Of a stretch of DNA of 64,000 bases, positions 1 through 64,000 are shown one piece after another. Numbering within the stretch: position 1 is the stretch's first letter; every line of letters starts with the position of its first letter. The stretch comes from Phycisphaerales bacterium (lineage in GTDB: Bacteria; Planctomycetota; Phycisphaerae; Phycisphaerales; SM1A02): NCBI GenBank assembly GCA_022447205.1, contig JAKVBQ010000002.1, positions 1-64,000 of the forward strand, read 5' to 3'. The translations under genes were made by a program, and so were the position numbers. Below the pieces are notes generated by a model. That model ran no database searches, had not been told where the DNA came from, and saw only the letters and a program-made list of their open reading frames with translations.

Positions 1-1094
1 GCGACGCAGAAGCGGGGGGGCGCCGCGAGGGGGTGGGCGGCGCGCCGGGCCCCCATGACGTCACGGATGCACCCGCCGATGCCGGTCGCGGCACCGCCAT
101 AGGGTTCGATCGCGGATGGGTGATTGTGGGTCTCCGCCTTGAAGCAGACCGCATGATCATCGTCGAAGACGATCACCCCGGCATTGTCGACGAAGACGGA
201 CAGACACCAGTCGATCCCCTCGTCGATCAGTTCGAAGGTCGCTGCGGCGACGGTCGCCTTGAGCAGGTTGTTGATCTGCACGGTGTCGTCCCGGACGACG
301 TCGTGGTACGGACGGTCCCCTGCGGTCCTGATCACCGAGACGCCGCTCGGGACATCCTGTTCGGAATAGCGGATGGTCGACTTCAGCGTCTTGTGAACGC
401 AGTGCTCCGACCAGGTCTGGGCAAGGGTCTCGAGTTCGATCTCGCGGGGATCACGTCCGAGTGCCTGGTAGTAGTCACGGATGCCGATCATCTCATGGAG
501 ATCGAGGAAGAGATGCGCATCACGGGACAGTGCTTCAAGCTCCCCATCGGAAAGCCCGCGAACGGGGACCTCTCGAACCTCGGGCACGGACCCGGTCCCG
601 GTCGCGAAGTCCTCCGGCTGGTAGGGGGACTCGTGGACCGCATGGATGACGGGGTTCGCGAGTGAACGTTCGACCAGGCTCCTTGCGGTCGCCTGGTCGG
701 TGCCGATCAGTTCGAACCGATTTCCGGTCTGGACCCTGGTGTCGACGCCGGTCATCGCCTTCACCGCGATCTGCACGCTCTCCGCGGCCGGGTCGGTGAC
801 TCCGGGCAGCGGGTGGACCTCGATCAGCGCGGCGCCGGTGGGAGCGGGTGATGCACCCGCGGTCACCGACTGGGTGACCGGATCGGCGAGGAGTTCCTCG
901 GCGATCCGAGCGCACTGACCGTCATCGAGTGCGCCCTGGACGAGGTAGACGGACGCATGGCTGACCTGGTCGGGCGCGCTGCCATCGTCCACTGCAGCGA
1001 AGGCACGAGCCGCGGCATCGCCGCGAGGGTCATCGCGACCGGGTGCGGATCGGACTTCGAAACGATGGATCGGGGGGGGTGTCGTGGTGGCCAA
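1..1094 (-). CDS. purL: Phosphoribosylformylglycinamidine synthase, N-terminal part (cut by window edge)
   Basis: FGAM synthase uses ATP and glutamine-derived ammonia to convert FGAR to FGAM in purine synthesis. About 364 N-terminal residues are present and the reading frame runs off the left edge. A PurS-like N-terminal domain (residues about 10-170) is followed by the synthetase signature [10 protein letters not shown] and then by [20 protein letters not shown], the nucleotide-binding hallmark of PurL. The start is uncertain: an in-frame stop lies 15 bases upstream, and the only plausible initiator is TTG at 1094, with no clear ribosome binding site; the next recognisable family sequence begins a few codons later (IHRFEV). 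The gene is transcribed leftwards, after the terminator of the first porin, so it probably has its own promoter in 1095-1200. The family assignment is secure and the start is not. Confidence 0.88.
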
Positions 1095-1204
1095 GGCAGG
1101 TACCGTTCATTCCCGTTGAACTCAGGGGATGCAAATGCTGCAGATGGAATGGTAGCGCCAACCGGCCGGCTTCTCCCCCCCACCGACACCCTGCCCACGA
1201 GGAA

Positions 1205-1236
1205 GACCGCCCCGCCAGCGGACTGGCGGGGCGGTC
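1205..1236 (-). terminator. Rho-independent-type hairpin after the third porin gene
   Basis: A perfect 14-bp inverted repeat (GACCGCCCCGCCAG, loop of four, CTGGCGGGGCGGTC) lies 26 bases beyond the porin stop codon. On the minus strand it is followed by TTCCT, a weak U tract. It separates the porin cluster from purL. Confidence 0.8.
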
Positions 1237-1262
1237 GAAGGGGAGGGTTGTGTTTCGTCGGG

Positions 1263-2924
1263 TCAGAACTGCATCTGGAACTGGGTCAGGAAGACCATCT
1301 CGTTGGTCGCCCTCAGGAGCGGTCGGAAGCCGCTGTCGACGGTGGCGCTGACCTGGGTGATCTCGTTGAAGGAGTAGCCGAACTGGAAGCTCCAGCGGAG
1401 ATCCTGCCCGTCGAGATACCAGTTGGCACCGATGGTCGCGATGCTGAGCGGACTCATCTTGGGGGGGATGTTGATCGGGTTGCCGCCGCTGTCAGTGAAC
1501 TGGTTCAGGGTGGGCTGGGTGATCGGATCGATGTACTCATAACGAGCGAAGAGCTCCCATTTCGGGGTCATGTACATCGAGCCCTGGACGAGGACGCCCA
1601 GGAGGTTGGTGGTTCCGCTGACGCTGGGCTGGGCATTGAACAGGTTGCCACCGGTCGAACGGCTCCACTTGCTCTCGGAGTTGGAGTAGTAGACGGCGCC
1701 GTACAGGCTCGCACCACCGAAGTTGAAGGAGGCATCACCGGTAACCGTGATCCACTCGTTGTTCCCTGAACCGACGTAGGTCGGCTCCAGCTGGAACACG
1801 TTGACGGGCAGATCGGTCGGTGCCGAACCCATCTGGTAGTGACCGGCGAGCCCGAGCATGATGCCGTTCTCCTCGCCGATGGGGCTCGTCATCTCGGAGA
1901 ATTCAGACCAGTCGCCGGCAAGCTTGTACTCGATGCGGGTCGTGAATCCGTAGCTCGCCTGCTGCTCCCAGTACGGGGAATTGAGGGGCTGCGTCCCGAC
2001 CGGGAAGTAGCCGCTGTTGTTCGAGTCACCCGCGAGCAGGTTGTCGGTGCCACCGTCGGAGAAGGCGAACGACCAGGCGAAGTCGGTGCCGCGCGTGGAG
2101 AGTTCGATGCCCTGGGATCGTCCGATGCCCATGAGCTGGTCGACGGAACTGCGCCCGGCGGTGAGCAGGTTCTGGACCGAGATGAGGCTTTCGCGGGCGA
2201 ACGGCAGCTTGAACTGACCGAAACGGATCGACCACTGGTTGTCGAGGTCGAAGGCGACGTAGGCATCAAGCAGGTTCAGTCCACCGACCGAAGCGGCGTT
2301 GGCGTTCTGGCCGCCGGCCTGCAGGGTGCCGAACGAATCGAACTGGGTCCGGATGTAGTAGCGGATGCCGGGTTCGAAGACATGGCCCTTGAAGACCAGC
2401 CGGGAGTGCGGCAGGTCGAAGCCGTACTGGTTGTCGGGGAGGCGCTCCGCCTGACCACCGGGTCCGGTGTTCGCGTATCCGGCATTGGACGTGCGGCTCC
2501 ACATGTAGCGGGCCTGGAGGAGACCGCTGACCTGAAGCATGAAGCGGTTGTCCGCGCTGCGCAGGTAGAACCCGCTGTCAGGACTCCAGCCAGCGGTCGC
2601 CGCAGCATCCTGAAGGCTGGTTCTCGAGCTGCTGTCGGCGAGGACGTCGGCCACCAGGGAACGCATCTCGGTGGCACGCTCCTCGGTCAACCACTCCTGA
2701 CGGGTCTCGGCCCGCAGGACCTCGACCTCCTGGCGGAGGTGTGCGTTGTCACGCTCGAGCATGTCCAGCCGCTCGGTGAGCCGGTCAAGCGAGGTGGCCT
2801 CGCCCGCAGGCGAGCCATCCTGAGCACCCAGGGCCATGCCGGTCAGGGCAAGGCAGGCCCCGGAGGCGATCATGGCGACAGGCAGTGCCCGCGTGCGGTG
2901 GGTTCTGGTTCGTCTGGTATGCAT
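1263..2924 (-). CDS. Outer-membrane porin, OprP/OprO (phosphate-selective porin) family, paralogue 1
   Basis: This is a 553-residue predicted outer-membrane beta-barrel. A signal peptide (hydrophobic stretch ending near MALGAQDG) precedes a heptad-rich coiled coil (about residues 45-75), a conserved block ADVLADSSSRTSLQDAA, and a long barrel region rich in alternating aromatic strands that ends in a terminal phenylalanine (QFQMQF), the usual Bam recognition end. The N-terminal block is shared with the two porins upstream, so the three are tandem paralogues; this one is the most divergent. An in-frame TTG lies nine bases upstream, but ATG at 2924 is preferred because AGGAG sits nine bases before it. 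The family is Porin_O_P by pattern; the real substrate (phosphate, polyphosphate or another anion) cannot be read from sequence. Confidence 0.8.
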   Translation of the reverse strand: MHTRRTRTHRTRALPVAMIASGACLALTGMALGAQDGSPAGEATSLDRLTERLDMLERDNAHLRQEVEVLRAETRQEWLTEERATEMRSLVADVLADSSSRTSLQDAAATAGWSPDSGFYLRSADNRFMLQVSGLLQARYMWSRTSNAGYANTGPGGQAERLPDNQYGFDLPHSRLVFKGHVFEPGIRYYIRTQFDSFGTLQAGGQNANAASVGGLNLLDAYVAFDLDNQWSIRFGQFKLPFARESLISVQNLLTAGRSSVDQLMGIGRSQGIELSTRGTDFAWSFAFSDGGTDNLLAGDSNNSGYFPVGTQPLNSPYWEQQASYGFTTRIEYKLAGDWSEFSEMTSPIGEENGIMLGLAGHYQMGSAPTDLPVNVFQLEPTYVGSGNNEWITVTGDASFNFGGASLYGAVYYSNSESKWSRSTGGNLFNAQPSVSGTTNLLGVLVQGSMYMTPKWELFARYEYIDPITQPTLNQFTDSGGNPINIPPKMSPLSIATIGANWYLDGQDLRWSFQFGYSFNEITQVSATVDSGFRPLLRATNEMVFLTQFQMQF

Positions 2925-3003
2925 CCCGTTCAACTCCTGGCTCGGTACCGGAACATGCCCCCCGGGAGCCGTACGCGGCCCGTGAGCAGTCCGTCTGGGG
3001 CAT

Positions 3004-3035
3004 CACCCCATGTGGGTGGACCCGATACCTATCGG
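3004..3035. promoter_or_regulatory. Two adjacent inverted repeats in the leader of porin paralogue 1
   Basis: CACCC-catgt-GGGTG (3004-3018) and CCGATA-cc-TATCGG (3022-3035) lie about 80-110 bases upstream of the porin start. They could be an operator or structured 5' UTR. No protein is known to bind them; the call is based on symmetry alone. Confidence 0.3.
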
Positions 3036-3081
3036 ACGAACAGGTGATAACACCCCAGAAATGTCCATCAGGAGTGCCACA

Positions 3082-3107
3082 AAGGGGTCCCCCCAGCAGA
3101 CCGGGGG
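3082..3107 (-). terminator. Possible terminator hairpin after porin paralogue 2
   Basis: On the minus strand the porin stop codon is followed at once by CCCCCGGTCTGCTGGGGGG and then by ACCCCTTTG. This is a short G/C stem with a poor U tract, so it may only attenuate read-through into the next porin. Confidence 0.4.
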
Positions 3108-4706
3108 TCAGAAAAGGAGCTGGAGCTGGGCCCGGAGGACCCATTGGTCCTTGGCGTTGGAGTACCCCCACCCGAGATCCTGGAGGCTGTTCTCACTCAC
3201 ACCCACCAGGCTGCTCTCGAGATTGATCCCCCAGTCCACGGTGAGCTTCACGTTGTCGTTGATGAAGTGATTGGCCCCGATGGTCAGGATGCTCGAGACG
3301 CTGTTTCCAAGCGGCACGGCAAGCGAGGGCGGAAGCGCTGGCGCGTCGATCTGGACGGAGAAGTCATCGAGACCGGCGTCGGTATAGGCGTAGCGAGCGA
3401 AGAGCTCGAGCCCGGGGCAGACGGCATAGCCACCCTGGAGGACCGCACCCCAGGAGGTGACCTTGGATGCGGTGTAATCACGGATCGCGGGATTGAAGAA
3501 GGTGGTCCCCTGTCCGGAGATCTCGAATTGCTGCCAGACGACCGCTCCGAAGAGACTGAAGTCACCGAACTTCGCGCTGATGTCCGCGGTGACGCCCTGG
3601 ACGGTGGTGCCGTTCAGGTCTGCATTGTTCAGGACGGGCGGTGGGAAGACGAAAGGCAGGCCGAAGGCAGTCTGGTCGCTCACGCTGGAGTTGTATTCCT
3701 GAATCATCCCCGCAAACCCGACCATGACACCGGTCGACTGGTCGACGGCCGCATTGAACGACTCGAACTGGTCCCAGTCGCCGGCGATCTTCCACTGTGC
3801 TCGAGCCGCGAAGGCGTAATCGGTGGGATCGTTCGAAGAGTTGGTGTTCATCTGGCCGGAGGACAGGGCGGTTTGCATCCCGTTGGTGTACGCGCCCTCG
3901 AGGGAGAACTGATCGGTCCGGTAGCGTGCATCGACCCCGACACCACGCCCGGAATTGAAGAACGCATTGACCATCGATCGATCGACCGCGAGCTGATGGC
4001 GGCTCGAGACGAGTTCCTCCCGCATGAAGGGCGTCTTGAACTGACCGACGGACACCTCGAGGCCGGAGTCGTAGGCCTTGGTGATCATCACGTCCTCGAA
4101 GTTGAACGCCCCGGTCGTCGGCCCGAAGGCACCGTTCACCTGATAGGACCAGGACGGATCGAAGACCGTGCCCTGAAACTTGACCTTGGCCCTTCTGATC
4201 CCGAATCCCCATCCGGTCCTCGAACCGGCCACCGTGTTGGTGTCGGCGACCTGATCGGCGAGGAAATCGGCGGGTGAATAGTCCTGCCCGCTTGGATTGT
4301 GGTTCAGGACCCAACGGACCTGGAGCTGGCCATTGATCCGGAGGGTGAACCCCCCGTCGTTGCTCGCGATCTGGAACCCGTCACCGGGTGCGTAGCCGGA
4401 GGAGACCCCGGCATCCTGGAGTGCGGTCCTGGTCGAGGCATCCGCCAGGACATCCGCCACGATCCCACGCAGTTCATCAGCCCGCGCCTCATTCAGCCAG
4501 GGCCCGGCCGCATCGGCATCCAGTCGACGCTCGAGTGCGACGCCACGCGCGCGCAGGCCGGCGATCTCGGCAGAGAGCGCATCGATGAGCGCCTGCTCGC
4601 CCTGTTCCGCCGCTTCGGAAGAAGCCATGCCCCAGGGAGCAAGAAGGGCGAGGCAGGGCGCGAGGATGGCTGACGTCCGGCTGATCGGCGAGGGGTATGC
4701 GCGCAT
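3108..4706 (-). CDS. Outer-membrane porin, OprP/OprO family, paralogue 2
   Basis: This is a 532-residue porin. A signal peptide ends around GMASSEAAE, followed by a short coiled coil, the block VADVLADASTRTALQDAG, a GFTLRINGQLQVRW first strand, and a barrel ending in WVLRAQLQLLF. It shares this C-terminal end almost exactly with paralogue 3, which lies directly upstream on the same strand, so these two arose by a more recent duplication than paralogue 1. The start at 4706 is chosen because GGAG lies about eight bases upstream and because the signal peptide begins there; the longer in-frame extension to 4847 runs through the upstream terminator. Spacing and terminators suggest partly separate transcription of the three genes. 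Confidence 0.82.
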   Translation of the reverse strand: MRAYPSPISRTSAILAPCLALLAPWGMASSEAAEQGEQALIDALSAEIAGLRARGVALERRLDADAAGPWLNEARADELRGIVADVLADASTRTALQDAGVSSGYAPGDGFQIASNDGGFTLRINGQLQVRWVLNHNPSGQDYSPADFLADQVADTNTVAGSRTGWGFGIRRAKVKFQGTVFDPSWSYQVNGAFGPTTGAFNFEDVMITKAYDSGLEVSVGQFKTPFMREELVSSRHQLAVDRSMVNAFFNSGRGVGVDARYRTDQFSLEGAYTNGMQTALSSGQMNTNSSNDPTDYAFAARAQWKIAGDWDQFESFNAAVDQSTGVMVGFAGMIQEYNSSVSDQTAFGLPFVFPPPVLNNADLNGTTVQGVTADISAKFGDFSLFGAVVWQQFEISGQGTTFFNPAIRDYTASKVTSWGAVLQGGYAVCPGLELFARYAYTDAGLDDFSVQIDAPALPPSLAVPLGNSVSSILTIGANHFINDNVKLTVDWGINLESSLVGVSENSLQDLGWGYSNAKDQWVLRAQLQLLF

Positions 4707-4830
4707 CTGACGAGCTCCAATCGGCGCTCCGAAGGGGAGCACCTCGGGCAGCATCGGGCCATTCCGGCCTCCAAGGCCAAAACAACCGGATTTATCAGGG
4801 ACACCAGACTGCGCACTGGGCGGAGGATGA

Positions 4831-4880
4831 AAAACCGGCCGGTCCAAATGAAAACCGGCCGGTCCCTGAGGACCGGCCGG
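4831..4880 (-). terminator. Terminator with a duplicated 3' arm, after porin paralogue 3
   Basis: On the minus strand GGCCGGTCC-TCAG-GGACCGGCC is followed by GGTTTTC, a classical stem and U tract. The 3' arm plus U tract (GGACCGGCCGGTTTT) is then repeated once, 20 bases on. Either copy can pair with the single 5' arm. It lies about 60 bases past the porin stop. Confidence 0.8.
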
Positions 4881-4940
4881 CCGAGCCGTTCGACGCCCCG
4901 AGGGGCAATCGTTGGGTGGATGTTGAAGCGAAGTCGCTGA

Positions 4941-6395
4941 TCAGAACAGGAGCTGGAGCTGAGCCCGGAGGACCCACTCGTTGTCTTCGTTGGTCTGACG
5001 CCAGCCAGTGTTGACCTGGGTGTTGTCAGCCCACTGACCGTTGAGGGAATCCTCGAGGTTGATGCCCCAGTCAGCGGTGAACTTCACGTTGCTGTTGATG
5101 AAGTAGTTGGCACCAACGGTGAGAAGCGTGAGCTTCGCATCGGCTGCCAGATTGGTACCGACGTTAGCATCGTTGAGGCCACGGTTGTTGGCCCAGGACA
5201 TGCGACCGAAGAGTTCCCACTCATCGTTGAGCGAGTAGCCGACCTGACCGACGAAACCCCAGGGGTTGACGCTGTCGAGCTCGGTACCGCCTGCAGGAGC
5301 ATCGCCGAAGTCGTAGTTCTGGTAGACGACAGCAGCAAAGATGCTGACGCCGGAGAACTTCGCACTGAAATCGGCGGTGACGCCCCACATGGAGGTGTGA
5401 TCGGTGGCATAGGCATCCGCAACAGGAGCCGCTCCGTTTGAACCAATCAAGCCGTTCCAGGACTGACCCATGAAGCCGAAGCCAAGCATCATCGCCTGGT
5501 CATCGCCGGGGCTGCTGGTGAAGCTGTCGAAGTCGCTCCAGTCACCGCTCATCTTGTACTCGAACCGACCCTGAACAGACCACTTGACGGGGGTGTTGGT
5601 GTAAGTGCCTTGGCGGAGCGCGGTCTGGACACCGTTGGTGTAGGCAACGTCGAGCTTCCAGGCGTCGGTCTTGTAACCGAGCATCATGCCGACGGTACGG
5701 TCAGCGTTGAAGTACTCGTTGACGAGCGAACGCTCGACGGCGAGCTGGTTGGCGCTCGAGACGAGTTCTTCGCGGAGCCACGGGGCCTTGAACTGACCGA
5801 AGGTCAGGCTCATGTTGTCGTTCATGTCGTGAGTGATGAACGCTTCCTCGAAGTTGAAGCCGCCGTTACCGTCGAATGCACCGTTGACAGCGTAGTGCCA
5901 GGTCTTGTCAACGACGTTGCCCTGGAACTTGACCTTGGCGCGACGAACCTGAAAACCCCATTCGGTGGCATTCTGGTTAGCGAACGTGGGATCTTCGGAA
6001 TCGTCATCGTCACCGATGTGGCTCATGACCCAACGGGCCTGGACCTGTCCCTTGATGTGCATGGTGAAGGCACCATTCTGCGAGCTCAGGAAGAAGCCAC
6101 TGCCCGACTTGTAGCCGGCCATTGCTCCGCTGTCCTGAAGGCTCGTACGAGTCTGGCTGTCAGCCAGCACGTCCTGGACGATGCCACGGATCTCGGTCGC
6201 GCGGGTTTCGTTGAGCCAGGCATTGTCCTGAGCATCAACGCGAGCCTCGAGGGACTCGTTCTGAGCGCGAAGTTCTGAAAGTTCGGCACGAAGTGTGTCA
6301 ATTGACGCACTCTCAATGTCCGTCGCACCAGCGAACCCGCTGGCCGACAGAGTTGCGGCTCCTGCCAGGAGCCCTACGGTTCGGATCATTGTCAT
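4941..6395 (-). CDS. Outer-membrane porin, OprP/OprO family, paralogue 3
   Basis: This is a 484-residue porin, first of the tandem set in transcription order. MTMIRTVGLLAGAATLSASGF is a signal peptide, followed by a coiled coil, the block VQDVLADSQTRTSLQDSG, and a beta-barrel ending in WVLRAQLQLLF. The start is ATG at 6395, with GGAG ten bases upstream; a longer frame to 6668 exists but runs through the leader. Its third-position base choice is slightly less GC-rich than in the neighbours, which may reflect high expression. A four-copy repeat resembling a Pho box lies about 170 bases upstream. If the family name reflects function, this would be a phosphate-starvation porin; that link is an inference from family plus motif. 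Confidence 0.85.
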   Translation of the reverse strand: MTMIRTVGLLAGAATLSASGFAGATDIESASIDTLRAELSELRAQNESLEARVDAQDNAWLNETRATEIRGIVQDVLADSQTRTSLQDSGAMAGYKSGSGFFLSSQNGAFTMHIKGQVQARWVMSHIGDDDDSEDPTFANQNATEWGFQVRRAKVKFQGNVVDKTWHYAVNGAFDGNGGFNFEEAFITHDMNDNMSLTFGQFKAPWLREELVSSANQLAVERSLVNEYFNADRTVGMMLGYKTDAWKLDVAYTNGVQTALRQGTYTNTPVKWSVQGRFEYKMSGDWSDFDSFTSSPGDDQAMMLGFGFMGQSWNGLIGSNGAAPVADAYATDHTSMWGVTADFSAKFSGVSIFAAVVYQNYDFGDAPAGGTELDSVNPWGFVGQVGYSLNDEWELFGRMSWANNRGLNDANVGTNLAADAKLTLLTVGANYFINSNVKFTADWGINLEDSLNGQWADNTQVNTGWRQTNEDNEWVLRAQLQLLF

Positions 6396-6805
6396 CTGAT
6401 CGACTCTCCAGACTTTAGGGGTGGGATCGGCTCTTGCTTGCCCACTACCTAGTCCATCCACCCGTCCGCTCGCCGCCCGTACCACCGAGGCACAGACCAG
6501 GACGGTTCTTTTCGATTGGGGGCTATTCGGCACCCACAAGGGCGCGAACAGTAGAAATGGACTGTTAAGATATTGTAAAGGAAGTGTAAAGGAAATGTTC
6601 AGATGCGCGCCCCTGCGCATGCTTGTACGTAAGTTCTTGTTTGACAAGGAGTTCCGCTTCCTGCCCAATCAGCCACTTTTGGCCAAACCGGGAATCGGCG
6701 AGACGCTTGCCAGCAAGCCCACAAAACCGAGCCTGGAAAGAGCTCCAGATCTCGACTTCATCACGCTCGACAAACTGCTCGCTCGCGCACGCGCAGTATA
6801 CGAAA
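6396..6805. other. 410-base intergenic region between radA and the porin cluster
   Basis: It holds the leader of porin 3 (6396 to about 6540) and the Pho-box-like repeats (6563-6602). The stretch from about 6540 to 6700 is visibly AT-richer than its surroundings. I see no gene on either strand. Confidence 0.7.
6563..6602 (-). promoter_or_regulatory. Pho-box-like array: four 7-bp direct repeats with 11-bp period
   Basis: On the plus strand TGTTAAG (6563), TGTAAAG (6574), TGTAAAG (6585) and TGTTCAG (6596) start exactly 11 bp apart; read on the minus strand the unit is CTTTACA plus four spacer bases. A 7+4 layout is the established architecture of PhoB/PhoP boxes (E. coli CTGTCAT units; TT-A-ACA units in Bacillus; CTTAACCT units in cyanobacteria). 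A weak -10-like TACTGT follows about nine bases beyond the last repeat, as expected if the box replaces the -35 element. The downstream gene is an OprP-family porin. Confidence 0.6.
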
Positions 6806-8293
6806 TCAAGGCGTTGTCTGCAGGGCGGGCGCACCTTCAGGTGACTGACGCGCAACCGGCTCAAGCAGGGACAGGGCATCGACCAGACGAGGCACTTCGT
6901 GGAGGCGGCCACGGTGCTCTGCATCGATCTCCTCTGCCTGACCGGCAGGCAGGACGATACGACGCGCCCCCCGCCTCAGGGCCTCTGAGACCCGATGCTG
7001 TGCGCCGGCAGCCGGACGAACCGCCCCGGAGAGCGTCACTTCGCCGAAAACCGCGGTGCCAGGCTCCAGGGAACGGCCGTAGTGGGCCCCGGCAATCGCC
7101 AGGGAGGTCGCAAGGTCGACTCCGGGCTCGAGGACCCGCAAGCCGCCAGCCACCGAGACGAAGACATCCTGATCAGCGAGGCGAAGGCCGCCGTGCTTTT
7201 CCAGAACCGCAATCAGCATCGCCAGCCGGGCCGCATCGACCCCGGCAGCCCGCCGCTTGGCGGAACCGAGGAATCCGGTCGCGGTCAGGCCCTGGATCTC
7301 GGCGAGCAGGCACCGTGAGCCGGCCAGGGTGGGGACGATGATCGCACCCGGGGAGGGCTGAGCCTCGGTATCGAGGCGGACCAACTGCTCATTGACCGGT
7401 TCCAGACCGTCACTGGCCATCTGGAAGAGGCCGATCTCCTGGGTGGAGCCGAATCGGTTCTTGATCCCTCTGAGGATCCTGTGGCGATGGTGCTGGTCGC
7501 CTTCGAAGGCGAGGACGACGTCGACCAGGTGCTCGAGGAGCTTGGGACCGGCCAGGGTCCCTTCCTTGGTGACGTGCCCCACGATGACCACCGCCATCCC
7601 GGTCTTCTTGGCAAGGAGCGAGAGTTCGCTGGCGCAACGCCTGAGCTGGGCGGCAGCGCCGGTCCCGCCCCCGCTGCCGCGTCCACGGTCCGCGCCACCG
7701 TTGCTTCCGGAACCCAACCAGGCCATCTGGATCGAATCGAGGATCAGCAAGCGAGGCTTCAGCCGGAGCGCCTCCTGCAGGACCCGGGTGAGATCGGTCT
7801 CGGCCAGAACGTAGAGCGCTGATGAGGCCTCCTCACCGCAGAGTCCAAGGCGTTCTGCCCGCATCCGGACCTGCGCCGCGCTCTCCTCGCTGCTGGCATA
7901 GAGGACGCCATCGCCTGCACCTGCGAGGGCGCCAGCCACCTGCATCAGGAGGGTGCTCTTGCCGATACCGGGATCTCCGCCCAGGAGGATCGAGGAACCG
8001 GGGACGAAGCCCCCGCCCAGGACCCGATCCACCTCTTCTATAGAAGTAGGGATTCGGGGCAGGTCGGTCAGGTCGATCTCGTGAATCGGACACGCGGGCG
8101 TTCCGGTCGCCTCCGGGCCTCCAACCGGGCCTGAGGCGATGCCGGGACCGCCACGCACCTCGGAAGCCGCATCGAGAGGCTCCTTGAACTGGGCAAGCGA
8201 ATCCCAGGTGCCACAGTCCGGGCAACGGCCCATCCACTGGGCCTGGGTCGCGCCGCATTCATCGCAGACGAAACTGGTACGTGATCGGGCCAT
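6806..8293 (-). CDS. radA: DNA repair protein RadA/Sms
   Basis: RadA is a RecA-like ATPase and helicase that acts in processing of recombination intermediates. The 495-residue protein has the N-terminal zinc finger (C10, C13, C24, C27), a Walker A motif GGDPGIGKST at about 105-114, the RadA-specific KNRFG motif at 278-282, and a C-terminal Lon-protease-like domain. A glycine-rich insert (about residues 194-213, GSGSNGG and similar) interrupts the ATPase core after the DSIQMAW strand and is not usual. The start at 8293 is the ATG directly before the zinc finger; no good ribosome binding site precedes it. It is the last gene of a minus-strand group with nuoH. Confidence 0.95.
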   Translation of the reverse strand: MARSRTSFVCDECGATQAQWMGRCPDCGTWDSLAQFKEPLDAASEVRGGPGIASGPVGGPEATGTPACPIHEIDLTDLPRIPTSIEEVDRVLGGGFVPGSSILLGGDPGIGKSTLLMQVAGALAGAGDGVLYASSEESAAQVRMRAERLGLCGEEASSALYVLAETDLTRVLQEALRLKPRLLILDSIQMAWLGSGSNGGADRGRGSGGGTGAAAQLRRCASELSLLAKKTGMAVVIVGHVTKEGTLAGPKLLEHLVDVVLAFEGDQHHRHRILRGIKNRFGSTQEIGLFQMASDGLEPVNEQLVRLDTEAQPSPGAIIVPTLAGSRCLLAEIQGLTATGFLGSAKRRAAGVDAARLAMLIAVLEKHGGLRLADQDVFVSVAGGLRVLEPGVDLATSLAIAGAHYGRSLEPGTAVFGEVTLSGAVRPAAGAQHRVSEALRRGARRIVLPAGQAEEIDAEHRGRLHEVPRLVDALSLLEPVARQSPEGAPALQTTP

Positions 8294-8368
8294 GCTGCAG
8301 AGTGTACAGCCCGGATCAACGATCCTGACGTCATCCACGAAAGCGATGAAAACCCGTCAACGGGGACG

Positions 8369-8587
8369 TCAACGCCGCAGTCGACGCATGCGCGTGGTCC
8401 AGGCGGCGTAGTGGATCGCGAGTCGAATCATCTCCCCACGACTCGGATGACGAACGGGATCGGTCCCGAACGCGGTTTCATGACGCCATCGCCAGTAGCG
8501 ACCACGCAACCTGAAACGCGTCGCGAATGCGAGTCGGATGAAGCCGATCGTTGCATCAAGAAGCATTCGAGGTCCCATGTGCGCCAT
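8369..8587 (-). CDS. Small basic protein of unknown function
   Basis: This 72-residue ORF, 75 bases upstream of radA, is rich in arginine, tryptophan and histidine, with the core YWRWRHETAFGTDP and an arginine-rich end MRRLRR. It has no signal peptide and no recognisable domain. A short hydrophobic segment near residues 9-20 could be amphipathic. The start could be ATG at 8587 or the fourth codon; AAAAAGG lies a little far upstream. The composition looks like a real coding region rather than a frame artefact, but I cannot name a family. Confidence 0.45.
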   Translation of the reverse strand: MAHMGPRMLLDATIGFIRLAFATRFRLRGRYWRWRHETAFGTDPVRHPSRGEMIRLAIHYAAWTTRMRRLRR

Positions 8588-8619
8588 CTTATTGCAAAAC
8601 CTTTTTCACTTCCAAGCGC

Positions 8620-8649
8620 TTGTCATCCGAAGGGGTCTTTGCATACATT
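8620..8649 (+). promoter_or_regulatory. Candidate sigma-70-type promoter for a small plus-strand RNA
   Basis: TTGTCA (8620-8625) and TACATT (8644-8649) are spaced 18 bp, or ATACAT with 17 bp. The promoter points right, into a short transcript that ends at a hairpin with a T run at 8734. Confidence 0.45.
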
Positions 8650-8655
8650 GCACAC

Positions 8656-8734
8656 ATGGCTGTCGTCGAACACAATGACGACGACACCCGGCAACGCCGA
8701 TCGACGCTCCGACGCGATCGGCGTTGTTGCTTTT
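8656..8734 (+). ncRNA. Candidate small RNA or tiny mRNA between nuoH and the small basic protein
   Basis: A promoter-like pair at 8620-8649 is followed about 40 bases later by a strong hairpin (CAACGCCGATCG paired with CGATCGGCGTTG) and then TTGCTTTT, i.e. a factor-independent terminator oriented on the plus strand. No plus-strand gene ends here, so the terminator is otherwise unexplained. The transcript would hold an ORF of 26 codons from ATG at 8656 (MAVVEHNDDD...), which ends at the terminator T run. It may be a small RNA, a leaderless micropeptide mRNA, or an antisense leader of the neighbouring minus-strand genes. Confidence 0.4.
8691..8734 (+). terminator. Rho-independent terminator, plus strand, without an annotated gene
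   Basis: A 12-bp perfect stem with an 11-base loop is followed by TTGCTTTT. On the minus strand no T run follows, so the direction is plus. It could still slow transcription leaving nuoH. Confidence 0.6.
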
Positions 8735-8775
8735 GAAGGATGTTCGGATTCGTCCCGGGACGTCCGCAATGCTCG

Positions 8776-10053
8776 TCAGTTGGACGAGGACTCGATGCCT
8801 TCCGAGGACACGATGTCCGAGGACTGCAACGGAGAGAAGCGGCTGCCGATCATCTTGATGCGACGGTTCGGGTTGGCCTGCCTCGGCATGAACGGATGCA
8901 CGATGAAGATGATCAAGATCGTGCCGAGTGATGCGAGGAACATCCAGTCCTGCAGACCGAGGTAGATCCAGACGCTGGTGACGAGCACCACGAGCAGCGA
9001 GGCGGGAATCATGCCCTCCCACGCAAGCTTCATCAGCTGGTCGAAACGGAAACGCGGAAGCGTCCAGCGCACGGCCATCCCGAAGGCGACCATGAGGAAG
9101 ATCTTGAAGATCACGATGCCGACCTGGAGGAACCCGAGCCACCACACCTGTCCGGCGTTGGTGAAGTCCCATCCGAAGAGTCCGGCCACCGGGTTGAGTG
9201 ACCAGCCACCGAGGAAGAGCATCGTGAAGAACGCTGCGCCGGTGATCATGTGGAAGTATTCACCGAGGAAGAAGATCGCGAACTTCATCGAGGAATACTC
9301 GGTGTGGTAGCCACCGATCAGTTCGCTTTCCGCCTCGGCGAGGTCGAAGGGCGCACGATTGCTCTCCGCCAGCATGCAGGTGTAGAAGAGGATCGCGGCG
9401 ACCGGCATCTGCAGGAGATTCCAGGCGCCTTCCTGCTGCTGCTGGATGATCATGAAGGGATCGAGGGTGCCTGCCATGAGGATCACGGCCAGCAACGAGA
9501 GCCCCATCGGGATCTCGTAGCTCACCATCTGTGCACTGGCGCGCAGGCCCCCGAGGAAGGAGAACTTGTTGTTGCTCGCCCAGCCACCGAGAACGACGCC
9601 GTAGACGCCGAGCGAAGCGACCGCGACCAGGTAGATGACACCGATGTTGATGTCGGCACCGATCAGGCGCACCACGTACTGCGCTCCCGGCTCGGCGATC
9701 CCGATCATGGTGATCAGGCCGGTGATGTCCATCGAACCGGCGAACGGCACGATGATGAAACCGATCATCGCCGGGGTCATGATGAAGGCGGGTGCGAGCA
9801 GGAAGAGCCACTTGTCGACACCGCGGGGGTTGTAGTCCTCCTTGAGGAGGAACTTCAGGCCGTCGGCGAGAGGCTGGAAGAGTCCGCGCGGCCCGACCCG
9901 GTTGGGTCCGACCCGGTCCTGCATCCAGGCACTCAGCTTTCGCTCGAGCATGATCGAGTAGGCACAGCCACCAAGGATCACGTGCAGCATCACGACGATC
10001 ACGAGAATGGAGACGGCCAGCTGGACTTGGTGGGGATCGAGCGTGAAGGGCAC
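8776..10053 (-). CDS. nuoH: NADH-quinone oxidoreductase subunit H (complex I)
   Basis: NuoH is the membrane subunit at the junction of complex I arms and forms part of the quinone cavity. The 425-residue protein has the conserved ERKLSAWMQDRVGPNRVGP loop after the first helix, the LKEDYNP segment, and the AESNRAPFDLAEAESELIGG loop, with about nine hydrophobic helices. It is longer than typical NuoH (about 320-350) because of a hydrophilic C-terminal tail after the last helix (from HPFMPRQ on). It begins with GTG at 10053, with AGGAG eight bases upstream. No other nuo gene is near on either strand, which is unusual since nuoH normally sits between nuoG and nuoI. Confidence 0.95.
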   Translation of the reverse strand: MPFTLDPHQVQLAVSILVIVVMLHVILGGCAYSIMLERKLSAWMQDRVGPNRVGPRGLFQPLADGLKFLLKEDYNPRGVDKWLFLLAPAFIMTPAMIGFIIVPFAGSMDITGLITMIGIAEPGAQYVVRLIGADINIGVIYLVAVASLGVYGVVLGGWASNNKFSFLGGLRASAQMVSYEIPMGLSLLAVILMAGTLDPFMIIQQQQEGAWNLLQMPVAAILFYTCMLAESNRAPFDLAEAESELIGGYHTEYSSMKFAIFFLGEYFHMITGAAFFTMLFLGGWSLNPVAGLFGWDFTNAGQVWWLGFLQVGIVIFKIFLMVAFGMAVRWTLPRFRFDQLMKLAWEGMIPASLLVVLVTSVWIYLGLQDWMFLASLGTILIIFIVHPFMPRQANPNRRIKMIGSRFSPLQSSDIVSSEGIESSSN

Positions 10054-10146
10054 GGAGGCGCTCCTGAGTGGTGGGGATCAGGGCGGCATTCTAGGGGAAC
10101 TCGGTGGGGAAGTCCGGAGGAAAACCGGAGAAGCCCGGCGCGACCG

Positions 10147-10950
10147 TCAGCTCTTCTTCAGGACGAGGGCGATCGGGGTGATGATGCCGGCATGGACCGC
10201 GGAGCGGGCGTTTCGAAAGCGGTCCGCCCGCCGCGGATCGCCGCCTCCCGCCGGGCCTGACGGCGGTGTGTCCTTCGGGGTGTCGAAGAAGGCGCGCGCG
10301 AGGTCCCCGAAGTCCAATCGCTCGATCACGGCCAGCCCGGCGGCCTGCGCGGCGGCTTCATAGACCGCCGGTCGATCGACGAAGCTGAACGCTGGATTCG
10401 ATGCCCAGGGCATCGGATGGACGAGATCACCCTCGCCGACCCGCATCAGGTCGTAGACGAGCACCGTCCCGTCGGGACGAGTGACGCGCGCCATCTCGGC
10501 GAGGAGTGTCGGCTTGTCCTCGATGTTCATGCCGACATGCATGAGGGTCGCGGCATCGAAGCGGTCGTCCTCGAACGGGATGTCGGTCCCGGAGGCGAGC
10601 CGGAACGACACGCGGTCGCTCAATCCGACGCGGCGCGTCAGTTCGGTCGCGGCGTCGACGAATTCCGGCGTGAGGTCGATCCCGGTGACATGCGCACCGG
10701 TCCGGTCGGCAAGAAAGCGGGCGGGTCCGCCGATCCCGCTCCCGACATCGAGGATCATGTGATCGGCTTCGACCCCGAGCAACGGGAGCAGTCGTTCACT
10801 GGCCTCGCGCCGACCGACGTGAAACTCATCGAAGGTGCCGAGGTCGTCGACCCCGAGTCGGTCGGTGTCGACACCGGCCTCGGCAAGATCCTCGAGGAGA
10901 CGTTCGACGATGCCCTCGCGCCCGTAGTGGGACTGCATGGTGTCGGTCAT
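10147..10950 (-). CDS. Class I SAM-dependent methyltransferase, sarcosine/dimethylglycine methyltransferase-like
   Basis: This 267-residue soluble enzyme has the SAM-binding motif ILDVGSGIGGPARFL at residues 67-81, the acidic loop VTGIDLTPEF, and the FDAATLMHVGMNI and VLVYDLMRVG segments of the Methyltransf_11 fold. The N-terminal lead (HYGREGIVERLLEDL and DEFHVGRREAS) resembles the glycine/sarcosine/dimethylglycine N-methyltransferase group that makes betaine, but many related proteins act on other substrates, so the substrate is open. The start at 10950 is supported by GGAGG six bases upstream. It is divergent from the next gene (11075, plus strand), and the 124-base gap should hold both promoters. 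Confidence 0.75.
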   Translation of the reverse strand: MTDTMQSHYGREGIVERLLEDLAEAGVDTDRLGVDDLGTFDEFHVGRREASERLLPLLGVEADHMILDVGSGIGGPARFLADRTGAHVTGIDLTPEFVDAATELTRRVGLSDRVSFRLASGTDIPFEDDRFDAATLMHVGMNIEDKPTLLAEMARVTRPDGTVLVYDLMRVGEGDLVHPMPWASNPAFSFVDRPAVYEAAAQAAGLAVIERLDFGDLARAFFDTPKDTPPSGPAGGGDPRRADRFRNARSAVHAGIITPIALVLKKS

Positions 10951-11074
10951 CCGGTCCTCCGGGGCGCCGCACAGTGAACGTGATCAAGATCATGACACAT
11001 GATGTCCACGGTACCATTCGACCTTGCACCCCGTCGGCGGGTGTCTCGCACGCGCTTCCCGAGGAGAACGACCC

Positions 11075-11467
11075 GTGCCCCACTACCACGACAGTGACGC
11101 TCCTCATTGGTATGTCCACATCGACATGGATGTCATCGATGCCGATGCTGCGCGGCCGTACCTCCGCGAGCAGACCCGGATCGAGGAAGCGAACGGGATG
11201 CACTCCTTCGAGTTCTTCGTCGATGATCTCGATGATCCGAAGAAGGCGGTTCTCCTGGAGTGCTTCCGGGATGACGCCAGTCAGTCGGCGCACATGGAGC
11301 ACATTCGCCTCGAGCAACTTGCCAGCGCGTTCGCGAACTTCAGGATCCACGTCTACGGCAATCCGCCACGGAGTGTCCGCGATCGCATGCACGCCGCAGG
11401 GTTCTGGCCGCCGGCATTCGAGGGCGAGTTCACGCACATGCCGTACTTCATGGGGTTCCGCGGCTGA
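11075..11467 (+). CDS. Hypothetical protein, possible dimeric alpha-beta barrel (antibiotic-monooxygenase-like)
   Basis: This 130-residue protein starts at GTG (11075), with GAGGAG eight bases upstream; an ATG at 11024 exists but its extra residues look non-coding. The segment from MHSFEFFVDDLDDPKK to QSAHMEHIRLEQLASAF has the strand-helix pattern and the (S/A)HMEH helix of ABM-type ferredoxin-like folds. The first 35 residues (HYHDSDAPHWYVHIDMDVID) are rich in His and Asp and could bind metal. No catalytic role can be named. It converges with carB. Confidence 0.6.
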   Translation: MPHYHDSDAPHWYVHIDMDVIDADAARPYLREQTRIEEANGMHSFEFFVDDLDDPKKAVLLECFRDDASQSAHMEHIRLEQLASAFANFRIHVYGNPPRSVRDRMHAAGFWPPAFEGEFTHMPYFMGFRG

Positions 11468-11476
11468 GAGGCGGGG

Positions 11477-11521
11477 TCAGGGGCAGGGTCCCCAGGCGCT
11501 CAGGAGTTCGAGGAGGTCCGC
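11477..11521 (-). pseudogene. Remnant of a dockerin-like C-terminal tail, in frame after the carB stop
   Basis: Directly after the carB TGA, in the same frame, the minus strand reads ADLLELLSAWGPCP and then a stop. This is the exact form of the last 14 residues of the EF-hand/dockerin-like tails that end many exported planctomycete proteins; the same type of tail (DLTILLGAWG, DLAMLLGAW) ends the protein at 62904. Nothing resembling the rest of an exported protein is present, so it looks like a fragment left by a rearrangement, or a tail reachable only by stop-codon read-through. Confidence 0.5.
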
Positions 11522-14500
11522 TCACTCGGTGGTGGCGGTCGTTTCGCCGGCGGCGCTGCCTACGAGCGCGCCGTCGGCTGCGGGAAAGTAATCCTGCATC
11601 GCAGTCACCCCCCAGGTCCCGCTGCGGAGACCCGCGATCGCCTGGGTCGCGGTGCGCGCGGCGGCGACCGTGGTGATCATCGTCACCCCGTGACGCACCG
11701 CGGCGGCACGGATGCGACCCTCGTCGGTGTCCGCACCCTTGCGGGTCGGGGTGTTCACGAGGAGATCGATCTCGCCATTCGCGATTCGGTCGAGGATGTT
11801 CGGGCGCGCACCCTCCGAGATCTTCGGCATCAGCTCGGTCTCGACGGTGTGCGAACGAAGGAAGTCGTTGGTGCCGCCGGTGGTGTAGACGGTGAAGCCC
11901 ATCGAGACGAGGTTGCGCGCGATGTCGACCGCGGCGGTCTTGTCGGAGTCACGCACCGAGAGGAAGACCGAGCCCTCGCGCGGAAGCTCGAAGCCGCACG
12001 CCATCTCCGCCTTCGCGAGCGCGACCGGGAGCGAACGGTCCGCGCCCATCACCTCGCCGGTCGAACGCATCTCCGGACCGAGCACCACGTCGACGCCGGG
12101 GAACTTCGCGAACGGGAAGACCGAACGCTTCACCGCGCAGAAGCCGGCGTCATGGACCTCCTCGACACCGAGCTCGGTGAGCGAGGCGCCCATCATCACC
12201 TTGGCCGCGACGCGCGCCCAGGAGACGCCCTTCGCCTTCGAGATGAAGGGGGCGGTGCGGCTGGCGCGCGGGTTGACCTCGATCACGTAGATGACGTCGT
12301 TCTTCACCGCGAGCTGCACGTTCATCAGGCCGCGCACCTTGAGGCGCTCGGCGAGGCGACGCGCCTGGTCGCGGATGCGGTCGACCATCGCGTCGGTCAG
12401 CGAGTACGGCGGCACGGTGCAGGTCGAGTCGCCGGAGTGGATCCCCGCCTCCTCGATGTGCTCCATCACGCCGCAGACCACCGAGGTCGGTGCATGGCCG
12501 TCGAGGTCGAGGTCGGGATGCGAGGCGTCCGCGGGCACGTAGTCCGCGACCACGTCGACGTCGATCTCGATCGCCTCGGAGAGGAACTTGTCGATCAGGA
12601 CCGGAGCGTCCGCGAGTTCCGACGCGTCGACCGCCTCCGCCATGTAGCGGTGCAGCGACTCCTCGTCGTAGCAGGTCTCCATGCCGCGACCACCGAGGAC
12701 GTAGCTCGGTCGCACCAGGACCGGGTAGCCGATGCGGTCGGCGATCACCACCGCCTCCTCGAGGGAGTGGGCGATGCCGTTGTCCGGCTGGACCATGCCC
12801 AGTTCGTCGAGCATCGCCTTGAAGCGGTCGCGGTCCTCCGCGAGGTCGATCGCGTCGAGTCCGGTGCCGATGATCGGGACGCCGGCCTTGACCAGACCGT
12901 GCGCGAGGTTCAGCGGGGTCTGACCGCCGAACTGCACGATGCAGCCGACCACGCCGCCGGAACGATCCGATCGCTCGACCCCACCACCATTCAACCGCTC
13001 GACGACGTTCAGGACGTCCTCGAGGGTCAGTGGTTCGAAGAAGAGGAAGTCGCTGGTGTCGAAGTCGGTCGAGACCGTCTCGGGGTTCGAGTTGATCATC
13101 ACCGACTCGTAGCCCATCTCCTCGCAGGCGAACGCGGCCTGGCAGCAGCAGTAGTCGAACTCGATCCCCTGGCCGATCCGGTTGGGACCGCCGCCGAGGA
13201 TGATGATCTTCGGCTTCTCGGTGACCCGGATCTCGTCGTCCGCGGCGCTGGCGACGGAACCGTCGTCGGCGAGGGTGCGGACCGGGGTCTCGTAGGTCGA
13301 GTAGAAGTACGGGGTGACCGCCTCGAACTCCGCGGCGCAGGTGTCGACCAGCTTGAAGACCGGCTCGATGCCGAACGACTTCCGACGCTGACGGACCGCG
13401 AGGATCGAATCGGTCGAGATCGTGCCTTCATAGAGGTTCGCGAGCTGCGGATCGGAATAGCCGAGCTGCTTGGCCTTGAAGAGGACCGCCTCCGGCACGT
13501 CCGCGAGGGTGGCGAACCCGCAGAGGACGTCCTCGAACTCGACGAGTTCGCGGAACTGGTCGAGGAACCAGGGATCGATCCGGGTGAGTTCGTGGATGCG
13601 CTCGTCACTCCAGCCCATCTTCATCGCGTAGCGGACGTAGTAGAGCCGGCCCTGGCTCGGCACCGAGAGCTTGCGGACCATCTGGTCCTCGGGGATCGGC
13701 CAGACGATCGGCGAACCGTCCGCGGCGACGAAGTCCTCGGGCAGTTCCGCGTCGGCGAGTTCGTCGAGCGAGATGCCCCGTGACTCCGCGGCGCGGCGCG
13801 CGGCCAGCCACTTGTCGTTGCGGTCGAGGCCGAAGCCGAAACGCTTCACCTCCATCGAACGGACCGCCTTCTGGAAGGACTCCTTGAAGGTGCGACCGAT
13901 CGACATCCCCTCGCCCACCGACTTCATCTGGGTGGTCAGGGTCTCGTCCGCCTCGGGGAACTTCTCGAACGTCCAGCGCGGCATCTTGGTGACCACGTAG
14001 TCGATCGAGGGTTCGAAGCAGGCCGATGTGGTCCCGGTGATCTCGTTGCGCAGTTCGTCGAGGGTGTAGCCGACCGCGAGCTTCGCGGCGATCCGGGCGA
14101 TCGGGAAGCCGGTGGCCTTCGAGGCCAGCGCGGAGCTCCGCGAGACGCGGGGGTTCATCTCGACGACCACCATGTCGCCGTTCGAGGGGTCGATCCCGAA
14201 CTGGACGTTGGAGCCGCCGGTGTCGACACCGACCTTCCGCATGATCGCGAACGCGGCGTCGCGCATCCGCTGGTATTCCTTGTCGGAGAGCGTCATGATC
14301 GGGGCGACGGTGATCGAGTCACCGGTGTGCACCCCCATCGCGTCGATGTTCTCGATCGAGCAGACCACCACGCAGTTGTCGTTGGCGTCGCGCACCACCT
14401 CGAGCTCGTATTCCTTCCAGCCGAGGACCGACTGGTCGATCAACACCTGGTTGATCATCGAGGCGTTGAGGCCGCGACGCACGATGTCGTCGAGCTCCTC

Positions 14501-15070
14501 GCGGTTGTAGGCGATGCCGCCGCCGGAACCGCCAAGGGTGTAGGCGGGTCGGATGATCGCGGGCAGGCCGATCTCGTCGACGAACTCGCGGGCGTCCTCG
14601 AGCGTCTCGACGGTCTTCGAGAGCGGTTGACGCAGGCCGAGTTCCTCGACGATGCCGTGGAAGACCTCGCGGTCCTCGGCACGCTGGATGACGTCGCGGT
14701 CCGCGCCGATCATCTCGATGTCGAATTCCTTCAGGATGCCCTGGTCGTGCAGGTCGCACGCGCAGTTGAGCGCGGTCTGTCCACCGAGCGTCGGCAGCAG
14801 CGCGTCGATCGGGGTGCCGTTGGCCTGTTCGAGTTCGATGATGCGGCGGACCGACTCGGGGGTGATCGGTTCGATGTAGGTCCGGTCACTGAACGCGGGA
14901 TCGGTCATGATCGTCGCGGGGTTCGAGTTGACCAGCACCACCCGGTAGCCGTCCTCGCGAAGGGCCTTGCAGGCCTGCGTGCCCGAGTAGTCGAATTCGC
15001 AGCCCTGGCCGATCACGATGGGACCGGATCCGATGATGAGGATGGTCGAGATGTCCTCGCGGCGTGGCAT
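11522..15070 (-). CDS. carB: Carbamoyl-phosphate synthase large subunit
   Basis: CarB makes carbamoyl phosphate from bicarbonate, ATP and ammonia from the CarA glutaminase, for arginine and pyrimidines. The 1182-residue protein shows two homologous synthetase halves: [20 protein letters not shown] near the N-terminus and [20 protein letters not shown] in the middle, each followed by an ATP-grasp domain, then a C-terminal MGS-like allosteric domain ([14 protein letters not shown]). It is about 100 residues longer than usual because of small Gly/Asp/Ser-rich inserts (e.g. near [12 protein letters not shown]). The start is ATG at 15070 directly before the first conserved strand; the open frame further upstream is antisense to the acyltransferase gene and is not coding. 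carA is not in the window. Confidence 0.96.
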
Positions 15071-15163
15071 CGAACGGTGGCTGCAGGTCTGGGCTCGTAC
15101 GGAGGTCAGGACAAACTTGCGACAGTCTAGCGACCTTCTGCCCGCTTGCGGTGAATCGACACC

Positions 15164-15180
15164 TTCGTCACATTGACGAA
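15164..15180. promoter_or_regulatory. Perfect 17-bp palindrome between carB and the acyltransferase gene
   Basis: TTCGTCA-CAT-TGACGAA lies in the 138-base gap between two divergent starts, 29 bases before the acyltransferase ATG. Its symmetry and position suit a dimeric repressor or activator. A -10-like TAGACT on the carB side lies about 40 bases away. The protein that binds is unknown. Confidence 0.4.
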
Positions 15181-15208
15181 TCCTCGGGAAACCGGGAGGC
15201 TGGGCCGC

Positions 15209-15937
15209 ATGGGAGACCTTCTGACCATGCTGGGCCTCGGCTTCGGGGCCGGCTGCCTGATCGCGCTGCTCGGACTCGGGCATTTCCGACGTCGCGGTGG
15301 CGGCCGACCGGCCCTCGGGCTCATGAAGGTCATTTGCGTCCCTCTCGTTCGCCTCTACTGGGGGGCTCGGTACCGGGATTTCGACCGAATGCCCGCCGAG
15401 GCGCCGGCAGAGGGCCTGATCGTGGTGAGCAACCACACCAGCGGGCTGGACCCGGTGCTGATCGAGTACGCCACCAACCTGGACATCCGCTGGCTGATGA
15501 TGAAGGCGATGATGGTCCCGGGCGTCCGGGCGTTCGCCCGCTGGAAGCGCCTGTTCCAGATCGAGTTCGGGCCGGGGGACCGGGCGGTGATCCGGCAGGC
15601 CATGAAGGCAGTCAAGGCCGGCGAGGTCATCGGGATCTTCCCGGAGGGTGGCATCGAACGACCCGCACGCCGGATCCGACCCTTCATGAAGGGGGTCGGG
15701 CTGATGGTCGCCAAGACCGGGGCCCGGGTCGCCCTGGTCCAGATCGACGGGGTGCCGGAACACGAGAACGCCTTCACCGGGATCCTCCTTCCCTGCCGGG
15801 CCCGGGTCCGTCTGATCGACGTGATCGACTACGGCGAGGAACGTGATGCCGGCATGATCTGCGAGGACCTCCGGCAGCGGATGCAGGCCGCCACCGGCTG
15901 GCCGCTCGAGGACGAACCCATCGTCCACAATTCATGA
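15209..15937 (+). CDS. Lysophospholipid acyltransferase (PlsC family)
   Basis: This enzyme should transfer an acyl group to a lysophospholipid such as 1-acylglycerol-3-phosphate at the cytoplasmic membrane. The 242-residue protein starts with a membrane helix ([20 protein letters not shown]), has the catalytic NHTSGLD motif (HX4D) at about residue 76, and PEGGIERP at about 151 as the glycerophosphate-binding motif. The start at 15209 is preferred over the ATG at 15173 because GGGAGG is eight bases upstream and the helix starts there. The ruvA gene follows 45 bases later. Which acyltransferase of the family it is cannot be told. Confidence 0.88.
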
Positions 15938-15982
15938 GCCACGAGGCAGGAACCGCGGCCCGGCTGGTACCATCGGCTCCGC

Positions 15983-16618
15983 ATGATCAGTCGAATCGAA
16001 GGTGAACTTGTCGAGGTCGATGACACCCGTGCCCATGTCCGGTGTGCCGGGCTGGTCTACGAGGTGATGATCCCGGCTGCGGATCGCGGGCGAATGAGCA
16101 CTGCGGTCGGCGAAGTCGTGGTTCTCCACACCCTCCATGTCCTCGAGGGCACCGCACAGGGCACGAGCTTCCGACCCCGCCTCCTCGGGTTCGCGACCCA
16201 GTCCGACCGGGCGTTCTTCGAACTGTTCACCACCGTCAAGGGCATCGGGACCCGCAAGGCATTGCGGGTCATGGAGCTGCCGGTCGGTCGGATCGCACTC
16301 GCGGTCGCGGAAGGCGACATCGCCCTCCTCAAGTCGCTCCCCGAAGTGGGCAAGCGCACCGCCGAGACGATCATCATGGAACTCAAGGAGAAGGTCGCCC
16401 CCTTCGCGGACCCCGGTGCCACCGGCGGAACCGAAGGCGAGGTCGTCCACGATGCGGTCGCCGCCTTCGCCCAGGAGGCGATCGCGGTGCTGCTGCAGCT
16501 CGGCGAGCCGAGGGTCCGAGCGGAGGAACTGATCGATCGCGCCACCAGGGCGGACCGATCGATCGATACCGCGGACGGCCTGGTCACCGCGGCGCTCCGA
16601 CTCAAGCAGGTCAGCTGA
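15983..16618 (+). CDS. ruvA: Holliday junction branch migration protein RuvA
   Basis: RuvA binds four-way junctions and loads the RuvB motor. The 211-residue protein has the N-terminal OB fold (MISRIEGELVEVDDTRAHV), two helix-hairpin-helix motifs (FFELFTTVKGIGTRKALRVM and LKSLPEVGKRTAETIIMELK), and a C-terminal three-helix domain ending in TAALRLKQVS that would contact RuvB. Length is normal. ruvB and ruvC are not adjacent, but the junction resolvase ruvX lies one gene downstream on the same strand, so recombination genes are loosely grouped here. Confidence 0.96.
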   Translation: MISRIEGELVEVDDTRAHVRCAGLVYEVMIPAADRGRMSTAVGEVVVLHTLHVLEGTAQGTSFRPRLLGFATQSDRAFFELFTTVKGIGTRKALRVMELPVGRIALAVAEGDIALLKSLPEVGKRTAETIIMELKEKVAPFADPGATGGTEGEVVHDAVAAFAQEAIAVLLQLGEPRVRAEELIDRATRADRSIDTADGLVTAALRLKQVS

Positions 16619-16641
16619 AACGCGACAGGAAAGGCAATCGC

Positions 16642-17712
16642 ATGCGTCACGCAATGATCATGGCAGGAGGCTCTGGCACACGGCTCTGGCCGATGAGCCG
16701 ACTGGCCAGGCCGAAGCAGCTGCTTCCGCTGGTGGGCGAACGTTCGCTCCTCGAACTGGCGGTCGACCGCCTCGACGGCGTGGTCCCCGCGGAACATCGC
16801 ATCATCTGCACCGCGGAGAAGTTCCGAGACACGATCACCGAGGTCATCAAGGGCGTCGAACTCCTCGGCGAACCGTGCGGACGCGACACCCTGAACGCAG
16901 TCGGCCTGACCGCGGCGATCCTCGCACTTCGTGATCCGGATGCGGCGTTCGCCGTCCTCACCGCGGACCACATCATCGAACCCCAGGCGACCTTCGCCCG
17001 GGCGATGGAAGTCGGCTTCCAGCTCGTCGAACGGGACCCGAGGCGATTCGTCACCTTCGGGATCACCCCGACCTTCCCGGCCACCGGCTACGGCTACGTC
17101 GGGCTCGGTGCCGCGATCGACGGATTCGACGGCGCGTTCGCCGCGGCGACCTTCAAGGAGAAGCCGGATCTCGAGACCGCACGCGCCTACCTCGAGGCCG
17201 GCACGTTCAACTGGAACAGCGGGATGTTCATCTTCTCCGCGGCGACCACCCTCGAAGCGATCAAGCGCTTCCAGCCGGAGGCCCACGAGGGACTGATGCG
17301 GATCGCGGAGGCCTGGAACGGTGCCGATCGTCAGTCGGTCCTCGAGACGGTCTACCCGACCCTCCCGAAGATCAGCGTCGACTACGGACTGATGGAACCG
17401 GTGGCGGCGAACGCGGACTACGAAGTCTGCGTGGTGCCGATGGACGTCGACTGGCGGGATGTCGGCAGCTGGAGCAGCTACGCGGAGACGATCGATCCGG
17501 ACCAGGACGGCAATCGCGTGCACGGCGAAGCGAACCTGCGCGACTGCTCGAACGTCCTTGCGGTCTCCGATGACCCGAAGCGAGTGGTGACTGCGATCGG
17601 TTGCGAGGACCTGATGATCATCGCGACCGGCGATGCGATCCTCGTGGTCCCCAGCGACCGCTCGGAAGAGGTCAAGCAGATGGCCGACGCCGTCCCCGAA
17701 TCCCACCGTTGA
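16642..17712 (+). CDS. manC: Mannose-1-phosphate guanylyltransferase
   Basis: The enzyme makes GDP-mannose from mannose-1-phosphate and GTP for polysaccharide or glycoprotein synthesis. The 356-residue protein begins with the nucleotidyltransferase signature MAGGSGTRLWPMSR followed by PKQ, and has the family segments GRDTLNAVGLTAA, LTADHII, FKEKPD, FNWNSGMFIF and VPMDVDWRDVGSW. It lacks the C-terminal isomerase domain of bifunctional ManC/AlgA enzymes. AGGAAAGG lies seven bases before the ATG. The stop codon is within a few bases of the ruvX start, so ruvA, this gene and ruvX are probably co-transcribed. Phosphorylase-type GDP-mannose enzymes are close relatives. Confidence 0.92.
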   Translation: MRHAMIMAGGSGTRLWPMSRLARPKQLLPLVGERSLLELAVDRLDGVVPAEHRIICTAEKFRDTITEVIKGVELLGEPCGRDTLNAVGLTAAILALRDPDAAFAVLTADHIIEPQATFARAMEVGFQLVERDPRRFVTFGITPTFPATGYGYVGLGAAIDGFDGAFAAATFKEKPDLETARAYLEAGTFNWNSGMFIFSAATTLEAIKRFQPEAHEGLMRIAEAWNGADRQSVLETVYPTLPKISVDYGLMEPVAANADYEVCVVPMDVDWRDVGSWSSYAETIDPDQDGNRVHGEANLRDCSNVLAVSDDPKRVVTAIGCEDLMIIATGDAILVVPSDRSEEVKQMADAVPESHR

Positions 17713-17719
17713 GGTGACC

Positions 17720-18133
17720 GTGCGCTACCTCGGCATCGACATCGGAGCACGACGAACCGGATTCGCAGTCGGCGAAACGGAACTTGGCATGGTGCAACCG
17801 CTGCGTGTGGTCGAACACCCGCACGAGGATGCGATGCTCGAGGGTGTCGACGAACTGGTCTCGGAACACGCACCCGACGCCCTGGTGATCGGCCTCCCCC
17901 TGAACATGGATGACACCGAAGGCCCCGCCGCGAAGAACGCACGGCGACTCGCCGGCGTCCTCGAGGAACGGACCGGACTTCCGGTCCATCTCCAGGACGA
18001 ACGACTCACGAGTTTCGAGGCGGATGCACGCATGGCGCGCAGCGGCAGGACCCACGCGGAGAAGAAGCGCGTCCGCGACGCGATCGCGGCCGCCGCACTG
18101 CTCGAGGACTATCTCGCCTCATGCGAGGGCTGA
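17720..18133 (+). CDS. ruvX: Putative Holliday junction resolvase RuvX/YqgF
   Basis: This 137-residue RNase H-fold protein has the family motifs YLGIDIGARRTGFAVG, ALVIGLPLNMDDTEG, ARRLAGVLEE, VHLQDERLTSFEA and a final DAIAAAALLEDYL helix. Family members act on pre-16S rRNA and have been assigned junction resolvase roles. Two GTG codons can start it (17714 and 17720); 17720 is chosen because GAGG lies five bases before it and it gives the standard VRYLGID start. The gene begins eight bases after the guanylyltransferase stop and ends nine bases from the convergent pgl. Confidence 0.92.
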   Translation: MRYLGIDIGARRTGFAVGETELGMVQPLRVVEHPHEDAMLEGVDELVSEHAPDALVIGLPLNMDDTEGPAAKNARRLAGVLEERTGLPVHLQDERLTSFEADARMARSGRTHAEKKRVRDAIAAAALLEDYLASCEG

Positions 18134-18142
18134 ACGAACCGA

Positions 18143-18970
18143 TCAGCCCTTGCCGCAGGCCGCGGTGTCCAGGTACCAGGCAAGCTGCCCGCCGATCGGC
18201 TTGATGCCCTTGATCGGGATCTCGTGCGAACCGTCATCACCGGTCGCGACGCGATGGATCATCTCCGCCTTGCCCTTGCCCATGACCAGAGGCACGATCA
18301 TGCGCGAGGCGTTGATCAGCTTGTAGGTCATCGTCACGCGATCAGGCGGCACCACGGTCGGACCGTCGTTGAGGGTGACCAGTCGATCATCGACGTCGAG
18401 GGCACGTGAATTCGGGAAGAGACTCGCGGTGTGACCGTCCGGACCCATCCCGAGCAGGACGAAGTCGAGTCGGTCCTGCCCCTTCTCGCGCCAGCCGAGG
18501 ACTTCCTGCAGGGTCTTCTCATAGGACTCTGCCGCGTCATCGCGAGTGGCCTCGATCGGGTGGACCTGGTTCTCCGGAATGTCGGAGTGGTCCCCGATGA
18601 TCTCCTTGATGTGCTTGAAGTTGCTCCGATCGTCGTCGAAGGGCACGCGGCGTTCGTCGACGATCCAGAGATGCGTCTTGCGCCAGGGCATCCGACGATA
18701 GGCGGGGTCGATCATCAGGCGCTGGTAGAGAGGCATCGGCGTGCTGCCGCCGGAAAGCGCCAGCTGGAAGTCGCCGAAGCGCCGCACGCATTCGAGGGCA
18801 TGCACGACGAGGTTGCTGGCAAGCCGATCGAGCACCGATTCCGATTCGTCGAACGCCTCGACCATGCCGGGCAGCGCCGGCGGATCCGGGATGGGATCAC
18901 CCTGTTCGACACCGATCGGCTGGATGTCGGGGTCGGGTTCGATTCGGTGTTCGTGGTTGCCTGGTTTCAT
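18143..18970 (-). CDS. pgl: 6-phosphogluconolactonase
   Basis: Pgl hydrolyses 6-phosphogluconolactone in the oxidative pentose phosphate pathway, the step after G6PD, whose gene lies 16 bases upstream in the same operon. The 275-residue protein has LALSGGSTPMPLYQRL, THLWIVDERRVPFDDDRSN (the DERxVP motif), and LLGMGPDGHTASLFPN, the catalytic loop. About 40 residues before the domain are Pro/Asp-rich and of no clear function. ATG at 18970 has GGAG ten bases upstream. Confidence 0.95.
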   Translation of the reverse strand: MKPGNHEHRIEPDPDIQPIGVEQGDPIPDPPALPGMVEAFDESESVLDRLASNLVVHALECVRRFGDFQLALSGGSTPMPLYQRLMIDPAYRRMPWRKTHLWIVDERRVPFDDDRSNFKHIKEIIGDHSDIPENQVHPIEATRDDAAESYEKTLQEVLGWREKGQDRLDFVLLGMGPDGHTASLFPNSRALDVDDRLVTLNDGPTVVPPDRVTMTYKLINASRMIVPLVMGKGKAEMIHRVATGDDGSHEIPIKGIKPIGGQLAWYLDTAACGKG

Positions 18971-18986
18971 CGGACGAAGTCTCCAG

Positions 18987-20519
18987 TCAGTCGGCGGTAC
19001 CGGGCGTGCGCTCGTTCCAACGTGCACCGTAGCGTGCGAGGAGTTCATCTGCCGAGGCTGGTCCCCAGGAACCGGGGCGATAGTTGTCTCGGATCGACCG
19101 ACGCAGGACCTCCGAGCGTTCGTCGAGGAACGGCATGACCGCGGCCCAGGCACCCTCCACCTCGTGGCGATGCTTGAAGAGCGTCTGGTCCCCGCGCATC
19201 GCATCGATGATCAGGGGACCGTACGCCTCGAACTCCTCGGCCTTGAACCGTTCCTGGAAGTCGGAGTCCATCTCGATGGTGTCGAGCTTGAACTCGAGTC
19301 CGGGCACCTTGCACTCGAACCGGACCCGGATCGATTCACGAGGAGCGATCTCCATCACGATCTGGTTGGGAACCAGGCCCCCGCCGCCCTCGAAGGCGGG
19401 CAGGCCACGGAAGAGGTTCGCGGCCGGCGGGCGGAAGCGCACCACGACCTCGGTCAGCTTCTTCGCGAGTCGCTTGCCGCTGCGCAGGAAGAACGGTGTC
19501 CCAGCCCAGCGCCAGTTGTCCATGAAGAGTGCAAGCGCCGCGTAGGTTTCGGTCGTCGACCCCTCCGGGACACCGTCGAGTCCGGCGTACCCCGGACCGT
19601 CGTCATCCGGACCGTACTGGCCGAGTGCGCAGTACTCCTGGATCCGATCGTCCTCCGGGACGCGCAGTGCATCGATCACCTTGATCTTCTCCGCCCGCAC
19701 GTGCGGCGAGGCGTAGCGGGTCGGTGGTTCCATGGTGACGAAGGCGAGGATCTGGAAGAGGTGGGACTGGATCATGTCCCGGATCGCGCCGGCACCGTCG
19801 TAGAAGGCGACGCGATCGTCGACCCCCACCGTCTCCGCCGCGGTGATCTGGATGTTCTCGATGTAGCGCTGGTTCCAGATCGGTTCGAAGATCGTGTTCG
19901 CGAAGCGAAAGGCGAGAATCCCCTGGACGACCTCCTTGCCGAGGTAGTGGTCGATCCGGTAGATCGCCTCCTCCTCGAACGCACGACCGAGCACGCGATT
20001 CAGCGAGGCGGCGGTGGCTGCGTCGTTGCCGAACGGCTTCTCGACGATGACGCGCTGCCAGGAACGGTTCGCGGGATCGATGCTGCACCAGCGCCGACCC
20101 TCGGTCACGATGCCGGAACGATCGATGCATTCCACGATCGGCTCGTAGAGGTTCGGCGCGACCGAGAGGAAGAAGAGGACGTTGTCACGACAACCGTTTT
20201 CGGCGGCGAGCCCGCTGATCCGCGCGAGCAGCGCGGGGTAGGAGTCCTGGTCGGTCGCGTCGCAGGCGTGGTAGTGGATCCGCGAGGCGAACGAACGCCA
20301 CTCGGCCTCGTCGAAACCGTTCGCGTGCTCACGCACCCAGGACTCGAGTTCCTCCCGCCACGCGTCGTCGGTCTTCGGACGACGCGCGGTGCCGAGCACG
20401 CAGGCCTCGGGAGGCAGCAGCCCGGCGCAATGCATCTCGTACATCGCGGGGATGAGCTTGCGGCGAGTGAGGTCGCCGGAGGCTCCGAAGATCACGAGCA
20501 CGCAGGGATCGACTTGCAT
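18987..20519 (-). CDS. zwf: Glucose-6-phosphate 1-dehydrogenase
   Basis: The enzyme oxidises glucose-6-phosphate to the lactone with NAD(P)+. The 510-residue protein has the dinucleotide motif FGASGDLTRRKL near the N-terminus, IVEKPFG, the substrate-binding signature RIDHYLGKE at about residues 180-190, and the family C-terminal beta domain. No ribosome binding site precedes the ATG, and a TCTAAT hexamer ends only six bases before it, so the mRNA may be leaderless. An inverted repeat CCACGA-cgga-TCGTGG (20536-20551) lies just upstream. pgl follows after 16 bases. Confidence 0.96.
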   Translation of the reverse strand: MQVDPCVLVIFGASGDLTRRKLIPAMYEMHCAGLLPPEACVLGTARRPKTDDAWREELESWVREHANGFDEAEWRSFASRIHYHACDATDQDSYPALLARISGLAAENGCRDNVLFFLSVAPNLYEPIVECIDRSGIVTEGRRWCSIDPANRSWQRVIVEKPFGNDAATAASLNRVLGRAFEEEAIYRIDHYLGKEVVQGILAFRFANTIFEPIWNQRYIENIQITAAETVGVDDRVAFYDGAGAIRDMIQSHLFQILAFVTMEPPTRYASPHVRAEKIKVIDALRVPEDDRIQEYCALGQYGPDDDGPGYAGLDGVPEGSTTETYAALALFMDNWRWAGTPFFLRSGKRLAKKLTEVVVRFRPPAANLFRGLPAFEGGGGLVPNQIVMEIAPRESIRVRFECKVPGLEFKLDTIEMDSDFQERFKAEEFEAYGPLIIDAMRGDQTLFKHRHEVEGAWAAVMPFLDERSEVLRRSIRDNYRPGSWGPASADELLARYGARWNERTPGTAD

Positions 20520-20535
20520 GAAGCCATTAGACCAT

Positions 20536-20551
20536 CCACGACGGATCGTGG
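20536..20551 (-). promoter_or_regulatory. Inverted repeat between xerD and zwf
   Basis: A 6-bp perfect inverted repeat with a four-base loop lies about 17 bases upstream of the zwf start and 42 bases past the xerD stop. It could end xerD transcription, though no T run follows, or be an operator overlapping a zwf promoter. Confidence 0.35.
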
Positions 20552-20592
20552 TCGCTTCCCGCCCCGTCTTTCCATGATGACGGGGTGGAACC

Positions 20593-21507
20593 TCAGCCGC
20601 GAGGCAGGCAGGTCCTGATCACGTCCCGCAAGTGGGTCCGGTCGACATGGGTGTACACCTGGGTGGTCCCGATGTCGGAATGGCCGAGCAGCTCCTGGAC
20701 CACGCGCAGGTCGGCGCCGCCCTGGACGAGGTGGGTCGCGAAACTGTGCCGGAGCAGGTGGGGATGGACGCCATCGAGACCGGAGAGCTTCGCGTACTTG
20801 CGAACGATCTGCCAGACCGCGACCCGCTCGAGGGGACGTCCGCCGGCCGAGAGGAGGAGTCGGTGGTCGTCGCGCCCGTCCTTGAAACGAGCCAGGCGCG
20901 GACGTTCCTCGTCGATGTACTTCAGGGTCCAGTCACGGGCAGGCTCGCCGATCGGCACGATCCGGGTCTTCGCACCCTTGCCGTGGACGGTGACCAGCAT
21001 CGTCTCCTCATGGAACTCATTCAGCCTGATCCGCCCCACTTCCGAGGCCCGCAGCCCCGCGGCGTACATCAGCTCGAGCATCGCCCGGTCCCGGAGCCAC
21101 AGCTGTCCGAACTCGGGAGCGGGTGTCTCGACCAGCTGGCGCATCGACCGTGGGCTCATCACCCCCGGGAGCTTCTTCCACCGGGTCGGCCGTTCCAGCA
21201 GGCGGGCCGGATCCCGTTCGATCCGGTGGTTGGCATCCAACCACCGGAAGAAGACCCGGATCGTGGCCAGATGCCGGGCGATCGAGCTTGGCTGCATCCC
21301 ACGGACCCTGGCCAGGTCGCGGAGGTGCTCCGCAAGGTCATCCGGCTGGACCGCGGCAGGGTCGGTCAAACCCCGCACCTGCAGGTCACGGATCAGGTCG
21401 GACAGATCCCGGGCATAGGCTTCAAGGGTGGCGGACGAAAGACCCGCCTCGACCCGGGCAAAGGCCAGGAAATCACGAACCGGTTGGTCGAAGCTGCTGT
21501 CTGCCAT
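20593..21507 (-). CDS. xerD: Site-specific tyrosine recombinase XerD/XerC family
   Basis: Xer recombinases resolve chromosome dimers at dif during division. The 304-residue protein has the N-terminal core-binding SAM-like domain (about 5-90) and all catalytic residues: R153 (GLRASEVGRI), K177 (GKGAKTR), H250 and R253 (HLLRH), H276 (LGHSDI) and the nucleophile Y285 (QVYTHVD). Length and motif spacing match XerD/XerC rather than phage integrases, and no phage or integron genes are nearby. XerC versus XerD cannot be settled without the second copy. The ATG lacks a clear ribosome binding site. Confidence 0.9.
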   Translation of the reverse strand: MADSSFDQPVRDFLAFARVEAGLSSATLEAYARDLSDLIRDLQVRGLTDPAAVQPDDLAEHLRDLARVRGMQPSSIARHLATIRVFFRWLDANHRIERDPARLLERPTRWKKLPGVMSPRSMRQLVETPAPEFGQLWLRDRAMLELMYAAGLRASEVGRIRLNEFHEETMLVTVHGKGAKTRIVPIGEPARDWTLKYIDEERPRLARFKDGRDDHRLLLSAGGRPLERVAVWQIVRKYAKLSGLDGVHPHLLRHSFATHLVQGGADLRVVQELLGHSDIGTTQVYTHVDRTHLRDVIRTCLPRG

Positions 21508-21525
21508 GAACAGTCAAATCAATGT

Positions 21526-21573
21526 GGGAAAAGGACTTGCCGTTCATCGGCACGGCATCGTCGGTCCTTTCCC
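21526..21573. other. Structured element: 10-bp stem with an inner hairpin
   Basis: GGGAAA(A)GGAC pairs with GTCCTTTCCC with one bulged base and encloses a second stem GCCGT/ACGGC. On the minus strand it would lie in the xerD leader, just before its start codon; on the plus strand it has no gene directly after it. It could be a leader structure or a recombination-related site. Confidence 0.35.
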
Positions 21574-21893
21574 GATTCAGCCGGTGAAAGAGGGCGCAGC
21601 CGTGAAAACCACCGCAGCAGACCTCGAACAGCTCCGACAACCGCCCCATCCGGAAGCGGCAGGCACAGCGAGGGTCATTGCGCTCGAGATGTGGGCAGGC
21701 CTGATCTGAATCGTGCACTGTGAACACTCCCACCTTCCCTGATGGCATCGACCGTCGAGCGAGCATTCATCCAGAAATGAAGGATGCGCAGATCCTGCCG
21801 ATCGCGCCGTTCAAGGCGCATCTCGCGCACCGTGTCAGCACCCAAAAACAGCCTTGAGAGGACCTGAGAGGGGTTTTCGAGGAAATCATGGTC

Positions 21894-21909
21894 AGGCACG
21901 GTCATTGCA
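21894..21909 (+). promoter_or_regulatory. Sigma-54 (RpoN) promoter for the flagellar operon
   Basis: AGGCACG-GTCA-TTGCA matches the consensus TGGCACG-N4-TTGCA at all but the first base, with the required 12-bp distance between the GG and GC pairs. It predicts a transcript start near 21920, about 42 bases before the first ORF. RpoN control of rod and hook genes is well established in several flagellated phyla. Confidence 0.7.
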
Positions 21910-21961
21910 ATCAGAGAGGCAGCTCACGGCGATTGAGTCGCGTACGGCAAGGAGTGCCTTC

Positions 21962-22156
21962 ATGCGGAACAGTTCGTTACGCCGGATGCTTCGAGATGCC
22001 TGGAGGCATGAACGAAGCATGGACCCGGAACACAACACCACCGTCGATCTGGTGGCCACCAACCGGCTGTCACGAGAGATCGACCGACTCACGCGACGAG
22101 CCGTGGCCCTCCACCTCGCCGCCCGGGCGGACCAGCGGAACGGAGGCACCTCGTGA
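21962..22156 (+). CDS. Small protein at the head of the flagellar operon
   Basis: This 64-residue protein is basic at its N-terminus (MRNSSLRRMLRDAWRHER) and helical, with the core TNRLSREIDRLTRRAVALHL, which looks like an amphipathic helix. AAGGAG lies seven bases before the ATG, and the stop overlaps the flgF start in GTGA, so it is translationally coupled to flgF and follows the sigma-54 promoter. I do not recognise the family. Its place suggests a flagellar assembly factor or regulator, but this is inference from context. Confidence 0.65.
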   Translation: MRNSSLRRMLRDAWRHERSMDPEHNTTVDLVATNRLSREIDRLTRRAVALHLAARADQRNGGTS

Positions 22157-22926
22157 ACTACGGACTCTACCTCAGCGCGAACGGCATCTCCTGCTCCCAG
22201 CACAAGATGAACGTGCTCGCCAACAACCTCGCGAACGTGAACACCACGGGCTTCAAGCAGAGCCAGGTCGTGCTCGGCGAGCGTGCTCGTGAACCGCAGC
22301 ATGCCACCTTCGGCACCGACGGGCGGAAGCTCCTGGAACAGCTCGGTGGCGGCACCCAGATCGGCTACACCGGCCCCACCCTGAGCCAGGGCTCGATCGA
22401 GACGACGAACATGAAGACCGACCTCGCCCTGATGGGCGAAGGATTCCTGCGCCTTCAGGGCGACACCAAGGGCGAGCACACCCTGACCCGTGACGGGCGA
22501 CTCCGATTCGATGGCCAGGGGACCCTCCTCCATGCCACCAGCGGGCTCCCCGTCCTTGATGACCGGGGACGAAGCATCACCCTCGATGGTGACCAGCAAC
22601 TCCGGTTCGCAGGATTCGGCTCGAACGGCGAGCTGCTCGACCGTGACGATCTCAACAACCCCTTCGCCCGCATCGGACTGGTGGACGGGCAGAAGAACGC
22701 GCTGCGACCGGAGGGCAGGAATCTCTTCGTGAGCAGTCAGTCCGTGACCCCGTCCGCGAGCACCGAAGTGATCGGTGGCGCACTCGAGACCAGCAACGCC
22801 GATCCGGTGACCAGCATGGTCGAACTCATCAAGCTCACCCGCGAGATCGAGATGAACTCGCGCATGATCCAGTACCAGGACGCCATGATCGGCCAGGCAG
22901 TGACCTCGCTCGGCCGCGTCGTCTGA
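22153..22926 (+). CDS. flgF: Flagellar basal-body rod protein FlgF
   Basis: FlgF forms the proximal rod of the flagellum. The 257-residue protein has the N-terminal rod signature MNVLANNLANVNTTGFKQS and the C-terminal FlgG-type helix NADPVTSMVELIKLTREIEMN, with the central domain DTKGEHTLTRDGRLRFDGQG. It starts with GTG at 22153, overlapping the preceding small ORF by four bases. FlgF and FlgG are close relatives; the first, more divergent gene of the pair is taken as flgF, as in the usual flgF-flgG order. Confidence 0.9.
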   Translation: MNYGLYLSANGISCSQHKMNVLANNLANVNTTGFKQSQVVLGERAREPQHATFGTDGRKLLEQLGGGTQIGYTGPTLSQGSIETTNMKTDLALMGEGFLRLQGDTKGEHTLTRDGRLRFDGQGTLLHATSGLPVLDDRGRSITLDGDQQLRFAGFGSNGELLDRDDLNNPFARIGLVDGQKNALRPEGRNLFVSSQSVTPSASTEVIGGALETSNADPVTSMVELIKLTREIEMNSRMIQYQDAMIGQAVTSLGRVV

Positions 22927-22962
22927 TTCAACTCGAACCAACCGTCCAAGGAGCAGGCGACC

Positions 22963-23769
22963 ATGTCGACCATCGCACTCAACACCGCATCAACCGGCCT
23001 CAACGCACTGAGCACGTCCCTCGACGTGACCGCGAACAACCTCGCGAACGTCAACACCACCGGCTTCAAGTCGAGCCGCACGAACTTCGAGGATCTCTTC
23101 TACCTCACCCGCGCCCAGCCGGGAATCGAGAACGAGTTCGGCAACGCCCAGCCCAACGGCCTTCAGGTCGGCCTGGGTGTGAAGGCGAGCGGCACCAGCC
23201 TGAACCTGACCCAGGGCTCCTTCGAGACCACCGGGGATGCATTCGACCTCGCGATCCAGGGCGACGGCTGGTTCCAGATCGAACTGCCGGACGGCATCTC
23301 CTCCGACGACCACGGGTACACCCGCGCCGGTGACTTCACCCGCAACCAGTCCGGCGAATGGGTGATGGCCAACAGCGGAGGCTATCGACTCGAACCGAAC
23401 TTACAGATCCCCCAGGACGCCACCCAGGTCACGGTCAGCGAACAGGGCGTGGTCAACTACGTGGTCGACGGCCAGACGGAGGAGGCGGGACAGATCACCC
23501 TCGCCCGATTCATCAACCCCGCAGGCCTCAAGGCGATCGGCGGCAACATCTACGTGCCGACCGAGGGTTCGGGCGAGCCGGAGATCGGCGAGCCCAACGA
23601 GAACGGCTTCGGCTCGATCCTCCAGGGCAACCTCGAGATGTCGAACGCCCAGCCGGTCACCGAACTGGTGACCCTCATCAAGACCCAGCGCGCCTTCGAG
23701 ATGAACAGCCAGGTCATCCAGGCCGCCAACGAGACCCTCCAGGAAGTCGTGAACCTGCGTCGCTTCTGA
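22963..23769 (+). CDS. flgG: Flagellar basal-body rod protein FlgG (distal rod)
   Basis: The 268-residue protein has the rod motif DVTANNLANVNTTGFKSSR, the FlgG features FETTGDAFDLAIQGDGWFQI and GYTRAGDFTRNQSGEWV, and the C-terminal SNAQPVTELVTLIKTQRAFEMN helix that packs in the rod. Length is the standard one for FlgG. It starts 36 bases after flgF with AAGGAG upstream, and is followed by flgA after 33 bases, so it is within one operon. Confidence 0.96.
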   Translation: MSTIALNTASTGLNALSTSLDVTANNLANVNTTGFKSSRTNFEDLFYLTRAQPGIENEFGNAQPNGLQVGLGVKASGTSLNLTQGSFETTGDAFDLAIQGDGWFQIELPDGISSDDHGYTRAGDFTRNQSGEWVMANSGGYRLEPNLQIPQDATQVTVSEQGVVNYVVDGQTEEAGQITLARFINPAGLKAIGGNIYVPTEGSGEPEIGEPNENGFGSILQGNLEMSNAQPVTELVTLIKTQRAFEMNSQVIQAANETLQEVVNLRRF

Positions 23770-23802
23770 TCCAGGCACTGAGCAGTTGACCGGAACCCCA
23801 TC

Positions 23803-24888
23803 ATGAACAGCAACGCAATGATCATCTCCTCGCTTCTCCTCGCGATCGGCACCACCGCGGTCGCGGACGAGATCATCCTCAAGCGCTCGGTCCGGATCCG
23901 ACACGACGGTCACTCGGTCGTGCTCGCGGACGTCGCCACCATCGAGGGTGAACATGCGATGAAGCATGCCGACCTCGTGGTCGCGACGTTCGAAGATCCC
24001 ACACGACCGCTGGAACTCGCGATCGGCGACATCGAAGCCGCACTCGAACGCGCCGGTGCGAACCGCGCCCGATTCGATCTCACCGGGAACAAGGTCGTCA
24101 TCCGGCCGTTCGCCGGCAGGAACCCCGCCACCGGCGGACCCGCGGCGTGCATGCCCCTGACGCTTGACGGTACGAGCGGCGAGGCATCCTCCACCAGTGA
24201 GATCGCCATCCAGCCCGTCGAAACACAGGACCAGGAGGTCGTCCTCGATCCCCGCAGCGTCCTCGCCGAGGACACCGCACGAGGTCTGATCGCGGAACGA
24301 CTCCTCGCCGGCATGGCCCGGGAGGAAGGCCCGATGCGGATGCGCATCAGCATCCAGGACCCGAAGATCCTCGCAGCGCGGGAGCGCAGGCCGTCACTGG
24401 TCGGCACCGGCCGTGCCGATGACGGCTCGATCGGTTTCAGGATCATGCTGGACGGCGTGTTCGCGGGCACCGCTCTCGCCACCGTCGAGACCAAGATGCT
24501 GGTCTACAGGACCCGGGGGGACATGAAGCGGGGCGAACGCGTCGATGTCGACGATGTCTCGGTCCGTTCGGAGTGGATCCTCGCCAGTGACGGAGATCGT
24601 CGATCCCGGACCGCGTCCATGATCGGATCGACCCTCGACACCCGCGTCGATGCGGACACCATCCTCGAGAGCACCCACTTCTCACCGGTCATCAGGCGCA
24701 ACATGCCGATCAAGGTCCGCTCTGGCGGAAGTGGCTGGTCGATGATGCTCGACTGCATCGCCCTCGAAGAGGGACGACCCGGCGACACCATCATGGTCCG
24801 CAGCGACACTCCCGGCATCCGCGCCCGGGACATCCGACCGATCCGCGTGGTCGTCGAGAATGCCGACAGCGCCACCCTCGTCAACTGA
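23803..24888 (+). CDS. flgA: Flagellar P-ring assembly chaperone FlgA
   Basis: FlgA is a periplasmic chaperone for FlgI during P-ring assembly. The 361-residue protein has a signal peptide (MIISSLLLAIGTTAVA) and a C-terminal SAF-type domain (RGDMKRGERVDVDDVSVRSE, then NMPIKVRSGGSGWSMMLDCIALEEGRPGDTI as two separate segments). The N-terminal half (to about residue 200) is longer than in E. coli FlgA (about 220 residues in total). The flgF-flgG-flgA-flgH order is also seen in alphaproteobacteria. The client gene flgI is not in the window. Confidence 0.88.
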   Translation: MNSNAMIISSLLLAIGTTAVADEIILKRSVRIRHDGHSVVLADVATIEGEHAMKHADLVVATFEDPTRPLELAIGDIEAALERAGANRARFDLTGNKVVIRPFAGRNPATGGPAACMPLTLDGTSGEASSTSEIAIQPVETQDQEVVLDPRSVLAEDTARGLIAERLLAGMAREEGPMRMRISIQDPKILAARERRPSLVGTGRADDGSIGFRIMLDGVFAGTALATVETKMLVYRTRGDMKRGERVDVDDVSVRSEWILASDGDRRSRTASMIGSTLDTRVDADTILESTHFSPVIRRNMPIKVRSGGSGWSMMLDCIALEEGRPGDTIMVRSDTPGIRARDIRPIRVVVENADSATLVN

Positions 24889-24924
24889 CCCGTCGAAACG
24901 AACAGCAACCCACGGAACCAACCG

Positions 24925-25737
24925 ATGACGACCCTTCGAAACACCGCCATCCCGACCCTTCCGATCCTCGTCGTCGCGGGCCTGATCCAGGCCGCGCCGC
25001 AGGAGGCGATGCCTCCGATCGAACCGAGCCCGGTGCGCATGGCGTTCATGAACAACGACGTCTCCCTGGCCGCAGCGGCACGAGCCGTCAGCCAGCAGCC
25101 CGCACCGATGATGGCACCGGAGGCACCCTTCAGCATGCAGCTGCCGGGACCGGGACATGCCGCGCGAGCCACGACGGTGGCGGGCACCGCAGGTCGGAGC
25201 CGGGGGCTCTTCACCGAGATTCCCATGAAGACCTGGCACGAGCACGACCAGGTCACGGTCGTGGTGCTCGAATCCTCTCGCGTCGAACGCAACCAGGAAC
25301 TCGACACCGACAAGGGCTGGGACCTCGGCCTCGAGGTCGCGGCGTGGACCGACTTCTTCAACGCCGGCAACCTGTTCACCGCGAACGGCGGCAACAATCT
25401 CCCCCGCTTCGAGTTCGCCGGCGCCAAGGGTTTCGATGGCGAGGGTGACTACGGCAGCGAGGAGGAGATCACCTTCCGGGCCACCGCCAAGGTGCTCGAA
25501 GTGCTTCCCAACGGGAACCTCGTCCTCCAGGCCCGACACACCACCAAGAGCGACCAGGAGGCGACGGTGAAGACGATCACCGGCATCGTCGACCCGCGAC
25601 ACATCGGACCGGACGACACCGTCCTTCACTGGCGACTCTACGACCTGGATCTCAACATCCAGAACAGCGGCCTCGTCAAGGACGCCGCGACCACCGGCAT
25701 CATCGCCCAGGTCATCGACGCGATCTTCGCGTTCTGA
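24925..25737 (+). CDS. flgH: Flagellar L-ring protein FlgH
   Basis: FlgH forms the outer-membrane L-ring bushing around the rod. The 270-residue protein contains the family core HEHDQVTVVVLESSRVER, TFRATAKVLEVLPNGNLVLQ, and the C-terminal VDPRHIGPDDTV. FlgH is normally a lipoprotein with a lipobox cysteine; here there is a signal-peptide-like start (PTLPILVVAGLIQAAPQ) but no cysteine anywhere in the protein. An N-terminal extension of about 60 Ala/Pro/Met-rich residues lies between signal and core. It is the last gene of the operon; a perfect hairpin follows 29 bases later. Confidence 0.9.
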   Translation: MTTLRNTAIPTLPILVVAGLIQAAPQEAMPPIEPSPVRMAFMNNDVSLAAAARAVSQQPAPMMAPEAPFSMQLPGPGHAARATTVAGTAGRSRGLFTEIPMKTWHEHDQVTVVVLESSRVERNQELDTDKGWDLGLEVAAWTDFFNAGNLFTANGGNNLPRFEFAGAKGFDGEGDYGSEEEITFRATAKVLEVLPNGNLVLQARHTTKSDQEATVKTITGIVDPRHIGPDDTVLHWRLYDLDLNIQNSGLVKDAATTGIIAQVIDAIFAF

Positions 25738-25765
25738 CCGCGTACGAACACCACTCCCTTCATGT

Positions 25766-25795
25766 CAGGAGCCTCCCGATTTCGGGAGGCTCCTG
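25766..25795. terminator. Bidirectional terminator-like hairpin between flgH and a convergent gene
   Basis: CAGGAGCCTCCCGA and TCGGGAGGCTCCTG form a perfect 13-14-bp stem with a tiny T-rich loop. No T run follows on the plus strand. It lies between two convergent genes and can serve both. Confidence 0.7.
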
Positions 25796-25816
25796 TGCGC
25801 ATGCGCAGTCGGTTGC

Positions 25817-26131
25817 TCAATCGATCGCGAAGGGGCGACCGCATTCCGGGCAGGCACCGCCCTGCAGGCCCTCGATCCGGTACCCGCATCCGGTGCAGTG
25901 TCCCGGGTCTTCATACGTGAAGCGACGAACGGCAAGCCACCAGACCAGGGCGATCGCCCCGAAGATGACCAGCAGCAGGATCATGTAGAGAACCATGAAG
26001 TAGAGGCCGTTCGAACCGGGCTCCCTGCTCGCAAGCAGGCCGAACACCGAGAAACCGATGCACGGCATGAGGCACAGGGTGACCATCGCGGCAACCAGGA
26101 GCCTGGCGGGGCGAGGAATGCGACCGATCAT
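25817..26131 (-). CDS. Small membrane protein with C-terminal zinc ribbon
   Basis: This 104-residue protein has two predicted membrane helices (about 12-33 and 42-68) and then a zinc ribbon CTGCGYRI...CPECGRPF at residues about 79-101. No enzyme domain is present and the function is unknown. The same plan of membrane helices plus a CxxCG...CxxCGR ribbon recurs at 58195 and 62005. It overlaps the end of trpS by four bases (ATGA), so the two are co-translated. Confidence 0.75.
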   Translation of the reverse strand: MIGRIPRPARLLVAAMVTLCLMPCIGFSVFGLLASREPGSNGLYFMVLYMILLLVIFGAIALVWWLAVRRFTYEDPGHCTGCGYRIEGLQGGACPECGRPFAID

Positions 26132-27207
26132 CTGAAGGAGAGATCGCGGGCGAAGAACCCGAGGCCCGCCGCCTCCTTGGCCATGGCCAGGGTCTCTTCG
26201 GTGACGGTGTTCGCGCGGACGGTGCCCTGCTTGAGGACGTCGATCACATCGTCGTCGCTCTCGAAGCGCAGGCGACGTTCACGCATCGGCTCGAGCAGTT
26301 CGTTGATCGCGGCACCGAGTTCCTGCTTGATGTGCCCGTCGCCGATGTCGTCACCCTCGGCGTAGCGTCGCTTGAGTTCCGCGACCCGATCCCCGTCGGG
26401 GATGAAGATCTCGCAGTACTGCATCAGGACGTTCCCGGGGTCGCCCTTCTCCGTCGGGCTCTGGCGTCCGGTGTAGATCTTGTTGACCTTCTTCTGGACC
26501 TGCTTCGCGGTGTCACTGATGTAGATCGCATTGTTGAGCGACTTCGACATCTTGTTGTCGCCGTCGATGCCCACCAGCCGACCGACCTTGCCGACGTCGG
26601 CGACCGGAACGGGAAAGACGCCGCCCTCCGCGACGTGGTCCTCGTCCTCGACCTTGTCACCGACGTTGCAGTACTTCTGGTTGAAGCGACGCGCGACCTC
26701 GCGAGTCAGTTCGAGGTGCGGGACCTGGTCCTCGCCCACCGGAACCGCGACCGGTCGGAACGCGAGGATGTCCGCGGTCTGCCCGACGGCGTAGAGCGGG
26801 AACCCGAACGGGTAGTTCTCGCCGAGACCCTTCACCTTGATCTCGTCCTTCAACGTCGGATTGCGCATCACCCGGTTGAAGGGCAACAGCATCGAGAAGA
26901 GGAAGGTGAGCTCCGCGATCGCAGGCACCTCGCTCTGGAGGAAGATCGAGGCGCGCTCCGGCTCGATGCCCATGCAGAGGAGATCGCGGACGATCTCCAG
27001 GGTGTCGGAACGGATCGCCTCCGGTTCATCCGCCCGGGTGGTGAACGCATGCATGTTCGCGAGGATGAAGTAGCACTCGTGGGAGTCCTGGAGCTCGACC
27101 CGGCGTCGGACCGAACCCACCCAGTGACCCAGGTGCAGCTTGCCGGTCGGCGTGTCGCCGGTGAGGATGCGGTCACGTCCGGTGGTGTTGTGTGATGCGT
27201 TGCTCAT
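26128..27207 (-). CDS. trpS: Tryptophanyl-tRNA synthetase
   Basis: This class I synthetase charges tRNA-Trp. The 359-residue protein has TGDTPTGKLHLGHW (HIGH-type motif, residues 16-29) and KMSKS at 219-223, and the VGEDQVPHLELTRE segment typical of bacterial TrpRS. The C-terminal helical domain ends in RDLSFR. It is slightly longer than E. coli TrpRS because of an N-terminal tail and an acidic insert around residue 186 (VEDEDHVAEGG). A zinc-ribbon protein overlaps its stop by four bases. Confidence 0.96.
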   Translation of the reverse strand: MSNASHNTTGRDRILTGDTPTGKLHLGHWVGSVRRRVELQDSHECYFILANMHAFTTRADEPEAIRSDTLEIVRDLLCMGIEPERASIFLQSEVPAIAELTFLFSMLLPFNRVMRNPTLKDEIKVKGLGENYPFGFPLYAVGQTADILAFRPVAVPVGEDQVPHLELTREVARRFNQKYCNVGDKVEDEDHVAEGGVFPVPVADVGKVGRLVGIDGDNKMSKSLNNAIYISDTAKQVQKKVNKIYTGRQSPTEKGDPGNVLMQYCEIFIPDGDRVAELKRRYAEGDDIGDGHIKQELGAAINELLEPMRERRLRFESDDDVIDVLKQGTVRANTVTEETLAMAKEAAGLGFFARDLSFR

Positions 27208-27262
27208 CTGCCCCAGACTGTAACAGGCGAAGGCATGAAAGGCTCTCCCGGGAAGCGCCCGA

Positions 27263-28309
27263 TCACATCATGTACTGAGCGAGTGCGAGGTTCCCGAGGT
27301 TGAACAGCCCGTGGGCGATGATCGGGGTGATCAGGCGCCCGGTCCGCTCGAAGAGCCAGCCGAGCAGGACCGACAGGGTCAGGAGGGTCGCGACCGCGGA
27401 AGCGATCGATGCTTCCGGCAGGGCCGGGACATGCATGAAGACGAAGAGGCAGGAGGTCAGTGCGATGGCCCCGGTCCGGTTCCCCCCGATGCGCCTGAAT
27501 CCCTGCTGAACCATCCCTCGATAGGCGAACTCCTCGATCACCGGCGTGACCAGGACGACGAGCAGCATGATCACGATTCCCCAGGGATCACCAGGTGCAT
27601 CCTGCAGGTCCTTCAACGTGTCGTGGGCGACCAGGTCCGGCGTGACGTCGGAGACCACGCGTTGCACCCAGCCGACCAGCATGCCGACGGACTGCGCAAG
27701 CGGAAACGCCACCAGGAAACCCACGCAACCGATGCCGACCGATGCTCCGAACGAACTTCGGCTCGGGAGCGGATCGGACGACTCCGACCGGCGTGCACGA
27801 GCGACCAGCACCCCCACCACCACGATCATCACGCCCTGCAGGGCGTAGGCCACCAGCATCGACAGTGCCCTGGACTCGAGACCCTCGACCCCCTCGAAGA
27901 GACGGGAGGCGATGAGGCTTCCCCCGATACCGGCCAGCAGGAACGCGATCCATGCGAAGAGCAGCAGCTCGGGCTGGAGCGGCCAGCTCGGGCCATGCCT
28001 GCGCGGAATCACCCAGAGCCTTCGCACGATGATGAGGACGATGAAGAGGCCGGCGAGAACGACCAGCGTGGTTCCGACCATCGTCGAGAAGCCCGCAGCC
28101 AAAGCGCCCTCTCCTGCCGTCGAGACAGGACCACCGGCTTCCGATGCCGGGCCCTGGAACCCCGATGCGACCATCAACGGAAGCCCGCCCGGTGCGGACT
28201 GTTGGTGGGGAGACGAGCATGCGGCTATAACAGCTCCAGCCGCCGACGGCTCGGCATGCGTGGCACGGGTGGTCGACCCGAGGATGGCAACCAGCGACAG
28301 GATCAGCAT
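27263..28309 (-). CDS. CPBP family intramembrane metalloprotease (Abi/CAAX protease)
   Basis: The 348-residue protein has a signal-like start (MLILSLVAILGSTTRATHA) and about seven further hydrophobic helices. The CPBP motifs are present: EEFAYRG (motif 1), FVFMHVP (motif 2, with His) and IIAHGLFN (motif 3, HXXXN). Family members cleave prenylated or membrane substrates, or act in maturation and stress responses; the substrate is unknown. The start at 28309 shares the CATG tetranucleotide with the divergent trpC start at 28308; a longer start at 28330 is possible and would overlap trpC by 23 bases. Confidence 0.85.
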   Translation of the reverse strand: MLILSLVAILGSTTRATHAEPSAAGAVIAACSSPHQQSAPGGLPLMVASGFQGPASEAGGPVSTAGEGALAAGFSTMVGTTLVVLAGLFIVLIIVRRLWVIPRRHGPSWPLQPELLLFAWIAFLLAGIGGSLIASRLFEGVEGLESRALSMLVAYALQGVMIVVVGVLVARARRSESSDPLPSRSSFGASVGIGCVGFLVAFPLAQSVGMLVGWVQRVVSDVTPDLVAHDTLKDLQDAPGDPWGIVIMLLVVLVTPVIEEFAYRGMVQQGFRRIGGNRTGAIALTSCLFVFMHVPALPEASIASAVATLLTLSVLLGWLFERTGRLITPIIAHGLFNLGNLALAQYMM

Positions 28310-29135
28310 GACTTCGATTCTCGACACCATCGTCGAACGCAAGCGACACGAAGTCGCACAGGCCCGGACCGCCGTCCCCATCGAGGCCCTGGAGGAGCGG
28401 ATCCTTGATCGGAAGCCGGCACGCGACTTCTTCGGCGCGTTGACCGAGGCGCGGGAGGCTTCAAGTACCCGGGTGATCGCGGAGATCAAGCGAAAGAGTC
28501 CTTCTGCCGGTGTGATCTGGAACCAACCCGGTCCCTTCGACCCGGCTTCAATCGCGAGAAGCTACCACGCGGCGGGCGCCACCGCGATCTCATGTCTCAC
28601 CGATGAAGTCGATTTCGGCGGTCGACTGGACTCCATCGACGCGATCAGGCAGGCGGTCCCGCTTCCAGTACTGCGCAAGGACTTCGTGGTGGATGCGTAC
28701 CAGGTCTGGGAAGCCCGGGCCGCCGGTGCCGATGCGGTCCTCCTCATCGCGGAATGCATCAGCCCCGCGGAGATCCTCGATCTTCGGGAACTGGCGCACC
28801 GCCTCGGCATGAGCACCCTGGTCGAGGTGCACAGTGAGGCCAATCTCCGAGCCGTGATCGAGACGATGGACTTCACGGAGGACGGGCGGAGCCTCCTCGG
28901 GATCAACAACCGCGACCTCACGCGAATGGAGACCGACCTTGGCAACACCGCGCGCCTGGTCGACGCGGTGAGCGACGAACTCCAAACCCGGTCGATCCTC
29001 GTCGGTGAATCGGGCATCAGAACTCCCGAGGACCTGGCCTGTCTCCGGTCTTCAGGGGTCGGGATCGTCCTGGTCGGTGAACACCTGATGAAGCAACCGG
29101 ACCCCGGAGCCGCCCTCGAGACGCTCCTTGCCTGA
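28308..29135 (+). CDS. trpC: Indole-3-glycerol phosphate synthase
   Basis: TrpC closes the indole ring in tryptophan synthesis. The 275-residue TIM barrel has the standard start ILDTIVERKRHEVAQ, the catalytic IAEIKRKSPSAG, LRKDFVVDAYQ, LLIAECI, GINNRDL and VGESGI motifs. It stands apart from other trp biosynthesis genes; trpS lies in the opposite direction one gene away. Its ATG overlaps the start codon of the divergent CPBP gene. AGGA lies about seven bases upstream. Confidence 0.96.
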   Translation: MTSILDTIVERKRHEVAQARTAVPIEALEERILDRKPARDFFGALTEAREASSTRVIAEIKRKSPSAGVIWNQPGPFDPASIARSYHAAGATAISCLTDEVDFGGRLDSIDAIRQAVPLPVLRKDFVVDAYQVWEARAAGADAVLLIAECISPAEILDLRELAHRLGMSTLVEVHSEANLRAVIETMDFTEDGRSLLGINNRDLTRMETDLGNTARLVDAVSDELQTRSILVGESGIRTPEDLACLRSSGVGIVLVGEHLMKQPDPGAALETLLA

Positions 29136-29165
29136 GACGAATCGAGAACAAGGAACACCGACTCC

Positions 29166-29195
29166 ATGTTGAAAGGAACACCAGGCGAAGGATGA
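29166..29195 (+). other. Nine-codon ORF overlapping the asd start (translational coupling)
   Basis: ATG at 29166 opens MLKGTPGEG and stops at TGA 29193-29195, which overlaps the asd ATG at 29192 in ATGA. AAGGA lies ten bases before this small ORF, while asd itself has only a poorly spaced GAAGG. Ribosomes finishing the small ORF could reinitiate at asd. Confidence 0.45.
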
Positions 29196-30247
29196 GCAGC
29201 ACCCACCCCCGACAATCGATCGGCGTGATCGGCGCGACCGGTGTCGTCGGCCGGGAGATGCTCTCGATCCTGGGCGACCGTGGTGTCCCCGCCGATTCGA
29301 TCCGCTGCATCGCCTCCGAACGATCTCGCGGCAAGCAGGTGCCCTTCGGCCAAGACATGCTGGCCGTGCAGGGGCTCGACGAGACCTCGATCAGCGACCT
29401 GGACGTGGCACTCTTCGCCGCCGGCTCGGAGTGTGCACGACGATGGGCTCCGATCGCGGTCGATTCGGGTGCCGTGGTGATCGACAACTCCAGTGCCTTC
29501 CGAGGGGACGAGTCCGTGCCGCTGGTGATCCCCGAAGTGAACGGCAGCCTGCTCGACGGCTTCCAGGGACCCGGGCTGATCGCGAACCCGAACTGTTCGA
29601 CGATCATCGCCCTGATGTCGGTCACCCCGATCCATCGAGCCGCCGGAATCAGGCGCATGAGCATCGCCACCTATCAGTCGGTCTCCGGTGCGGGTGGCAG
29701 CGCCATGGAGGAACTCGAGCGACAGGTCGAGGAACATGCTTCAGGACGGGCACCGACCTCGAACGTGCTGCCGTCCCAGGCGCTCTTCAACGTGTTCGCC
29801 CATGAATCGCCGGTCGGACCGGACGGATTCAACGAAGAGGAACGCAAGATGCGGAACGAGGGTCGCCGGATCCTGGATGCCCCGGGACTCGAGATCACCG
29901 CGACGTGCGTCCGGGTCGGCGTGCCCCGCGCACACGCGATGGCGATCGATCTCGAACTCGAGCGCGGACTCGACGCAGCGGAGGCCCGGGAGCTCCTCGC
30001 CCACGCCCCGGGTGTCCGGGTGGTCGACGACCCCGAGTCCGGTCGATTCCCGGAATCGATCGATGCCGCCGGTGCGGATGAGATCCTGGTCGGTCGGTTC
30101 CGAAACCACCCGGATCGATCGGATCAGCGTGGTCTGATCCTGTTCGCGGCCGGCGATCAGCTGCGCAAGGGAGCGGCCCTGAACGCCATCCAGATACTGG
30201 AACAGTTACCGGCCACACCCTGTCCGGGGGGCGCAACCGGCGGCTGA
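29192..30247 (+). CDS. asd: Aspartate-semialdehyde dehydrogenase
   Basis: Asd reduces aspartyl phosphate to the semialdehyde, the branch point to lysine/diaminopimelate, threonine and methionine. The 351-residue protein has the NADP-binding GVIGATGVVGREML, the catalytic cysteine C135 in NPNCST, the SVSGAGGSAMEEL segment, and RVGVPRAHA with its conserved Arg/His. Length matches the family. It lies 56 bases after trpC, perhaps in the same transcript, with a nine-codon ORF overlapping its start. Confidence 0.95.
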   Translation: MSSTHPRQSIGVIGATGVVGREMLSILGDRGVPADSIRCIASERSRGKQVPFGQDMLAVQGLDETSISDLDVALFAAGSECARRWAPIAVDSGAVVIDNSSAFRGDESVPLVIPEVNGSLLDGFQGPGLIANPNCSTIIALMSVTPIHRAAGIRRMSIATYQSVSGAGGSAMEELERQVEEHASGRAPTSNVLPSQALFNVFAHESPVGPDGFNEEERKMRNEGRRILDAPGLEITATCVRVGVPRAHAMAIDLELERGLDAAEARELLAHAPGVRVVDDPESGRFPESIDAAGADEILVGRFRNHPDRSDQRGLILFAAGDQLRKGAALNAIQILEQLPATPCPGGATGG

Positions 30248-30272
30248 ACGCGCGGCTTGAAGCGGAGAGGGG

Positions 30273-30300
30273 TTGCCCTCGGAGAGCGCTTCCGTATACT
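30273..30300 (+). promoter_or_regulatory. Promoter of tRNA-Gln
   Basis: TTGCCC (30273-30278) and TATACT (30295-30300) are separated by 16 bp and lie 18 bases before the mature tRNA 5' end. Confidence 0.6.
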
Positions 30301-30318
30301 CACGTTGTCGATACCCGA

Positions 30319-30389
30319 TGGGGATTGGTGTAACGGTAGCACTACGGTTTCTGGTTCCGTCAGTCCAAGTTCAAATCTTGGATCCCCAG
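30319..30389 (+). tRNA. tRNA-Gln (anticodon CTG)
   Basis: A complete 71-base cloverleaf: acceptor TGGGGAT pairs with ATCCCCA and discriminator G; D stem GTGT/GCAC with AACGGTA in the loop; anticodon loop TTCTGGT, anticodon CTG; T arm CCAAGTTCAAATCTTGG. The U1-A72 pair and G73 are the known identity features of tRNA-Gln. The inner pair of the anticodon stem is a T-T mismatch. CCA is not encoded. Confidence 0.93.
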
Positions 30390-30398
30390 TTTCGAGCA

Positions 30399-30422
30399 AA
30401 CGCCCCGGACTTCCGGGGCGTT
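30399..30422. terminator. Terminator shared by tRNA-Gln and the gsp operon
   Basis: AACGCCCCGG-ACTT-CCGGGGCGTT is a perfect 10-bp stem. T-rich bases follow on both strands (GTTCATT on plus, TGCTCG after TTT on minus). It lies between the convergent tRNA and lipoprotein genes. Confidence 0.8.
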
Positions 30423-30459
30423 GTTCATTGGTCGATCCGTGCAAAGGGAACTCCGGCGC

Positions 30460-31026
30460 TCACTGGCGCCAGACCCGCTTCACCGAGGAATGGATCGGTT
30501 GGCCACCCTCCGACGAGGCGAAGGTCACCAGGAAGTCGTACCCGCGGGGACCGGGGATGCCCGGGGGCCGCCTCGGCAGGCGATCCGTGAGGTCGATCCT
30601 GAATCGATAGTAGGGCCCGACCAGGTTCTCGCTGCGAGCGGCAGCCGCCTCACTCGCACTCCAGCGCCAGACCGCGAGCGGTTCGGCGTCCGGATGCGCA
30701 CGACTCTCGAGCGTCCCCTCCGGATAGAGGCTGAGCATGAAGGATCCTTCGGACCACTTCGGCGCCGGATAGGGCTCCGCATACAGGTATGCGGCGAAGG
30801 GAAGTTGCGTCGGCAGCCCGCTCCCGTCGAGATCCTGAAGTGCGGTGGTGCTGAGCACGACGAGGTTCGTGACCGGGGCATCCTCCGGGGTCTCGGGGGC
30901 CTTGATCGGTTCGAGACGAGGTGGATTCGGCAACGGATCGACGCTCACGGCATCATCGGTGCCGCATGCAGCGAGAATCGGAAGAACGGCGAAGAGTGCC
31001 GGATGACGAATGGCGAAGCGACGCAC
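30460..31026 (-). CDS. Lipoprotein downstream of the giant secretin, possible pilotin-like partner
   Basis: This 188-residue protein has a lipoprotein signal peptide with lipobox LAAC (Cys at about residue 21). The mature part begins Pro/Asp-rich and has a domain (TNLVVLSTTALQDLDGSG, then FAAYLYAEPYPAPKW) with aromatic strands and an end VKRVWRQ. It starts with GTG three bases after the secretin stop, so it is the last gene of the secretion operon. I do not recognise the family. Secretins commonly need a small outer-membrane lipoprotein (pilotin, GspS/PilW type) for targeting; the position fits that role, but there is no sequence proof. Confidence 0.7.
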   Translation of the reverse strand: MRRFAIRHPALFAVLPILAACGTDDAVSVDPLPNPPRLEPIKAPETPEDAPVTNLVVLSTTALQDLDGSGLPTQLPFAAYLYAEPYPAPKWSEGSFMLSLYPEGTLESRAHPDAEPLAVWRWSASEAAAARSENLVGPYYRFRIDLTDRLPRRPPGIPGPRGYDFLVTFASSEGGQPIHSSVKRVWRQ

Positions 31027-31029
31027 CGA

Positions 31030-34000
31030 TCACTCGCCGTCCAGGCGAGGATCGCCCATCTCGAACTTCTCCTCATCCTCGGATTCGAATTCGGCACCGA
31101 AGATGCTCGTGCTTCCGTCGAGCTGACCGTCTCGGATCTGGTCCTTCACGCCCTCGAGCAGGGGCATCTGGTCGATCATCCGATCACCGATCTCCTTCAT
31201 CCGGGGCGAGGAGGGTGATTCGATGACGTGCGGAGTCAGCACGATCAGGAGTTCCGTCCGACTCGCCTTCATCTCCTCGTTGCGGAAGAGTCCGCCGATG
31301 AGAGGCAGGTCGCCGAAGAACGGCACCTTGTCGTCCTGACGCTCGTAGAGGGTCCGGATCAGACCGCCGATGACGACCGTCTCGCCGTCCCGGACCGTCA
31401 CCGTGGTGGTGGCGGTGCGACGGATGATGATCGGTGCCTGGAAGTCGCTGCTGAGATCGGTGGTCTCCTTGCTGAGCTCGGAGATCTGCGGCTCGATCTG
31501 CATGCGGACGAAACCGTCGGGGTTGATCGAGGGCAGGACGTTGAGGATCGTACCGACCTCCTCCGCGACGACCGCCGCGTTCTGGATGCCGGTGTCGAAG
31601 GTCGCGATCGCCTCGGGCAGGCGAATGGTCTGGCCGACCTGGATGCGACCTTCCTCGTTGTTGGCCACCGTGATCGACGGATTCGAGAGGAGGTTGAACC
31701 GGCGCTGCGAATCAAGTGCGCTCAGGGTGAAGTTCAGGTCCTCCGCGGAGATGTTGTACGGAGCGGAACTGACGCCACCCACCAGCGAGCCGGCGAAGCT
31801 CAGCCCGGCACTGATCGGAACCGTGCCGACCCGATCGTTGAGGGTCACGCCCATCTCCTCGGTGTCGTCCAGGGTGATCTCCGCGAGGAGCACCTGGATC
31901 ATGACCTGCGGGGGATCGACATCCAGACCCTGGATCATCTCCATCACCTTCTCGCGATAGCGAGGACTCGCGTTGACGAGGACGGAGTTGCTCTTCTCCT
32001 CGCCGACGATGGTGACCTCTCGCTCGAGCAGGCGACTCGCCGAGGGAAGCTGCTCGGAACCGAGGGTCTCGATCAGCTTCCGCTGGTCCTCCGCGACGAA
32101 CTCGCCGACCACTCGGGCGATGTCGGCGGCCTGCGCGTTGCGCAACGGATAGACGAAGGTCTCTCGTTCGTTGGCCTCCTTCTCATCGAGTTGCGTGACC
32201 ACGTCGCTGACCAGCTCGAGGTAGGTCGGGGTGCCCGACACCAGCAGGCTGTTGGTCCTCGAGTCGACGGTGATCGAAAGCGCCTGGCGCTGGTCGGGCA
32301 CCAGGGTGAGATCGGTGCCGAGCGCACCCTCGCCGGGCTGGCTGATTCCCGTCTCGTCGACCGTCGTCGTGACCTCACGCGGCTTGAGGACGTAGAGGCT
32401 GCCCTCCTGCCTGAGGTTGAAGAGATCACCGAGGATGTTCGCCATCGCATCCGCATCGGCATTGGCGAGGCGGAACACCTGAATGTCCTGGTTCCCGGTG
32501 CTGGAGGCATCGAGATCCCGGATCATGCTGTCGAGCAGGTTCATCGCGTCCTTCGGGGCACGAACGATGATGGTGTTGGTCCTGGCGTCCGGCGTGAGAC
32601 TGATCGACTCGCGAATCGCGCTCGACACCTCGGTCTGGATCTCGTCATCGGCATCGACACCCTCGATGTCCTGCAGGTAGCGGATGATCGTCGCCTGCTC
32701 GGAACCGCGCCGACCGGCAAGGGTGTTGCCGGAAAGCACATTCTCGATCAACGACACGGTCTCGACCGCATTCGCCGCACCGAGCGGGATGTACTTGATC
32801 TCGACGACGTGGGATGGTCGCGCGCTGTCGAGCTGGTTCACCAGTCGCTGGATCGCGAGGCGATCCGCATCGGGTGCATTGACCACCACCGCGTTGAGAC
32901 GCTCGTCGGCGGTCACCCGGATCACGGTCTCGCCCCGTCGGTCGTTCTCGTCCTCGACGTACATCTCGTCGAGCAGGTCGACCATGTCCTCTGCGGTCTG
33001 GTTGGCCAGGGCGATGATCTCGATGTCCTGCATGCTCGCGTTCTCGTCGCCGGCGGCGACCAGGGCATCGACCAGGTTGCGGATCACGGTGATGTTGTCG
33101 TCGTTGGCGGCGACGATCAGGGTGCGACTGACGGGGTCGGCGGTGATCGACACCTCGTCGGTCGGCGTCTCGCCCTCGCCAAGGCTCCGGGAACGATCCC
33201 GCATCAGGGACTCGAGCCTGGAGGCGAACTGTTCGACGTCACCTCGATCGAGCGGCATGACGTGCAGTCCGATCGCCGGGTTCATCGGAACCTCGGCGAG
33301 TTGCTTGACGAGTTCACGGATCGATGCGAGATCCTCGGGATCCGCAGCGACCAGAAGGCTGCTCGTTCGCGAGTCGTTCACGACGAGCGGTCGACGTGCC
33401 TTCGCCACATCGCCGGGAATGTCGGCATAGCGACGTTCCATGATGCGCTCGATCGCGTCCGACAGGCGGTCGATGCCGCCGCCGGGCACGTGGACCACGG
33501 CGATCTCGCCGCTCTCGGAGACCGGTGCATCATCAAGATCCCGGGCGAGGCGGCGAACGGTCTCGAAGGTGTCGTTTCCAGCGGCGACGACCAGGGAGTT
33601 GGTGCGTTCGTCGGAGATCACGAGCACCTTCTCGAGGTCCGCACTTTCCGGCTGGACCTCACGCAGGCGTTCCACGCGAGCATCCATCATGCGCTGGACG
33701 ATCGGGGCGACCCGCGCGGCGGAGGCGTTGCTCATCGCGATCATCTTGATCTCCCGGATGTCGGGCGGCATCCGGGTGTCGAGCGTCTCGAGCAGCTGCT
33801 CGAGGACCGCGAAGCTCCGGGTCGTGGTGCTCACGACGAGGGAGTTGGTGCGCTCGTCGGGAATCAGCTTGACCTGATCGTCCTCGCGAAGGGTTCCGGA
33901 GGCGATCTGGGACTCGAAGAGCTGTCCGAGGACCGAGGCCAGTCGGGTCGCGGAGGCGTTCTCGACCGGATAGATGCGCACCAGTGCACCCGGGAAGGCG

Positions 34001-37000
34001 GCCTCGATGTCCATCATCGACACCAGGCCCTCGACCACCGCGAGGTTGCTCGGCGTGCCGACGACCACCAGTGCGTTGGTCGCCTGGTCGGATCGAACCA
34101 CCAGCCGGGTCATCGGCACGAAGAGTTCGGATTCGGTGGCACCGCCTTCGTTGCGGACACGAAGCCGGGCGGCCTGGTTCTGGAGCGGCGCGGCCGCAGG
34201 CAGTTCCGTGGAGCCCTCGACCAGGACCTGGTCGATGAGATCGGCGACATCCTGGGAATCGGCGAAGCGAAGCGGAATCACACGGGCCTCGACCCAGCCG
34301 AGTCCGATCTCGGTATCGAGCCGGGTCACGAGAACCTCGATGAAGGCGACGGCATCCTCGGTGCCCGCCGCGATCACGGTGTTGGTCCGGTCGTCGATGC
34401 TGAGCGCGACGTTCTCCATGAGCGCACGCCCCACCGCACCGGCGGGAACGCCCTTGACGACACCACCGGGTGCCTCGCCGATCGAACGGCCCTGTTCATA
34501 GAGTTCGCGTGCAATGCGAACGAACTGCTCTCCCGCGATGTTCTCGAGTGGGAAGAGTCGAACGATCGCCTCTGCGGTCACAGGCAGAGTGTCGAGCATG
34601 CCGACCAGCTGTTCGACGGCACGGACGTTGCCCTCGGTGGACGCGACGACCACTGCATTGGACTGATCGTCCGCGATGAGTCGAATCGGCTTCGAGAGAT
34701 CGACACCGAAGCCGGCGTCGTCGAGCCCGCTTCCCATGACGTCGAGTCGTCGTACCTGTTCCTGGAGAGCCTCCGCGATCGCACTGGAGACCTGCTGTGC
34801 CTCGGGATCAAAGAGCGTCTCGAGGACGTCGACCACCGCATCAGCACTGGCATTCTCGAGGTTCACCAGCCTGACCGTCGCACTGGCGAGATCAGGTTCG
34901 GTATCGAGGGTTCTGGCGATGGAGACGATCACTTCGCGGTCCGCGGGGTTCGCGACGACGAGGACCGCGTTGCGTCCTTCAAGCACCGAGACCCTGATGG
35001 GCTCGACGATCAGGCGACCTGCAGCACCATCTTCCGGCTCGTTCTCGAGACCGATCTCCTCGATGATCCGACCGACTTCCTCGGCAGGCACGTGCTGGAG
35101 ATCGATGAGGAAGATGCCCTGCCCGGCCGCGGGTCGGAGATCATCCATCTTCTCGACGGTGGTCCGGATCTCCGGCCACATCGCACCGGTGCAGGCGACC
35201 ACCAGGGTGTTGGATGCACTGTCGGATTCGATCGAGAGCGGTGCACTCGACTGCCTGGCCTGAGCCGTGAAGGCCTCGCGGATCACGTCGGCGATGCGTT
35301 CGGACCGTGCTGCCCGGAGTTCGAGCACGTGCACCGACAGGCCACTCATCGAGGCTTCCTGCTGGAGTGCGTCGGCAAGCGCCTTGATCTGGGTGAATTC
35401 CTCGTTCTCCGCCCGGACGATGATCGTTCCACTGGTCTCGTCGGGAATGATGCGGGTCGCGAGACCGCCTCGGGAGTTGCCGGAGAGATAGAGTTCACGC
35501 AGGCTCTCGGCGATGCTTCGCGCACTTCCGGACCGGATCGCGATGAGACGCGGTGAAGGCAGCTTCATGAAGTCCGCGACGTCGATCTGATCGACGATCT
35601 GCTCGATCTTCCTCAGGTTCTTGCGGCTTGCGGAGACGATGACCGAGTTGGTCTGTTCCTCGGGAGCGGCACTGACCCACTCCTCGGCTTCGACGAGGAT
35701 GGTCGGTGCGACGGGTTCATCACGGTCATCACGGTCGCGACCACCCTGCCGACGCTGCTGCTGCTGCCGGGAGTCCCGTTCGATCGGCCCACGGAAGGCT
35801 TCGTTGATCGCACGGGCCACGCTCCGCGCATCGGCGTGGGACAGGGGCAGCACGCTCAGCTGGAGGGAGGCGTCGTACTCGGCACTGTCGAGCTTGGTGA
35901 GGAGCGCACGAATGCCGACCCAGGCGTTCTCGTCGGCACTGATGACCAGGGAGTTCGTCGCGAGGTCCGCGGCGATCTGCACGTTCTTCTTCGCGGGATC
36001 GTCGACATCGACCGCGAACGGTCCGTAGAAGTAGGACAGCGCGTTCTGCACCTTGTCCGCCTCGGCGAACTGGAGCGGATAGAAGTCGGTGACGCGGGGC
36101 AGGTCACCGGGCCGGTCAAGCTGATCGAGAATCGTGTCGATCACCTCGAACTGCTCGGACGTCGCACCGATCACCAGCTGGTTGTCTCGGGTCCAGTCGA
36201 TCGAAGGCGCGCTGTCACGGCTTCCTCGGTTCCTGAAGACCATGTCCAGGTTGAAGCCGACCTCGCGGGCCTCGGCGAACTCCAGCGGGACGATGCGATA
36301 CTCGACGGGACTTGCCGACGGCGCGTCCTCGAGACGCGAGATGAGTGCCTCGATGACCGGGAACGATTCCTGGGTGGCGGCGACCACCAGGCTGTTGGAG
36401 CGATCGTCGGACACGATCCGGGCGACGACCTCGACCGGGTCCTCGTCACTTCCCTCGACCTTGACCTTCGCACCGGTGGTCCGGCCCTGACTGTCCAGAG
36501 CGAGCGTCTTCTGGAGGATCTCCATCGCATCGCCCGCATCGGAGGTCGCGAGGACGAACGTCCTGATCAGCGTCTCGTCACGCATCGGTGGGCCGTCGAG
36601 CTTCTCGACCAGGGCCTTGACCTGCACGAACTCGAGCTTCGGTGCGTTGACGATGAGCGAGTTGGTCCGGGCATCCGCGGAAACGACGACCCCGGTGCCT
36701 CCGCTCCTGCGGGGGAACTGCTGGGAGACCAGGCGGGCGATCTCCACCGCCTCGCCCTTGCCGAGGGGAAGGATCTCGATGATCCGGTCGCCGGATGCCT
36801 CCGGTCGATCGATTCGACCGATGAGATCCTTGAGGATCGCCATCTCCTCGACGGAGGCGGAGACGATCAGGGTGTTGGCGGCTTCGCTGGAACCGATCGC
36901 GACCGTGGGATCCTCGACCCCCATCGCATCGGCACGGTCCCGGACGAAGCGATCAAGGGTGTCGCCGACCTCGCCGGCCGGTGCGTATTCGAGCGCGATC

Positions 37001-40000
37001 ACGTCGACCTCGAGATCGGGCCTGGCGAGGGCCCTGGCGAAGGTCTCGACGACCTGCAGCGCGAGGGCCTGCTCGTCCTTCGTACCGGCGACGATGACGA
37101 TGCCGGCGCTTCGATCGTATTCGACGAGCGGCTGGTCGCTGGGATCGTCGTCCCACCATTCGGAATCGACGCCCAACGCCTCGCGGATCATGTTCCGCAC
37201 GATCCTGGAGTCGGTGCCTTCGACGTCATAGACCTTCACGAGCCGCTCGGTGCCGGGCTTCGGTGGAAGGTCGATCGACTTGATGACCTGTTCCACGGTG
37301 GTGAAGAGCTCGCCGTTGCCGGTGATGAGCAGTGCGTTCAGTCCGGGGAGGACGGCGGTGGAGATCTGGTCGCTGCTTTCACGCCCACCACGCATCCAGA
37401 AGATCGGCTCGAAGACGTCCCGGAGGATGTTCTTGACGTCATCCGCCTTGGCATGCGCAAGCGGGTAGACGCGGAACTCGAGACCCTTGGTGGCTTCGAC
37501 CGAATCGAGCTGCTCGATGAGGCCGAGGACCTGCTCGTAATCGCTCTCGCTGGAGGCGACGAGCAGCGTGGAAGTCGCCTCGTCACCGATGACGGCGACC
37601 TGTCTCTTCAGGCGACGCCCGCGCGCACCGGAGGCGATCTCCGCGCGATCGTCGTAGAAACTCTGGATGGCACGGGCGACCGATGCGGCATTCGCCCGCT
37701 TCAGGATGACCGAACGGACCGGGAATTGTGCGGTGGAGTCTCGATCGATCTCGCGAAGAACGACCTCGATCTCTTCGACCACCGGCTGGTCGGCACGAAC
37801 CAGGAGCACCCCCGCGTCCTCATCAGCGAGGATCATCGTTCGCGAACGGAGCCCCTGGTCGTCACCGACCACGACCTTGTCCAGTACCGCCGCGATCCGG
37901 GTCGGACTCGCGGACATCAGTTCGATCACCTTCAACGGTGCCTTCTCGAGAACGGTCTCCTTGTCGAGTTGCCCGAGAAGGGCCTCGATCTCCTTCAGCT
38001 GTTCGGCGGAAGCGGTCACCACCAGGGAATTGGTCCGGGTGTCGGGTGCGAAGCCCGGATCCGGAAGTCGATCACCCTTGCCGCGCATGCCGCGAGCCCG
38101 TGCAGTGAAGATCGCGGACATGGTCCGGCTGATCTCCGCACTGTCGGCGTAGCGGACATCGAAGGTCTTGATGGTCCGGTGTTCGGTGCCCGGCTCCTGA
38201 TCCATCAGCTGGATGAATCGGTCCACGAAGGCGTAGGCCTTCTCCGGGGCGAGCACCAGCATGGAATTCGTCGCGACATCGGGGATCACCCTGACATCGG
38301 CGACATCGAAGGTCGCGGTCTCGTCACCAAGGGTGATCGAGAGCTCACGCGAAGCCCCCCTGCCCCTGCCACCACCAAGCAATTCCATCAATCCCGTGGC
38401 GGCACGGTCCGCGGACACGTTCGCCAGGTTGTAGCTGCGCACCGTGACATCCTCGCTCGCCGGCTGCCGGGCGTACGCCGCGACCAGTGGCGCGATCGTC
38501 TCGAAGTCGGCATCGGTGGAGGTGATCACCAGTGAGCGGGTACCGTCATCGGCGATGAGTCCCACCCTGCGTGCCAGGTCGCCGCGGTTCCCTCCGGGCG
38601 GAGTCATCGACTCCAGGGTCTTGCTCACGAGAGCGCGAAGCCGTTCAGCGGAGACCTCCTCCGGGAGCGGAATCGTGCGAATGCTCGTGCCTTCGTTCGG
38701 AAGCTGTTCCTCGGCCTGTGCGGCAAGAGCCCTGACTCGAGCGACGGCACGCGGACTGCCCAGCACCACGAGACTGTTCGTGGCAGGGTCGACCGCGATG
38801 ACGACGTCGGCGTCATCCTCGTCCGAAGTCTCGTCGGAAGTGGCGGACTCGGTCGGGACCGGCTGATCCCGGAGCATGCGGTCGAAGGTGGAGAGCTCCT
38901 CCTCCTGGGCCGGAGGCAGATTGCCGAGCACCATCATGGCGAGTCGTCTCTGGAAGACACCCATCATGCCGGCGGAGCTGGAACGGGTCCCTGTCGAGGG
39001 CTCGTCGGTTTCCTCGGCGGCCGGTGCGTACTTGTCGAGCAGTTCCTCGAGGGGAACGACCCGAACCACGTCCTCATCGCCACCTCGTTCGAGAATCCGC
39101 TCGAGCAGGCGCGCGATGTCCGCGGCATCCGCTCGGGAACCGTCGATCGGAATGGTCCGAAGTTCACGGGAGGTGGTGACAGTGGCGTCATCGACCTCTC
39201 GGGTGACGCGTTCGATCACCTCGAACTGATCATCAGTGGCACGAACCAGAAGGGCGTTGCTCGAGGCATCCACCTGGATGACCGGAGGCTGCTCCCCGTC
39301 ATCACCATCGGTGAAGAGCGCACGCAGGTTCTCCCCGAGCTCGTCGGCATCGGCGTTCTCGACCGCGAGCACGCGCACGGAACGTTGTCCACCGATCGCG
39401 GAGGACGGGTCCACGTCCATCTGCTCGACGGCCTTCTGAGCCACGGCCAGCAACGCCGGCGGCGCGGCGATGATCACGGCATTCAGTCGGGAATCGGCCT
39501 CGACCCGCACGCCGACCTGCTCCTCGATGGTGCCACGTGCACGTTCGCGCAGGTAATCACGCATCGAGAAGTAGCCGCCGGAAATCATCGATTCCATGTC
39601 CCCATCGGTCATCAACCGCTGGACCAGGGGTGCGACGACCTCGGCACGGGCGTGCTTGAGCATGACGGTCCGCACTGCGGGCACGTCGGTGGAGCTTCCG
39701 GATTCGAATCCCTCGATCAGTCGGCCGAGTTCGGCCTGCTGGGACGGGGTTCCCGTCACCAGGATGGAATTGCTCGACGGCTCCGAGATGATCAGGGCCT
39801 TCGGTTCACCGGGAAGTGCCGCATCGCGTGCATCAAGCGCCTTCTGGAGCGCCGGTGCGACATCGGAAGCCTGCGCCTGGACGAGTGCATAGACGCGGAC
39901 GTCACCGGCGACCTCACCGCCGGATGCATCGAGCTGGTCGATCAGTTCGAGTGCGACGGGAAGAAGAGCGGTCGGGGCACTGACGAGGATTCGGTTGGCC

Positions 40001-43000
40001 GAACCATCGGCACTGACCTTCGGTTCGCCGACGGGAAGACCCGCATTCGCAGCGGCCCGGAGCTTGAGGGGCCAGCGGGAACGGTCGACGAGCAGCGGAC
40101 CGACGGTCGCGGCGATCGCCTGGGCGTCACCATGCTCGACATCGACGACCTTCAGGTCCATCGCCGGCGCATACGAGTCGGAATCCCACGAGGAAAGCAT
40201 CGCTTCTGCGGCACGTGCCTCGACGTTGTTGCCCACGATGACGATCACGCCGGTCTGGGGATCAGGAATGAGCTCGAGCTCGGAACGGGTGCCGTTCATC
40301 CGGGTGGCGGAAAGAACGCGTTCGGCGATGTCGGCCAGACGTGCCGGGTCGGCATTGACCGGCGTGAAGGTGAGGTAGACCCGATCGCCTCCGGCCTCCG
40401 GAGCATCAAGCTGTTCGATGAGGGTCTTCGCGAGGGCGACCGTTCGCTGCGGACCGCTGACGATGAGACTGTTGGTCCTGCCGTCCGATTCCACGCGAAC
40501 CTTCGGAACGAGATCGATCTCACCACGACTGCGTCGGATGCGCTCCATGATGAAACGGGGATCGTTCTGTTCCTGGTCGGTGAGCAGTCGCTCGACGAGG
40601 GGTGCGATCTCGGTCGCATCGGCATGGACGAGTTCGAAGGTCTGGGCGTCGATCGCATCGACGGCGGGTCGTGCGTCAAGCGGTTCGACCAGGGTCTCGA
40701 CCTCGTCGAGGTCGACCGGCAGGCCGACCATGATGATCGCGTTCGAACCCGCGGAAGCGACCAGACGGACATCGATCGGTTCGCCGGTGGCGGAACTGAC
40801 CACGGTGCTCAACGCCTGGTCGAGACTGGTCACGACCTGCTGGGGGTCGGCGAAGGTGAGCGGTCGCACGCGAATGACCGGGTCGGTGATCGCACTGGTC
40901 CCGCTGTCGAGCTGCTTGATGAGTTCCTCGGCGACGGGCATCACCGATTCGGGTGCCTGCACGACCAGCGTGTTGGTCTTTCTGTCCGCAGTCACTTCAA
41001 GGAGGGCATCGAGCTGGCTCGCGCCGCCGGGTACGACCTCGCTGATCCGCGATGCAAGGACATCACGAAGCATCGGGGCGAGGGAATCCGCTCGCGCACT
41101 CGCAAGCCGGAAGAATCGAAGACTGGTCGCCGGTACGGGCTTGCCGGCCTCGAAGGAACTGATGACGCCATCGACCTTCTCGAAGATCTCCTTCGGACCG
41201 GAAACAAGCAGCGTGCCGCTCAATGGCTCGGTGGAGATCGAGATGTTCGACGTACCGATGCCGTCGACACCACCGAAGCCACCCTTGTCAGCGATCCCCT
41301 GCAAGGATCGGGCGACGGCGTCGAGCTCGCTCCTGAGGAGCTTCCAGGTTCTGATCTCGGTCTCTTCGGCGATCTGTGCGCGGTCAAGCTGTTCGACCAG
41401 TTTCTCGAACCCCGCCATGCGCTGGATCGGGGCATCCACGATCAGGGAGTTCGTCTGCGGATCGCCTCGGACCACGATCTCGCGTGGCAGCTGGAGGTCG
41501 GGTCGCGGGCGACCACGGGAATCGGTCGGCATCGGAGGCTGAGGGAACATCTCGTCGATGGTCTGCGCGAGCTCCTCGGCACGCGCGACCTTCAGCGGGA
41601 AGATCCGGATCTCACGGCCCTCGTCATCAAGCCGATTGACGTCGTTCAACTGGGTGACGATCTCCTGAATCTCGGTGAAGACCTCGGGATGCGCCGCGAT
41701 CACGAGTGAATTCGTCTCGATGTCCGCGGTGATGCGGACGGGCTTGCTGGCCCGTTCCTCGACGGAACGGTTCTCGTAGGTCTCGTTGAGCGCACGCGCC
41801 AGGTTGGCAGCCTCGGTCGTCCGAAGCTGGAGGATGCGGATCGGAGGCATCTCGGAATTCTGAACGTCGAGACGTTCGATGAGCGCGTTGATGATCTCCT
41901 GCTGGGCAGGCTGAGCGGCAACGAGAATGGAATTGGTTCGAGTCACCGGTTCGAACTCCGGCGCCGACCCGCCGCCGGCGGACAATGCGACATCGCCCTT
42001 GGCGAGTTGCTGGAGGGTGGCGACGGCGTCCTCGGCCCTGACGTAGGTCAGGGGAACGAGCCGAACCAACGGTGTCGGTGGCAATGCAGCCTCGAGTTCA
42101 TCGAGAATGGTGGCGAAGCGTTGCATCGAATCGCGATCGGAGACGGCGATGATTGTCCCATTGGGTGCATCGACCTCGACGTCGACCGCGGCAAGACCGG
42201 TCTCGCTGGCCTGCTGGTCCGCATAGAAGCGGGAAGCACGTTCGGCCAACTGCGCGACGTCACCGTTCGAGACATCGAAGACCCGGACTTCGCGTGGAAG
42301 CGGAGCCGACTCGAGCTGGTCGATGACCTGCTTGACGCGTTCGAAGGTGGAGTCGTCACCAGTGACGATCAGGGTGCCGGTGGCGGGCTCGACCTGGATC
42401 GAGACATCCGCGGCCTGGGTGCCATCCTCACCGGGGGAACTGAGGACACCCTGAATCGCAAGTTGCTGGAGCGTTCTGGCGACCTGATCCGGATCACCAC
42501 GTTCGATCCTGAAGGTGGAGAGTTCAGCCTGCGGCGGAAGCTCGACTCGGTCAAGCTGCTCGACGAGGGCGGCGAAGCTCGCCTTGCGTTCCGCGGGTGC
42601 CTCGATGATCAGGGTGTTGGTCGCCGCATCCGCACTGACGAGAACCTCGCGGGGTTCCTGGAGATGGGGTAGCGGCCTGCCACGACTGTCACGCGGCATC
42701 GGTGGTTCGGGGTAGAGCTTGTCGAGAGCGGTGGCGAGGTCGGTCGCACGTGCGAGCTTGAGCGGGAAGATGGTCGTCTCCCGTTCCGGTTCCTTCTCGC
42801 CGGAGAGATTGACCTCGTCGACGAACGACTTGATCTCCTCGAAGAGTTCGGGTCCGGCGGTCACCACCAGCATGTTGGTCGAGGCATCCGCCTCGATCAC
42901 GAGCGGATCCGCACGAAGCTGCTCCGCGGGACGTGCCGCGTACCGGGTGGTGAGCGAACTTGCGAGTTGCGCGGCATCGGCGGTTCGAACCTGGATCAGC

Positions 43001-45273
43001 TTCATCGGAGGCAGGTCGGTGGGTTCGATGACGTCGAGTTCGCGCACATAGCGGTCGATGAGTGCGACATGAACCGGATCAGCGACGATTTGAAGCGCGT
43101 TGAGCGGCTCGACGACGGTGATGCTCGGGACGGGAAGTCGTCGCCCGTCCAGTTCGGTCGGTGCGGTCTCGAGCAGGGCACGCAGGGTCGGCTCGATGTC
43201 GGACGCCTTGACGATCTCCAGTTCGATCATCTTGTCCTGGAGCTCGGGCGGCATGAGCTTGCGTGCCTCGGCGATCGAACGCTCGTACTGGGAGACGGCT
43301 CGGGTGGTTCCGGAGATCGTCAATGCCCCAGTGGTCGGGTCGTAGTCGACCGTCGGTGCGGGCAATTCACCTTCGGGTGCGAACGATGCCGAGCGTGCGA
43401 AGACCTTGTCCGCACGGTCGATCAGATCCTGTGGTGCGGAGGATGCGACGGGAACGACCCGATAGCTGAAGTCCTCCGGTCGCGGACGATCGAGTGTGAG
43501 CAGAAGCCCCTTGATCGATTCGAGATGGGCGGGGTCGACTTCGGCGATGACGATGTCGAGTTCATCGACGGCTTCGAACCTCGGCGCCCTGAAGGTGGTG
43601 CCGTCACGAGGATCGAGCATCCGACGGGCAAGAGAGTCGAGGCTCGAGACGATGCTCGAGGGCGTGACGTTCTCGACCTCGAGGCGATGCACCGATCGAG
43701 GTGCCTGGATGGTGGCCCGGGCCTGGGTCAGGGCGGCATTGAAGCGGTCAATCCCCTGCTTGGAGCCGGTCAGGGTCAGCTGGCGGCTCTCGGGGTCGAA
43801 TTCGCTGGTCACCTTATAAAGAGGATCGGCGAGGTCGTTGGTGGTCTCGAAGATCCGGGTCGCGAGCTGGATCGCGGCGGTGGGATCCGGGGAGTCGATC
43901 GTCTGGAATCGGACTTCCTGCTCGATCCGGGTGGGTCGATCGATGATTTCGAGGAGCCGGGCCAGTTCCTGGATGTCCCCCTCGGGACCGCTGACGAGGA
44001 TCGACTCCCCATCCGGGCCCGCCACCATGGTCAAAGCGCGCTCACGGCGCGGGCCGAGCATCGGCCGGACCGCACTCATCATGGCGGAGGCGGATCCATG
44101 GTCCAGGGGAAGGCGCTGGGTGACCCGCTCGTCACGGGTTCCGGGGACCGTGTCATCGAGGGCGGCCAGGAGGGCGATGCCCTCGGCCACGACGGTCGCC
44201 CCACCGACGATGGAGATGCGATCAACCTCGTCGAGGGGAATCACGACCGGCCGACCCTCCGCGGGGAAGGCGGCGTAGAACTGGGACAACTTGCTCGATG
44301 CCTCGGCGGGCGTGATCCGTGAAAGCGTCACGGTCCGCATGGTGCGCACGCCACCCGAACCCTCGGGCACGTCGAGCAGGATGATGGTCTCCCTCAACTG
44401 CGTGATCCTCGCCCGCGTCCCCTTCGCGATGATCGCGTTGGTACGTGCGTCGGGCGTGATCTGGAGACCCGGCAGCTGCTCGTCCTCGACCTTGATCTGC
44501 TTGCCCTTGGCGTCGACGACGTACTTGACGACGCGTTCACCCATGAGCGACTTGAGTGACTTCGCCAGTTCAGTCGCCTTGGCATACTGGATCGGGATGT
44601 ACTCGATGATGTTCTCGACATCCTCGCGATCAACCTCATTGATGATCTTCTCGATGCGCCTGATCTGCGCCGCGGTCTCGACGACGAGGACGGCATTCTG
44701 CTTCGGCATCGCGGTGACGGAACCGTAGGCCGCGATCAGGTTGGCGAGCTGCTCCGCGACGGATGCCGCTTCAGCATTCACGAGCGGGATGAGAACCGTC
44801 ACGATCTGGTCGTCGGTGACCTCCTCGGGGAGGGTGCCGATGAAGGTCGGGATGTTCTCACGACGCATGTCGTCGAGCTTCTGCAGGAAGAGCCGGTCGG
44901 ATTCTCGGCGCAACATCACGCCCTGGGTCTGCAGGAGGATGTTGAGGGTCTCGAGCGCCTCGGGGAGTGCATAGGGTTCGGGGTAGATGTAGGTGACGGT
45001 TCCCGTCGGGGATGGAACCTCGCGCACGATGGGCAGACCGGTGGTACGGGTGAAGAAGTCGAGGATCTCGTCCCAGGTCTGGTCCTTGAAACTGAAGGTG
45101 ACCTCGACATCCTCGGCGACGGCGACCTCGGAAGCGGATGGCGTGCCATCCGTGTCTCCCTCGGTTTCATCCTGTGCTGTCGCGGGGTCCGTCCATAGAT
45201 ACAGCGATAGGGCAGCCGCGGTCCCTGCAATGAGGAACATGCGGGCCAGCCATCCGAAGCGGGCTTCCGACAT
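31030..45273 (-). CDS. gspD: Giant type II/IV-pilus-type secretin with about 52 N1-type ring domains
   Basis: This 4747-residue protein (about 0.5 MDa at 110 Da per residue) is an outer-membrane secretin. Order: signal peptide (residues about 12-34, MFLIAGTAAALSLYLW); an N0-like domain (about 55-132, FKDQTWDEILDFFTRTTGLP); about 52 tandem repeats (157-4455), each beginning with a strand such as RIFPLKVARAEELA and ending with a T-N-S-L-I-V strand and a helix ending in QLD; then the secretin core (4457-4690) with VMIQVLLAEI, TTTVTVRDGETVVIGGL, VPFFGDLPLIGGLF and ELLIVLTPHVI; and an acidic tail. Ordinary GspD/PilQ have about 600-800 residues and two to four N domains. Reading is uninterrupted over 14.2 kb. 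The start at 45273 has AGGAG seven bases upstream; a frame to 45366 overlaps the previous gene. It is within the gspF-to-lipoprotein operon. The C-terminal assignment is certain; the tandem domains are assigned to the Secretin_N family from their pattern. Confidence 0.95.
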   Translation of the reverse strand: MSEARFGWLARMFLIAGTAAALSLYLWTDPATAQDETEGDTDGTPSASEVAVAEDVEVTFSFKDQTWDEILDFFTRTTGLPIVREVPSPTGTVTYIYPEPYALPEALETLNILLQTQGVMLRRESDRLFLQKLDDMRRENIPTFIGTLPEEVTDDQIVTVLIPLVNAEAASVAEQLANLIAAYGSVTAMPKQNAVLVVETAAQIRRIEKIINEVDREDVENIIEYIPIQYAKATELAKSLKSLMGERVVKYVVDAKGKQIKVEDEQLPGLQITPDARTNAIIAKGTRARITQLRETIILLDVPEGSGGVRTMRTVTLSRITPAEASSKLSQFYAAFPAEGRPVVIPLDEVDRISIVGGATVVAEGIALLAALDDTVPGTRDERVTQRLPLDHGSASAMMSAVRPMLGPRRERALTMVAGPDGESILVSGPEGDIQELARLLEIIDRPTRIEQEVRFQTIDSPDPTAAIQLATRIFETTNDLADPLYKVTSEFDPESRQLTLTGSKQGIDRFNAALTQARATIQAPRSVHRLEVENVTPSSIVSSLDSLARRMLDPRDGTTFRAPRFEAVDELDIVIAEVDPAHLESIKGLLLTLDRPRPEDFSYRVVPVASSAPQDLIDRADKVFARSASFAPEGELPAPTVDYDPTTGALTISGTTRAVSQYERSIAEARKLMPPELQDKMIELEIVKASDIEPTLRALLETAPTELDGRRLPVPSITVVEPLNALQIVADPVHVALIDRYVRELDVIEPTDLPPMKLIQVRTADAAQLASSLTTRYAARPAEQLRADPLVIEADASTNMLVVTAGPELFEEIKSFVDEVNLSGEKEPERETTIFPLKLARATDLATALDKLYPEPPMPRDSRGRPLPHLQEPREVLVSADAATNTLIIEAPAERKASFAALVEQLDRVELPPQAELSTFRIERGDPDQVARTLQQLAIQGVLSSPGEDGTQAADVSIQVEPATGTLIVTGDDSTFERVKQVIDQLESAPLPREVRVFDVSNGDVAQLAERASRFYADQQASETGLAAVDVEVDAPNGTIIAVSDRDSMQRFATILDELEAALPPTPLVRLVPLTYVRAEDAVATLQQLAKGDVALSAGGGSAPEFEPVTRTNSILVAAQPAQQEIINALIERLDVQNSEMPPIRILQLRTTEAANLARALNETYENRSVEERASKPVRITADIETNSLVIAAHPEVFTEIQEIVTQLNDVNRLDDEGREIRIFPLKVARAEELAQTIDEMFPQPPMPTDSRGRPRPDLQLPREIVVRGDPQTNSLIVDAPIQRMAGFEKLVEQLDRAQIAEETEIRTWKLLRSELDAVARSLQGIADKGGFGGVDGIGTSNISISTEPLSGTLLVSGPKEIFEKVDGVISSFEAGKPVPATSLRFFRLASARADSLAPMLRDVLASRISEVVPGGASQLDALLEVTADRKTNTLVVQAPESVMPVAEELIKQLDSGTSAITDPVIRVRPLTFADPQQVVTSLDQALSTVVSSATGEPIDVRLVASAGSNAIIMVGLPVDLDEVETLVEPLDARPAVDAIDAQTFELVHADATEIAPLVERLLTDQEQNDPRFIMERIRRSRGEIDLVPKVRVESDGRTNSLIVSGPQRTVALAKTLIEQLDAPEAGGDRVYLTFTPVNADPARLADIAERVLSATRMNGTRSELELIPDPQTGVIVIVGNNVEARAAEAMLSSWDSDSYAPAMDLKVVDVEHGDAQAIAATVGPLLVDRSRWPLKLRAAANAGLPVGEPKVSADGSANRILVSAPTALLPVALELIDQLDASGGEVAGDVRVYALVQAQASDVAPALQKALDARDAALPGEPKALIISEPSSNSILVTGTPSQQAELGRLIEGFESGSSTDVPAVRTVMLKHARAEVVAPLVQRLMTDGDMESMISGGYFSMRDYLRERARGTIEEQVGVRVEADSRLNAVIIAAPPALLAVAQKAVEQMDVDPSSAIGGQRSVRVLAVENADADELGENLRALFTDGDDGEQPPVIQVDASSNALLVRATDDQFEVIERVTREVDDATVTTSRELRTIPIDGSRADAADIARLLERILERGGDEDVVRVVPLEELLDKYAPAAEETDEPSTGTRSSSAGMMGVFQRRLAMMVLGNLPPAQEEELSTFDRMLRDQPVPTESATSDETSDEDDADVVIAVDPATNSLVVLGSPRAVARVRALAAQAEEQLPNEGTSIRTIPLPEEVSAERLRALVSKTLESMTPPGGNRGDLARRVGLIADDGTRSLVITSTDADFETIAPLVAAYARQPASEDVTVRSYNLANVSADRAATGLMELLGGGRGRGASRELSITLGDETATFDVADVRVIPDVATNSMLVLAPEKAYAFVDRFIQLMDQEPGTEHRTIKTFDVRYADSAEISRTMSAIFTARARGMRGKGDRLPDPGFAPDTRTNSLVVTASAEQLKEIEALLGQLDKETVLEKAPLKVIELMSASPTRIAAVLDKVVVGDDQGLRSRTMILADEDAGVLLVRADQPVVEEIEVVLREIDRDSTAQFPVRSVILKRANAASVARAIQSFYDDRAEIASGARGRRLKRQVAVIGDEATSTLLVASSESDYEQVLGLIEQLDSVEATKGLEFRVYPLAHAKADDVKNILRDVFEPIFWMRGGRESSDQISTAVLPGLNALLITGNGELFTTVEQVIKSIDLPPKPGTERLVKVYDVEGTDSRIVRNMIREALGVDSEWWDDDPSDQPLVEYDRSAGIVIVAGTKDEQALALQVVETFARALARPDLEVDVIALEYAPAGEVGDTLDRFVRDRADAMGVEDPTVAIGSSEAANTLIVSASVEEMAILKDLIGRIDRPEASGDRIIEILPLGKGEAVEIARLVSQQFPRRSGGTGVVVSADARTNSLIVNAPKLEFVQVKALVEKLDGPPMRDETLIRTFVLATSDAGDAMEILQKTLALDSQGRTTGAKVKVEGSDEDPVEVVARIVSDDRSNSLVVAATQESFPVIEALISRLEDAPSASPVEYRIVPLEFAEAREVGFNLDMVFRNRGSRDSAPSIDWTRDNQLVIGATSEQFEVIDTILDQLDRPGDLPRVTDFYPLQFAEADKVQNALSYFYGPFAVDVDDPAKKNVQIAADLATNSLVISADENAWVGIRALLTKLDSAEYDASLQLSVLPLSHADARSVARAINEAFRGPIERDSRQQQQRRQGGRDRDDRDEPVAPTILVEAEEWVSAAPEEQTNSVIVSASRKNLRKIEQIVDQIDVADFMKLPSPRLIAIRSGSARSIAESLRELYLSGNSRGGLATRIIPDETSGTIIVRAENEEFTQIKALADALQQEASMSGLSVHVLELRAARSERIADVIREAFTAQARQSSAPLSIESDSASNTLVVACTGAMWPEIRTTVEKMDDLRPAAGQGIFLIDLQHVPAEEVGRIIEEIGLENEPEDGAAGRLIVEPIRVSVLEGRNAVLVVANPADREVIVSIARTLDTEPDLASATVRLVNLENASADAVVDVLETLFDPEAQQVSSAIAEALQEQVRRLDVMGSGLDDAGFGVDLSKPIRLIADDQSNAVVVASTEGNVRAVEQLVGMLDTLPVTAEAIVRLFPLENIAGEQFVRIARELYEQGRSIGEAPGGVVKGVPAGAVGRALMENVALSIDDRTNTVIAAGTEDAVAFIEVLVTRLDTEIGLGWVEARVIPLRFADSQDVADLIDQVLVEGSTELPAAAPLQNQAARLRVRNEGGATESELFVPMTRLVVRSDQATNALVVVGTPSNLAVVEGLVSMMDIEAAFPGALVRIYPVENASATRLASVLGQLFESQIASGTLREDDQVKLIPDERTNSLVVSTTTRSFAVLEQLLETLDTRMPPDIREIKMIAMSNASAARVAPIVQRMMDARVERLREVQPESADLEKVLVISDERTNSLVVAAGNDTFETVRRLARDLDDAPVSESGEIAVVHVPGGGIDRLSDAIERIMERRYADIPGDVAKARRPLVVNDSRTSSLLVAADPEDLASIRELVKQLAEVPMNPAIGLHVMPLDRGDVEQFASRLESLMRDRSRSLGEGETPTDEVSITADPVSRTLIVAANDDNITVIRNLVDALVAAGDENASMQDIEIIALANQTAEDMVDLLDEMYVEDENDRRGETVIRVTADERLNAVVVNAPDADRLAIQRLVNQLDSARPSHVVEIKYIPLGAANAVETVSLIENVLSGNTLAGRRGSEQATIIRYLQDIEGVDADDEIQTEVSSAIRESISLTPDARTNTIIVRAPKDAMNLLDSMIRDLDASSTGNQDIQVFRLANADADAMANILGDLFNLRQEGSLYVLKPREVTTTVDETGISQPGEGALGTDLTLVPDQRQALSITVDSRTNSLLVSGTPTYLELVSDVVTQLDEKEANERETFVYPLRNAQAADIARVVGEFVAEDQRKLIETLGSEQLPSASRLLEREVTIVGEEKSNSVLVNASPRYREKVMEMIQGLDVDPPQVMIQVLLAEITLDDTEEMGVTLNDRVGTVPISAGLSFAGSLVGGVSSAPYNISAEDLNFTLSALDSQRRFNLLSNPSITVANNEEGRIQVGQTIRLPEAIATFDTGIQNAAVVAEEVGTILNVLPSINPDGFVRMQIEPQISELSKETTDLSSDFQAPIIIRRTATTTVTVRDGETVVIGGLIRTLYERQDDKVPFFGDLPLIGGLFRNEEMKASRTELLIVLTPHVIESPSSPRMKEIGDRMIDQMPLLEGVKDQIRDGQLDGSTSIFGAEFESEDEEKFEMGDPRLDGE
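31204..31908 (-). other. Secretin barrel domain of the giant secretin
   Basis: Residues about 4456-4690. The PF00263-type core includes the gate-forming region and the signature VxxVPxxGDLPLIGxLF. It is like that of short GspD proteins, so the outer-membrane pore should be of normal size. About 60 acidic residues follow and may be a pilotin-binding S domain. Confidence 0.9.
31909..44805 (-). repeat. Protein-level tandem array: about 52 secretin N1-type domains, mean 83 residues
   Basis: Each unit has the pattern beta strand (xxxFPLxxAxA), helix (xxLAxxLxxLF), a variable loop, a strand ending in D-x-x-T-N-S-L-I-V-x-A, and a helix (xxFxxIxxLIxQLD). Units differ strongly in sequence, so the array is old; some loops hold inserts of 20-90 residues. 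A five-unit block is clearly duplicated (40678-43005). The DNA itself shows no long exact repeats. Confidence 0.85.
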
Positions 45274-45325
45274 TGGGAATCTCCTGCCGACAGCCTCCTG
45301 CCGTCGGTGTTCATCACCCTCAATA

Positions 45326-46321
45326 CTACAGGCTGGCGTCGCGTCCCGTCGCCAAGGACCTGCCAATTCTCACTTTGAAGGTTCCATCACCCATCTTGAA
45401 GCGAGCATGCTCACCCGTGATCTCGACCAGAACCGCATCGCCGATCGCACCCCCGGGGCGCAAGGTCCGTCGCTTGTTGCTCGCGGGGTTCCGAAGCCAG
45501 GCTTCGGGTCCGTCCGGTCCGTTCGCAACACCCGTAAGCACCCAATTCTCATAGGGAAAGACCACTTTCGGTGGCGGTGGCGCAACGGCAGGAGCGGGCT
45601 CGGGGTCAGGCGGCGCAGCCGCGACCACCGGCTCCGGCGCAGGTGGAATCCGGAACGGATTCAACGCGATCAGGCCGGCGATCCGGTCCGGATCGAGCAC
45701 CCCGGCCGGTGGTGCCTCGGTGGGCTCCCGACCGGGCAGGAAGAGTGTCGTCAGCTGGAGCGAGAGCTTGATGCTGGTCCCGTCCCGGTTCGGGTTCAGC
45801 CGGACCTGGGAGACCCGCTTGATCCATGGATCGACATCGATCCAACCGAGCAGACGGAGCACCTGCTCGATGGAGCCCTCCCCACTCAGGTTCGCGGTGA
45901 CCTCGATGAAGTCGGTTTCGTCGCGCAGCGCCTTCTGGGATCCGCGCCTGTCGAACGCGCGCTTGGCGGGGGTCTCTCTCCTCGCTGAAGCGGATCCGGA
46001 CGTGACGACGGACAGGTCGGTCAGGCCCGCGGTCGAACCAAGTGCGTACAAGCGGCGTCGAATCCGACTGTCGACCGACTCGATGGTCGCACCAAGGGTA
46101 CGCGCCACGAAGTTCGACTCGCGTTCATCAAGTTCGGGTCGTGCCTCTCGCTGGGCGCGAACCGCCTTGAGCGCCTGCGTGTACTTCTCGCGATCGACCA
46201 GGAGTTCGTCGTACTCGCCACTGATTCCACCGGATCCGATCAACCATCCGATGAACACCGCCGACAGGACCGACGCCGAGGCGATGCCGAGGCGAAGGCG
46301 TCTGGACATCTTCACCTTCAT
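45326..46321 (-). CDS. Fused inner-membrane assembly protein: GspM/PilO-like domain plus GspC/PilP-like domain
   Basis: This 331-residue protein has an N-terminal membrane helix (LGIASASVLSAVFIGWLIG), a coiled coil (about 35-75), and a ferredoxin-like periplasmic domain (about 75-210) resembling GspM/PilO. A Pro/Ala-rich linker (about 226-252) leads to a C-terminal beta domain (FPYENWVLTGVANGPDG to FKVRIGRSLA) resembling the homology region of GspC or PilP, the part that binds secretin N0. In most systems these are separate proteins. The start overlaps the preceding gene by four bases (ATGA), and the secretin starts 52 bases after its stop. The domain calls come from pattern and order; a structure-based search would settle them. 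Confidence 0.65.
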   Translation of the reverse strand: MKVKMSRRLRLGIASASVLSAVFIGWLIGSGGISGEYDELLVDREKYTQALKAVRAQREARPELDERESNFVARTLGATIESVDSRIRRRLYALGSTAGLTDLSVVTSGSASARRETPAKRAFDRRGSQKALRDETDFIEVTANLSGEGSIEQVLRLLGWIDVDPWIKRVSQVRLNPNRDGTSIKLSLQLTTLFLPGREPTEAPPAGVLDPDRIAGLIALNPFRIPPAPEPVVAAAPPDPEPAPAVAPPPPKVVFPYENWVLTGVANGPDGPEAWLRNPASNKRRTLRPGGAIGDAVLVEITGEHARFKMGDGTFKVRIGRSLATGRDASL

Positions 46322-47856
46322 CCGTCACCTTCCTTCCCCGCGTCGGAAGCTTCATCGGGCTCATCGGGGGATGAAGCTGGTGCGGGACGAACCTCGGAGG
46401 ACCGCAACTGGAAGGAGAAGGGAACGGCAAGCCGGTCACCACCGACGCTCTCCGCTCCGTTGGACTTCAGGAGATAACGCTTGCTCTCGACCAGGGACTC
46501 GCGCAGTCCGTCGGCCGTGTCTCGATCGATCGCCTCGCCGGAAAGTTGCAGTCGGATCTCGGAGTCGACCGTGAAGACCTTTCCATTCTCGTCATAGCGG
46601 ACGGGGTCGACGAGCAGTGTCCCTGCGAATCCGTCGAGCACGACCCGGTCGGGATCCGGAGCGAACGCTCGGAAGGAATCGAGATGGGCCAGCCAGTCGG
46701 GTTCAACCGATGTCCATTCCTCGATGTGACCGACCCTCAGGACATCACGTCGGTTGCGGTGGTACTCGACGAGTGCGTTTCGAGCCTTCCCCTCGAGGTC
46801 GGCGTTGACGGCGCGTTCCCGGCTCATCTGCAGGTTGCCGATCGTCCAGCCGAAAAGCGAGGAAACCATCAGCATTCCAGCGGCTATGAGCACCGTTCGG
46901 CGCTTTCGTGCAGCAAGATCCGGCGCCTTCCTCGGTGAACCGAAATCGATCGTCGGCTCACGAATGCCCTCGCGCAGCAGCAGACCGGCAAGCGGCCAAG
47001 CGTCACCCGGGAAGTTGTCGGGAACCCGGACCCTGGGGTGCTTCCGAATCGAGGTGATGTCGATGCCGGTCGCCTCACCGATCCAGCCCTCGAGTCGGTC
47101 GGCGAGTTCCGCCGGTGCGAAGAGAACTCCGGAGGAGACCTCCTCCTCCTCGCGCTCGGAAAGTCGATGGCTGATCCAGGACCTGCGCACCTCGGTGACG
47201 ATCGTCTCGTCGATGCCTTCCGAACTCGGTCGGATCTCCACCCCACGGGTGAATCCGATCCTGCCGTCACGCGAGACCACGAACTCGAAGCCGTCCTCGC
47301 CGAGGTCGATCGCGAGGATGCCGCGACCACGACATTCCCGGAGCGAGTTCACGAGCGACGCGGTACCGAAGCAACGCAGCGAGATCCGGCTCGCGGTCAC
47401 GCCGGCGACCGAAGTCACCTCGCGGACACGATCGACGATCCGGCAGGGAACCGCACATGCGAGCACCTCGATGTGCGAGTCGGTCGCTTCAAGGACGATG
47501 TAGTCGATGACGGCATCATCCGCATCGATGGGCAGGTCGCGCTTCATCGCGAGGTTGACCATCTCGGCAACCTCGTCGAGTTCGTCCGTGGGCAGGACAA
47601 GGGTGCGAACGACCGCGTGCTCGCGATTCACCGCGACCACGGCGCGCGTGGCTTCGAGCCGATGCTTTCGAAGGGTCCTGCCCAACCAGGTCCCGACCAT
47701 CCTGTCGTCATCGATGTCGATGTCCTCGGGCATCGCGATCGACAGCGCACGATCGATATGGATCGACCCACGGTGCATCGTGGCTTCGACACCTCGAAGT
47801 CGACGGCGAACAAAGTCGATTGCAATGGTCGTTCGTGCAGGCATCAGGCGCGGCAT
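46318..47856 (-). CDS. gspL: GspL/PilM-PilN-like assembly protein
   Basis: The 512-residue protein has an N-terminal actin-like (PilM/GspL cytoplasmic) domain (about 8-300; TTIAIDFVRRRLRGVEA and GILAIDLGEDGFEFVVSRDG), one membrane helix (about 318-340, TVLIAAGMLMVSSLFGW), a coiled coil, and a periplasmic ferredoxin-like domain with a Pro/Asp-rich tail. That is the GspL architecture, equal to PilM plus PilN. It would link the cytoplasmic ATPase to the periplasmic ring. The start at 47856 has GGAG eight bases upstream. It sits between gspK and the GspM/C fusion, as in T2SS operons. Confidence 0.78.
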   Translation of the reverse strand: MPRLMPARTTIAIDFVRRRLRGVEATMHRGSIHIDRALSIAMPEDIDIDDDRMVGTWLGRTLRKHRLEATRAVVAVNREHAVVRTLVLPTDELDEVAEMVNLAMKRDLPIDADDAVIDYIVLEATDSHIEVLACAVPCRIVDRVREVTSVAGVTASRISLRCFGTASLVNSLRECRGRGILAIDLGEDGFEFVVSRDGRIGFTRGVEIRPSSEGIDETIVTEVRRSWISHRLSEREEEEVSSGVLFAPAELADRLEGWIGEATGIDITSIRKHPRVRVPDNFPGDAWPLAGLLLREGIREPTIDFGSPRKAPDLAARKRRTVLIAAGMLMVSSLFGWTIGNLQMSRERAVNADLEGKARNALVEYHRNRRDVLRVGHIEEWTSVEPDWLAHLDSFRAFAPDPDRVVLDGFAGTLLVDPVRYDENGKVFTVDSEIRLQLSGEAIDRDTADGLRESLVESKRYLLKSNGAESVGGDRLAVPFSFQLRSSEVRPAPASSPDEPDEASDAGKEGDG

Positions 47857-47887
47857 CCTTTCCGCTCCATGCACATGCTATCCATTC

Positions 47888-49474
47888 TCACCGAGGAGAC
47901 CAGCGACCTGTCGGCCCTCCGCCAGGATCATCACCGATTCCGGAAGTCTCCTCGAGTCCGGGATCGTCCGAACCCGCACCCTCCTCGGGGAAGGCCGACT
48001 CGTCGTCGAAGAAGGATTCCCGGTCGTCGAACGCGGATTCATCGTCGAATACCGACTCCCGGTCGTCGAACACCGACTCGAAGGAGCCGACGAATCCATC
48101 CCGGCCGAACAGGCCGTCTTCCGCTTCCGAGCCACCGAAGGGAACGCCATCGACGGCATCGATCCCCGCCTCGCGAGCGGGATCGTCGAACCCGGCCGAC
48201 GCTCGTCCTTCATGGAGACGCACCCCGATCTCGAGACTGGAGATGTCACGCAGGGAGGCGATCCTCGGTACGGGGGCCGCGAGATCCACGACGAGGTCCA
48301 GAATGACCGGGGAACGCAACGGGCCGTCCGGATCTTCGACCGACACCGTCCCAGCCGCCATGCGAACACGCCAGGTCCAGCATCGGGTGGTGACTCGTCC
48401 CGCGATGGGAGCGAAGGTCTCGGGCTCGATCACGCCTCGGAGGACAGGCCAGGTTCGCGTTGCGAGTTCATCGCTGGTGAGTCCGGCCCGTTCCTCGACG
48501 ATCAGCTCCGCCATCCCGGCATCGATGCCCTCGAGGGTGCGGACCACTTCGACGGGAGCGGTGTTGAGATCGATTCGTCCCATGTGCCAGCGTTCATCGG
48601 TGGTGAGTGCGTCGAGCACGTCACTCCAATCCTCGACCGGTGAATTGAGGAAACGGAGGACGTCGACGATCCGCTTGTCGTCGTCGAAAGTGACCCGCTC
48701 CATGATCCTGCCGAGCCCCGTACCGGTTCCCTCTCCGAATCGATCATCCATGCGACGACCAAGTGCTTCACTGAACGGAACGTTCAGGTTGATCCGAAGC
48801 ACGCCGCTTCTCTGGAGTGCTGGTTCGAATGAATGGACCGTCAGAACCTCCTCGAGTGTCGTCGCCTCGCGTGGACCGATCGCCTCGAGCGCACGTTCTC
48901 CACGTTCAAGTTCATCGGCGAGCACGTCCCGTGAAGGCACGAAGGCATCGAGGGGACCGATGAGCTCCTCCGGTGTCACCGCAGGAGTTCCGTCGGGAAG
49001 ACGCACCAGGAGCAGATCCTCCAATGTTCGATAGCGTCGGCCGGGTCGTCGCGTGCGAGCGGACACGATCGCCTCGGCGACCGATGGCTCGACCAGACCC
49101 GTGGCAACGAGGTCATCGACGGTGACCCTGTTGAGATCGAGCAACCCCCCCACCGGACGGACCAGGTCCCCGCTTGAATCAGGAGGAATGAGCCGGACCA
49201 CGCCCATCTCGAGATCATCCTCGTGGAGGACGTACTGACGCTCGAGCGCAACCGAGCGCCCCATGAGGATGCGGTCTCGCTCCCAGTCGAGTTCGGAGAG
49301 GATCACCCGGACTCCGGAGGAGGCCAGCGCTCGAGAGCGCGCTCGCTCCGCACTGGAATAGGCGACGGCATTCTCGGCTCCGGCGAAGTGCACCAGCATG
49401 GTCGCGACGAGCGTCGCACCGCCGATCACCACGAGGACCGCGAGCAGGACGAATGATCGACGGCCCTCAGGCAT
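47888..49474 (-). CDS. gspK: Type II secretion minor pseudopilin GspK
   Basis: GspK caps the pseudopilus tip with GspI and GspJ. The 528-residue protein begins with RRSFVLLAVLVVIGGATLVA, a GspK-type prepilin start without the +5 Glu, as in GspK generally. It holds helix-hairpin-helix-like segments (DLNRVTVDDLVATGLVEPSVAEAI; RIDLNTAPVEVVRTLEGID, with each cited here in part) and domains similar to the GspK alpha domain. It is about 200 residues longer than classical GspK owing to an acidic tail with repeated FDDRES/FDDES units (about residues 465-500). Its start overlaps the gspJ end by eight bases. Confidence 0.82.
   Translation of the reverse strand: MPEGRRSFVLLAVLVVIGGATLVATMLVHFAGAENAVAYSSAERARSRALASSGVRVILSELDWERDRILMGRSVALERQYVLHEDDLEMGVVRLIPPDSSGDLVRPVGGLLDLNRVTVDDLVATGLVEPSVAEAIVSARTRRPGRRYRTLEDLLLVRLPDGTPAVTPEELIGPLDAFVPSRDVLADELERGERALEAIGPREATTLEEVLTVHSFEPALQRSGVLRINLNVPFSEALGRRMDDRFGEGTGTGLGRIMERVTFDDDKRIVDVLRFLNSPVEDWSDVLDALTTDERWHMGRIDLNTAPVEVVRTLEGIDAGMAELIVEERAGLTSDELATRTWPVLRGVIEPETFAPIAGRVTTRCWTWRVRMAAGTVSVEDPDGPLRSPVILDLVVDLAAPVPRIASLRDISSLEIGVRLHEGRASAGFDDPAREAGIDAVDGVPFGGSEAEDGLFGRDGFVGSFESVFDDRESVFDDESAFDDRESFFDDESAFPEEGAGSDDPGLEETSGIGDDPGGGPTGRWSPR
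48001..48087 (-). repeat. Short acidic repeats FDDRES/FDDES in the GspK tail
   Basis: Four tandem units of the type VFDDRES, VFDDESA, FDDRESF and FDDESAF are encoded by imperfect 18-21-base direct repeats (tcgtcgaa-type core). The segment should be disordered and strongly negative. Confidence 0.75.
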
Positions 49475-50318
49475 CGTCCACCTCCTCGAAGTCATCGTCG
49501 AACGGCTCTCCCCAGTCACCATCAAGGGACTCCTGGAAGAGCGGCTCCTCGAAGAAGGTCGATTCGTCCGGCTGTTCCGCATCGGGAATCGCGAAGATCC
49601 GGCGGCGATCGGTGTCGGGCAGGTCGTCATCGATGTCAAGAAAGCCGTCGGCGGGATCCTCACCGAAGGAATCGAACAGCTGGTCCAACGACATGGGCTC
49701 CTCGGGGAAGTCCTCCGAGTCGTCGAACATGATTTCGAAGTCGGCACCCTCCTCGTCGTAGCCCTCCGGGAACCACTCGGGAACGGTCTCGTCCGGCCAG
49801 GGTGCGTACCAGACCGAGCACTCCAGCGCATGGGGCAGGCCCCCCATCGCGATGGAATCCCATTCCTCGAGCCAGTTGTTCCCGTCATGAAAACGGAAGC
49901 GCACGGCGAAGCAGCGAACCGCGAGGTCGCGCGGCCGATCACCGTCACGGGCGATGGAAAGTACACCGGAGGAAGGCTCGAAACGAATCTGGACACGATC
50001 CTCGGGAACCAGCACCAGCTCGGAGGAATCCCCGAGTGCCCGCTGGACCGTCGTCGAATCAAAGGAGATCTCGACGGACATCGCGTCGCCCCGGAATCCC
50101 GGCATCCCGTCACCAGCGAGTGCGATGCAGGTGCCGGTGGCGCCGTCGAGCGCATCGAAGACGATCGTGATCGAGGATTCCTGCTCGGATCGAGTGCGCA
50201 GGTCGACTCTGGTCTCCGACACCTGGTTGACGAAGATGCCAAGGGACCCGACCAGGAGCATGATCAGGCCGAGGGCGAGCAGCACCTCGATCAACGTGAA
50301 GCCTCGACGTCCGGTCAT
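49467..50318 (-). CDS. gspJ: Type II secretion minor pseudopilin GspJ
   Basis: The 283-residue protein starts with the prepilin cleavage motif RRGFTLIEVLLALGLIMLL (G/F cut, Glu at +5) and has a GspJ-like globular part with FDALDGATGTCIALAGDG. From about residue 195 it continues with a very acidic tail (FDDSEDFPEE to DDDFEEVDDA), which makes it longer than usual GspJ (about 200). Both ends overlap neighbouring genes by four to eight bases. Confidence 0.82.
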   Translation of the reverse strand: MTGRRGFTLIEVLLALGLIMLLVGSLGIFVNQVSETRVDLRTRSEQESSITIVFDALDGATGTCIALAGDGMPGFRGDAMSVEISFDSTTVQRALGDSSELVLVPEDRVQIRFEPSSGVLSIARDGDRPRDLAVRCFAVRFRFHDGNNWLEEWDSIAMGGLPHALECSVWYAPWPDETVPEWFPEGYDEEGADFEIMFDDSEDFPEEPMSLDQLFDSFGEDPADGFLDIDDDLPDTDRRRIFAIPDAEQPDESTFFEEPLFQESLDGDWGEPFDDDFEEVDDA

Positions 50319-50809
50319 CGCCGACCTCCGAACGCAGGCGCTTCGAACTCGACGGGCATGTCATCGAGCATCTCGTCGAGCTCGTACTCCTCGACCGGTC
50401 GATCTCGAAGACGTACCAGCTGCTTCAGGGTGAAGAGCACGCGTGCCCCGCCGTCGACGGCGAACGCCTCGGAATCAAGAACGTCCAGCTCCACCAGGGT
50501 CAAGCCGTCATACGGGGAACGCGAAGTCCGAACCTCGATGCGCAGTCGTTCAAGATCCTCGGAGGGCATGAACTCGCCGAACTCCGGTCGGCTCTCGGTG
50601 AAGCCTTCACGAAGGTCGGCATCCGAGATCAGACCCGCTTCGAGCTCGGCCATGCGACTGGTCGCGAGATCCACCGCACGCTGGAGCACCCCGGCCTGTT
50701 CCACGGATCGGCGGGCCTGCCCCGTTGCCCGCAGGATCGCGAGAGCCGCGCCGACGAACAAGGTCAGGGCGACGAGCACTTCGAGCAGGATCCCACCACG
50801 TCTGGTCAC
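50315..50809 (-). CDS. gspI: Type II secretion minor pseudopilin GspI
   Basis: The 164-residue protein has the prepilin motif RRGGILLEVLVALTLFVGAAL (Glu at +5) and the GspI-type segment VEQAGVLQRAVDLATSRMAELEAG in which the Glu/Arg-rich helix follows. GspI nucleates the tip complex with GspJ and GspK. It overlaps gspJ and gspH by four bases at each end. The C-terminal part is acidic but less extreme than in its neighbours. Confidence 0.8.
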   Translation of the reverse strand: MTRRGGILLEVLVALTLFVGAALAILRATGQARRSVEQAGVLQRAVDLATSRMAELEAGLISDADLREGFTESRPEFGEFMPSEDLERLRIEVRTSRSPYDGLTLVELDVLDSEAFAVDGGARVLFTLKQLVRLRDRPVEEYELDEMLDDMPVEFEAPAFGGRR

Positions 50810-51621
50810 GTTTCGGACTCCTCGAGCAGGTCCTCGATGTCCGGCGGAGGCTCGGCTGAATCGGCGGAGGAGGGCTCGTCCTCCGGTTCGATCGGTTCCA
50901 TTCCGGCGTCGTCCTCCTCACCGACCTCCTCTTCTTCGCTCTCCTCTTCCTCCAGCAGCGCATCCTCGAACGAGTCCGGTGGCAGTTCCGCGATGATCGG
51001 CCGCGCACTCCAGGGATCGATCTCCACGCGCATGGGAGGGCTCCCTTCCTCTCGAAGCACGAAAGGCCGGCCGACCAGGGCGCCGCCATCGGGCAGAAAC
51101 ACCGCAATGCGCATGAACCCCGTCGGCTGGTACGGGTCGGACTCGAATGAAGGAGGCTCATCGTCAGCCAGGTCGAACGGCTCGAACGCGTCACGCTCCA
51201 GCAGGTACGCATCAAGGAAAAGGAAAGTGATTCCTGGAGCAAGCGCTCGACGTGACCATGATGCGGAAATCCGAAAGTCCTCCTCCGGATCGGTTGCATC
51301 GAACTCGACGTCCGCAAGCCATTCGGATTCGAAGTCCTCGTCAGGGGCGACGGCCGACGGATCGAACCAGCGCGCCTCGAAGCGACCGTCCACGAAACCC
51401 AGCTCGATGGCACGCCCTTCGAGACGAGCCTCGGCACGCGAACGAAGGATGATCGCCTCGACACCGTCTCGAGCGCTCTCGAGCGAACCCAGGCGGAAGG
51501 CCCAGCTTGAAATCGGCAGGACAAGCGCGGACAGGGCGAGCAACAGGCCCAACGCGACCAGGATCTCGATCAACGTCAATCCACGGCGGTGGAAACGATG
51601 TCCGGGCTCAGCCCGCGCCAT
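50806..51621 (-). CDS. gspH: Type II secretion minor pseudopilin GspH
   Basis: The 271-residue protein has the prepilin motif HRRGLTLIEILVALGLLLAL and a GspH/FimT-like beta domain (IILRSRAEARLEGRAIELGF). The C-terminal 60 residues are almost all Glu, Asp, Pro and Ser (e.g. LLEEEESEEEEVGEEDD), unlike classical GspH of about 170 residues. Starts at 51621, 51651 or 51684 are all open; 51621 is preferred since it gives a short basic leader before the cleavage site and overlaps gspG by 14 bases. Confidence 0.78.
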   Translation of the reverse strand: MARAEPGHRFHRRGLTLIEILVALGLLLALSALVLPISSWAFRLGSLESARDGVEAIILRSRAEARLEGRAIELGFVDGRFEARWFDPSAVAPDEDFESEWLADVEFDATDPEEDFRISASWSRRALAPGITFLFLDAYLLERDAFEPFDLADDEPPSFESDPYQPTGFMRIAVFLPDGGALVGRPFVLREEGSPPMRVEIDPWSARPIIAELPPDSFEDALLEEEESEEEEVGEEDDAGMEPIEPEDEPSSADSAEPPPDIEDLLEESET

Positions 51622-52156
51622 CCGATGATGTCGCGAAATCGGAGAAGTCATCTCGAAGCTCGCCATCCTCGTCGAGGATGCCATCGTGGATGGACAGATC
51701 GTCCTCGGTGTCCTCCTCGCCGTCCGGCCCGATCGAGATCAGGTCATACGGCTGGCCTTCGAGATCGGACGGGTTCCGGTAGACCCAGGCGTTGCCCCAC
51801 TGGTCGTTGGGAACGGGCTTCGGCATGAACTGTCGCCAGTTCCCGGCCTCCTCCTCGTCCTCGAGGTTGGAGGAGGACCAGAGCACGGCAATGCCCTCGT
51901 CCTCGGTCGGGAACCGCTTCATGGTCAGGCGGAAGGCGTCGAGCTGGTCGGCGATGCCCTGCATCTGGACCTTGGTGACGCCGACCTCGGACTCCTCCTG
52001 CACACCGATCAGGTTCACAAGGACGATGCCGCCGATGGCGAGCAGGATCCCGATGACGATCAGGAGTTCGAGGATCGTGAAGGCGCGCCTCCGGACATGG
52101 CGTCCACGAATCGATCGTCGCGTGCGTCCGGTGAAAGTTCGGGTGGTGTCAGTCAT
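51608..52156 (-). CDS. gspG: Type II secretion major pseudopilin GspG
   Basis: GspG polymerises into the pseudopilus. The 182-residue prepilin has a basic leader of about 24 residues, the motif RRRAFTILELLIVIGILLAI (Glu at +5), and the GspG C-terminal part DQWGNAWVYR and YDLISIGPDGEEDTEDD, the known calcium-binding loop. A further acidic end (HDGILDEDGELRDDFSD) follows. The A in place of G before the cleavage phenylalanine is accepted by prepilin peptidases in some species. gspF lies 127 bases upstream, so gspG may have its own promoter. Confidence 0.88.
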   Translation of the reverse strand: MTDTTRTFTGRTRRSIRGRHVRRRAFTILELLIVIGILLAIGGIVLVNLIGVQEESEVGVTKVQMQGIADQLDAFRLTMKRFPTEDEGIAVLWSSSNLEDEEEAGNWRQFMPKPVPNDQWGNAWVYRNPSDLEGQPYDLISIGPDGEEDTEDDLSIHDGILDEDGELRDDFSDFATSSDGAG

Positions 52157-52283
52157 GATCGTTGCGCCTCCATTCGCATGCCGTGCTCGTTGCTGATCAC
52201 GGTCTTCAATCGACAGAAGTCATGATAGCCCACATGGGCCGGCATCGAGCGTCAATTCCACCCGCTGGGCCTCGATCCGAGGT

Positions 52284-53468
52284 TCAGAGGGCGGAGCTCA
52301 TCCTCAACATCGGCACGATCAGTGACATGAAGATAAAAAGAACGACACCTGCGAGGAGCATGAGGAGCGCCGGTTCCATCAGTCGGATGGCCACCGCCAG
52401 CTGGCGATCGACCCGGTTCTCCAGGGTGTCGGCAACCGTCACCAGGACCTCTGCGAGGTTGTTCGCGGATTCCCCGACGATCACCATCTCGATGACATCG
52501 GGTTCGATCACCCCGCTGGCCTCGAGCGGCGCAGCGAGGGATTCTCCTCCGGAAACCGCCTCGGTCGCGGCCTCAAGGGCATCCTCGAGCAGCATGCTTC
52601 CCACCGCTCCCCGGGCGATCTGCATCGACTCGATCAGGGGGATGCCGTTCTCGAGCATCGTCCCCAGCACCCGACAGAATCTGGCACATGCGATCGCCCG
52701 ACCCAACGGACCGAGCACAGGCAGTCTCATGCGGACCCGTTCCGACCACCGCCGGAAGCCCGGCTGTGCTCGGCCGTAGATGAGCCCACCCAGCAGCAGG
52801 GCAATGCCGAAGAGCAGGAAGGGCCACCAGTGGACCATCAGATCGGACATCGCCATGAGGAGCACGGTCGAGGCCGGCAGCTCCATGTCCGCGAAGAAGT
52901 CCTCGAACCGTGGGACGAAGAAGACCAGGGCGGCCACCACGATCCCGAGTCCGACGGTGAGCAGCACGATGGGATAGATCAGGTTGCCGATGACCTTCGA
53001 CTGCATGTCGGCACGCTGGTCCATGAAGGTGGCGAGACGATCGAGTGCCTGATCCATGAATCCCGCTCGCTCGCCGGCACGGACGATCGAGACCTGCACT
53101 TCGGGAAACGTCTGGTCGAAGGCCGCCATGGAGTCGGCGAGTCGTTCGCCCTCCTCGACGGAATCAGCCACCTGGGAAAGCACCCAGGACAGCTTGCGGT
53201 TGGACCGCATGCCCGCCAGAAGTCGAATCGCCCTCAGGAGTGGGACACCTGCGCGCAGAAGATCGCCGAGCTGGCGGTAGAAGCGACCGAGAGCGCGGGA
53301 GGAGATACGCTGGCCGGCGCCCGAACGTTCGTTCGCGAGCTCGAGGCGAACGGGGACCAGACCTCGGGACTCGAGTTCGGCAAGGACGGATTGTTCGCTG
53401 GCCGCCTCGAAACGTCCGGTCAGTCGCTTGCCGTCAAGATCGCGAGCAATGTACGCGTACAACGCCAT
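52284..53468 (-). CDS. gspF: Type II secretion inner-membrane platform protein GspF
   Basis: GspF is the membrane platform on which the assembly ATPase acts. The 394-residue protein has two T2SSF domains, each with three-helix regions: FYRQLGDLLRAGVPLLRAIR and FCRVLGTMLENGIPLIESMQ, and membrane segments around 170-190, 215-235 and at the C-terminus (LMLLAGVVLFIFMSLIVP). Length and order match GspF/PilC. It is the first gene of the secretion operon in this window; gspE, normally just before it, is missing. Confidence 0.93.
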   Translation of the reverse strand: MALYAYIARDLDGKRLTGRFEAASEQSVLAELESRGLVPVRLELANERSGAGQRISSRALGRFYRQLGDLLRAGVPLLRAIRLLAGMRSNRKLSWVLSQVADSVEEGERLADSMAAFDQTFPEVQVSIVRAGERAGFMDQALDRLATFMDQRADMQSKVIGNLIYPIVLLTVGLGIVVAALVFFVPRFEDFFADMELPASTVLLMAMSDLMVHWWPFLLFGIALLLGGLIYGRAQPGFRRWSERVRMRLPVLGPLGRAIACARFCRVLGTMLENGIPLIESMQIARGAVGSMLLEDALEAATEAVSGGESLAAPLEASGVIEPDVIEMVIVGESANNLAEVLVTVADTLENRVDRQLAVAIRLMEPALLMLLAGVVLFIFMSLIVPMLRMSSAL

Positions 53469-53522
53469 GGCCCGATCTTACCCCGTTGAACGAGGCGCCA
53501 GACCGACGCGAGCAGGAAAGGA

Positions 53523-54260
53523 TCACCTCCGCCTGCGACGGCCGCGCAGGAACAGGGTGCCCAGGAGCGGCGCGACGGCAGGCGCCGGGACGTTCGTGGT
53601 CTCGAAATGAACGGTGAAACGCTCCATCGAACCCGCCTCCGCGATGCGAAGGACCAGACCGTCGCCCGCAAGGCCGTTCGCACCGAAGGGGTCGATTCCA
53701 GTGCCGTCTCCGTCATCATCGGAACCGCCCCCGCCACCCTGGTCGCCACCACCGTTCTCATGGAAACGCATCTCAAGCTCGCCGAGCCTGCCAAGGGAGA
53801 CGTAGACGTCATCCTCCTCGTGATGTGCGCCGGAGAAGGCATCCAGCTGCCCGATTCGTCCCATGAGCTGCTCGGAGCTCTCCCCGCCATGAATCATGGT
53901 CGGACCGGCGTAGGACGCGTAGACATCGATGCCGGAATCAAGACCGACGAAGTCCACGAAGTCGATGTCGGCCCCGGGACTCGAAGCGCCATATGAGTTG
54001 GTGCCGTAGTCACGGATGGTCACCGACTTCAGGTAACGGTCACCACTCAACGCCATGATCCCCGCCACGTCGATGTCGAGGACGGTGTACCCCTGGTCCA
54101 GGGTCGAACTGACGTACCCCCCCCAGTCACCCGCATACGAATAATTCGGTTTCGGATGGACGTTGTTGAAGCGGCCGACGTCGATCGTCATGTCCGCAAT
54201 GGCGACGCTGCCGAGGGCACAGGTGCACGCGACAACCGACACGATACGTGTGTGATTCAT
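53523..54260 (-). CDS. Exported protein with PEP-CTERM-type C-terminal sorting signal
   Basis: The 245-residue protein has a signal peptide (VVACTCALGSVAIA) and a mature part with beta-sandwich character (TIDVGRFNNVHPKPNYSYAGDWGGYVSSTLD cited in part, DYGTNSYGASSPG). Near residues 185-205 is a Gly/Asp-rich stretch (GGGGGSDDDGDGTG). The end VPAPAVAPLLGTLFLRGRRRRR, given here in part as VPAP, helix, and Arg cluster, is a PEP-CTERM-type sorting signal recognised by exosortase. The start at 54260 has GGGAG seven bases upstream. Its role is unknown; it lies just upstream of gspF, 54 bases away, and may be a separate unit. Confidence 0.7.
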   Translation of the reverse strand: MNHTRIVSVVACTCALGSVAIADMTIDVGRFNNVHPKPNYSYAGDWGGYVSSTLDQGYTVLDIDVAGIMALSGDRYLKSVTIRDYGTNSYGASSPGADIDFVDFVGLDSGIDVYASYAGPTMIHGGESSEQLMGRIGQLDAFSGAHHEEDDVYVSLGRLGELEMRFHENGGGDQGGGGGSDDDGDGTGIDPFGANGLAGDGLVLRIAEAGSMERFTVHFETTNVPAPAVAPLLGTLFLRGRRRRR

Positions 54261-54499
54261 CTCTTGACTCCCATTGTCGGCCGTTCCCGATGGACCCTCA
54301 TCCCAACTGCATTGATGAGCGGCCCACCGAGAAGACCACCTTGAACATGCCTCGATGCACCGCGCCTGCAAACACCGGGCTTCCTGCCTGGCGTGACCAG
54401 CAGGAAGTGGACGAGTCGTGCAGGATGCACCGGATGAGGGTGCCGGGCGGACCCTCGAAACCCACCCCTTATCGGCAGTGCCCGGTAGGATTCCTCCTC

Positions 54500-55402
54500 A
54501 TGAGAGTCGTCAGCCTCCTGCCATCGGCAACCGAGCTCCTCTGCGCCCTGGGCGCGGAGGCGATGCTCGTGGGGAGAAGCCACGAATGCGACCACCCGCC
54601 GGAGGTCCGGGACCGACCGGTGCTCACCGCACAGAGGACGAATGCGGCGACCAGCGCGGCCATCGACGAGCAGGTTCGATCCACCATGGAATCCGGAGGA
54701 TCGCTCTACACACTCGACGAGGACAGACTGCGTTCGCTCGAGCCCGACGTGATCCTGACGCAGGACCTCTGCGAGGTGTGCTCGATCGACCTCGCCAGCG
54801 TGAATCGTGTCGCGGCGACGATGGACCCCGCACCGAAGATCGTCAATCTCGATCCAAAGACGATCTTCGACGTCTTCGATGACGTGCTCAAGGTCGCCAG
54901 GGCGGTCGGTCTCGAAGCGGAGGGTGATCGGAAGATGGTCGAACTCCGAGGCCGTTACTGGGAGGCGATCGACTACGTGACTCCGTACATCCGGCAGCCG
55001 GAAGTCGCGTTCCTCGAATGGCTGGATCCCCCCTTCTCGGGAGGACACTGGACACCGGGTTTGATCGAGGCGGCAGGCGGCAGGCATTCCCTGAATGCGG
55101 CCGGACGACCGTCACGACAGGTCACCCCTGAAGAGATCGTCGAATCGATGCCGGACCGGCTGATCCTCTGCCCGTGCGGGTTCGACCTCGCGCGAATCGA
55201 GGCCGAGCTCGACACGGTGCGGAACAGCAGCTGGTGGAAGGTGCTCCCCGCGGTCCAGGAGGGTCGGGTGGTGATGGTCGACGGCAACGAGATGTTCAAC
55301 CGTCCCGGGCCTCGACTCGTCGATGCCTTCTGCTGGCTGGTCTCGTGGATCCAGGACCGCCCGGAGGTGCTGCCACCGGACTTCCCGGTCCGTGTGGTTT
55401 GA
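54500..55402 (+). CDS. BtuF-like cobalamin/iron-complex-binding protein without signal peptide
   Basis: The 300-residue protein has the periplasmic-binding fold of BtuF/FhuD-like proteins: [60 protein letters not shown] and an [10 protein letters not shown] segment. It lacks a signal peptide, a feature of the cobalamin-binding subgroup often found alone. No ABC permease or ATPase is adjacent. The open frame upstream to 54248 is not coding. The start has only a weak AGGA ten bases upstream. A cytoplasmic corrinoid-binding role is possible. Confidence 0.8.
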
Positions 55403-55407
55403 CACGC

Positions 55408-55434
55408 CAGAACCTCCCGACTGCTGTTCTGGCA
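55408..55434. terminator. Possible hairpin after the BtuF-like gene
   Basis: GCCAGAAC and GTTCTGGC form an 8-bp stem just after the stop codon, without a T run. Confidence 0.35.
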
Positions 55435-55463
55435 GGTCGAAACCCGCCCAGGAGCCCCTGAAA

Positions 55464-55494
55464 CAGGCATGGCATTTGCGCCATCAGGCATGGC
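55464..55494 (+). promoter_or_regulatory. Repeated operator-like element upstream of clpB
   Basis: CAGGCATGGC occurs twice 21 bp apart (55464 and 55485), and between them GCGCCAT forms an inverted repeat with the first copy (ATGGC-atttgc-GCCAT). CCTGAA followed 16 bases later by CGCCAT loosely resembles a heat-shock sigma-32 promoter. No CIRCE element is present. It lies about 50-80 bases before the clpB start. Confidence 0.4.
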
Positions 55495-55545
55495 TGCGGT
55501 CGGTCCACCGTGAGCGGCCGTGAGCCAGTTGAAAGGACCGACACC

Positions 55546-58188
55546 ATGCGAATGGACAGATTCACGACCCTTGCCCAGCACGTACTCGCACATGCGCAGT
55601 CGATGGCTGTCTCCGCTTCCAATGCGGAGCTGAGCCCGATGCACCTGCTTGCAGCGATGCTCGAGGAACAGGACGGCGTCGCCGGATCGATCCTGGCCAG
55701 GGCAGGCATCGACGGTGGACGCATCCGCGAGGTGACGAACGCGGCACTCAAGCGACTCCCCACCGTCAGTGGCACCACGCCACAGACCTCGCAGTCGTTC
55801 ATCCAGGTCATCGCATCCGCGGAGAAGTTCGCCCGGGACATGAACGACCAGTACGTCTCGACGGAGCATCTCCTGCTCGCCCTGTCCGAGACCAGGTCCG
55901 AGGCGAAGGAAGTCCTCTCCACCTGTGGCGTGGACACCGGCAACCTTCGGGAGGCGATCAGCCAGATCCGTGCCGCCAGCGGGGTGTCGAACGTCACCGA
56001 TCCGGGCGCGGAAAGCAACTTCGAGGCACTCTCGAAGTACGCGGTCGATCTCAACGAGGCCGCTTCCGCCGGGAAGATCGATCCGGTGATCGGCCGCGAC
56101 GAGGAGATCCGGCGCTGCATGCAGGTGCTCTCCCGTCGAACCAAGAACAACCCGGTCCTGATCGGTGAACCCGGCGTGGGCAAGACCGCGATCGCGGAAG
56201 GCCTCGCACTTCGCATCGTGAACGGCGACTGCCCGGCCTCGATGCGAGACGCACGCATCATGGCACTCGATGTCGGTGCACTCCTCGCCGGAGCCAAGTT
56301 CCGTGGTGAGTTCGAGGAACGGCTGAAGGCCGTCCTGAGGGAGGTCGCGGCGAGCGACGGCAGCATCATCCTCTTCATCGACGAACTGCACACCATCGTG
56401 GGTGCGGGGCAGTCCGAAGGTGCGGTCAGCGCGGGGAACCTGCTGAAGCCGGCACTCGCTCGGGGTGAACTCCGCTCGATCGGGGCGACCACGCTCGACG
56501 AATACCGCCAGCACATCGAGAAGGATCCGGCCTTCGAACGTCGGTTCCAGCCGGTGTACGTGGGTGAACCGAGCGTCTCGGACACCGTCGCGATCCTGCG
56601 CGGCCTGAAGCAGCGCTACGAGGCCCACCATGGTGTCCGCATCCAGGACGGCGCGCTGATCACGGCCGCCGGTCTCAGCCATCGGTACATCGCCGATCGT
56701 TTCCTTCCGGACAAGGCGATCGACCTGCTCGACGAGGCCGCCTCGAGGTTGCGCATCGAGAACGACTCGATGCCCGCGGAACTCGACGAACTGCGCCGAC
56801 GGATCATGCAGCTGGAGATCGAACGCGAAGCGCTCAAGATCGAGCCGGACGATGCCTCGAAGAAGCGGCTCGACACGCTCGAGCAGGAACTCGCCTCCCT
56901 CCAGGAGGAGAACAAGGGTCTCACCGCACGCTGGGAGAGCGAGAAGGCGGAGCTCGATGCGGTTCGTGAGATCAAGGAGACGATCGACGCCAAGCAGACG
57001 GAGCTCGAGCAGGCGAAGCGACGCGGTGACTTCGAGACGGCGTCACGGATCCAGTACGGCGAGCTCGGTGCGCTCACGGAGCGTCTCGAGGCCGCGGAAC
57101 GCAACCTCGACGAACGCGAGGCCGGCGGCGACGCGCTGGTGAAGGAGGAGGTCGACTCGGAGCAGATCGCGGAAGTGGTCGGCAAGTGGACCGGAATCCC
57201 CGTCGCGAAGCTCGTCGAGGGTGAACGCGAGAAGCTCGTGCACATGGAGGACCAGCTCACAAGACGGGTGGTCGGCCAGCACGATGCGGTGGTCGCGGTC
57301 TCCGACGCCGTTCGCAGGAACCGGGCCGGTCTCGGCGAGACCAACCGCCCGATCGGATCGTTCCTCTTCCTCGGCCCGACCGGGGTCGGCAAGACCGAAC
57401 TCTGCAAGGCGCTCGCCGAGGATCTCTTCGACACCGAGGACGCCATCGTCCGGATCGACATGTCCGAGTACATGGAGCAGCACGCGGTCGCCCGGCTCAT
57501 CGGTGCACCTCCCGGATACGTCGGCTACGAACAGGGCGGACGGCTCACCGAGGCCGTGCGACGAAGGCCGTACTGCGTGATCCTCTTCGACGAGATGGAG
57601 AAGGCCCATCCCGACGTCTCGAACGTCCTCCTCCAGGTCCTTGATGACGGCCGTCTCACCGACGGACAGGGACGCACCGTGGACTTCTCGAACACCATCG
57701 TCGTCATGACCAGCAACATCGGATCGCACGAGATCCTCAAGATGACCAGCGAAGGTGCGCTCGACATCGAGATCGAGTCCACGGTCAAGGATCTCCTGAA
57801 GATGCACATGAGGCCCGAGCTCATCAACCGGATCGATGACACGGTGATCTTCCAGCAGCTGACCCGGGAAGATCTCGCAGGCATCGTGACGATCCAGATG
57901 GGGAATCTTCGCAAGAGGCTCGGGGAGCGTGGTCTGGAGATCGCACTCACCGAACGGGCGACCAATGCCCTGACCAGCGAGGGATACGACCCACAGTTCG
58001 GTGCACGACCGCTCAAGCGCGTCATCCAGCAGCGGATCGAGAACCCGCTCGCGACGCAGATCCTCACCGGGGCATTCAACGAGGGTGACACCGTGAAGGT
58101 CGACTACGAGCGGGAGAACTTCACCTTCGAGGTCCGCCGGAACAGCGTCGAACCCACCCGGCCGGAAGTGGGAAGTCGATCCTCCTGA
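55546..58188 (+). CDS. clpB: ATP-dependent chaperone ClpB (disaggregase)
   Basis: ClpB rescues aggregated proteins with DnaK. The 880-residue protein has the Clp N domain (about 5-145), Walker A GEPGVGKT at 207-214, the coiled-coil M domain (about 400-530) that distinguishes ClpB from ClpA/C, a second Walker A GPTGVGKT at 610-617, and a D2-small domain ([14 protein letters not shown]). The start at 55546 has AAAGGA eight bases upstream; an earlier GTG at 55510 is unlikely. It ends only seven bases from a convergent gene. Confidence 0.97.
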
Positions 58189-58194
58189 TCACGG

Positions 58195-59433
58195 TCAGTG
58201 ATTCAGGGACGGCTTCCGATCCGGCAGCAGGGAACCCGGGAGTCCCGGAAGACGTCGTGATGCGACCTCGCGCCCGCACTCCTGGCAGATCAGGGATCCG
58301 GCCAGGCGGTGTCGACACGAGACACATCGGTCGGATCGTCGTCTCAACCAGCGTCGAAGGGCGATGCAGGGAGCGATCACCAGGACGAGCGCCATCGTCC
58401 AGAAGGTGGCGTCGATCAACCAGCCCCACCAGACCACCGGGGCGCGGATGACCTTCCAGAGCGAGGCATGATCGAGATCGAGATAACCCTCGTCCTCGAA
58501 TCCGAGCAGCACCTCCTCCCAGGTGTCCGCAAGGACCGGAAGCGTCGAGTCGCCGGTGCGCGCCATGGTCACCGGCCAGCCGAGTCGGAGTTCGCTGGAG
58601 ACCAGCGGCAGTCCACCGGCACCGGCATCACCTTCCCAGGTCATCACATTGCTCCCTCCGGGCACGCGAATGACATCCTGAATCCGGGAGGAGTCACCGG
58701 CCGAGGTCCCGCTGACGACATCGACGTGCATCACGCCCGAACCGACGAGGCCGTCGTGCGTCGTCGAGGGTCCGACCAGAAGAAGACCGGATGTCCAGGC
58801 CATGAGAACGGGAAGAACCACGCCGAGGCTGAACGAGGCGACGAGCCAGGACGGCATCCGACAGATGGAGCCGCCGTGAAACAGCGATGAGACCAGCGCG
58901 ATCATTCCCAGCATGAATGCGGTGTAGAAGAGGACGTCGGCGGCGAGGGCTCGAACGTCGATTCGAATCCCCGGTTCGAAACGTTCGTCGAACCCCATGT
59001 ATTCGGGTGAGAGTTCCGCCTTCAGCCACGGGTTCTCGGCAGCGAAGATGGTCCTTGCAATCGACCGATCGTGCCGTTCGAGCCACGGCCATGGAAAGCC
59101 CGCCTTGATGAAGGAATCGGTGATCCGATTGGGCAGCTCGATGCCGGTTGACGAGGCACCCGAACTCCGATCGAACTGCATCACCATGGCGGCGTGGAAG
59201 AGTGGTCCATCGACCCAGCGTGCGACCTCCGGCCCCTCGCCTTGAGGCGAACGTTCCGGGAACCACGACGGCAGGACCCTTGACGGGACTCCCTCGGAAT
59301 CAAACCCACCCTGTTCGGACTCCGCGTTCGTCCAGGTCACACCGACCGCAGCGACTGCGATCACGATCGAAAGGACCAGTCCGAAGAGGAACGACACCAG
59401 CAGTGGGGAGAACTGGCGATACAACGAACCCAT
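58195..59433 (-). CDS. Membrane protein with C-terminal zinc ribbon, unknown function
   Basis: The 412-residue protein has an N-terminal helix (LLVSFLFGLVLSIVIAVAAVG), a large extracytoplasmic part, two or three further helices (about 170-230), a second extracytoplasmic part, a helix near 345-365, and a zinc ribbon CVSCRHRL...CQECGREV at about 377-395. It starts nine bases after the penicillin-acylase-family gene, so they are in one operon. It resembles no family I can name; the membrane plus zinc-ribbon plan is seen in two other genes of the window. Confidence 0.7.
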   Translation of the reverse strand: MGSLYRQFSPLLVSFLFGLVLSIVIAVAAVGVTWTNAESEQGGFDSEGVPSRVLPSWFPERSPQGEGPEVARWVDGPLFHAAMVMQFDRSSGASSTGIELPNRITDSFIKAGFPWPWLERHDRSIARTIFAAENPWLKAELSPEYMGFDERFEPGIRIDVRALAADVLFYTAFMLGMIALVSSLFHGGSICRMPSWLVASFSLGVVLPVLMAWTSGLLLVGPSTTHDGLVGSGVMHVDVVSGTSAGDSSRIQDVIRVPGGSNVMTWEGDAGAGGLPLVSSELRLGWPVTMARTGDSTLPVLADTWEEVLLGFEDEGYLDLDHASLWKVIRAPVVWWGWLIDATFWTMALVLVIAPCIALRRWLRRRSDRCVSCRHRLAGSLICQECGREVASRRLPGLPGSLLPDRKPSLNH

Positions 59434-59441
59434 TCGGGAGA

Positions 59442-61886
59442 TCAATTCGCAGGCACAGGGTCCTCGGATCCCGGGATGAGCGAGAAAGAAGCCACCGGTT
59501 CGCCGGGCAGGAGCGGAACCGGATCCCCGGCGAGCCATGACTCGTTCAAGCTGCGGTAGTGCGGGGAGAGAGGATTGCCGGACTGTCCACCCGGGGTCAG
59601 CAGGAAGCCGTCCGCTTCGTGGGACGGACTGACCACGAGCCGGGCACTCGCCCCGAAACCGGGCATCAGCACCTTCGGTGCGTTCCAGTAGCCGGACTGC
59701 GGCCCGGACCGGAGTTCGAGCATCGTCTGCATCGGAGCCGGAGCCATGTCGGCGAAGGGACTCCGGATCGTGATCTGGTTCGAGTCACCCCAGGGTGACA
59801 GCCCGCCGGAGTCGACTGCACGACGAACGTGGTCGCGCATCCACTCCTGCCAGGTCTCCGCTTCACCGGGGGGCAGCCAGTTCTCGGCCTGGTCCTCGAT
59901 CACCCGGAGATACGGTTCCTCGTTGATGTATGCGGAATCAAAACGTCCGATCCCCTTCTCTTCCGCCCAGGTCGCGACCGCCACGGAGATCTCCTGCAGA
60001 CAGGCACCGCGCACCGAATCGAGCAGGGTGATCCCGACCTGGTCGACATCGGCCCGACCGTTCCAGGCGAGCAGTGCCTCCCGGGCAGCCGCCAGTTGTT
60101 CGTCCTGCTCGCCCTCGGGAATGGCGTCAAGGATGAGCCGCTTCCAGGGATCGAGGCCGACCGTGGTGCTGTCCATCTGGAGTTCGAGCATCGCCTGTTC
60201 ATCGGCCTGCGTGGTCCGCTCCAGCACGTCCTTGATGCGACGAGCTCGAGCAGGGTTCGCCCAGGCGTAACCGAGCTTGCGTGCGATCCGGTTGTCGATG
60301 GTCCGGTTGTTGGCAGTGAAGACGAAGTCGACAGACTCGCCGGAAAGGCGGGGCCGTTCGATCTGTGCTCGCTCGGTCCAGCTCGGGGTGCCGTCCCAGA
60401 GCCCGTAGGGCCCACGCCCGTCCTTGCGGGCACGGTCGGGAAGGAAACCGGTGATCGTGTAGCCGACTTCGCCGTTCGAATCGACCACCACCGCGTTCTG
60501 GGGCGGTCCGTTCCAGCTGGCGAGAGCGTCGAGCGCTTCCTCGATGCTGCGTGCATCCTCGACTGGGGTGAGCAGGTTGAGATTCACCAGCTCGGGATTC
60601 AGCGGAGCCCATTCCCTGACGGCAAGTCGGGTGGCACCGGAGTTGTCGAGGTACTCGGCATTGACGGTGCCCCATCGAGTCGTCTTGAGATCGAGTTGAT
60701 GAGGCTCCTCGCCGGCGATCTCGATCATCTCGACGGCCTCACCGAACGACTCCCAGCCATCGACGGTTCGATAGCGGCCCGGGTCATCGGGATCGATCTC
60801 CAGCGCGATCAGATCCTGGAGATCCCCGGTGAGATTGGTGAACCCCCAGGCCACATGCCCGTTGGAACCCATGGTGATGCCGGGAATCCCGGGGATGGAG
60901 ATGCCGACCAGATCATGATCAGGCCATTCGAGTCGGAGGCGGTACCACGCGGATGGCAGAAGCAGTGGCAGGTGGGGATCGCTGGCGAGGATCGCCCGAC
61001 CGTCGGTGGTGAGACGACCGCTGATGCCCCAGTTGTTCGAGCCGGGGGACGTCTTCTCCGAATCAAGGCGGCCTTCGCCATCACCTTCTCCGTCCGGTGA
61101 TCCACCGGGACCGTCATCGTCATCTCCGATGTCGTACCTGTACTCGATGACCGGAGGCGGATCCGGCAGGTCGCGCAGCGAGATCACCTCCCGGCCGGGA
61201 ATGCGGGGGATCGACGGCCTGCGACGTTCGAGCCCCGGGATCGGGGCGTCGAAACGGGAGATCGGGTCGTAGATGAACTCACGAACCTCCTCGGGCAGTG
61301 ACTCGAACATCGCCGCGTTGCGAATCTCGTCATCCCCGCTGCTGTCGAGCAACACGCAGAACGAGAGGACGACGAGGATCGTGTCCTCCGGCTTCCAGGC
61401 CTCGGGTGTCGTCTGGAGGATCGCGTACTCGGGAGGAGGTGCGCTCAGGTCGGAGAGACCGGCGTTGACACCGGCGGAATAGTGACGAAGGAGTTCCAGT
61501 TCGACGGGGTCGAACTGTTCGAGGCACCTGCGCGCGATGTCACGAAGTTGGAGCGAGCGCATGCTGATGTCCTGATCGAGGGCTGCCCGACCCACGAGGG
61601 CCGCCAGCTCACCGGCAGCCATCCGCCGTGTGACCTCCATCTGGGTGAAGCGGTTCTGTGCGTGCAGGAAGCCTTCCGCGAAGTAGGCATCCGCTCGACT
61701 CTCTGCCGTGACGGTCGGCACGCCAAACCCGTCGTAGGTGATGTCGATCCTCGCAAGAACCTCTGAAGCAGCGAGGGTGCCATCGGTCCGGACGGTGGGA
61801 TCGACGATCGCCGGGGGTCCGGCATCCGGTGCATCCTGAGCGGACGCTGAAACGGCAAGAAGGAGAACGAACAGGTGACGAAGCAT
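59442..61886 (-). CDS. Penicillin acylase family protein (Ntn hydrolase)
   Basis: Enzymes of this family cleave amide bonds of beta-lactams, acyl-homoserine lactones or related compounds in the periplasm. The 814-residue preproprotein has a signal peptide (LFVLLLAVSASA), an alpha-chain part (GFGVPTVTAESRADAYFAEG), a spacer, and SNNWGISG, where the Ser (about residue 280) would be the N-terminal nucleophile of the beta chain after self-cleavage. Further family segments are HVAWGFTN and NRTIDNRIARKLGY. A Gly/Asp-rich linker precedes the cleavage site. Start ATG at 61886 has GGAAGG upstream. The substrate cannot be read from sequence; quorum-signal hydrolysis is one option. Confidence 0.88.
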   Translation of the reverse strand: MLRHLFVLLLAVSASAQDAPDAGPPAIVDPTVRTDGTLAASEVLARIDITYDGFGVPTVTAESRADAYFAEGFLHAQNRFTQMEVTRRMAAGELAALVGRAALDQDISMRSLQLRDIARRCLEQFDPVELELLRHYSAGVNAGLSDLSAPPPEYAILQTTPEAWKPEDTILVVLSFCVLLDSSGDDEIRNAAMFESLPEEVREFIYDPISRFDAPIPGLERRRPSIPRIPGREVISLRDLPDPPPVIEYRYDIGDDDDGPGGSPDGEGDGEGRLDSEKTSPGSNNWGISGRLTTDGRAILASDPHLPLLLPSAWYRLRLEWPDHDLVGISIPGIPGITMGSNGHVAWGFTNLTGDLQDLIALEIDPDDPGRYRTVDGWESFGEAVEMIEIAGEEPHQLDLKTTRWGTVNAEYLDNSGATRLAVREWAPLNPELVNLNLLTPVEDARSIEEALDALASWNGPPQNAVVVDSNGEVGYTITGFLPDRARKDGRGPYGLWDGTPSWTERAQIERPRLSGESVDFVFTANNRTIDNRIARKLGYAWANPARARRIKDVLERTTQADEQAMLELQMDSTTVGLDPWKRLILDAIPEGEQDEQLAAAREALLAWNGRADVDQVGITLLDSVRGACLQEISVAVATWAEEKGIGRFDSAYINEEPYLRVIEDQAENWLPPGEAETWQEWMRDHVRRAVDSGGLSPWGDSNQITIRSPFADMAPAPMQTMLELRSGPQSGYWNAPKVLMPGFGASARLVVSPSHEADGFLLTPGGQSGNPLSPHYRSLNESWLAGDPVPLLPGEPVASFSLIPGSEDPVPAN

Positions 61887-62004
61887 GGAGCAACCTTCCA
61901 GGGAGCACGATCATCGATTCATGAAACGGAGCACGGACATCGCGTGATCCGGGGGCACCCGTACAGTCTAGGCGGGTCTGCGGTGGTGTTCATCCGTGAA
62001 GGAT

Positions 62005-62907
62005 TCACCCTGCGCCAACGAGCATCCTCAGGAGGGGAAAGGCGAGAATGTTGACCAGGAGGCCCATCACCGCCATGGAGATCGTGATGGCGAGGGCGTG
62101 GGGAAGCTTCAGGTACGAACGGAGCATGAGCCACCACCAGCAGGCATAGTAGATGAAGCCACCGGCGAAGACGAGCAGTACGGAGCCATCCGTCCAGGTT
62201 GATGTGTAGACAAACATGCTCGTCTCGGCGAGGGGAAGCAACAGCGGAAAGACGAGCAGTGGAAGCAGGGACAACATCGCGACCCGGAGAAGATGACTCA
62301 GGTGCACCTTGCATCGTCTCCTGGTGACCGGGAGGATCAGGAGAACGAAGTTGAAGCACCCCCAGAGGGGAAGCAGAAAGCCATAGGACCCGAGCGTCCA
62401 GATCAGACCGGTGATGGGCTGTTCCAGCAGCTCGCCTTGCTGCCAAGGACCGAATGCGGGTCGCATCAACGGTCGTGTCGAAGTGAGCTCGAGGAAGAAC
62501 TCGAGAGGCCGGTACGCGAGATACTGGAAACGCGCCGACATGGTGCTCAGCAGTGCGCACCATGCCGCAAGGATCATCCAGCACATGACCAGGCTCGAAA
62601 ACGACCACAGCAGGAGGTCTCGACCGATGACCGGAGTCGAGAGTTTCAGGTCACGCCAGGTTCGGAAGGGAAGGAGGATCCTGAGCAGCGTCAGGAGGAA
62701 CGCCCCGCTGCGTCGAGCCTGCGGTGGATCGACGAAGGCACACCAGCCTGGACGACTGCCATGTTCGGCGAAGCATTCCCTGGCATCGACCTCGAAGCCG
62801 CATTCCACGCAGGTGACATGGATCAACCAGGCACCCGACGTACCGCTCTCGATGGAGCCGGCCATCCCATAGCGACAACGAGGGCAGGTCGCTGTCTCGA
62901 GCTTCAA
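62005..62907 (-). CDS. Membrane protein with N-terminal zinc ribbon
   Basis: The 300-residue protein begins with a zinc ribbon CPRCRYGM...CVECGFEV (residues about 8-40) and has about six membrane helices (about 90-110, 120-145, 185-215, 225-250, 255-275, 280-298). It starts with TTG at 62907 and overlaps the preceding gene by four bases (TTGA), so it is co-translated with the beta-helix protein. Unknown function; it may be an RDD/YIP1-like transporter or a maturation factor, which I cannot support further. Confidence 0.7.
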   Translation of the reverse strand: MKLETATCPRCRYGMAGSIESGTSGAWLIHVTCVECGFEVDARECFAEHGSRPGWCAFVDPPQARRSGAFLLTLLRILLPFRTWRDLKLSTPVIGRDLLLWSFSSLVMCWMILAAWCALLSTMSARFQYLAYRPLEFFLELTSTRPLMRPAFGPWQQGELLEQPITGLIWTLGSYGFLLPLWGCFNFVLLILPVTRRRCKVHLSHLLRVAMLSLLPLLVFPLLLPLAETSMFVYTSTWTDGSVLLVFAGGFIYYACWWWLMLRSYLKLPHALAITISMAVMGLLVNILAFPLLRMLVGAG

Positions 62908-64000
62908 GGTGTCCAGGCCCCGAGCAACATGGCGAGATCCCCCCCGTCGACGATGCCGTTGTCATCGAGATCGGCATCGATCGCCGTGCCATCGGTGCCC
63001 CATGCACCCAGCAGGATCGTGAGGTCGGCACCATCGACGATGTCGTTGCCGTCAAGGTCCGCGGGGATACGGCAGGTCTCCTCGAAGGTGTTCGGTTCCC
63101 CCTCCACCCATTCCCCGATGATGTCCTCCCCGACCGTCCCACAGAAGGTGCTGCCCTCGACGAGGTAGTCGACGGCGAGGTTCAGGTCATCGAGCCTGAC
63201 CGCGGCGCCTCCGGGACCGGCGACCTGCTCGGCGAAGATCGAGTTGCCGATGGTGCCTGCCGTGACGTTCGACCAGATTGCGGCACCGTTCGCAGCGACA
63301 TTGGCCTCGAAACGACAGTCGTAGACACCGACGGCCGCCTCACTCCGGACCATGATCCCACCACCTGCCTCCTCCGCGATGTTCTCCCGGAACGTGCTGA
63401 GGTCGAAGGAAGCGCTGCCCGATTCGACGAGCACCGCTCCACCCTGCACCGCGGAATTGCCGGAAAGAGTGGTGTTTGCCATGAGGAGATCGCCATGACT
63501 GCTCCAGATCGCACCACCTTCGGCATCAGAACGGTTCCCCCGAATCGTGCACCCCTCGAGCACCAGCAATCCGAAGTAGTTGCAGATCGCGCCTCCCCAT
63601 GAATCGCTGCCAAAGGGATCGAGTGCGACCGAGCAGTCCTCGATCACGACCTTGATGAGTTCGACCGTGGCGAATTCCGAGTAGATGCCCCCACCACGCC
63701 TGATGCCATAGACCGGACACCCGGTCCCGTTGCGCAGGACGAGCTGGTCGAGGATCAGTTCCGATGCACCCGTGACGAGGACGCAGCTTCCACAGTCGTT
63801 GGTCGGCTTGCTGCCATCAATGATGGTCGGTCCGAGCATCGAACCACGAATGCTGATTCTCTTGCTCGAAACCGAGAGGTTCTCGTGGTAGACACCCTGT
63901 GCGATCTGGACGATGTCCCCGTCCGAAGCAGCCTCGATCGCATCGGAGATCGTCGCGAACTCCTCGGGGACGAAGTGCACCTCGAAGCCCTCTTCGGCAA
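62904..64000 (-). CDS. Exported right-handed beta-helix protein with dockerin-like tail (5' end outside window)
   Basis: At least 365 residues are in the window; the frame is open through the right edge, so the signal peptide and start are missing. Repeated parallel beta-helix turns (GGGIYSE, GGAICNYFGLLVLEGCTIRGN cited in part, GGAIWSSHG, GGGIMVRSEAAV) match Pbh1/polymorphic outer membrane-like repeats. The C-terminus has two EF-hand-like units, DLDGNDIVDGADLTILLGAW and DADLDDNGIVDGGDLAMLLG, a dockerin-type calcium-binding tail. Such tails are very common in planctomycete exported proteins. It may be a carbohydrate-active or surface protein. The gene is co-translated with the membrane protein that follows. 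Confidence 0.82.
   Translation of the reverse strand, partial: AEEGFEVHFVPEEFATISDAIEAASDGDIVQIAQGVYHENLSVSSKRISIRGSMLGPTIIDGSKPTNDCGSCVLVTGASELILDQLVLRNGTGCPVYGIRRGGGIYSEFATVELIKVVIEDCSVALDPFGSDSWGGAICNYFGLLVLEGCTIRGNRSDAEGGAIWSSHGDLLMANTTLSGNSAVQGGAVLVESGSASFDLSTFRENIAEEAGGGIMVRSEAAVGVYDCRFEANVAANGAAIWSNVTAGTIGNSIFAEQVAGPGGAAVRLDDLNLAVDYLVEGSTFCGTVGEDIIGEWVEGEPNTFEETCRIPADLDGNDIVDGADLTILLGAWGTDGTAIDADLDDNGIVDGGDLAMLLGAWTP

Follow-up and report, generated by a model that had tools for sequence, protein, structure and literature searches.

Three tandem genes of the Porin_O_P family lie on the minus strand of the window, the whole 64,000-nucleotide stretch of Phycisphaerales DNA analysed here, and a gene that we take to be radA is the upstream neighbour of a repeat array (Table 1). 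The first porin, which the array is presumed to control, matched PF07396 (Porin_O_P) at 60.6 bits against a gathering score of 20.9, bearing out the original prediction that the gene downstream of the array belongs to the OprP/OprO family. Against NCBIfam, the porins gave a sole match, to ExtI and far below its cut-off, and no phosphate-specific family model was matched. An array or leader RNA belonging to the second or third porin was looked for in the window with the matrix and the covariance model described below, and none was found. The first porin most likely starts at the ATG at 6395-6393, which lies 8 nt past GGAGAG and is kept in relatives. We rejected the TTG at 6668 that a mechanical ORF list had given as its start, because the array would then fall within the gene, and because the Shine-Dalgarno-like sequence, the ATG and the relatives indicate 6395.

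Table 1. Features of the porin locus, with positions in the window.
Feature	Position	Strand	Basis
Porin_O_P gene, 484 aa, presumed to be controlled	4941..6395	minus	PF07396, E 2e-16
Second tandem Porin_O_P gene, 48% identical to the first	3108..4676	minus	Pfam match
Third tandem Porin_O_P gene, 33% identical to the first	1263..2933	minus	Pfam match
RadA-like gene, upstream neighbour of the array	6806-8338	minus	AAA, Zn-ribbon and ChlI Pfam matches
Putative Pho-box unit 1, CTGAACA, farthest from the gene	6596..6602	minus	sequence
Putative Pho-box unit 2, CTTTACA	6585..6591	minus	sequence and relatives
Putative Pho-box unit 3, CTTTACA	6574..6580	minus	sequence and relatives
Putative Pho-box unit 4, CTTAACA, nearest the gene, probably in place of a -35 element	6563..6569	minus	sequence and relatives
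Likely -10 element TACTGT, 9 nt after unit 4	6548..6553	minus	conserved in five aligned promoters; putative role
Alternative -10 element, TCTACT	6550-6555	minus	sequence
Conserved folded leader RNA: outer helix, inner helix, then GGGUGGAUG	6449..6511	minus	model R1, 65.8 bits; covariation
Shine-Dalgarno-like GGAGAG, 8 nt 5' of the ATG	6404..6409	minus	sequence, alignment
Intrinsic-terminator-like hairpin 3' of the porin gene	4853..4882	minus	13-pair stem; consensus match only

The array consists of four units of 7 bases, whose starts on the minus strand (6602, 6591, 6580 and 6569) follow one another at exactly 11 bp, as originally observed, and it ends 167 bp from the porin ATG in an intergenic stretch with a higher A+T content than the window. 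The accompanying claim that the units read CTTTACA held for the middle two, which are identical to it, and not for the outer two, which differ from it at two positions (CTGAACA) and one (CTTAACA). The pattern CTTTACA-N4-CTTTACA, with up to 2 mismatches, matched three times in the window, all within the array, versus a mean of 0.01 in 100 dinucleotide shuffles of the window, none of which had 3. From base composition, about 1e-11 occurrences of four CTKWACA units in register are expected in the window, a value that flatters the array because this degenerate unit was written after the array had been seen. Chance, which the shuffles exclude, does not account for the four-unit array.

The putative -10 element TACTGT starts 9 nt past unit 4 and is conserved in all five aligned porin promoters. 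In this alignment units 2 to 4 mostly keep C, T, A and C, with positions 3 and 4 varying among T, G and A; the spacers vary more than the units, and the block 3' of the array, including TACTGT, is nearly identical. A plain sigma-70 promoter made up of bases of the array (TGAACA...TACAAT) was rejected, because the repeats are conserved as repeats and a different -10 element is conserved. A porin profile search of contigs returned no loci with a single porin as query, and 33 loci with an alignment as query. Arrays were found in four named Phycisphaerae MAG porin loci (L142, 66% identity; L143, 56%; L144, 53%; and L146, 59%), 184-199 bp before the match start, each unmatched in 200 shuffles. Two of these, L142 and L143, probably represent G001 and G013 a second time, their leader stretches being identical to L029 and L030, and they were left out before the leader counts given below.

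We trained a matrix by EM on 27 phoB upstream stretches, leaving out the genome of the window and its two closest relatives (G000, G001 and G013). The log-likelihood reached 99.4 at period 11, versus 25.6-35.5 at periods 8-10 and 12-14 and 19.7-21.6 in three shuffled sets; EM on the other strand recovers the same motif, making this antisense control void. The unit that emerged, tCTTaAC, allows T or G at its fourth position and A or C at its fifth, and can be written CTKMAC. Over both strands of the 64 kb, the top two scores of this matrix fell on the two registers of the array (22.2 and 20.3, the best elsewhere being 13.9), supporting the earlier reading of the layout as that of PhoB/PhoP boxes, and the unit is better written as about CTKMACA than as CTTTACA. 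The 27-promoter matrix was used for the scans of the window, of pstS, of the genome of the window and of the gene clusters; an earlier three-unit matrix had been made by hand after the array of the window and some relatives had been seen.

Elsewhere in the genome of the window (3.25 Mb in 86 contigs), we identified a cluster in the order phoB-like, phoR/PnpS-like kinase, Na/Pi symporter (nptA) and phoU-like. The symporter matched NF037997 at 100.8 bits (cut-off 50). The best NCBIfam family of the regulator is PhoB TIGR02154, at 212.2 bits versus a curated cut-off of 296.2, and we therefore call it PhoB-like; the PhoR-like and PhoU-like proteins also score under their curated NCBIfam cut-offs. 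The position of the symporter within the phoB-phoR-phoU cluster (C56, L022 6780-11259) may be set beside that of pstS, which many relatives have near phoB.

Three units in 11-bp register, CTTCACA-gatc-CTTAACC-aggg-ATGAACA, precede phoB, and over the 18 kb around this gene the two best places for the 27-promoter matrix were before phoB (19.0) and before nptA (16.6, two of the three units being weak), with the next at 13.8. The original prediction had staked itself on CTTTACA-N4-type arrays before other phosphate genes of the same genome, and these are present before phoB and, more weakly, before nptA. No array was found before ppk or a second phoU, the 10.6 kb surrounding these genes scoring 9.8 at best, and PstS (PF12849) was searched for in this genome, and in a same-genus relative, and was not found. 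Of the genes named for that check, pstS was not found and the second phoU lacks an array in the genome itself; the pstS genes of relatives are preceded by arrays. The two-unit pattern, at up to 3 mismatches across the whole genome, gave 14 rows; those with 0-2 mismatches comprised the array (3 rows) and one other place, and the array upstream of phoB was already among the 3-mismatch rows of this first pattern search. A three-unit pattern retrieved the arrays of the window and of phoB and one overlapping row of the former, a result that we do not lean on because this pattern had been loosened so as to include the phoB site.

We investigated the distribution of the motif in loci from 30 genomes for each protein, out of the 59 in which a porin, the 61 in which a PhoB match and the 44 (of 61) in which PstS (PF12849) was found. 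With the hand-made matrix, best scores in the 300 bp upstream of 30 phoB loci averaged 6.61 at period 11, as against -0.84 to 1.53 at periods 8-10 and 12-19; 14/30 loci scored 8 or more at period 11, versus 0-3/30 at other periods. Before 30 pstS loci, the 27-promoter matrix gave a mean of 12.32 at period 11 versus 4.5-6.1 at other periods, and 20/30 loci reached 12 versus 0-2/30. Going by gene coordinates, at least 21 of the 61 genomes have pstS no more than 12.5 kb from phoB, and at least 11 have a porin no more than 9.4 kb from it. Three genomes, G014 (C139, L217), G021 (C119, L218) and G031 (C28, L216), carry a porin between the end of phoB-phoR and pstS, each porin having an array of its own; the 27-promoter matrix scored highest before all three genes (phoB, porin, pstS) in G031 and G014, and before the latter two in G021. 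The two best places in G001 were about the expected nptA start after phoR (the gene was not separately identified) and before phoB. Many of the genomes in the pstS scan, as well as G031, G014 and G021, had phoB promoters in the training set, such that their phoB sites are not independent of the matrix and their pstS and porin sites are.

A blind search for three CTKWACA units (up to 2 mismatches, 61 genomes) returned 10 rows at 8 places. Three of these places precede the porin in the genome of the window and its two nearest relatives (G000, G001 and G013), and the matches in G008 and G030 lie 54 bp before Na/Pi symporter-like genes, a similarity judged by eye and without a model; the remaining places overlap ORFs (G012), stand just before an ORF (G051) or are without an identified gene (G060). 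Another pattern search returned 19 rows, 4 of them clearly phoB or porin promoters (G000, G015, G001 and G020). Both searches are weak alone, because their backward controls gave 4 rows versus 10 and 7 versus 19, and it is the adjoining genes that give them weight. Separately, an 11-bp array scoring 20.5 was noted at L101 (G017 C6:248962-248990), 66 bp before the gene of a 346-aa proline-rich, secreted-looking protein of unknown function, which is a possible further member of the regulon.

Among 27 more distant porins (the best per genome), the hand-made matrix showed no excess of arrays, with scores of 12 or more in 2/27 on the coding strand versus 3/27 on the reverse. Two distant porins, L170 and L159, form exceptions, with arrays 211 and 348 bp upstream that were unmatched in 200 shuffles. 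In seven genomes of families f2 and f6 with a porin beside or opposite phoB (G037, G042, G046, G050, G053, G054 and G057), nothing scored above 8.8. Their PhoB is 39-48% identical to that of the genome of the window, and f2 and f6 may therefore use another PhoB site sequence. The f2 genomes G037, G042, G046, G050 and G054 (L210-L213 and L219) have the porin divergent from the phoB homologue and without a recognisable Pho box, and a different PhoB site may be used in them. In family f4, each best PhoB match (G039, G043, G047, G055 and G059) reads through one TGA stop. As far as sequence comparison goes, the box appears to be the pattern of one family (f1) of the order, as the f2 and f6 genomes did not show it. 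The original prediction that the array would define a planctomycete Pho-box sequence is thus narrowed: the array does recur before phosphate genes of relatives, with CTKMACA as its unit and in family f1, not in f2 or f6.

A Pho box is recognised as about 7 conserved bases repeated with an 11-bp period in two or more units, of which there are four here, and the motif also stands at other phosphate genes, both in the same genome (phoB and nptA) and in relatives (phoB, pstS, Na/Pi symporter and porin). Because the same spaced repeats precede the phosphate-control and phosphate-uptake genes of relatives, the four repeats are almost certainly docking sites of PhoB, which very probably controls the porin promoter. 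We infer PhoB binding, induction at low phosphate, the transcription start and the phosphate selectivity of the porin, as follows. Under phosphate shortage, the PhoR-like kinase would phosphorylate the PhoB-like regulator, which would bind the four head-to-tail direct repeats of 11 bp, lining up in tandem along one face of the DNA. In this arrangement the gene-proximal unit would substitute for the -35 element, and PhoB would hold RNA polymerase at TACTGT, the -10 element 9 nt further on. The predicted transcript would comprise the porin gene alone, preceded by a leader of about 145 nt, and end at the hairpin at 4882-4853 (a consensus match), and the porin would raise the entry of anions or phosphate through the outer membrane. 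Activation rather than repression by PhoB is less certain, as is the phosphate selectivity of the porin, which is suggested by its family name, the box and the gene neighbourhood in relatives.

The units of Pho boxes differ between lineages, as in the accounts of Escherichia coli (CTGTCAT) and Streptomyces (GTTCACC) excerpted from PMC4415409. The array resembles the E. coli box described there in its 7 conserved and 4 less conserved bases, its 11-bp direct repeats and its association with phosphate-uptake genes, and differs from it in having CTKMACA as the unit and four units, all putative sites. The corresponding part of PMC1906773 places E. coli boxes 10 bp upstream of the -10 element, to be compared with the 9 nt between unit 4 and the putative TACTGT. 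Cyanobacterial SphR boxes, given in the same part of that paper as CTTAACCT (8+3 bp, 11-bp period), share with the array its period, the presence of three or more units and a very similar core (CTTAAC/CTTTAC); in contrast, the array belongs to another phylum and has A after the core, and the cyanobacterial genes concerned are mainly pst, phoA and nucH (PMC1906773). The Pseudomonas aeruginosa genes oprP and oprO, named in a passage of PMC8025907 as well-known targets of PhoB, encode porins of the same Pfam family, with PhoB control there and predicted control here; unlike them, the planctomycete porin has a conserved leader RNA and stands in a tandem porin cluster, and its selectivity is putative. 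Control of OprO/OprP by PhoR-PhoB had been proposed from gene content for lacustrine Planctomycetes (PMC6461901), making the same link in the same phylum; the available text of that proposal gives no binding site, whereas here candidate sites are identified and compared. No planctomycete Pho box was described in the literature searched by title and start of abstract, a scope outside which most subscription journals lie; in the text seen, the planctomycete mentions in PMC11828411 concern lipid methylation, and the subject of PMC3972451 is Agrobacterium lipids. The Phycisphaerales motif may make the phosphate-starvation regulon of a mostly uncultured aquatic group readable from sequence, and it would place the 11-bp architecture in a further phylum, its core close to that of cyanobacteria.

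We weighed three other explanations of the array. That the repeats are a chance or compositional low-complexity array is negligible in probability: the stretch is indeed A+T-richer than the window, but the ranking by the matrix together with the shuffles, and the promoter alignment, refute this reading, as relatives keep the repeats at the same position and vary more in the spacers than in the units, and the period-11 signal recurs before other phosphate genes. It is very unlikely that another response regulator of the OmpR/PhoB family, answering a different envelope or nutrient signal, binds the array, as it was the PhoB-like gene whose own promoters yielded the motif, and pstS and Na/Pi symporter genes are preceded by it as well. 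Such a regulator would nonetheless find support in the many paralogues (13 matches to the PhoB query in the genome of the window), in the tandem direct repeats that regulators of this fold commonly bind, and in the occurrence of Porin_O_P genes in other contexts, with ExtI as the sole, weak NCBIfam match.

A Pho box through which PhoB represses the gene, or a porin that is a general anion or other channel merely sharing the starvation response, is rather unlikely. The Porin_O_P family is broad, PF07396 was matched where no phosphate-specific model was, and most of the related porins in the compared genomes are without the array. However, the family porins between phoR and pstS in G014, G021 and G031 have their own arrays, and the array stands directly before a conserved -10 element, as for activation. 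Activation of the porin promoter by PhoB is the simplest reading.

Between this promoter and the start codon, we identified a conserved folded leader RNA. The aligned promoters share the motif CGGACGGGTGGATG, 59-65 nt before the match start. This motif, matched at 11 or more of its 14 positions in the 320 bp upstream, was found at 21 of 63 porin loci on the coding strand and at 4 on the other; its first half pairs with an upstream CGTCCG, enclosing the inner helix. The leader alignment (A4) holds 20 of 22 distinct stretches, L040 (weak) and L187 (near-identical to L186) having been left out. In it 90.2% of cells pair, 10 of the 15 pairs show changes of both partners, and none of 500 shuffles attained the covariation score of 0.374. 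Both helices covary. Because the members were picked by the 14-base motif, which forms one strand of the outer helix, some of the support for this helix stems from the selection itself, and the inner helix gives evidence less bound to it. With 31 distinct rows, in an alignment fitted to the structure, pairing was 91.3% and covariation 0.386.

A covariance model of the leader, run over 198 genomes of the class, matched 17 genomes at E <=0.001. All 9 matches of at least 35 bits lie shortly before a porin-like gene, four of them outside the training set (G028, G133, G197 and G006), and the 8 matches of 25-31 bits apparently do not, with ORFs read by eye in both cases. The 71 sources chosen for having porins gave 32 matches of at least 35 bits; seven that lay well before the porin that had fetched the locus were checked, and 7/7 precede an earlier porin. 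In the window, the first of the three tandem porins alone has the leader (65.8 bits, next 11.4). The covariance models of Rfam 15 gave no match at E <=1 in 6380-6620 and none at E <=0.5 in six related loci; on the whole window they found one tRNA and nothing else.

The leader was found before planctomycete porins with and without Pho boxes, and is thus a layer separate from the box. It is a candidate in its own right for a new cis-regulatory RNA family. We lean slightly towards a dual control of the porin, in which PhoB would act through a previously undescribed planctomycete Pho box, and a new class of leader RNA, with its invariant GGGUGGAUG and lying before the first gene of porin clusters, would act in cis on the translation or stability of the porin mRNA. 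Within this dual control, the leader would perhaps act through a trans-acting RNA-binding protein or small RNA; the dullest possibility is that it stabilises the mRNA. The leader RNA carries GGUGGAUG, and it was found at L144, L146, L155, L163, L185, L198 and other loci.

Follow-up and report, generated by a model that had tools for sequence, protein, structure and literature searches.

A giant GspD-like secretin with 52 N1-type units in a gsp operon of Phycisphaerae, and its possible assembly into a periplasmic tunnel

The gsp operon

The DNA analysed here (the window) is a stretch of 64,000 nucleotides from a Phycisphaerales genome (assembly GCA_022447205.1, contig JAKVBQ010000002.1, positions 1 to 64,000), in keeping with the planctomycete origin that an earlier note had proposed from the letters of the sequence. 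A tightly packed series of genes is encoded on its minus strand in the order gspFGHIJK-pilM-orfA, with a giant gspD gene last, and the same order was found again in most relatives. The type II secretion markers GspF, GspG and the minor pseudopilins are present in the operon. The gspF gene (52284..53468; T2SSF, E 8e-51) is followed by gspG (51608..52156; T2SSG, E 9e-22), by a gspH-like pseudopilin gene with an N_methyl match (50806..51684), the true start of which may be further in, and by gspI-like (50315..50809) and gspJ-like (49467..50318) pseudopilin genes, the latter encoding a prepilin-type N terminus that is conserved in relatives. These precede a gspK-like gene with a helix-hairpin-helix (47888..49474), the start of which was inferred at MPEGRRSF, a gene for a PilM/GspL-like protein (46318..47874) that matches PF11104 and scores below the cut-off of TIGR01175, and orfA (45326..46321), which encodes a protein of 331 amino acids. 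No gspE gene was found in the giant's operon; eleven T2SSE-family ATPase matches above cut-off are located elsewhere in the genome (contigs C2, C6, C13, C25, C56, C67 and C86). Flagellar rod and ring genes (FlgG-like, FlgA-like and FlgH) are situated on the plus strand at 22963-25737, a few kb away from the gsp genes.

The orfA gene was characterised from its sequence and alignment, a weak GspC match and its co-inheritance with the giant. Its product is laid out as one TM helix, a GspM/PilO-like part, a Pro-rich linker and a GspC-HR-like C terminus, and the functions of GspC and GspM are apparently combined in this one protein. The match between the C terminus and GspC is weak (E 0.016), and PDB and Pfam searches with the orfA alignment returned nothing significant for an HR domain. 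Of 81 genomes of the family, 48 have the giant together with orfA and 32 have neither, the remaining one (G005) giving only a weak partial orfA hit. No family genome was seen in which orfA is kept with a normal-sized homologue of the giant secretin, the short frames in the family being actually or possibly cut by contig ends. Genomes devoid of the giant operon are smaller (median 2.4 versus 3.3 Mb).

Three nucleotides 3' of the giant gene begins the frame of a conserved lipoprotein of 188 amino acids (30460..31026, minus strand), and at 60 of the 69 loci checked a homologue comes directly after the giant gene. The lipobox Cys is invariant in 15 aligned homologues and the protein has no Pfam match; by its position only, it is a candidate pilotin.

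Domain architecture and predicted structure of the giant GspD protein

The giant gspD gene (31030..45273) is a single frame of 4747 codons without a stop, running on the minus strand, which the earlier note had left unspecified, from an ATG at 45273 with GGAG just 5' of it to a stop that ends at 31030. ARAGORN called a 98-nt tRNA-Ala antisense within the gene (33069-33166, plus strand), which is probably a false positive.

The predicted protein begins with a Sec-type signal peptide (aa 1 to ~33; 45175..45273), read from the sequence as a hydrophobic stretch followed by ATAQ-D, and an N0 domain (aa 53-147; 44833..45117), which was assigned from matches to GspD N0 structures and occurs as a single copy per giant. 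There follows an array of 52 N1-type (beta-alpha-beta-beta-alpha) units (aa 153-4451; 31921..44817), delineated by a unit profile, Secretin_N matches and AF2 modelling, and finally a secretin barrel domain (aa 4456-4686; 31216..31908) identified by PF00263, the PulD structure 6hcg and profile comparison. Pfam recognised 42 separate Secretin_N (PF03958) stretches in the giant, with a summed score of 1249 bits, and a single Secretin (PF00263) domain at aa 4519-4685 (E 3e-46). A profile derived from the repeats gave 53 hits, counted as 52 units, with the hits at aa 2031-2095 and 2108-2187, which overlap on the profile, most readily taken as a single unit that carries an insert. The consensus of the units contains RVIPLENADAEEVARAL and, further on, VRITADPRTNSLIVSASPEDLEEIEELVEQLD, and the gaps between unit hits are mostly 0-5 residues. 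Every unit recognised belongs to the N1 type. Pfam detected no additional binding domain in the array, and its scan (E 0.01) gave no match to the AMIN domain that lies ahead of the N domains in proteobacterial PilQ. At the two ends, aa 51-295 match the crystal structure of GspD N0-N1-N2 (3ezj, E 1.2e-8) and aa 4331-4692 match PulD (6hcg, E 1.5e-39). NCBIfam names the protein GspD (TIGR02517), with a score, inflated by the repeats, of 1181 bits versus a cut-off of 351; the PilQ and SctC models score 418 and 364, respectively. By every sequence test, the giant is a GspD protein, and its departure lies in the number of N domains. The features that the earlier note had described, namely an uninterrupted 4747-residue frame in a gsp operon, an N0-like start, about 52 tandem N1-type units with strand and helix motifs in most, and a normal secretin barrel end, are all recovered by these analyses, and the repeats score as the Secretin_N domains that it took them to be.

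Predicted structures were obtained with AF2 for both ends of the protein, as single chains only. The model of the last eight units and the barrel (74 sequences) has a mean pLDDT of 75.8; nearly every unit in it adopts the beta-alpha-beta-beta-alpha arrangement, with linkers of 4-9 residues, and the structures nearest to it are secretins, with a fold match to GspD. Since the pTM of this model is only 0.38, the relative placement of its units is uncertain. The model of N0 and five units (27 sequences) has a pLDDT of 87.3, and its predicted fold, compared with Foldseek among others, also points to GspD. Its N0 domain matches the N0 structure 4jtm with a Z-score of 11.6 (2.6 A over 80 residues), and the segment comprising N0, unit 1 and unit 2 can be superposed on PulD from the assembled complex (220 residues, 4.3 A, Z 12.9), as opposed to 9 A or worse for isolated N0-N1-N2 crystals. 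The modelled segment is thus predicted to be arranged as in the assembled ring stack of PulD, a structure that AF2 may have learned. The short linkers between units, together with the small gaps between profile hits, leave no room for long flexible tethers.

Conservation of the array

The units within the giant share only ~20% identity with each other. In the comparison with the congener G001, the reciprocal best match of every unit is the unit at the same position, and across five family members with 53 hits the best match falls at the same position in 1034 of 1060 unit comparisons. Block events in the array are few, comprising a four-unit insertion in L027, units 10/15 at ~55%, and losses of whole-unit blocks in L028, L025, L031, L036 and L034. 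Since the units are so divergent, and nearly all are orthologous across the family, most of the array is ancient, and a recent expansion by unequal crossing-over was rejected on these grounds. Values of dN/dS ranged from 0.09 to 0.27 in each 300-codon segment of the giant when compared with G001, the nearest pair, and from 0.06 to 0.31 in two further pairs of giants; by these estimates, purifying selection acts along the entire frame.

Giant repetitive genes mis-assemble easily, and in G039 the giant frame is broken twice by overlapping frames, such that the array could conceivably stem from mis-assembly, with repeats collapsed or expanded, from a gene-calling error or from a chance open frame. 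However, the identity of ~20% between units means that collapse or expansion during assembly is not possible, and the identical organisation recurs in many independent assemblies, including single-contig ones. The colinear orthology of the units and the low dN/dS values argue in the same direction, and an artefactual origin, which appears extremely improbable, was rejected.

Giant secretins in other planctomycetes

The earlier note had proposed a search for very large secretins in other Phycisphaerae. In a sample of 298 Phycisphaerae genomes, frames of at least 3000 amino acids occupy the homologous place in at least 70, the longest having ~6150 amino acids and 63 units, and some of the giants are encoded in single-contig assemblies. 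About half of 41 relatives have frames of 2500-5100 amino acids, one per genome. In the relatives read, frames with an intact 5' end have 24-56 units, and the overall range across Phycisphaerae giants is 24-63 units. A collection-wide scan, conducted with a motif specific to the giant's own family, returned named records that are nearly all Phycisphaerales or Phycisphaerae MAGs. Homologous frames in Planctomycetia-like families, the membership of which was assigned from kinship and size, have 1211-1495 amino acids, in which seven to nine units were recognised, and the majority of the remaining secretin hits across the phylum have 600-1000 amino acids. Judged from predicted frames, therefore, secretin length in the phylum forms a gradient.

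Arrays divided between adjacent genes

In three related families the array is carried on more than one gene, on two adjacent genes in f17 and f19 and on three in f21. Each of the split proteins begins with a hydrophobic signal-like segment. The N0 domain is confined to the first protein in eight of nine systems, being undetected in G080, whereas the barrel is found on the last protein only. Units summed over the split proteins number ~39-48, inside the range of the unsplit giants; in G212 there is an assembly gap within the first gene.

The shared junction falls inside a unit, each of the neighbouring proteins retaining the matching half. The upstream protein ends with the region corresponding to profile positions ~3-40 (beta1-alpha1), to which a short tail, basic in most cases, is added; the downstream protein resumes after its signal with positions ~43-76 (beta2-beta3-alpha2). 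This evidence is derived from halves scored separately: in five genomes, which are not all independent as they represent three families and perhaps one ancestral split, the score of the half-unit tail was reached in 0-2 of 1000 shuffles and that of the head in 0 of 1000. When the halves were joined, a full-length profile match was obtained in G284, G301 and the f19 group (10-14 bits) and none in G080 or G068, the failures being due perhaps to the basic tails and spacers. At the extra junction in the three-protein system of G068, between proteins 1 and 2, the halves are unclear by profile and similar by eye, and G243 ends differently. The layout is easiest to explain if two split proteins complete the junction unit between them and so continue one array. 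Manufacture of the frame as several separate proteins had been named in the earlier note as an outcome that would speak against its reading; the array is indeed encoded as two or three proteins in these families, but the position of the shared junction inside a unit argues for one continuous stack.

Most of the upstream proteins at loci L161-L170 and L172 (f17, f19 and f21) have a conserved C-terminal tail that is short and basic (..GRRR). At L043 (G039), the giant frame comprises three overlapping out-of-frame pieces without signal peptides, for which a sequencing problem or decay is the more likely cause.

Discussion

Secretins form 12-15-mers through the barrel, and their N domains form stacked rings. 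The giant is envisaged here as a GspD protein that serves a type II secretion-like system of Phycisphaerae as its outer-membrane secretin, and its protomers probably stack as ~53 rings to form a tunnel between the inner and outer membranes. By the established secretin rule, 12-15 copies would assemble via the C-terminal barrel, with N0, at the far end, docking on an inner-membrane platform for which the GspM/GspC-like OrfA protein is proposed. The 52 N1-type units between N0 and the barrel would stack as successive rings, one oligomer thereby constituting an unbroken tunnel of protein between the two membranes, through which a pseudopilus of GspG-K-like proteins could push substrates out. Ring number would adjust the length of the tunnel, whole units having been gained or lost during evolution, and the three families with split systems would build the same stack by placing two or three proteins end to end, completing the split unit. 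The predicted architecture, with N0 once and first, the barrel once and last, short linkers and a PulD-like N0-N1-N2 arrangement, supports serial stacking, and docking between the HR and N0 domains at the base is established for PulC-PulD (PMC6882859).

A precedent for ring number tracking the width of the periplasm is provided by Thermus PilQ, the six rings of which reach 350 A and span most of a wide periplasm (PMC5745081), and the XcpQ N0-N2 dodecamer is 80 A high (PMC5646246). If a ring height of 2.7-4 nm is assumed from these two structures, a straight stack of ~53 rings would be ~140-210 nm long. The tunnel more than ten times longer than that of E. coli, as suggested in the earlier note, would require that all of the units form rings (~53 versus four in E. 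coli-type GspD). In the planctomycete Tuwongella the distance between the membranes is 45 nm, which a straight stack would exceed; hence three possibilities arise, namely a much greater local depth of the periplasm, a bent stack, or rings formed by only some of the units. The fuller picture, of a ~140-210 nm tunnel of ~53 rings that would be the longest secretin channel known, set in a deep Phycisphaerae periplasm and built in some families from two or three end-to-end proteins that complete a split ring domain, is accordingly put forward as a tentative one.

Counting against a tunnel are the low pTM (0.38) of the C-terminal model, the length relative to 45 nm, the weakness of the HR assignment in OrfA, and an operon that lacks gspE. 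The seemingly excessive length of a straight stack also favours an arrangement in which only N0 and a few barrel-adjacent units form rings, with the middle 40 or more units as folded beads in a long elastic tether or spacer that would allow the gap between inner and outer membranes to widen while the machine stays intact. The N rings of secretins have known flexibility (PMC5745081; PMC5646246), and the variation in unit number between species (24-63) would also be consistent with a spacer. However, the linkers between units are short, each unit has its own conserved identity, which is unexpected of interchangeable beads, and loose beads would hardly be expected to be split within a unit. Moreover, if each barrel carried 12-15 parallel tethers fixed at their two ends, lateral pairing between them would probably occur in any case, and an elastic spacer, while worthy of consideration, seems unlikely. 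Position-specific conservation of the units would similarly be expected if they served mainly to bind periplasmic partners, such as substrates, pseudopilins or cell-wall material, in a channel of normal length. This appears improbable, given that the recognised units are all of the ring-building N1 type, that Pfam recognised no added binding domain among them, and that N0 lies beyond all of the units, next to its expected inner-membrane partner.

Should the units stack as rings, as preferred here, the giant would represent a protein conduit of an extreme kind, and its gene would encode a ruler for the distance between planctomycete membranes, in organisms for which debate over the envelope plan continues. 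Between 24 and 63 N domains are maintained across an entire bacterial class, as compared with at most six N rings in solved secretins, and the question of whether ring number sets the reach of a secretion channel is thereby made testable. The natural split, with half a domain per chain, provides a ready-made test of end-to-end assembly.

The ring-forming domain is present three to five times in the usual secretins. With GspD, PulD and XcpQ the giant shares the signal peptide, N0, N1-type domains, barrel and gsp neighbours, and they are its best PDB and NCBIfam matches, but they have N0 plus three such domains in ~650 amino acids as opposed to N0 plus 52 in 4747, and the giant also differs in having an operon without gspE and in the apparent union of GspC and GspM functions in OrfA. 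Thermus thermophilus PilQ is likewise extended by extra N rings, and has been called exceptionally long (PMC5745081); yet it has six rings in 757 amino acids and serves the type IV pilus and competence, whereas the giant has ~53 putative rings and belongs to a gsp operon. In the open-licence full-text literature, no report was found of giants of this size, of their wide presence among Phycisphaerae or of split forms with half-units; secretins and Phycisphaerae are unmentioned in the huge-protein literature examined, and as far as was checked the split multi-protein form with half-units is undescribed. Extended T2SS secretins were reportedly described in Planctomycetales/Planctomycetia by Mahajan et al. 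in 2020 (Genome Biol Evol), with a wide periplasm offered as the reason. The gene concerned is homologous to the giant, with seven to nine units recognised in the Planctomycetia-like frames analysed here compared with 24-63 in the Phycisphaerae giants.
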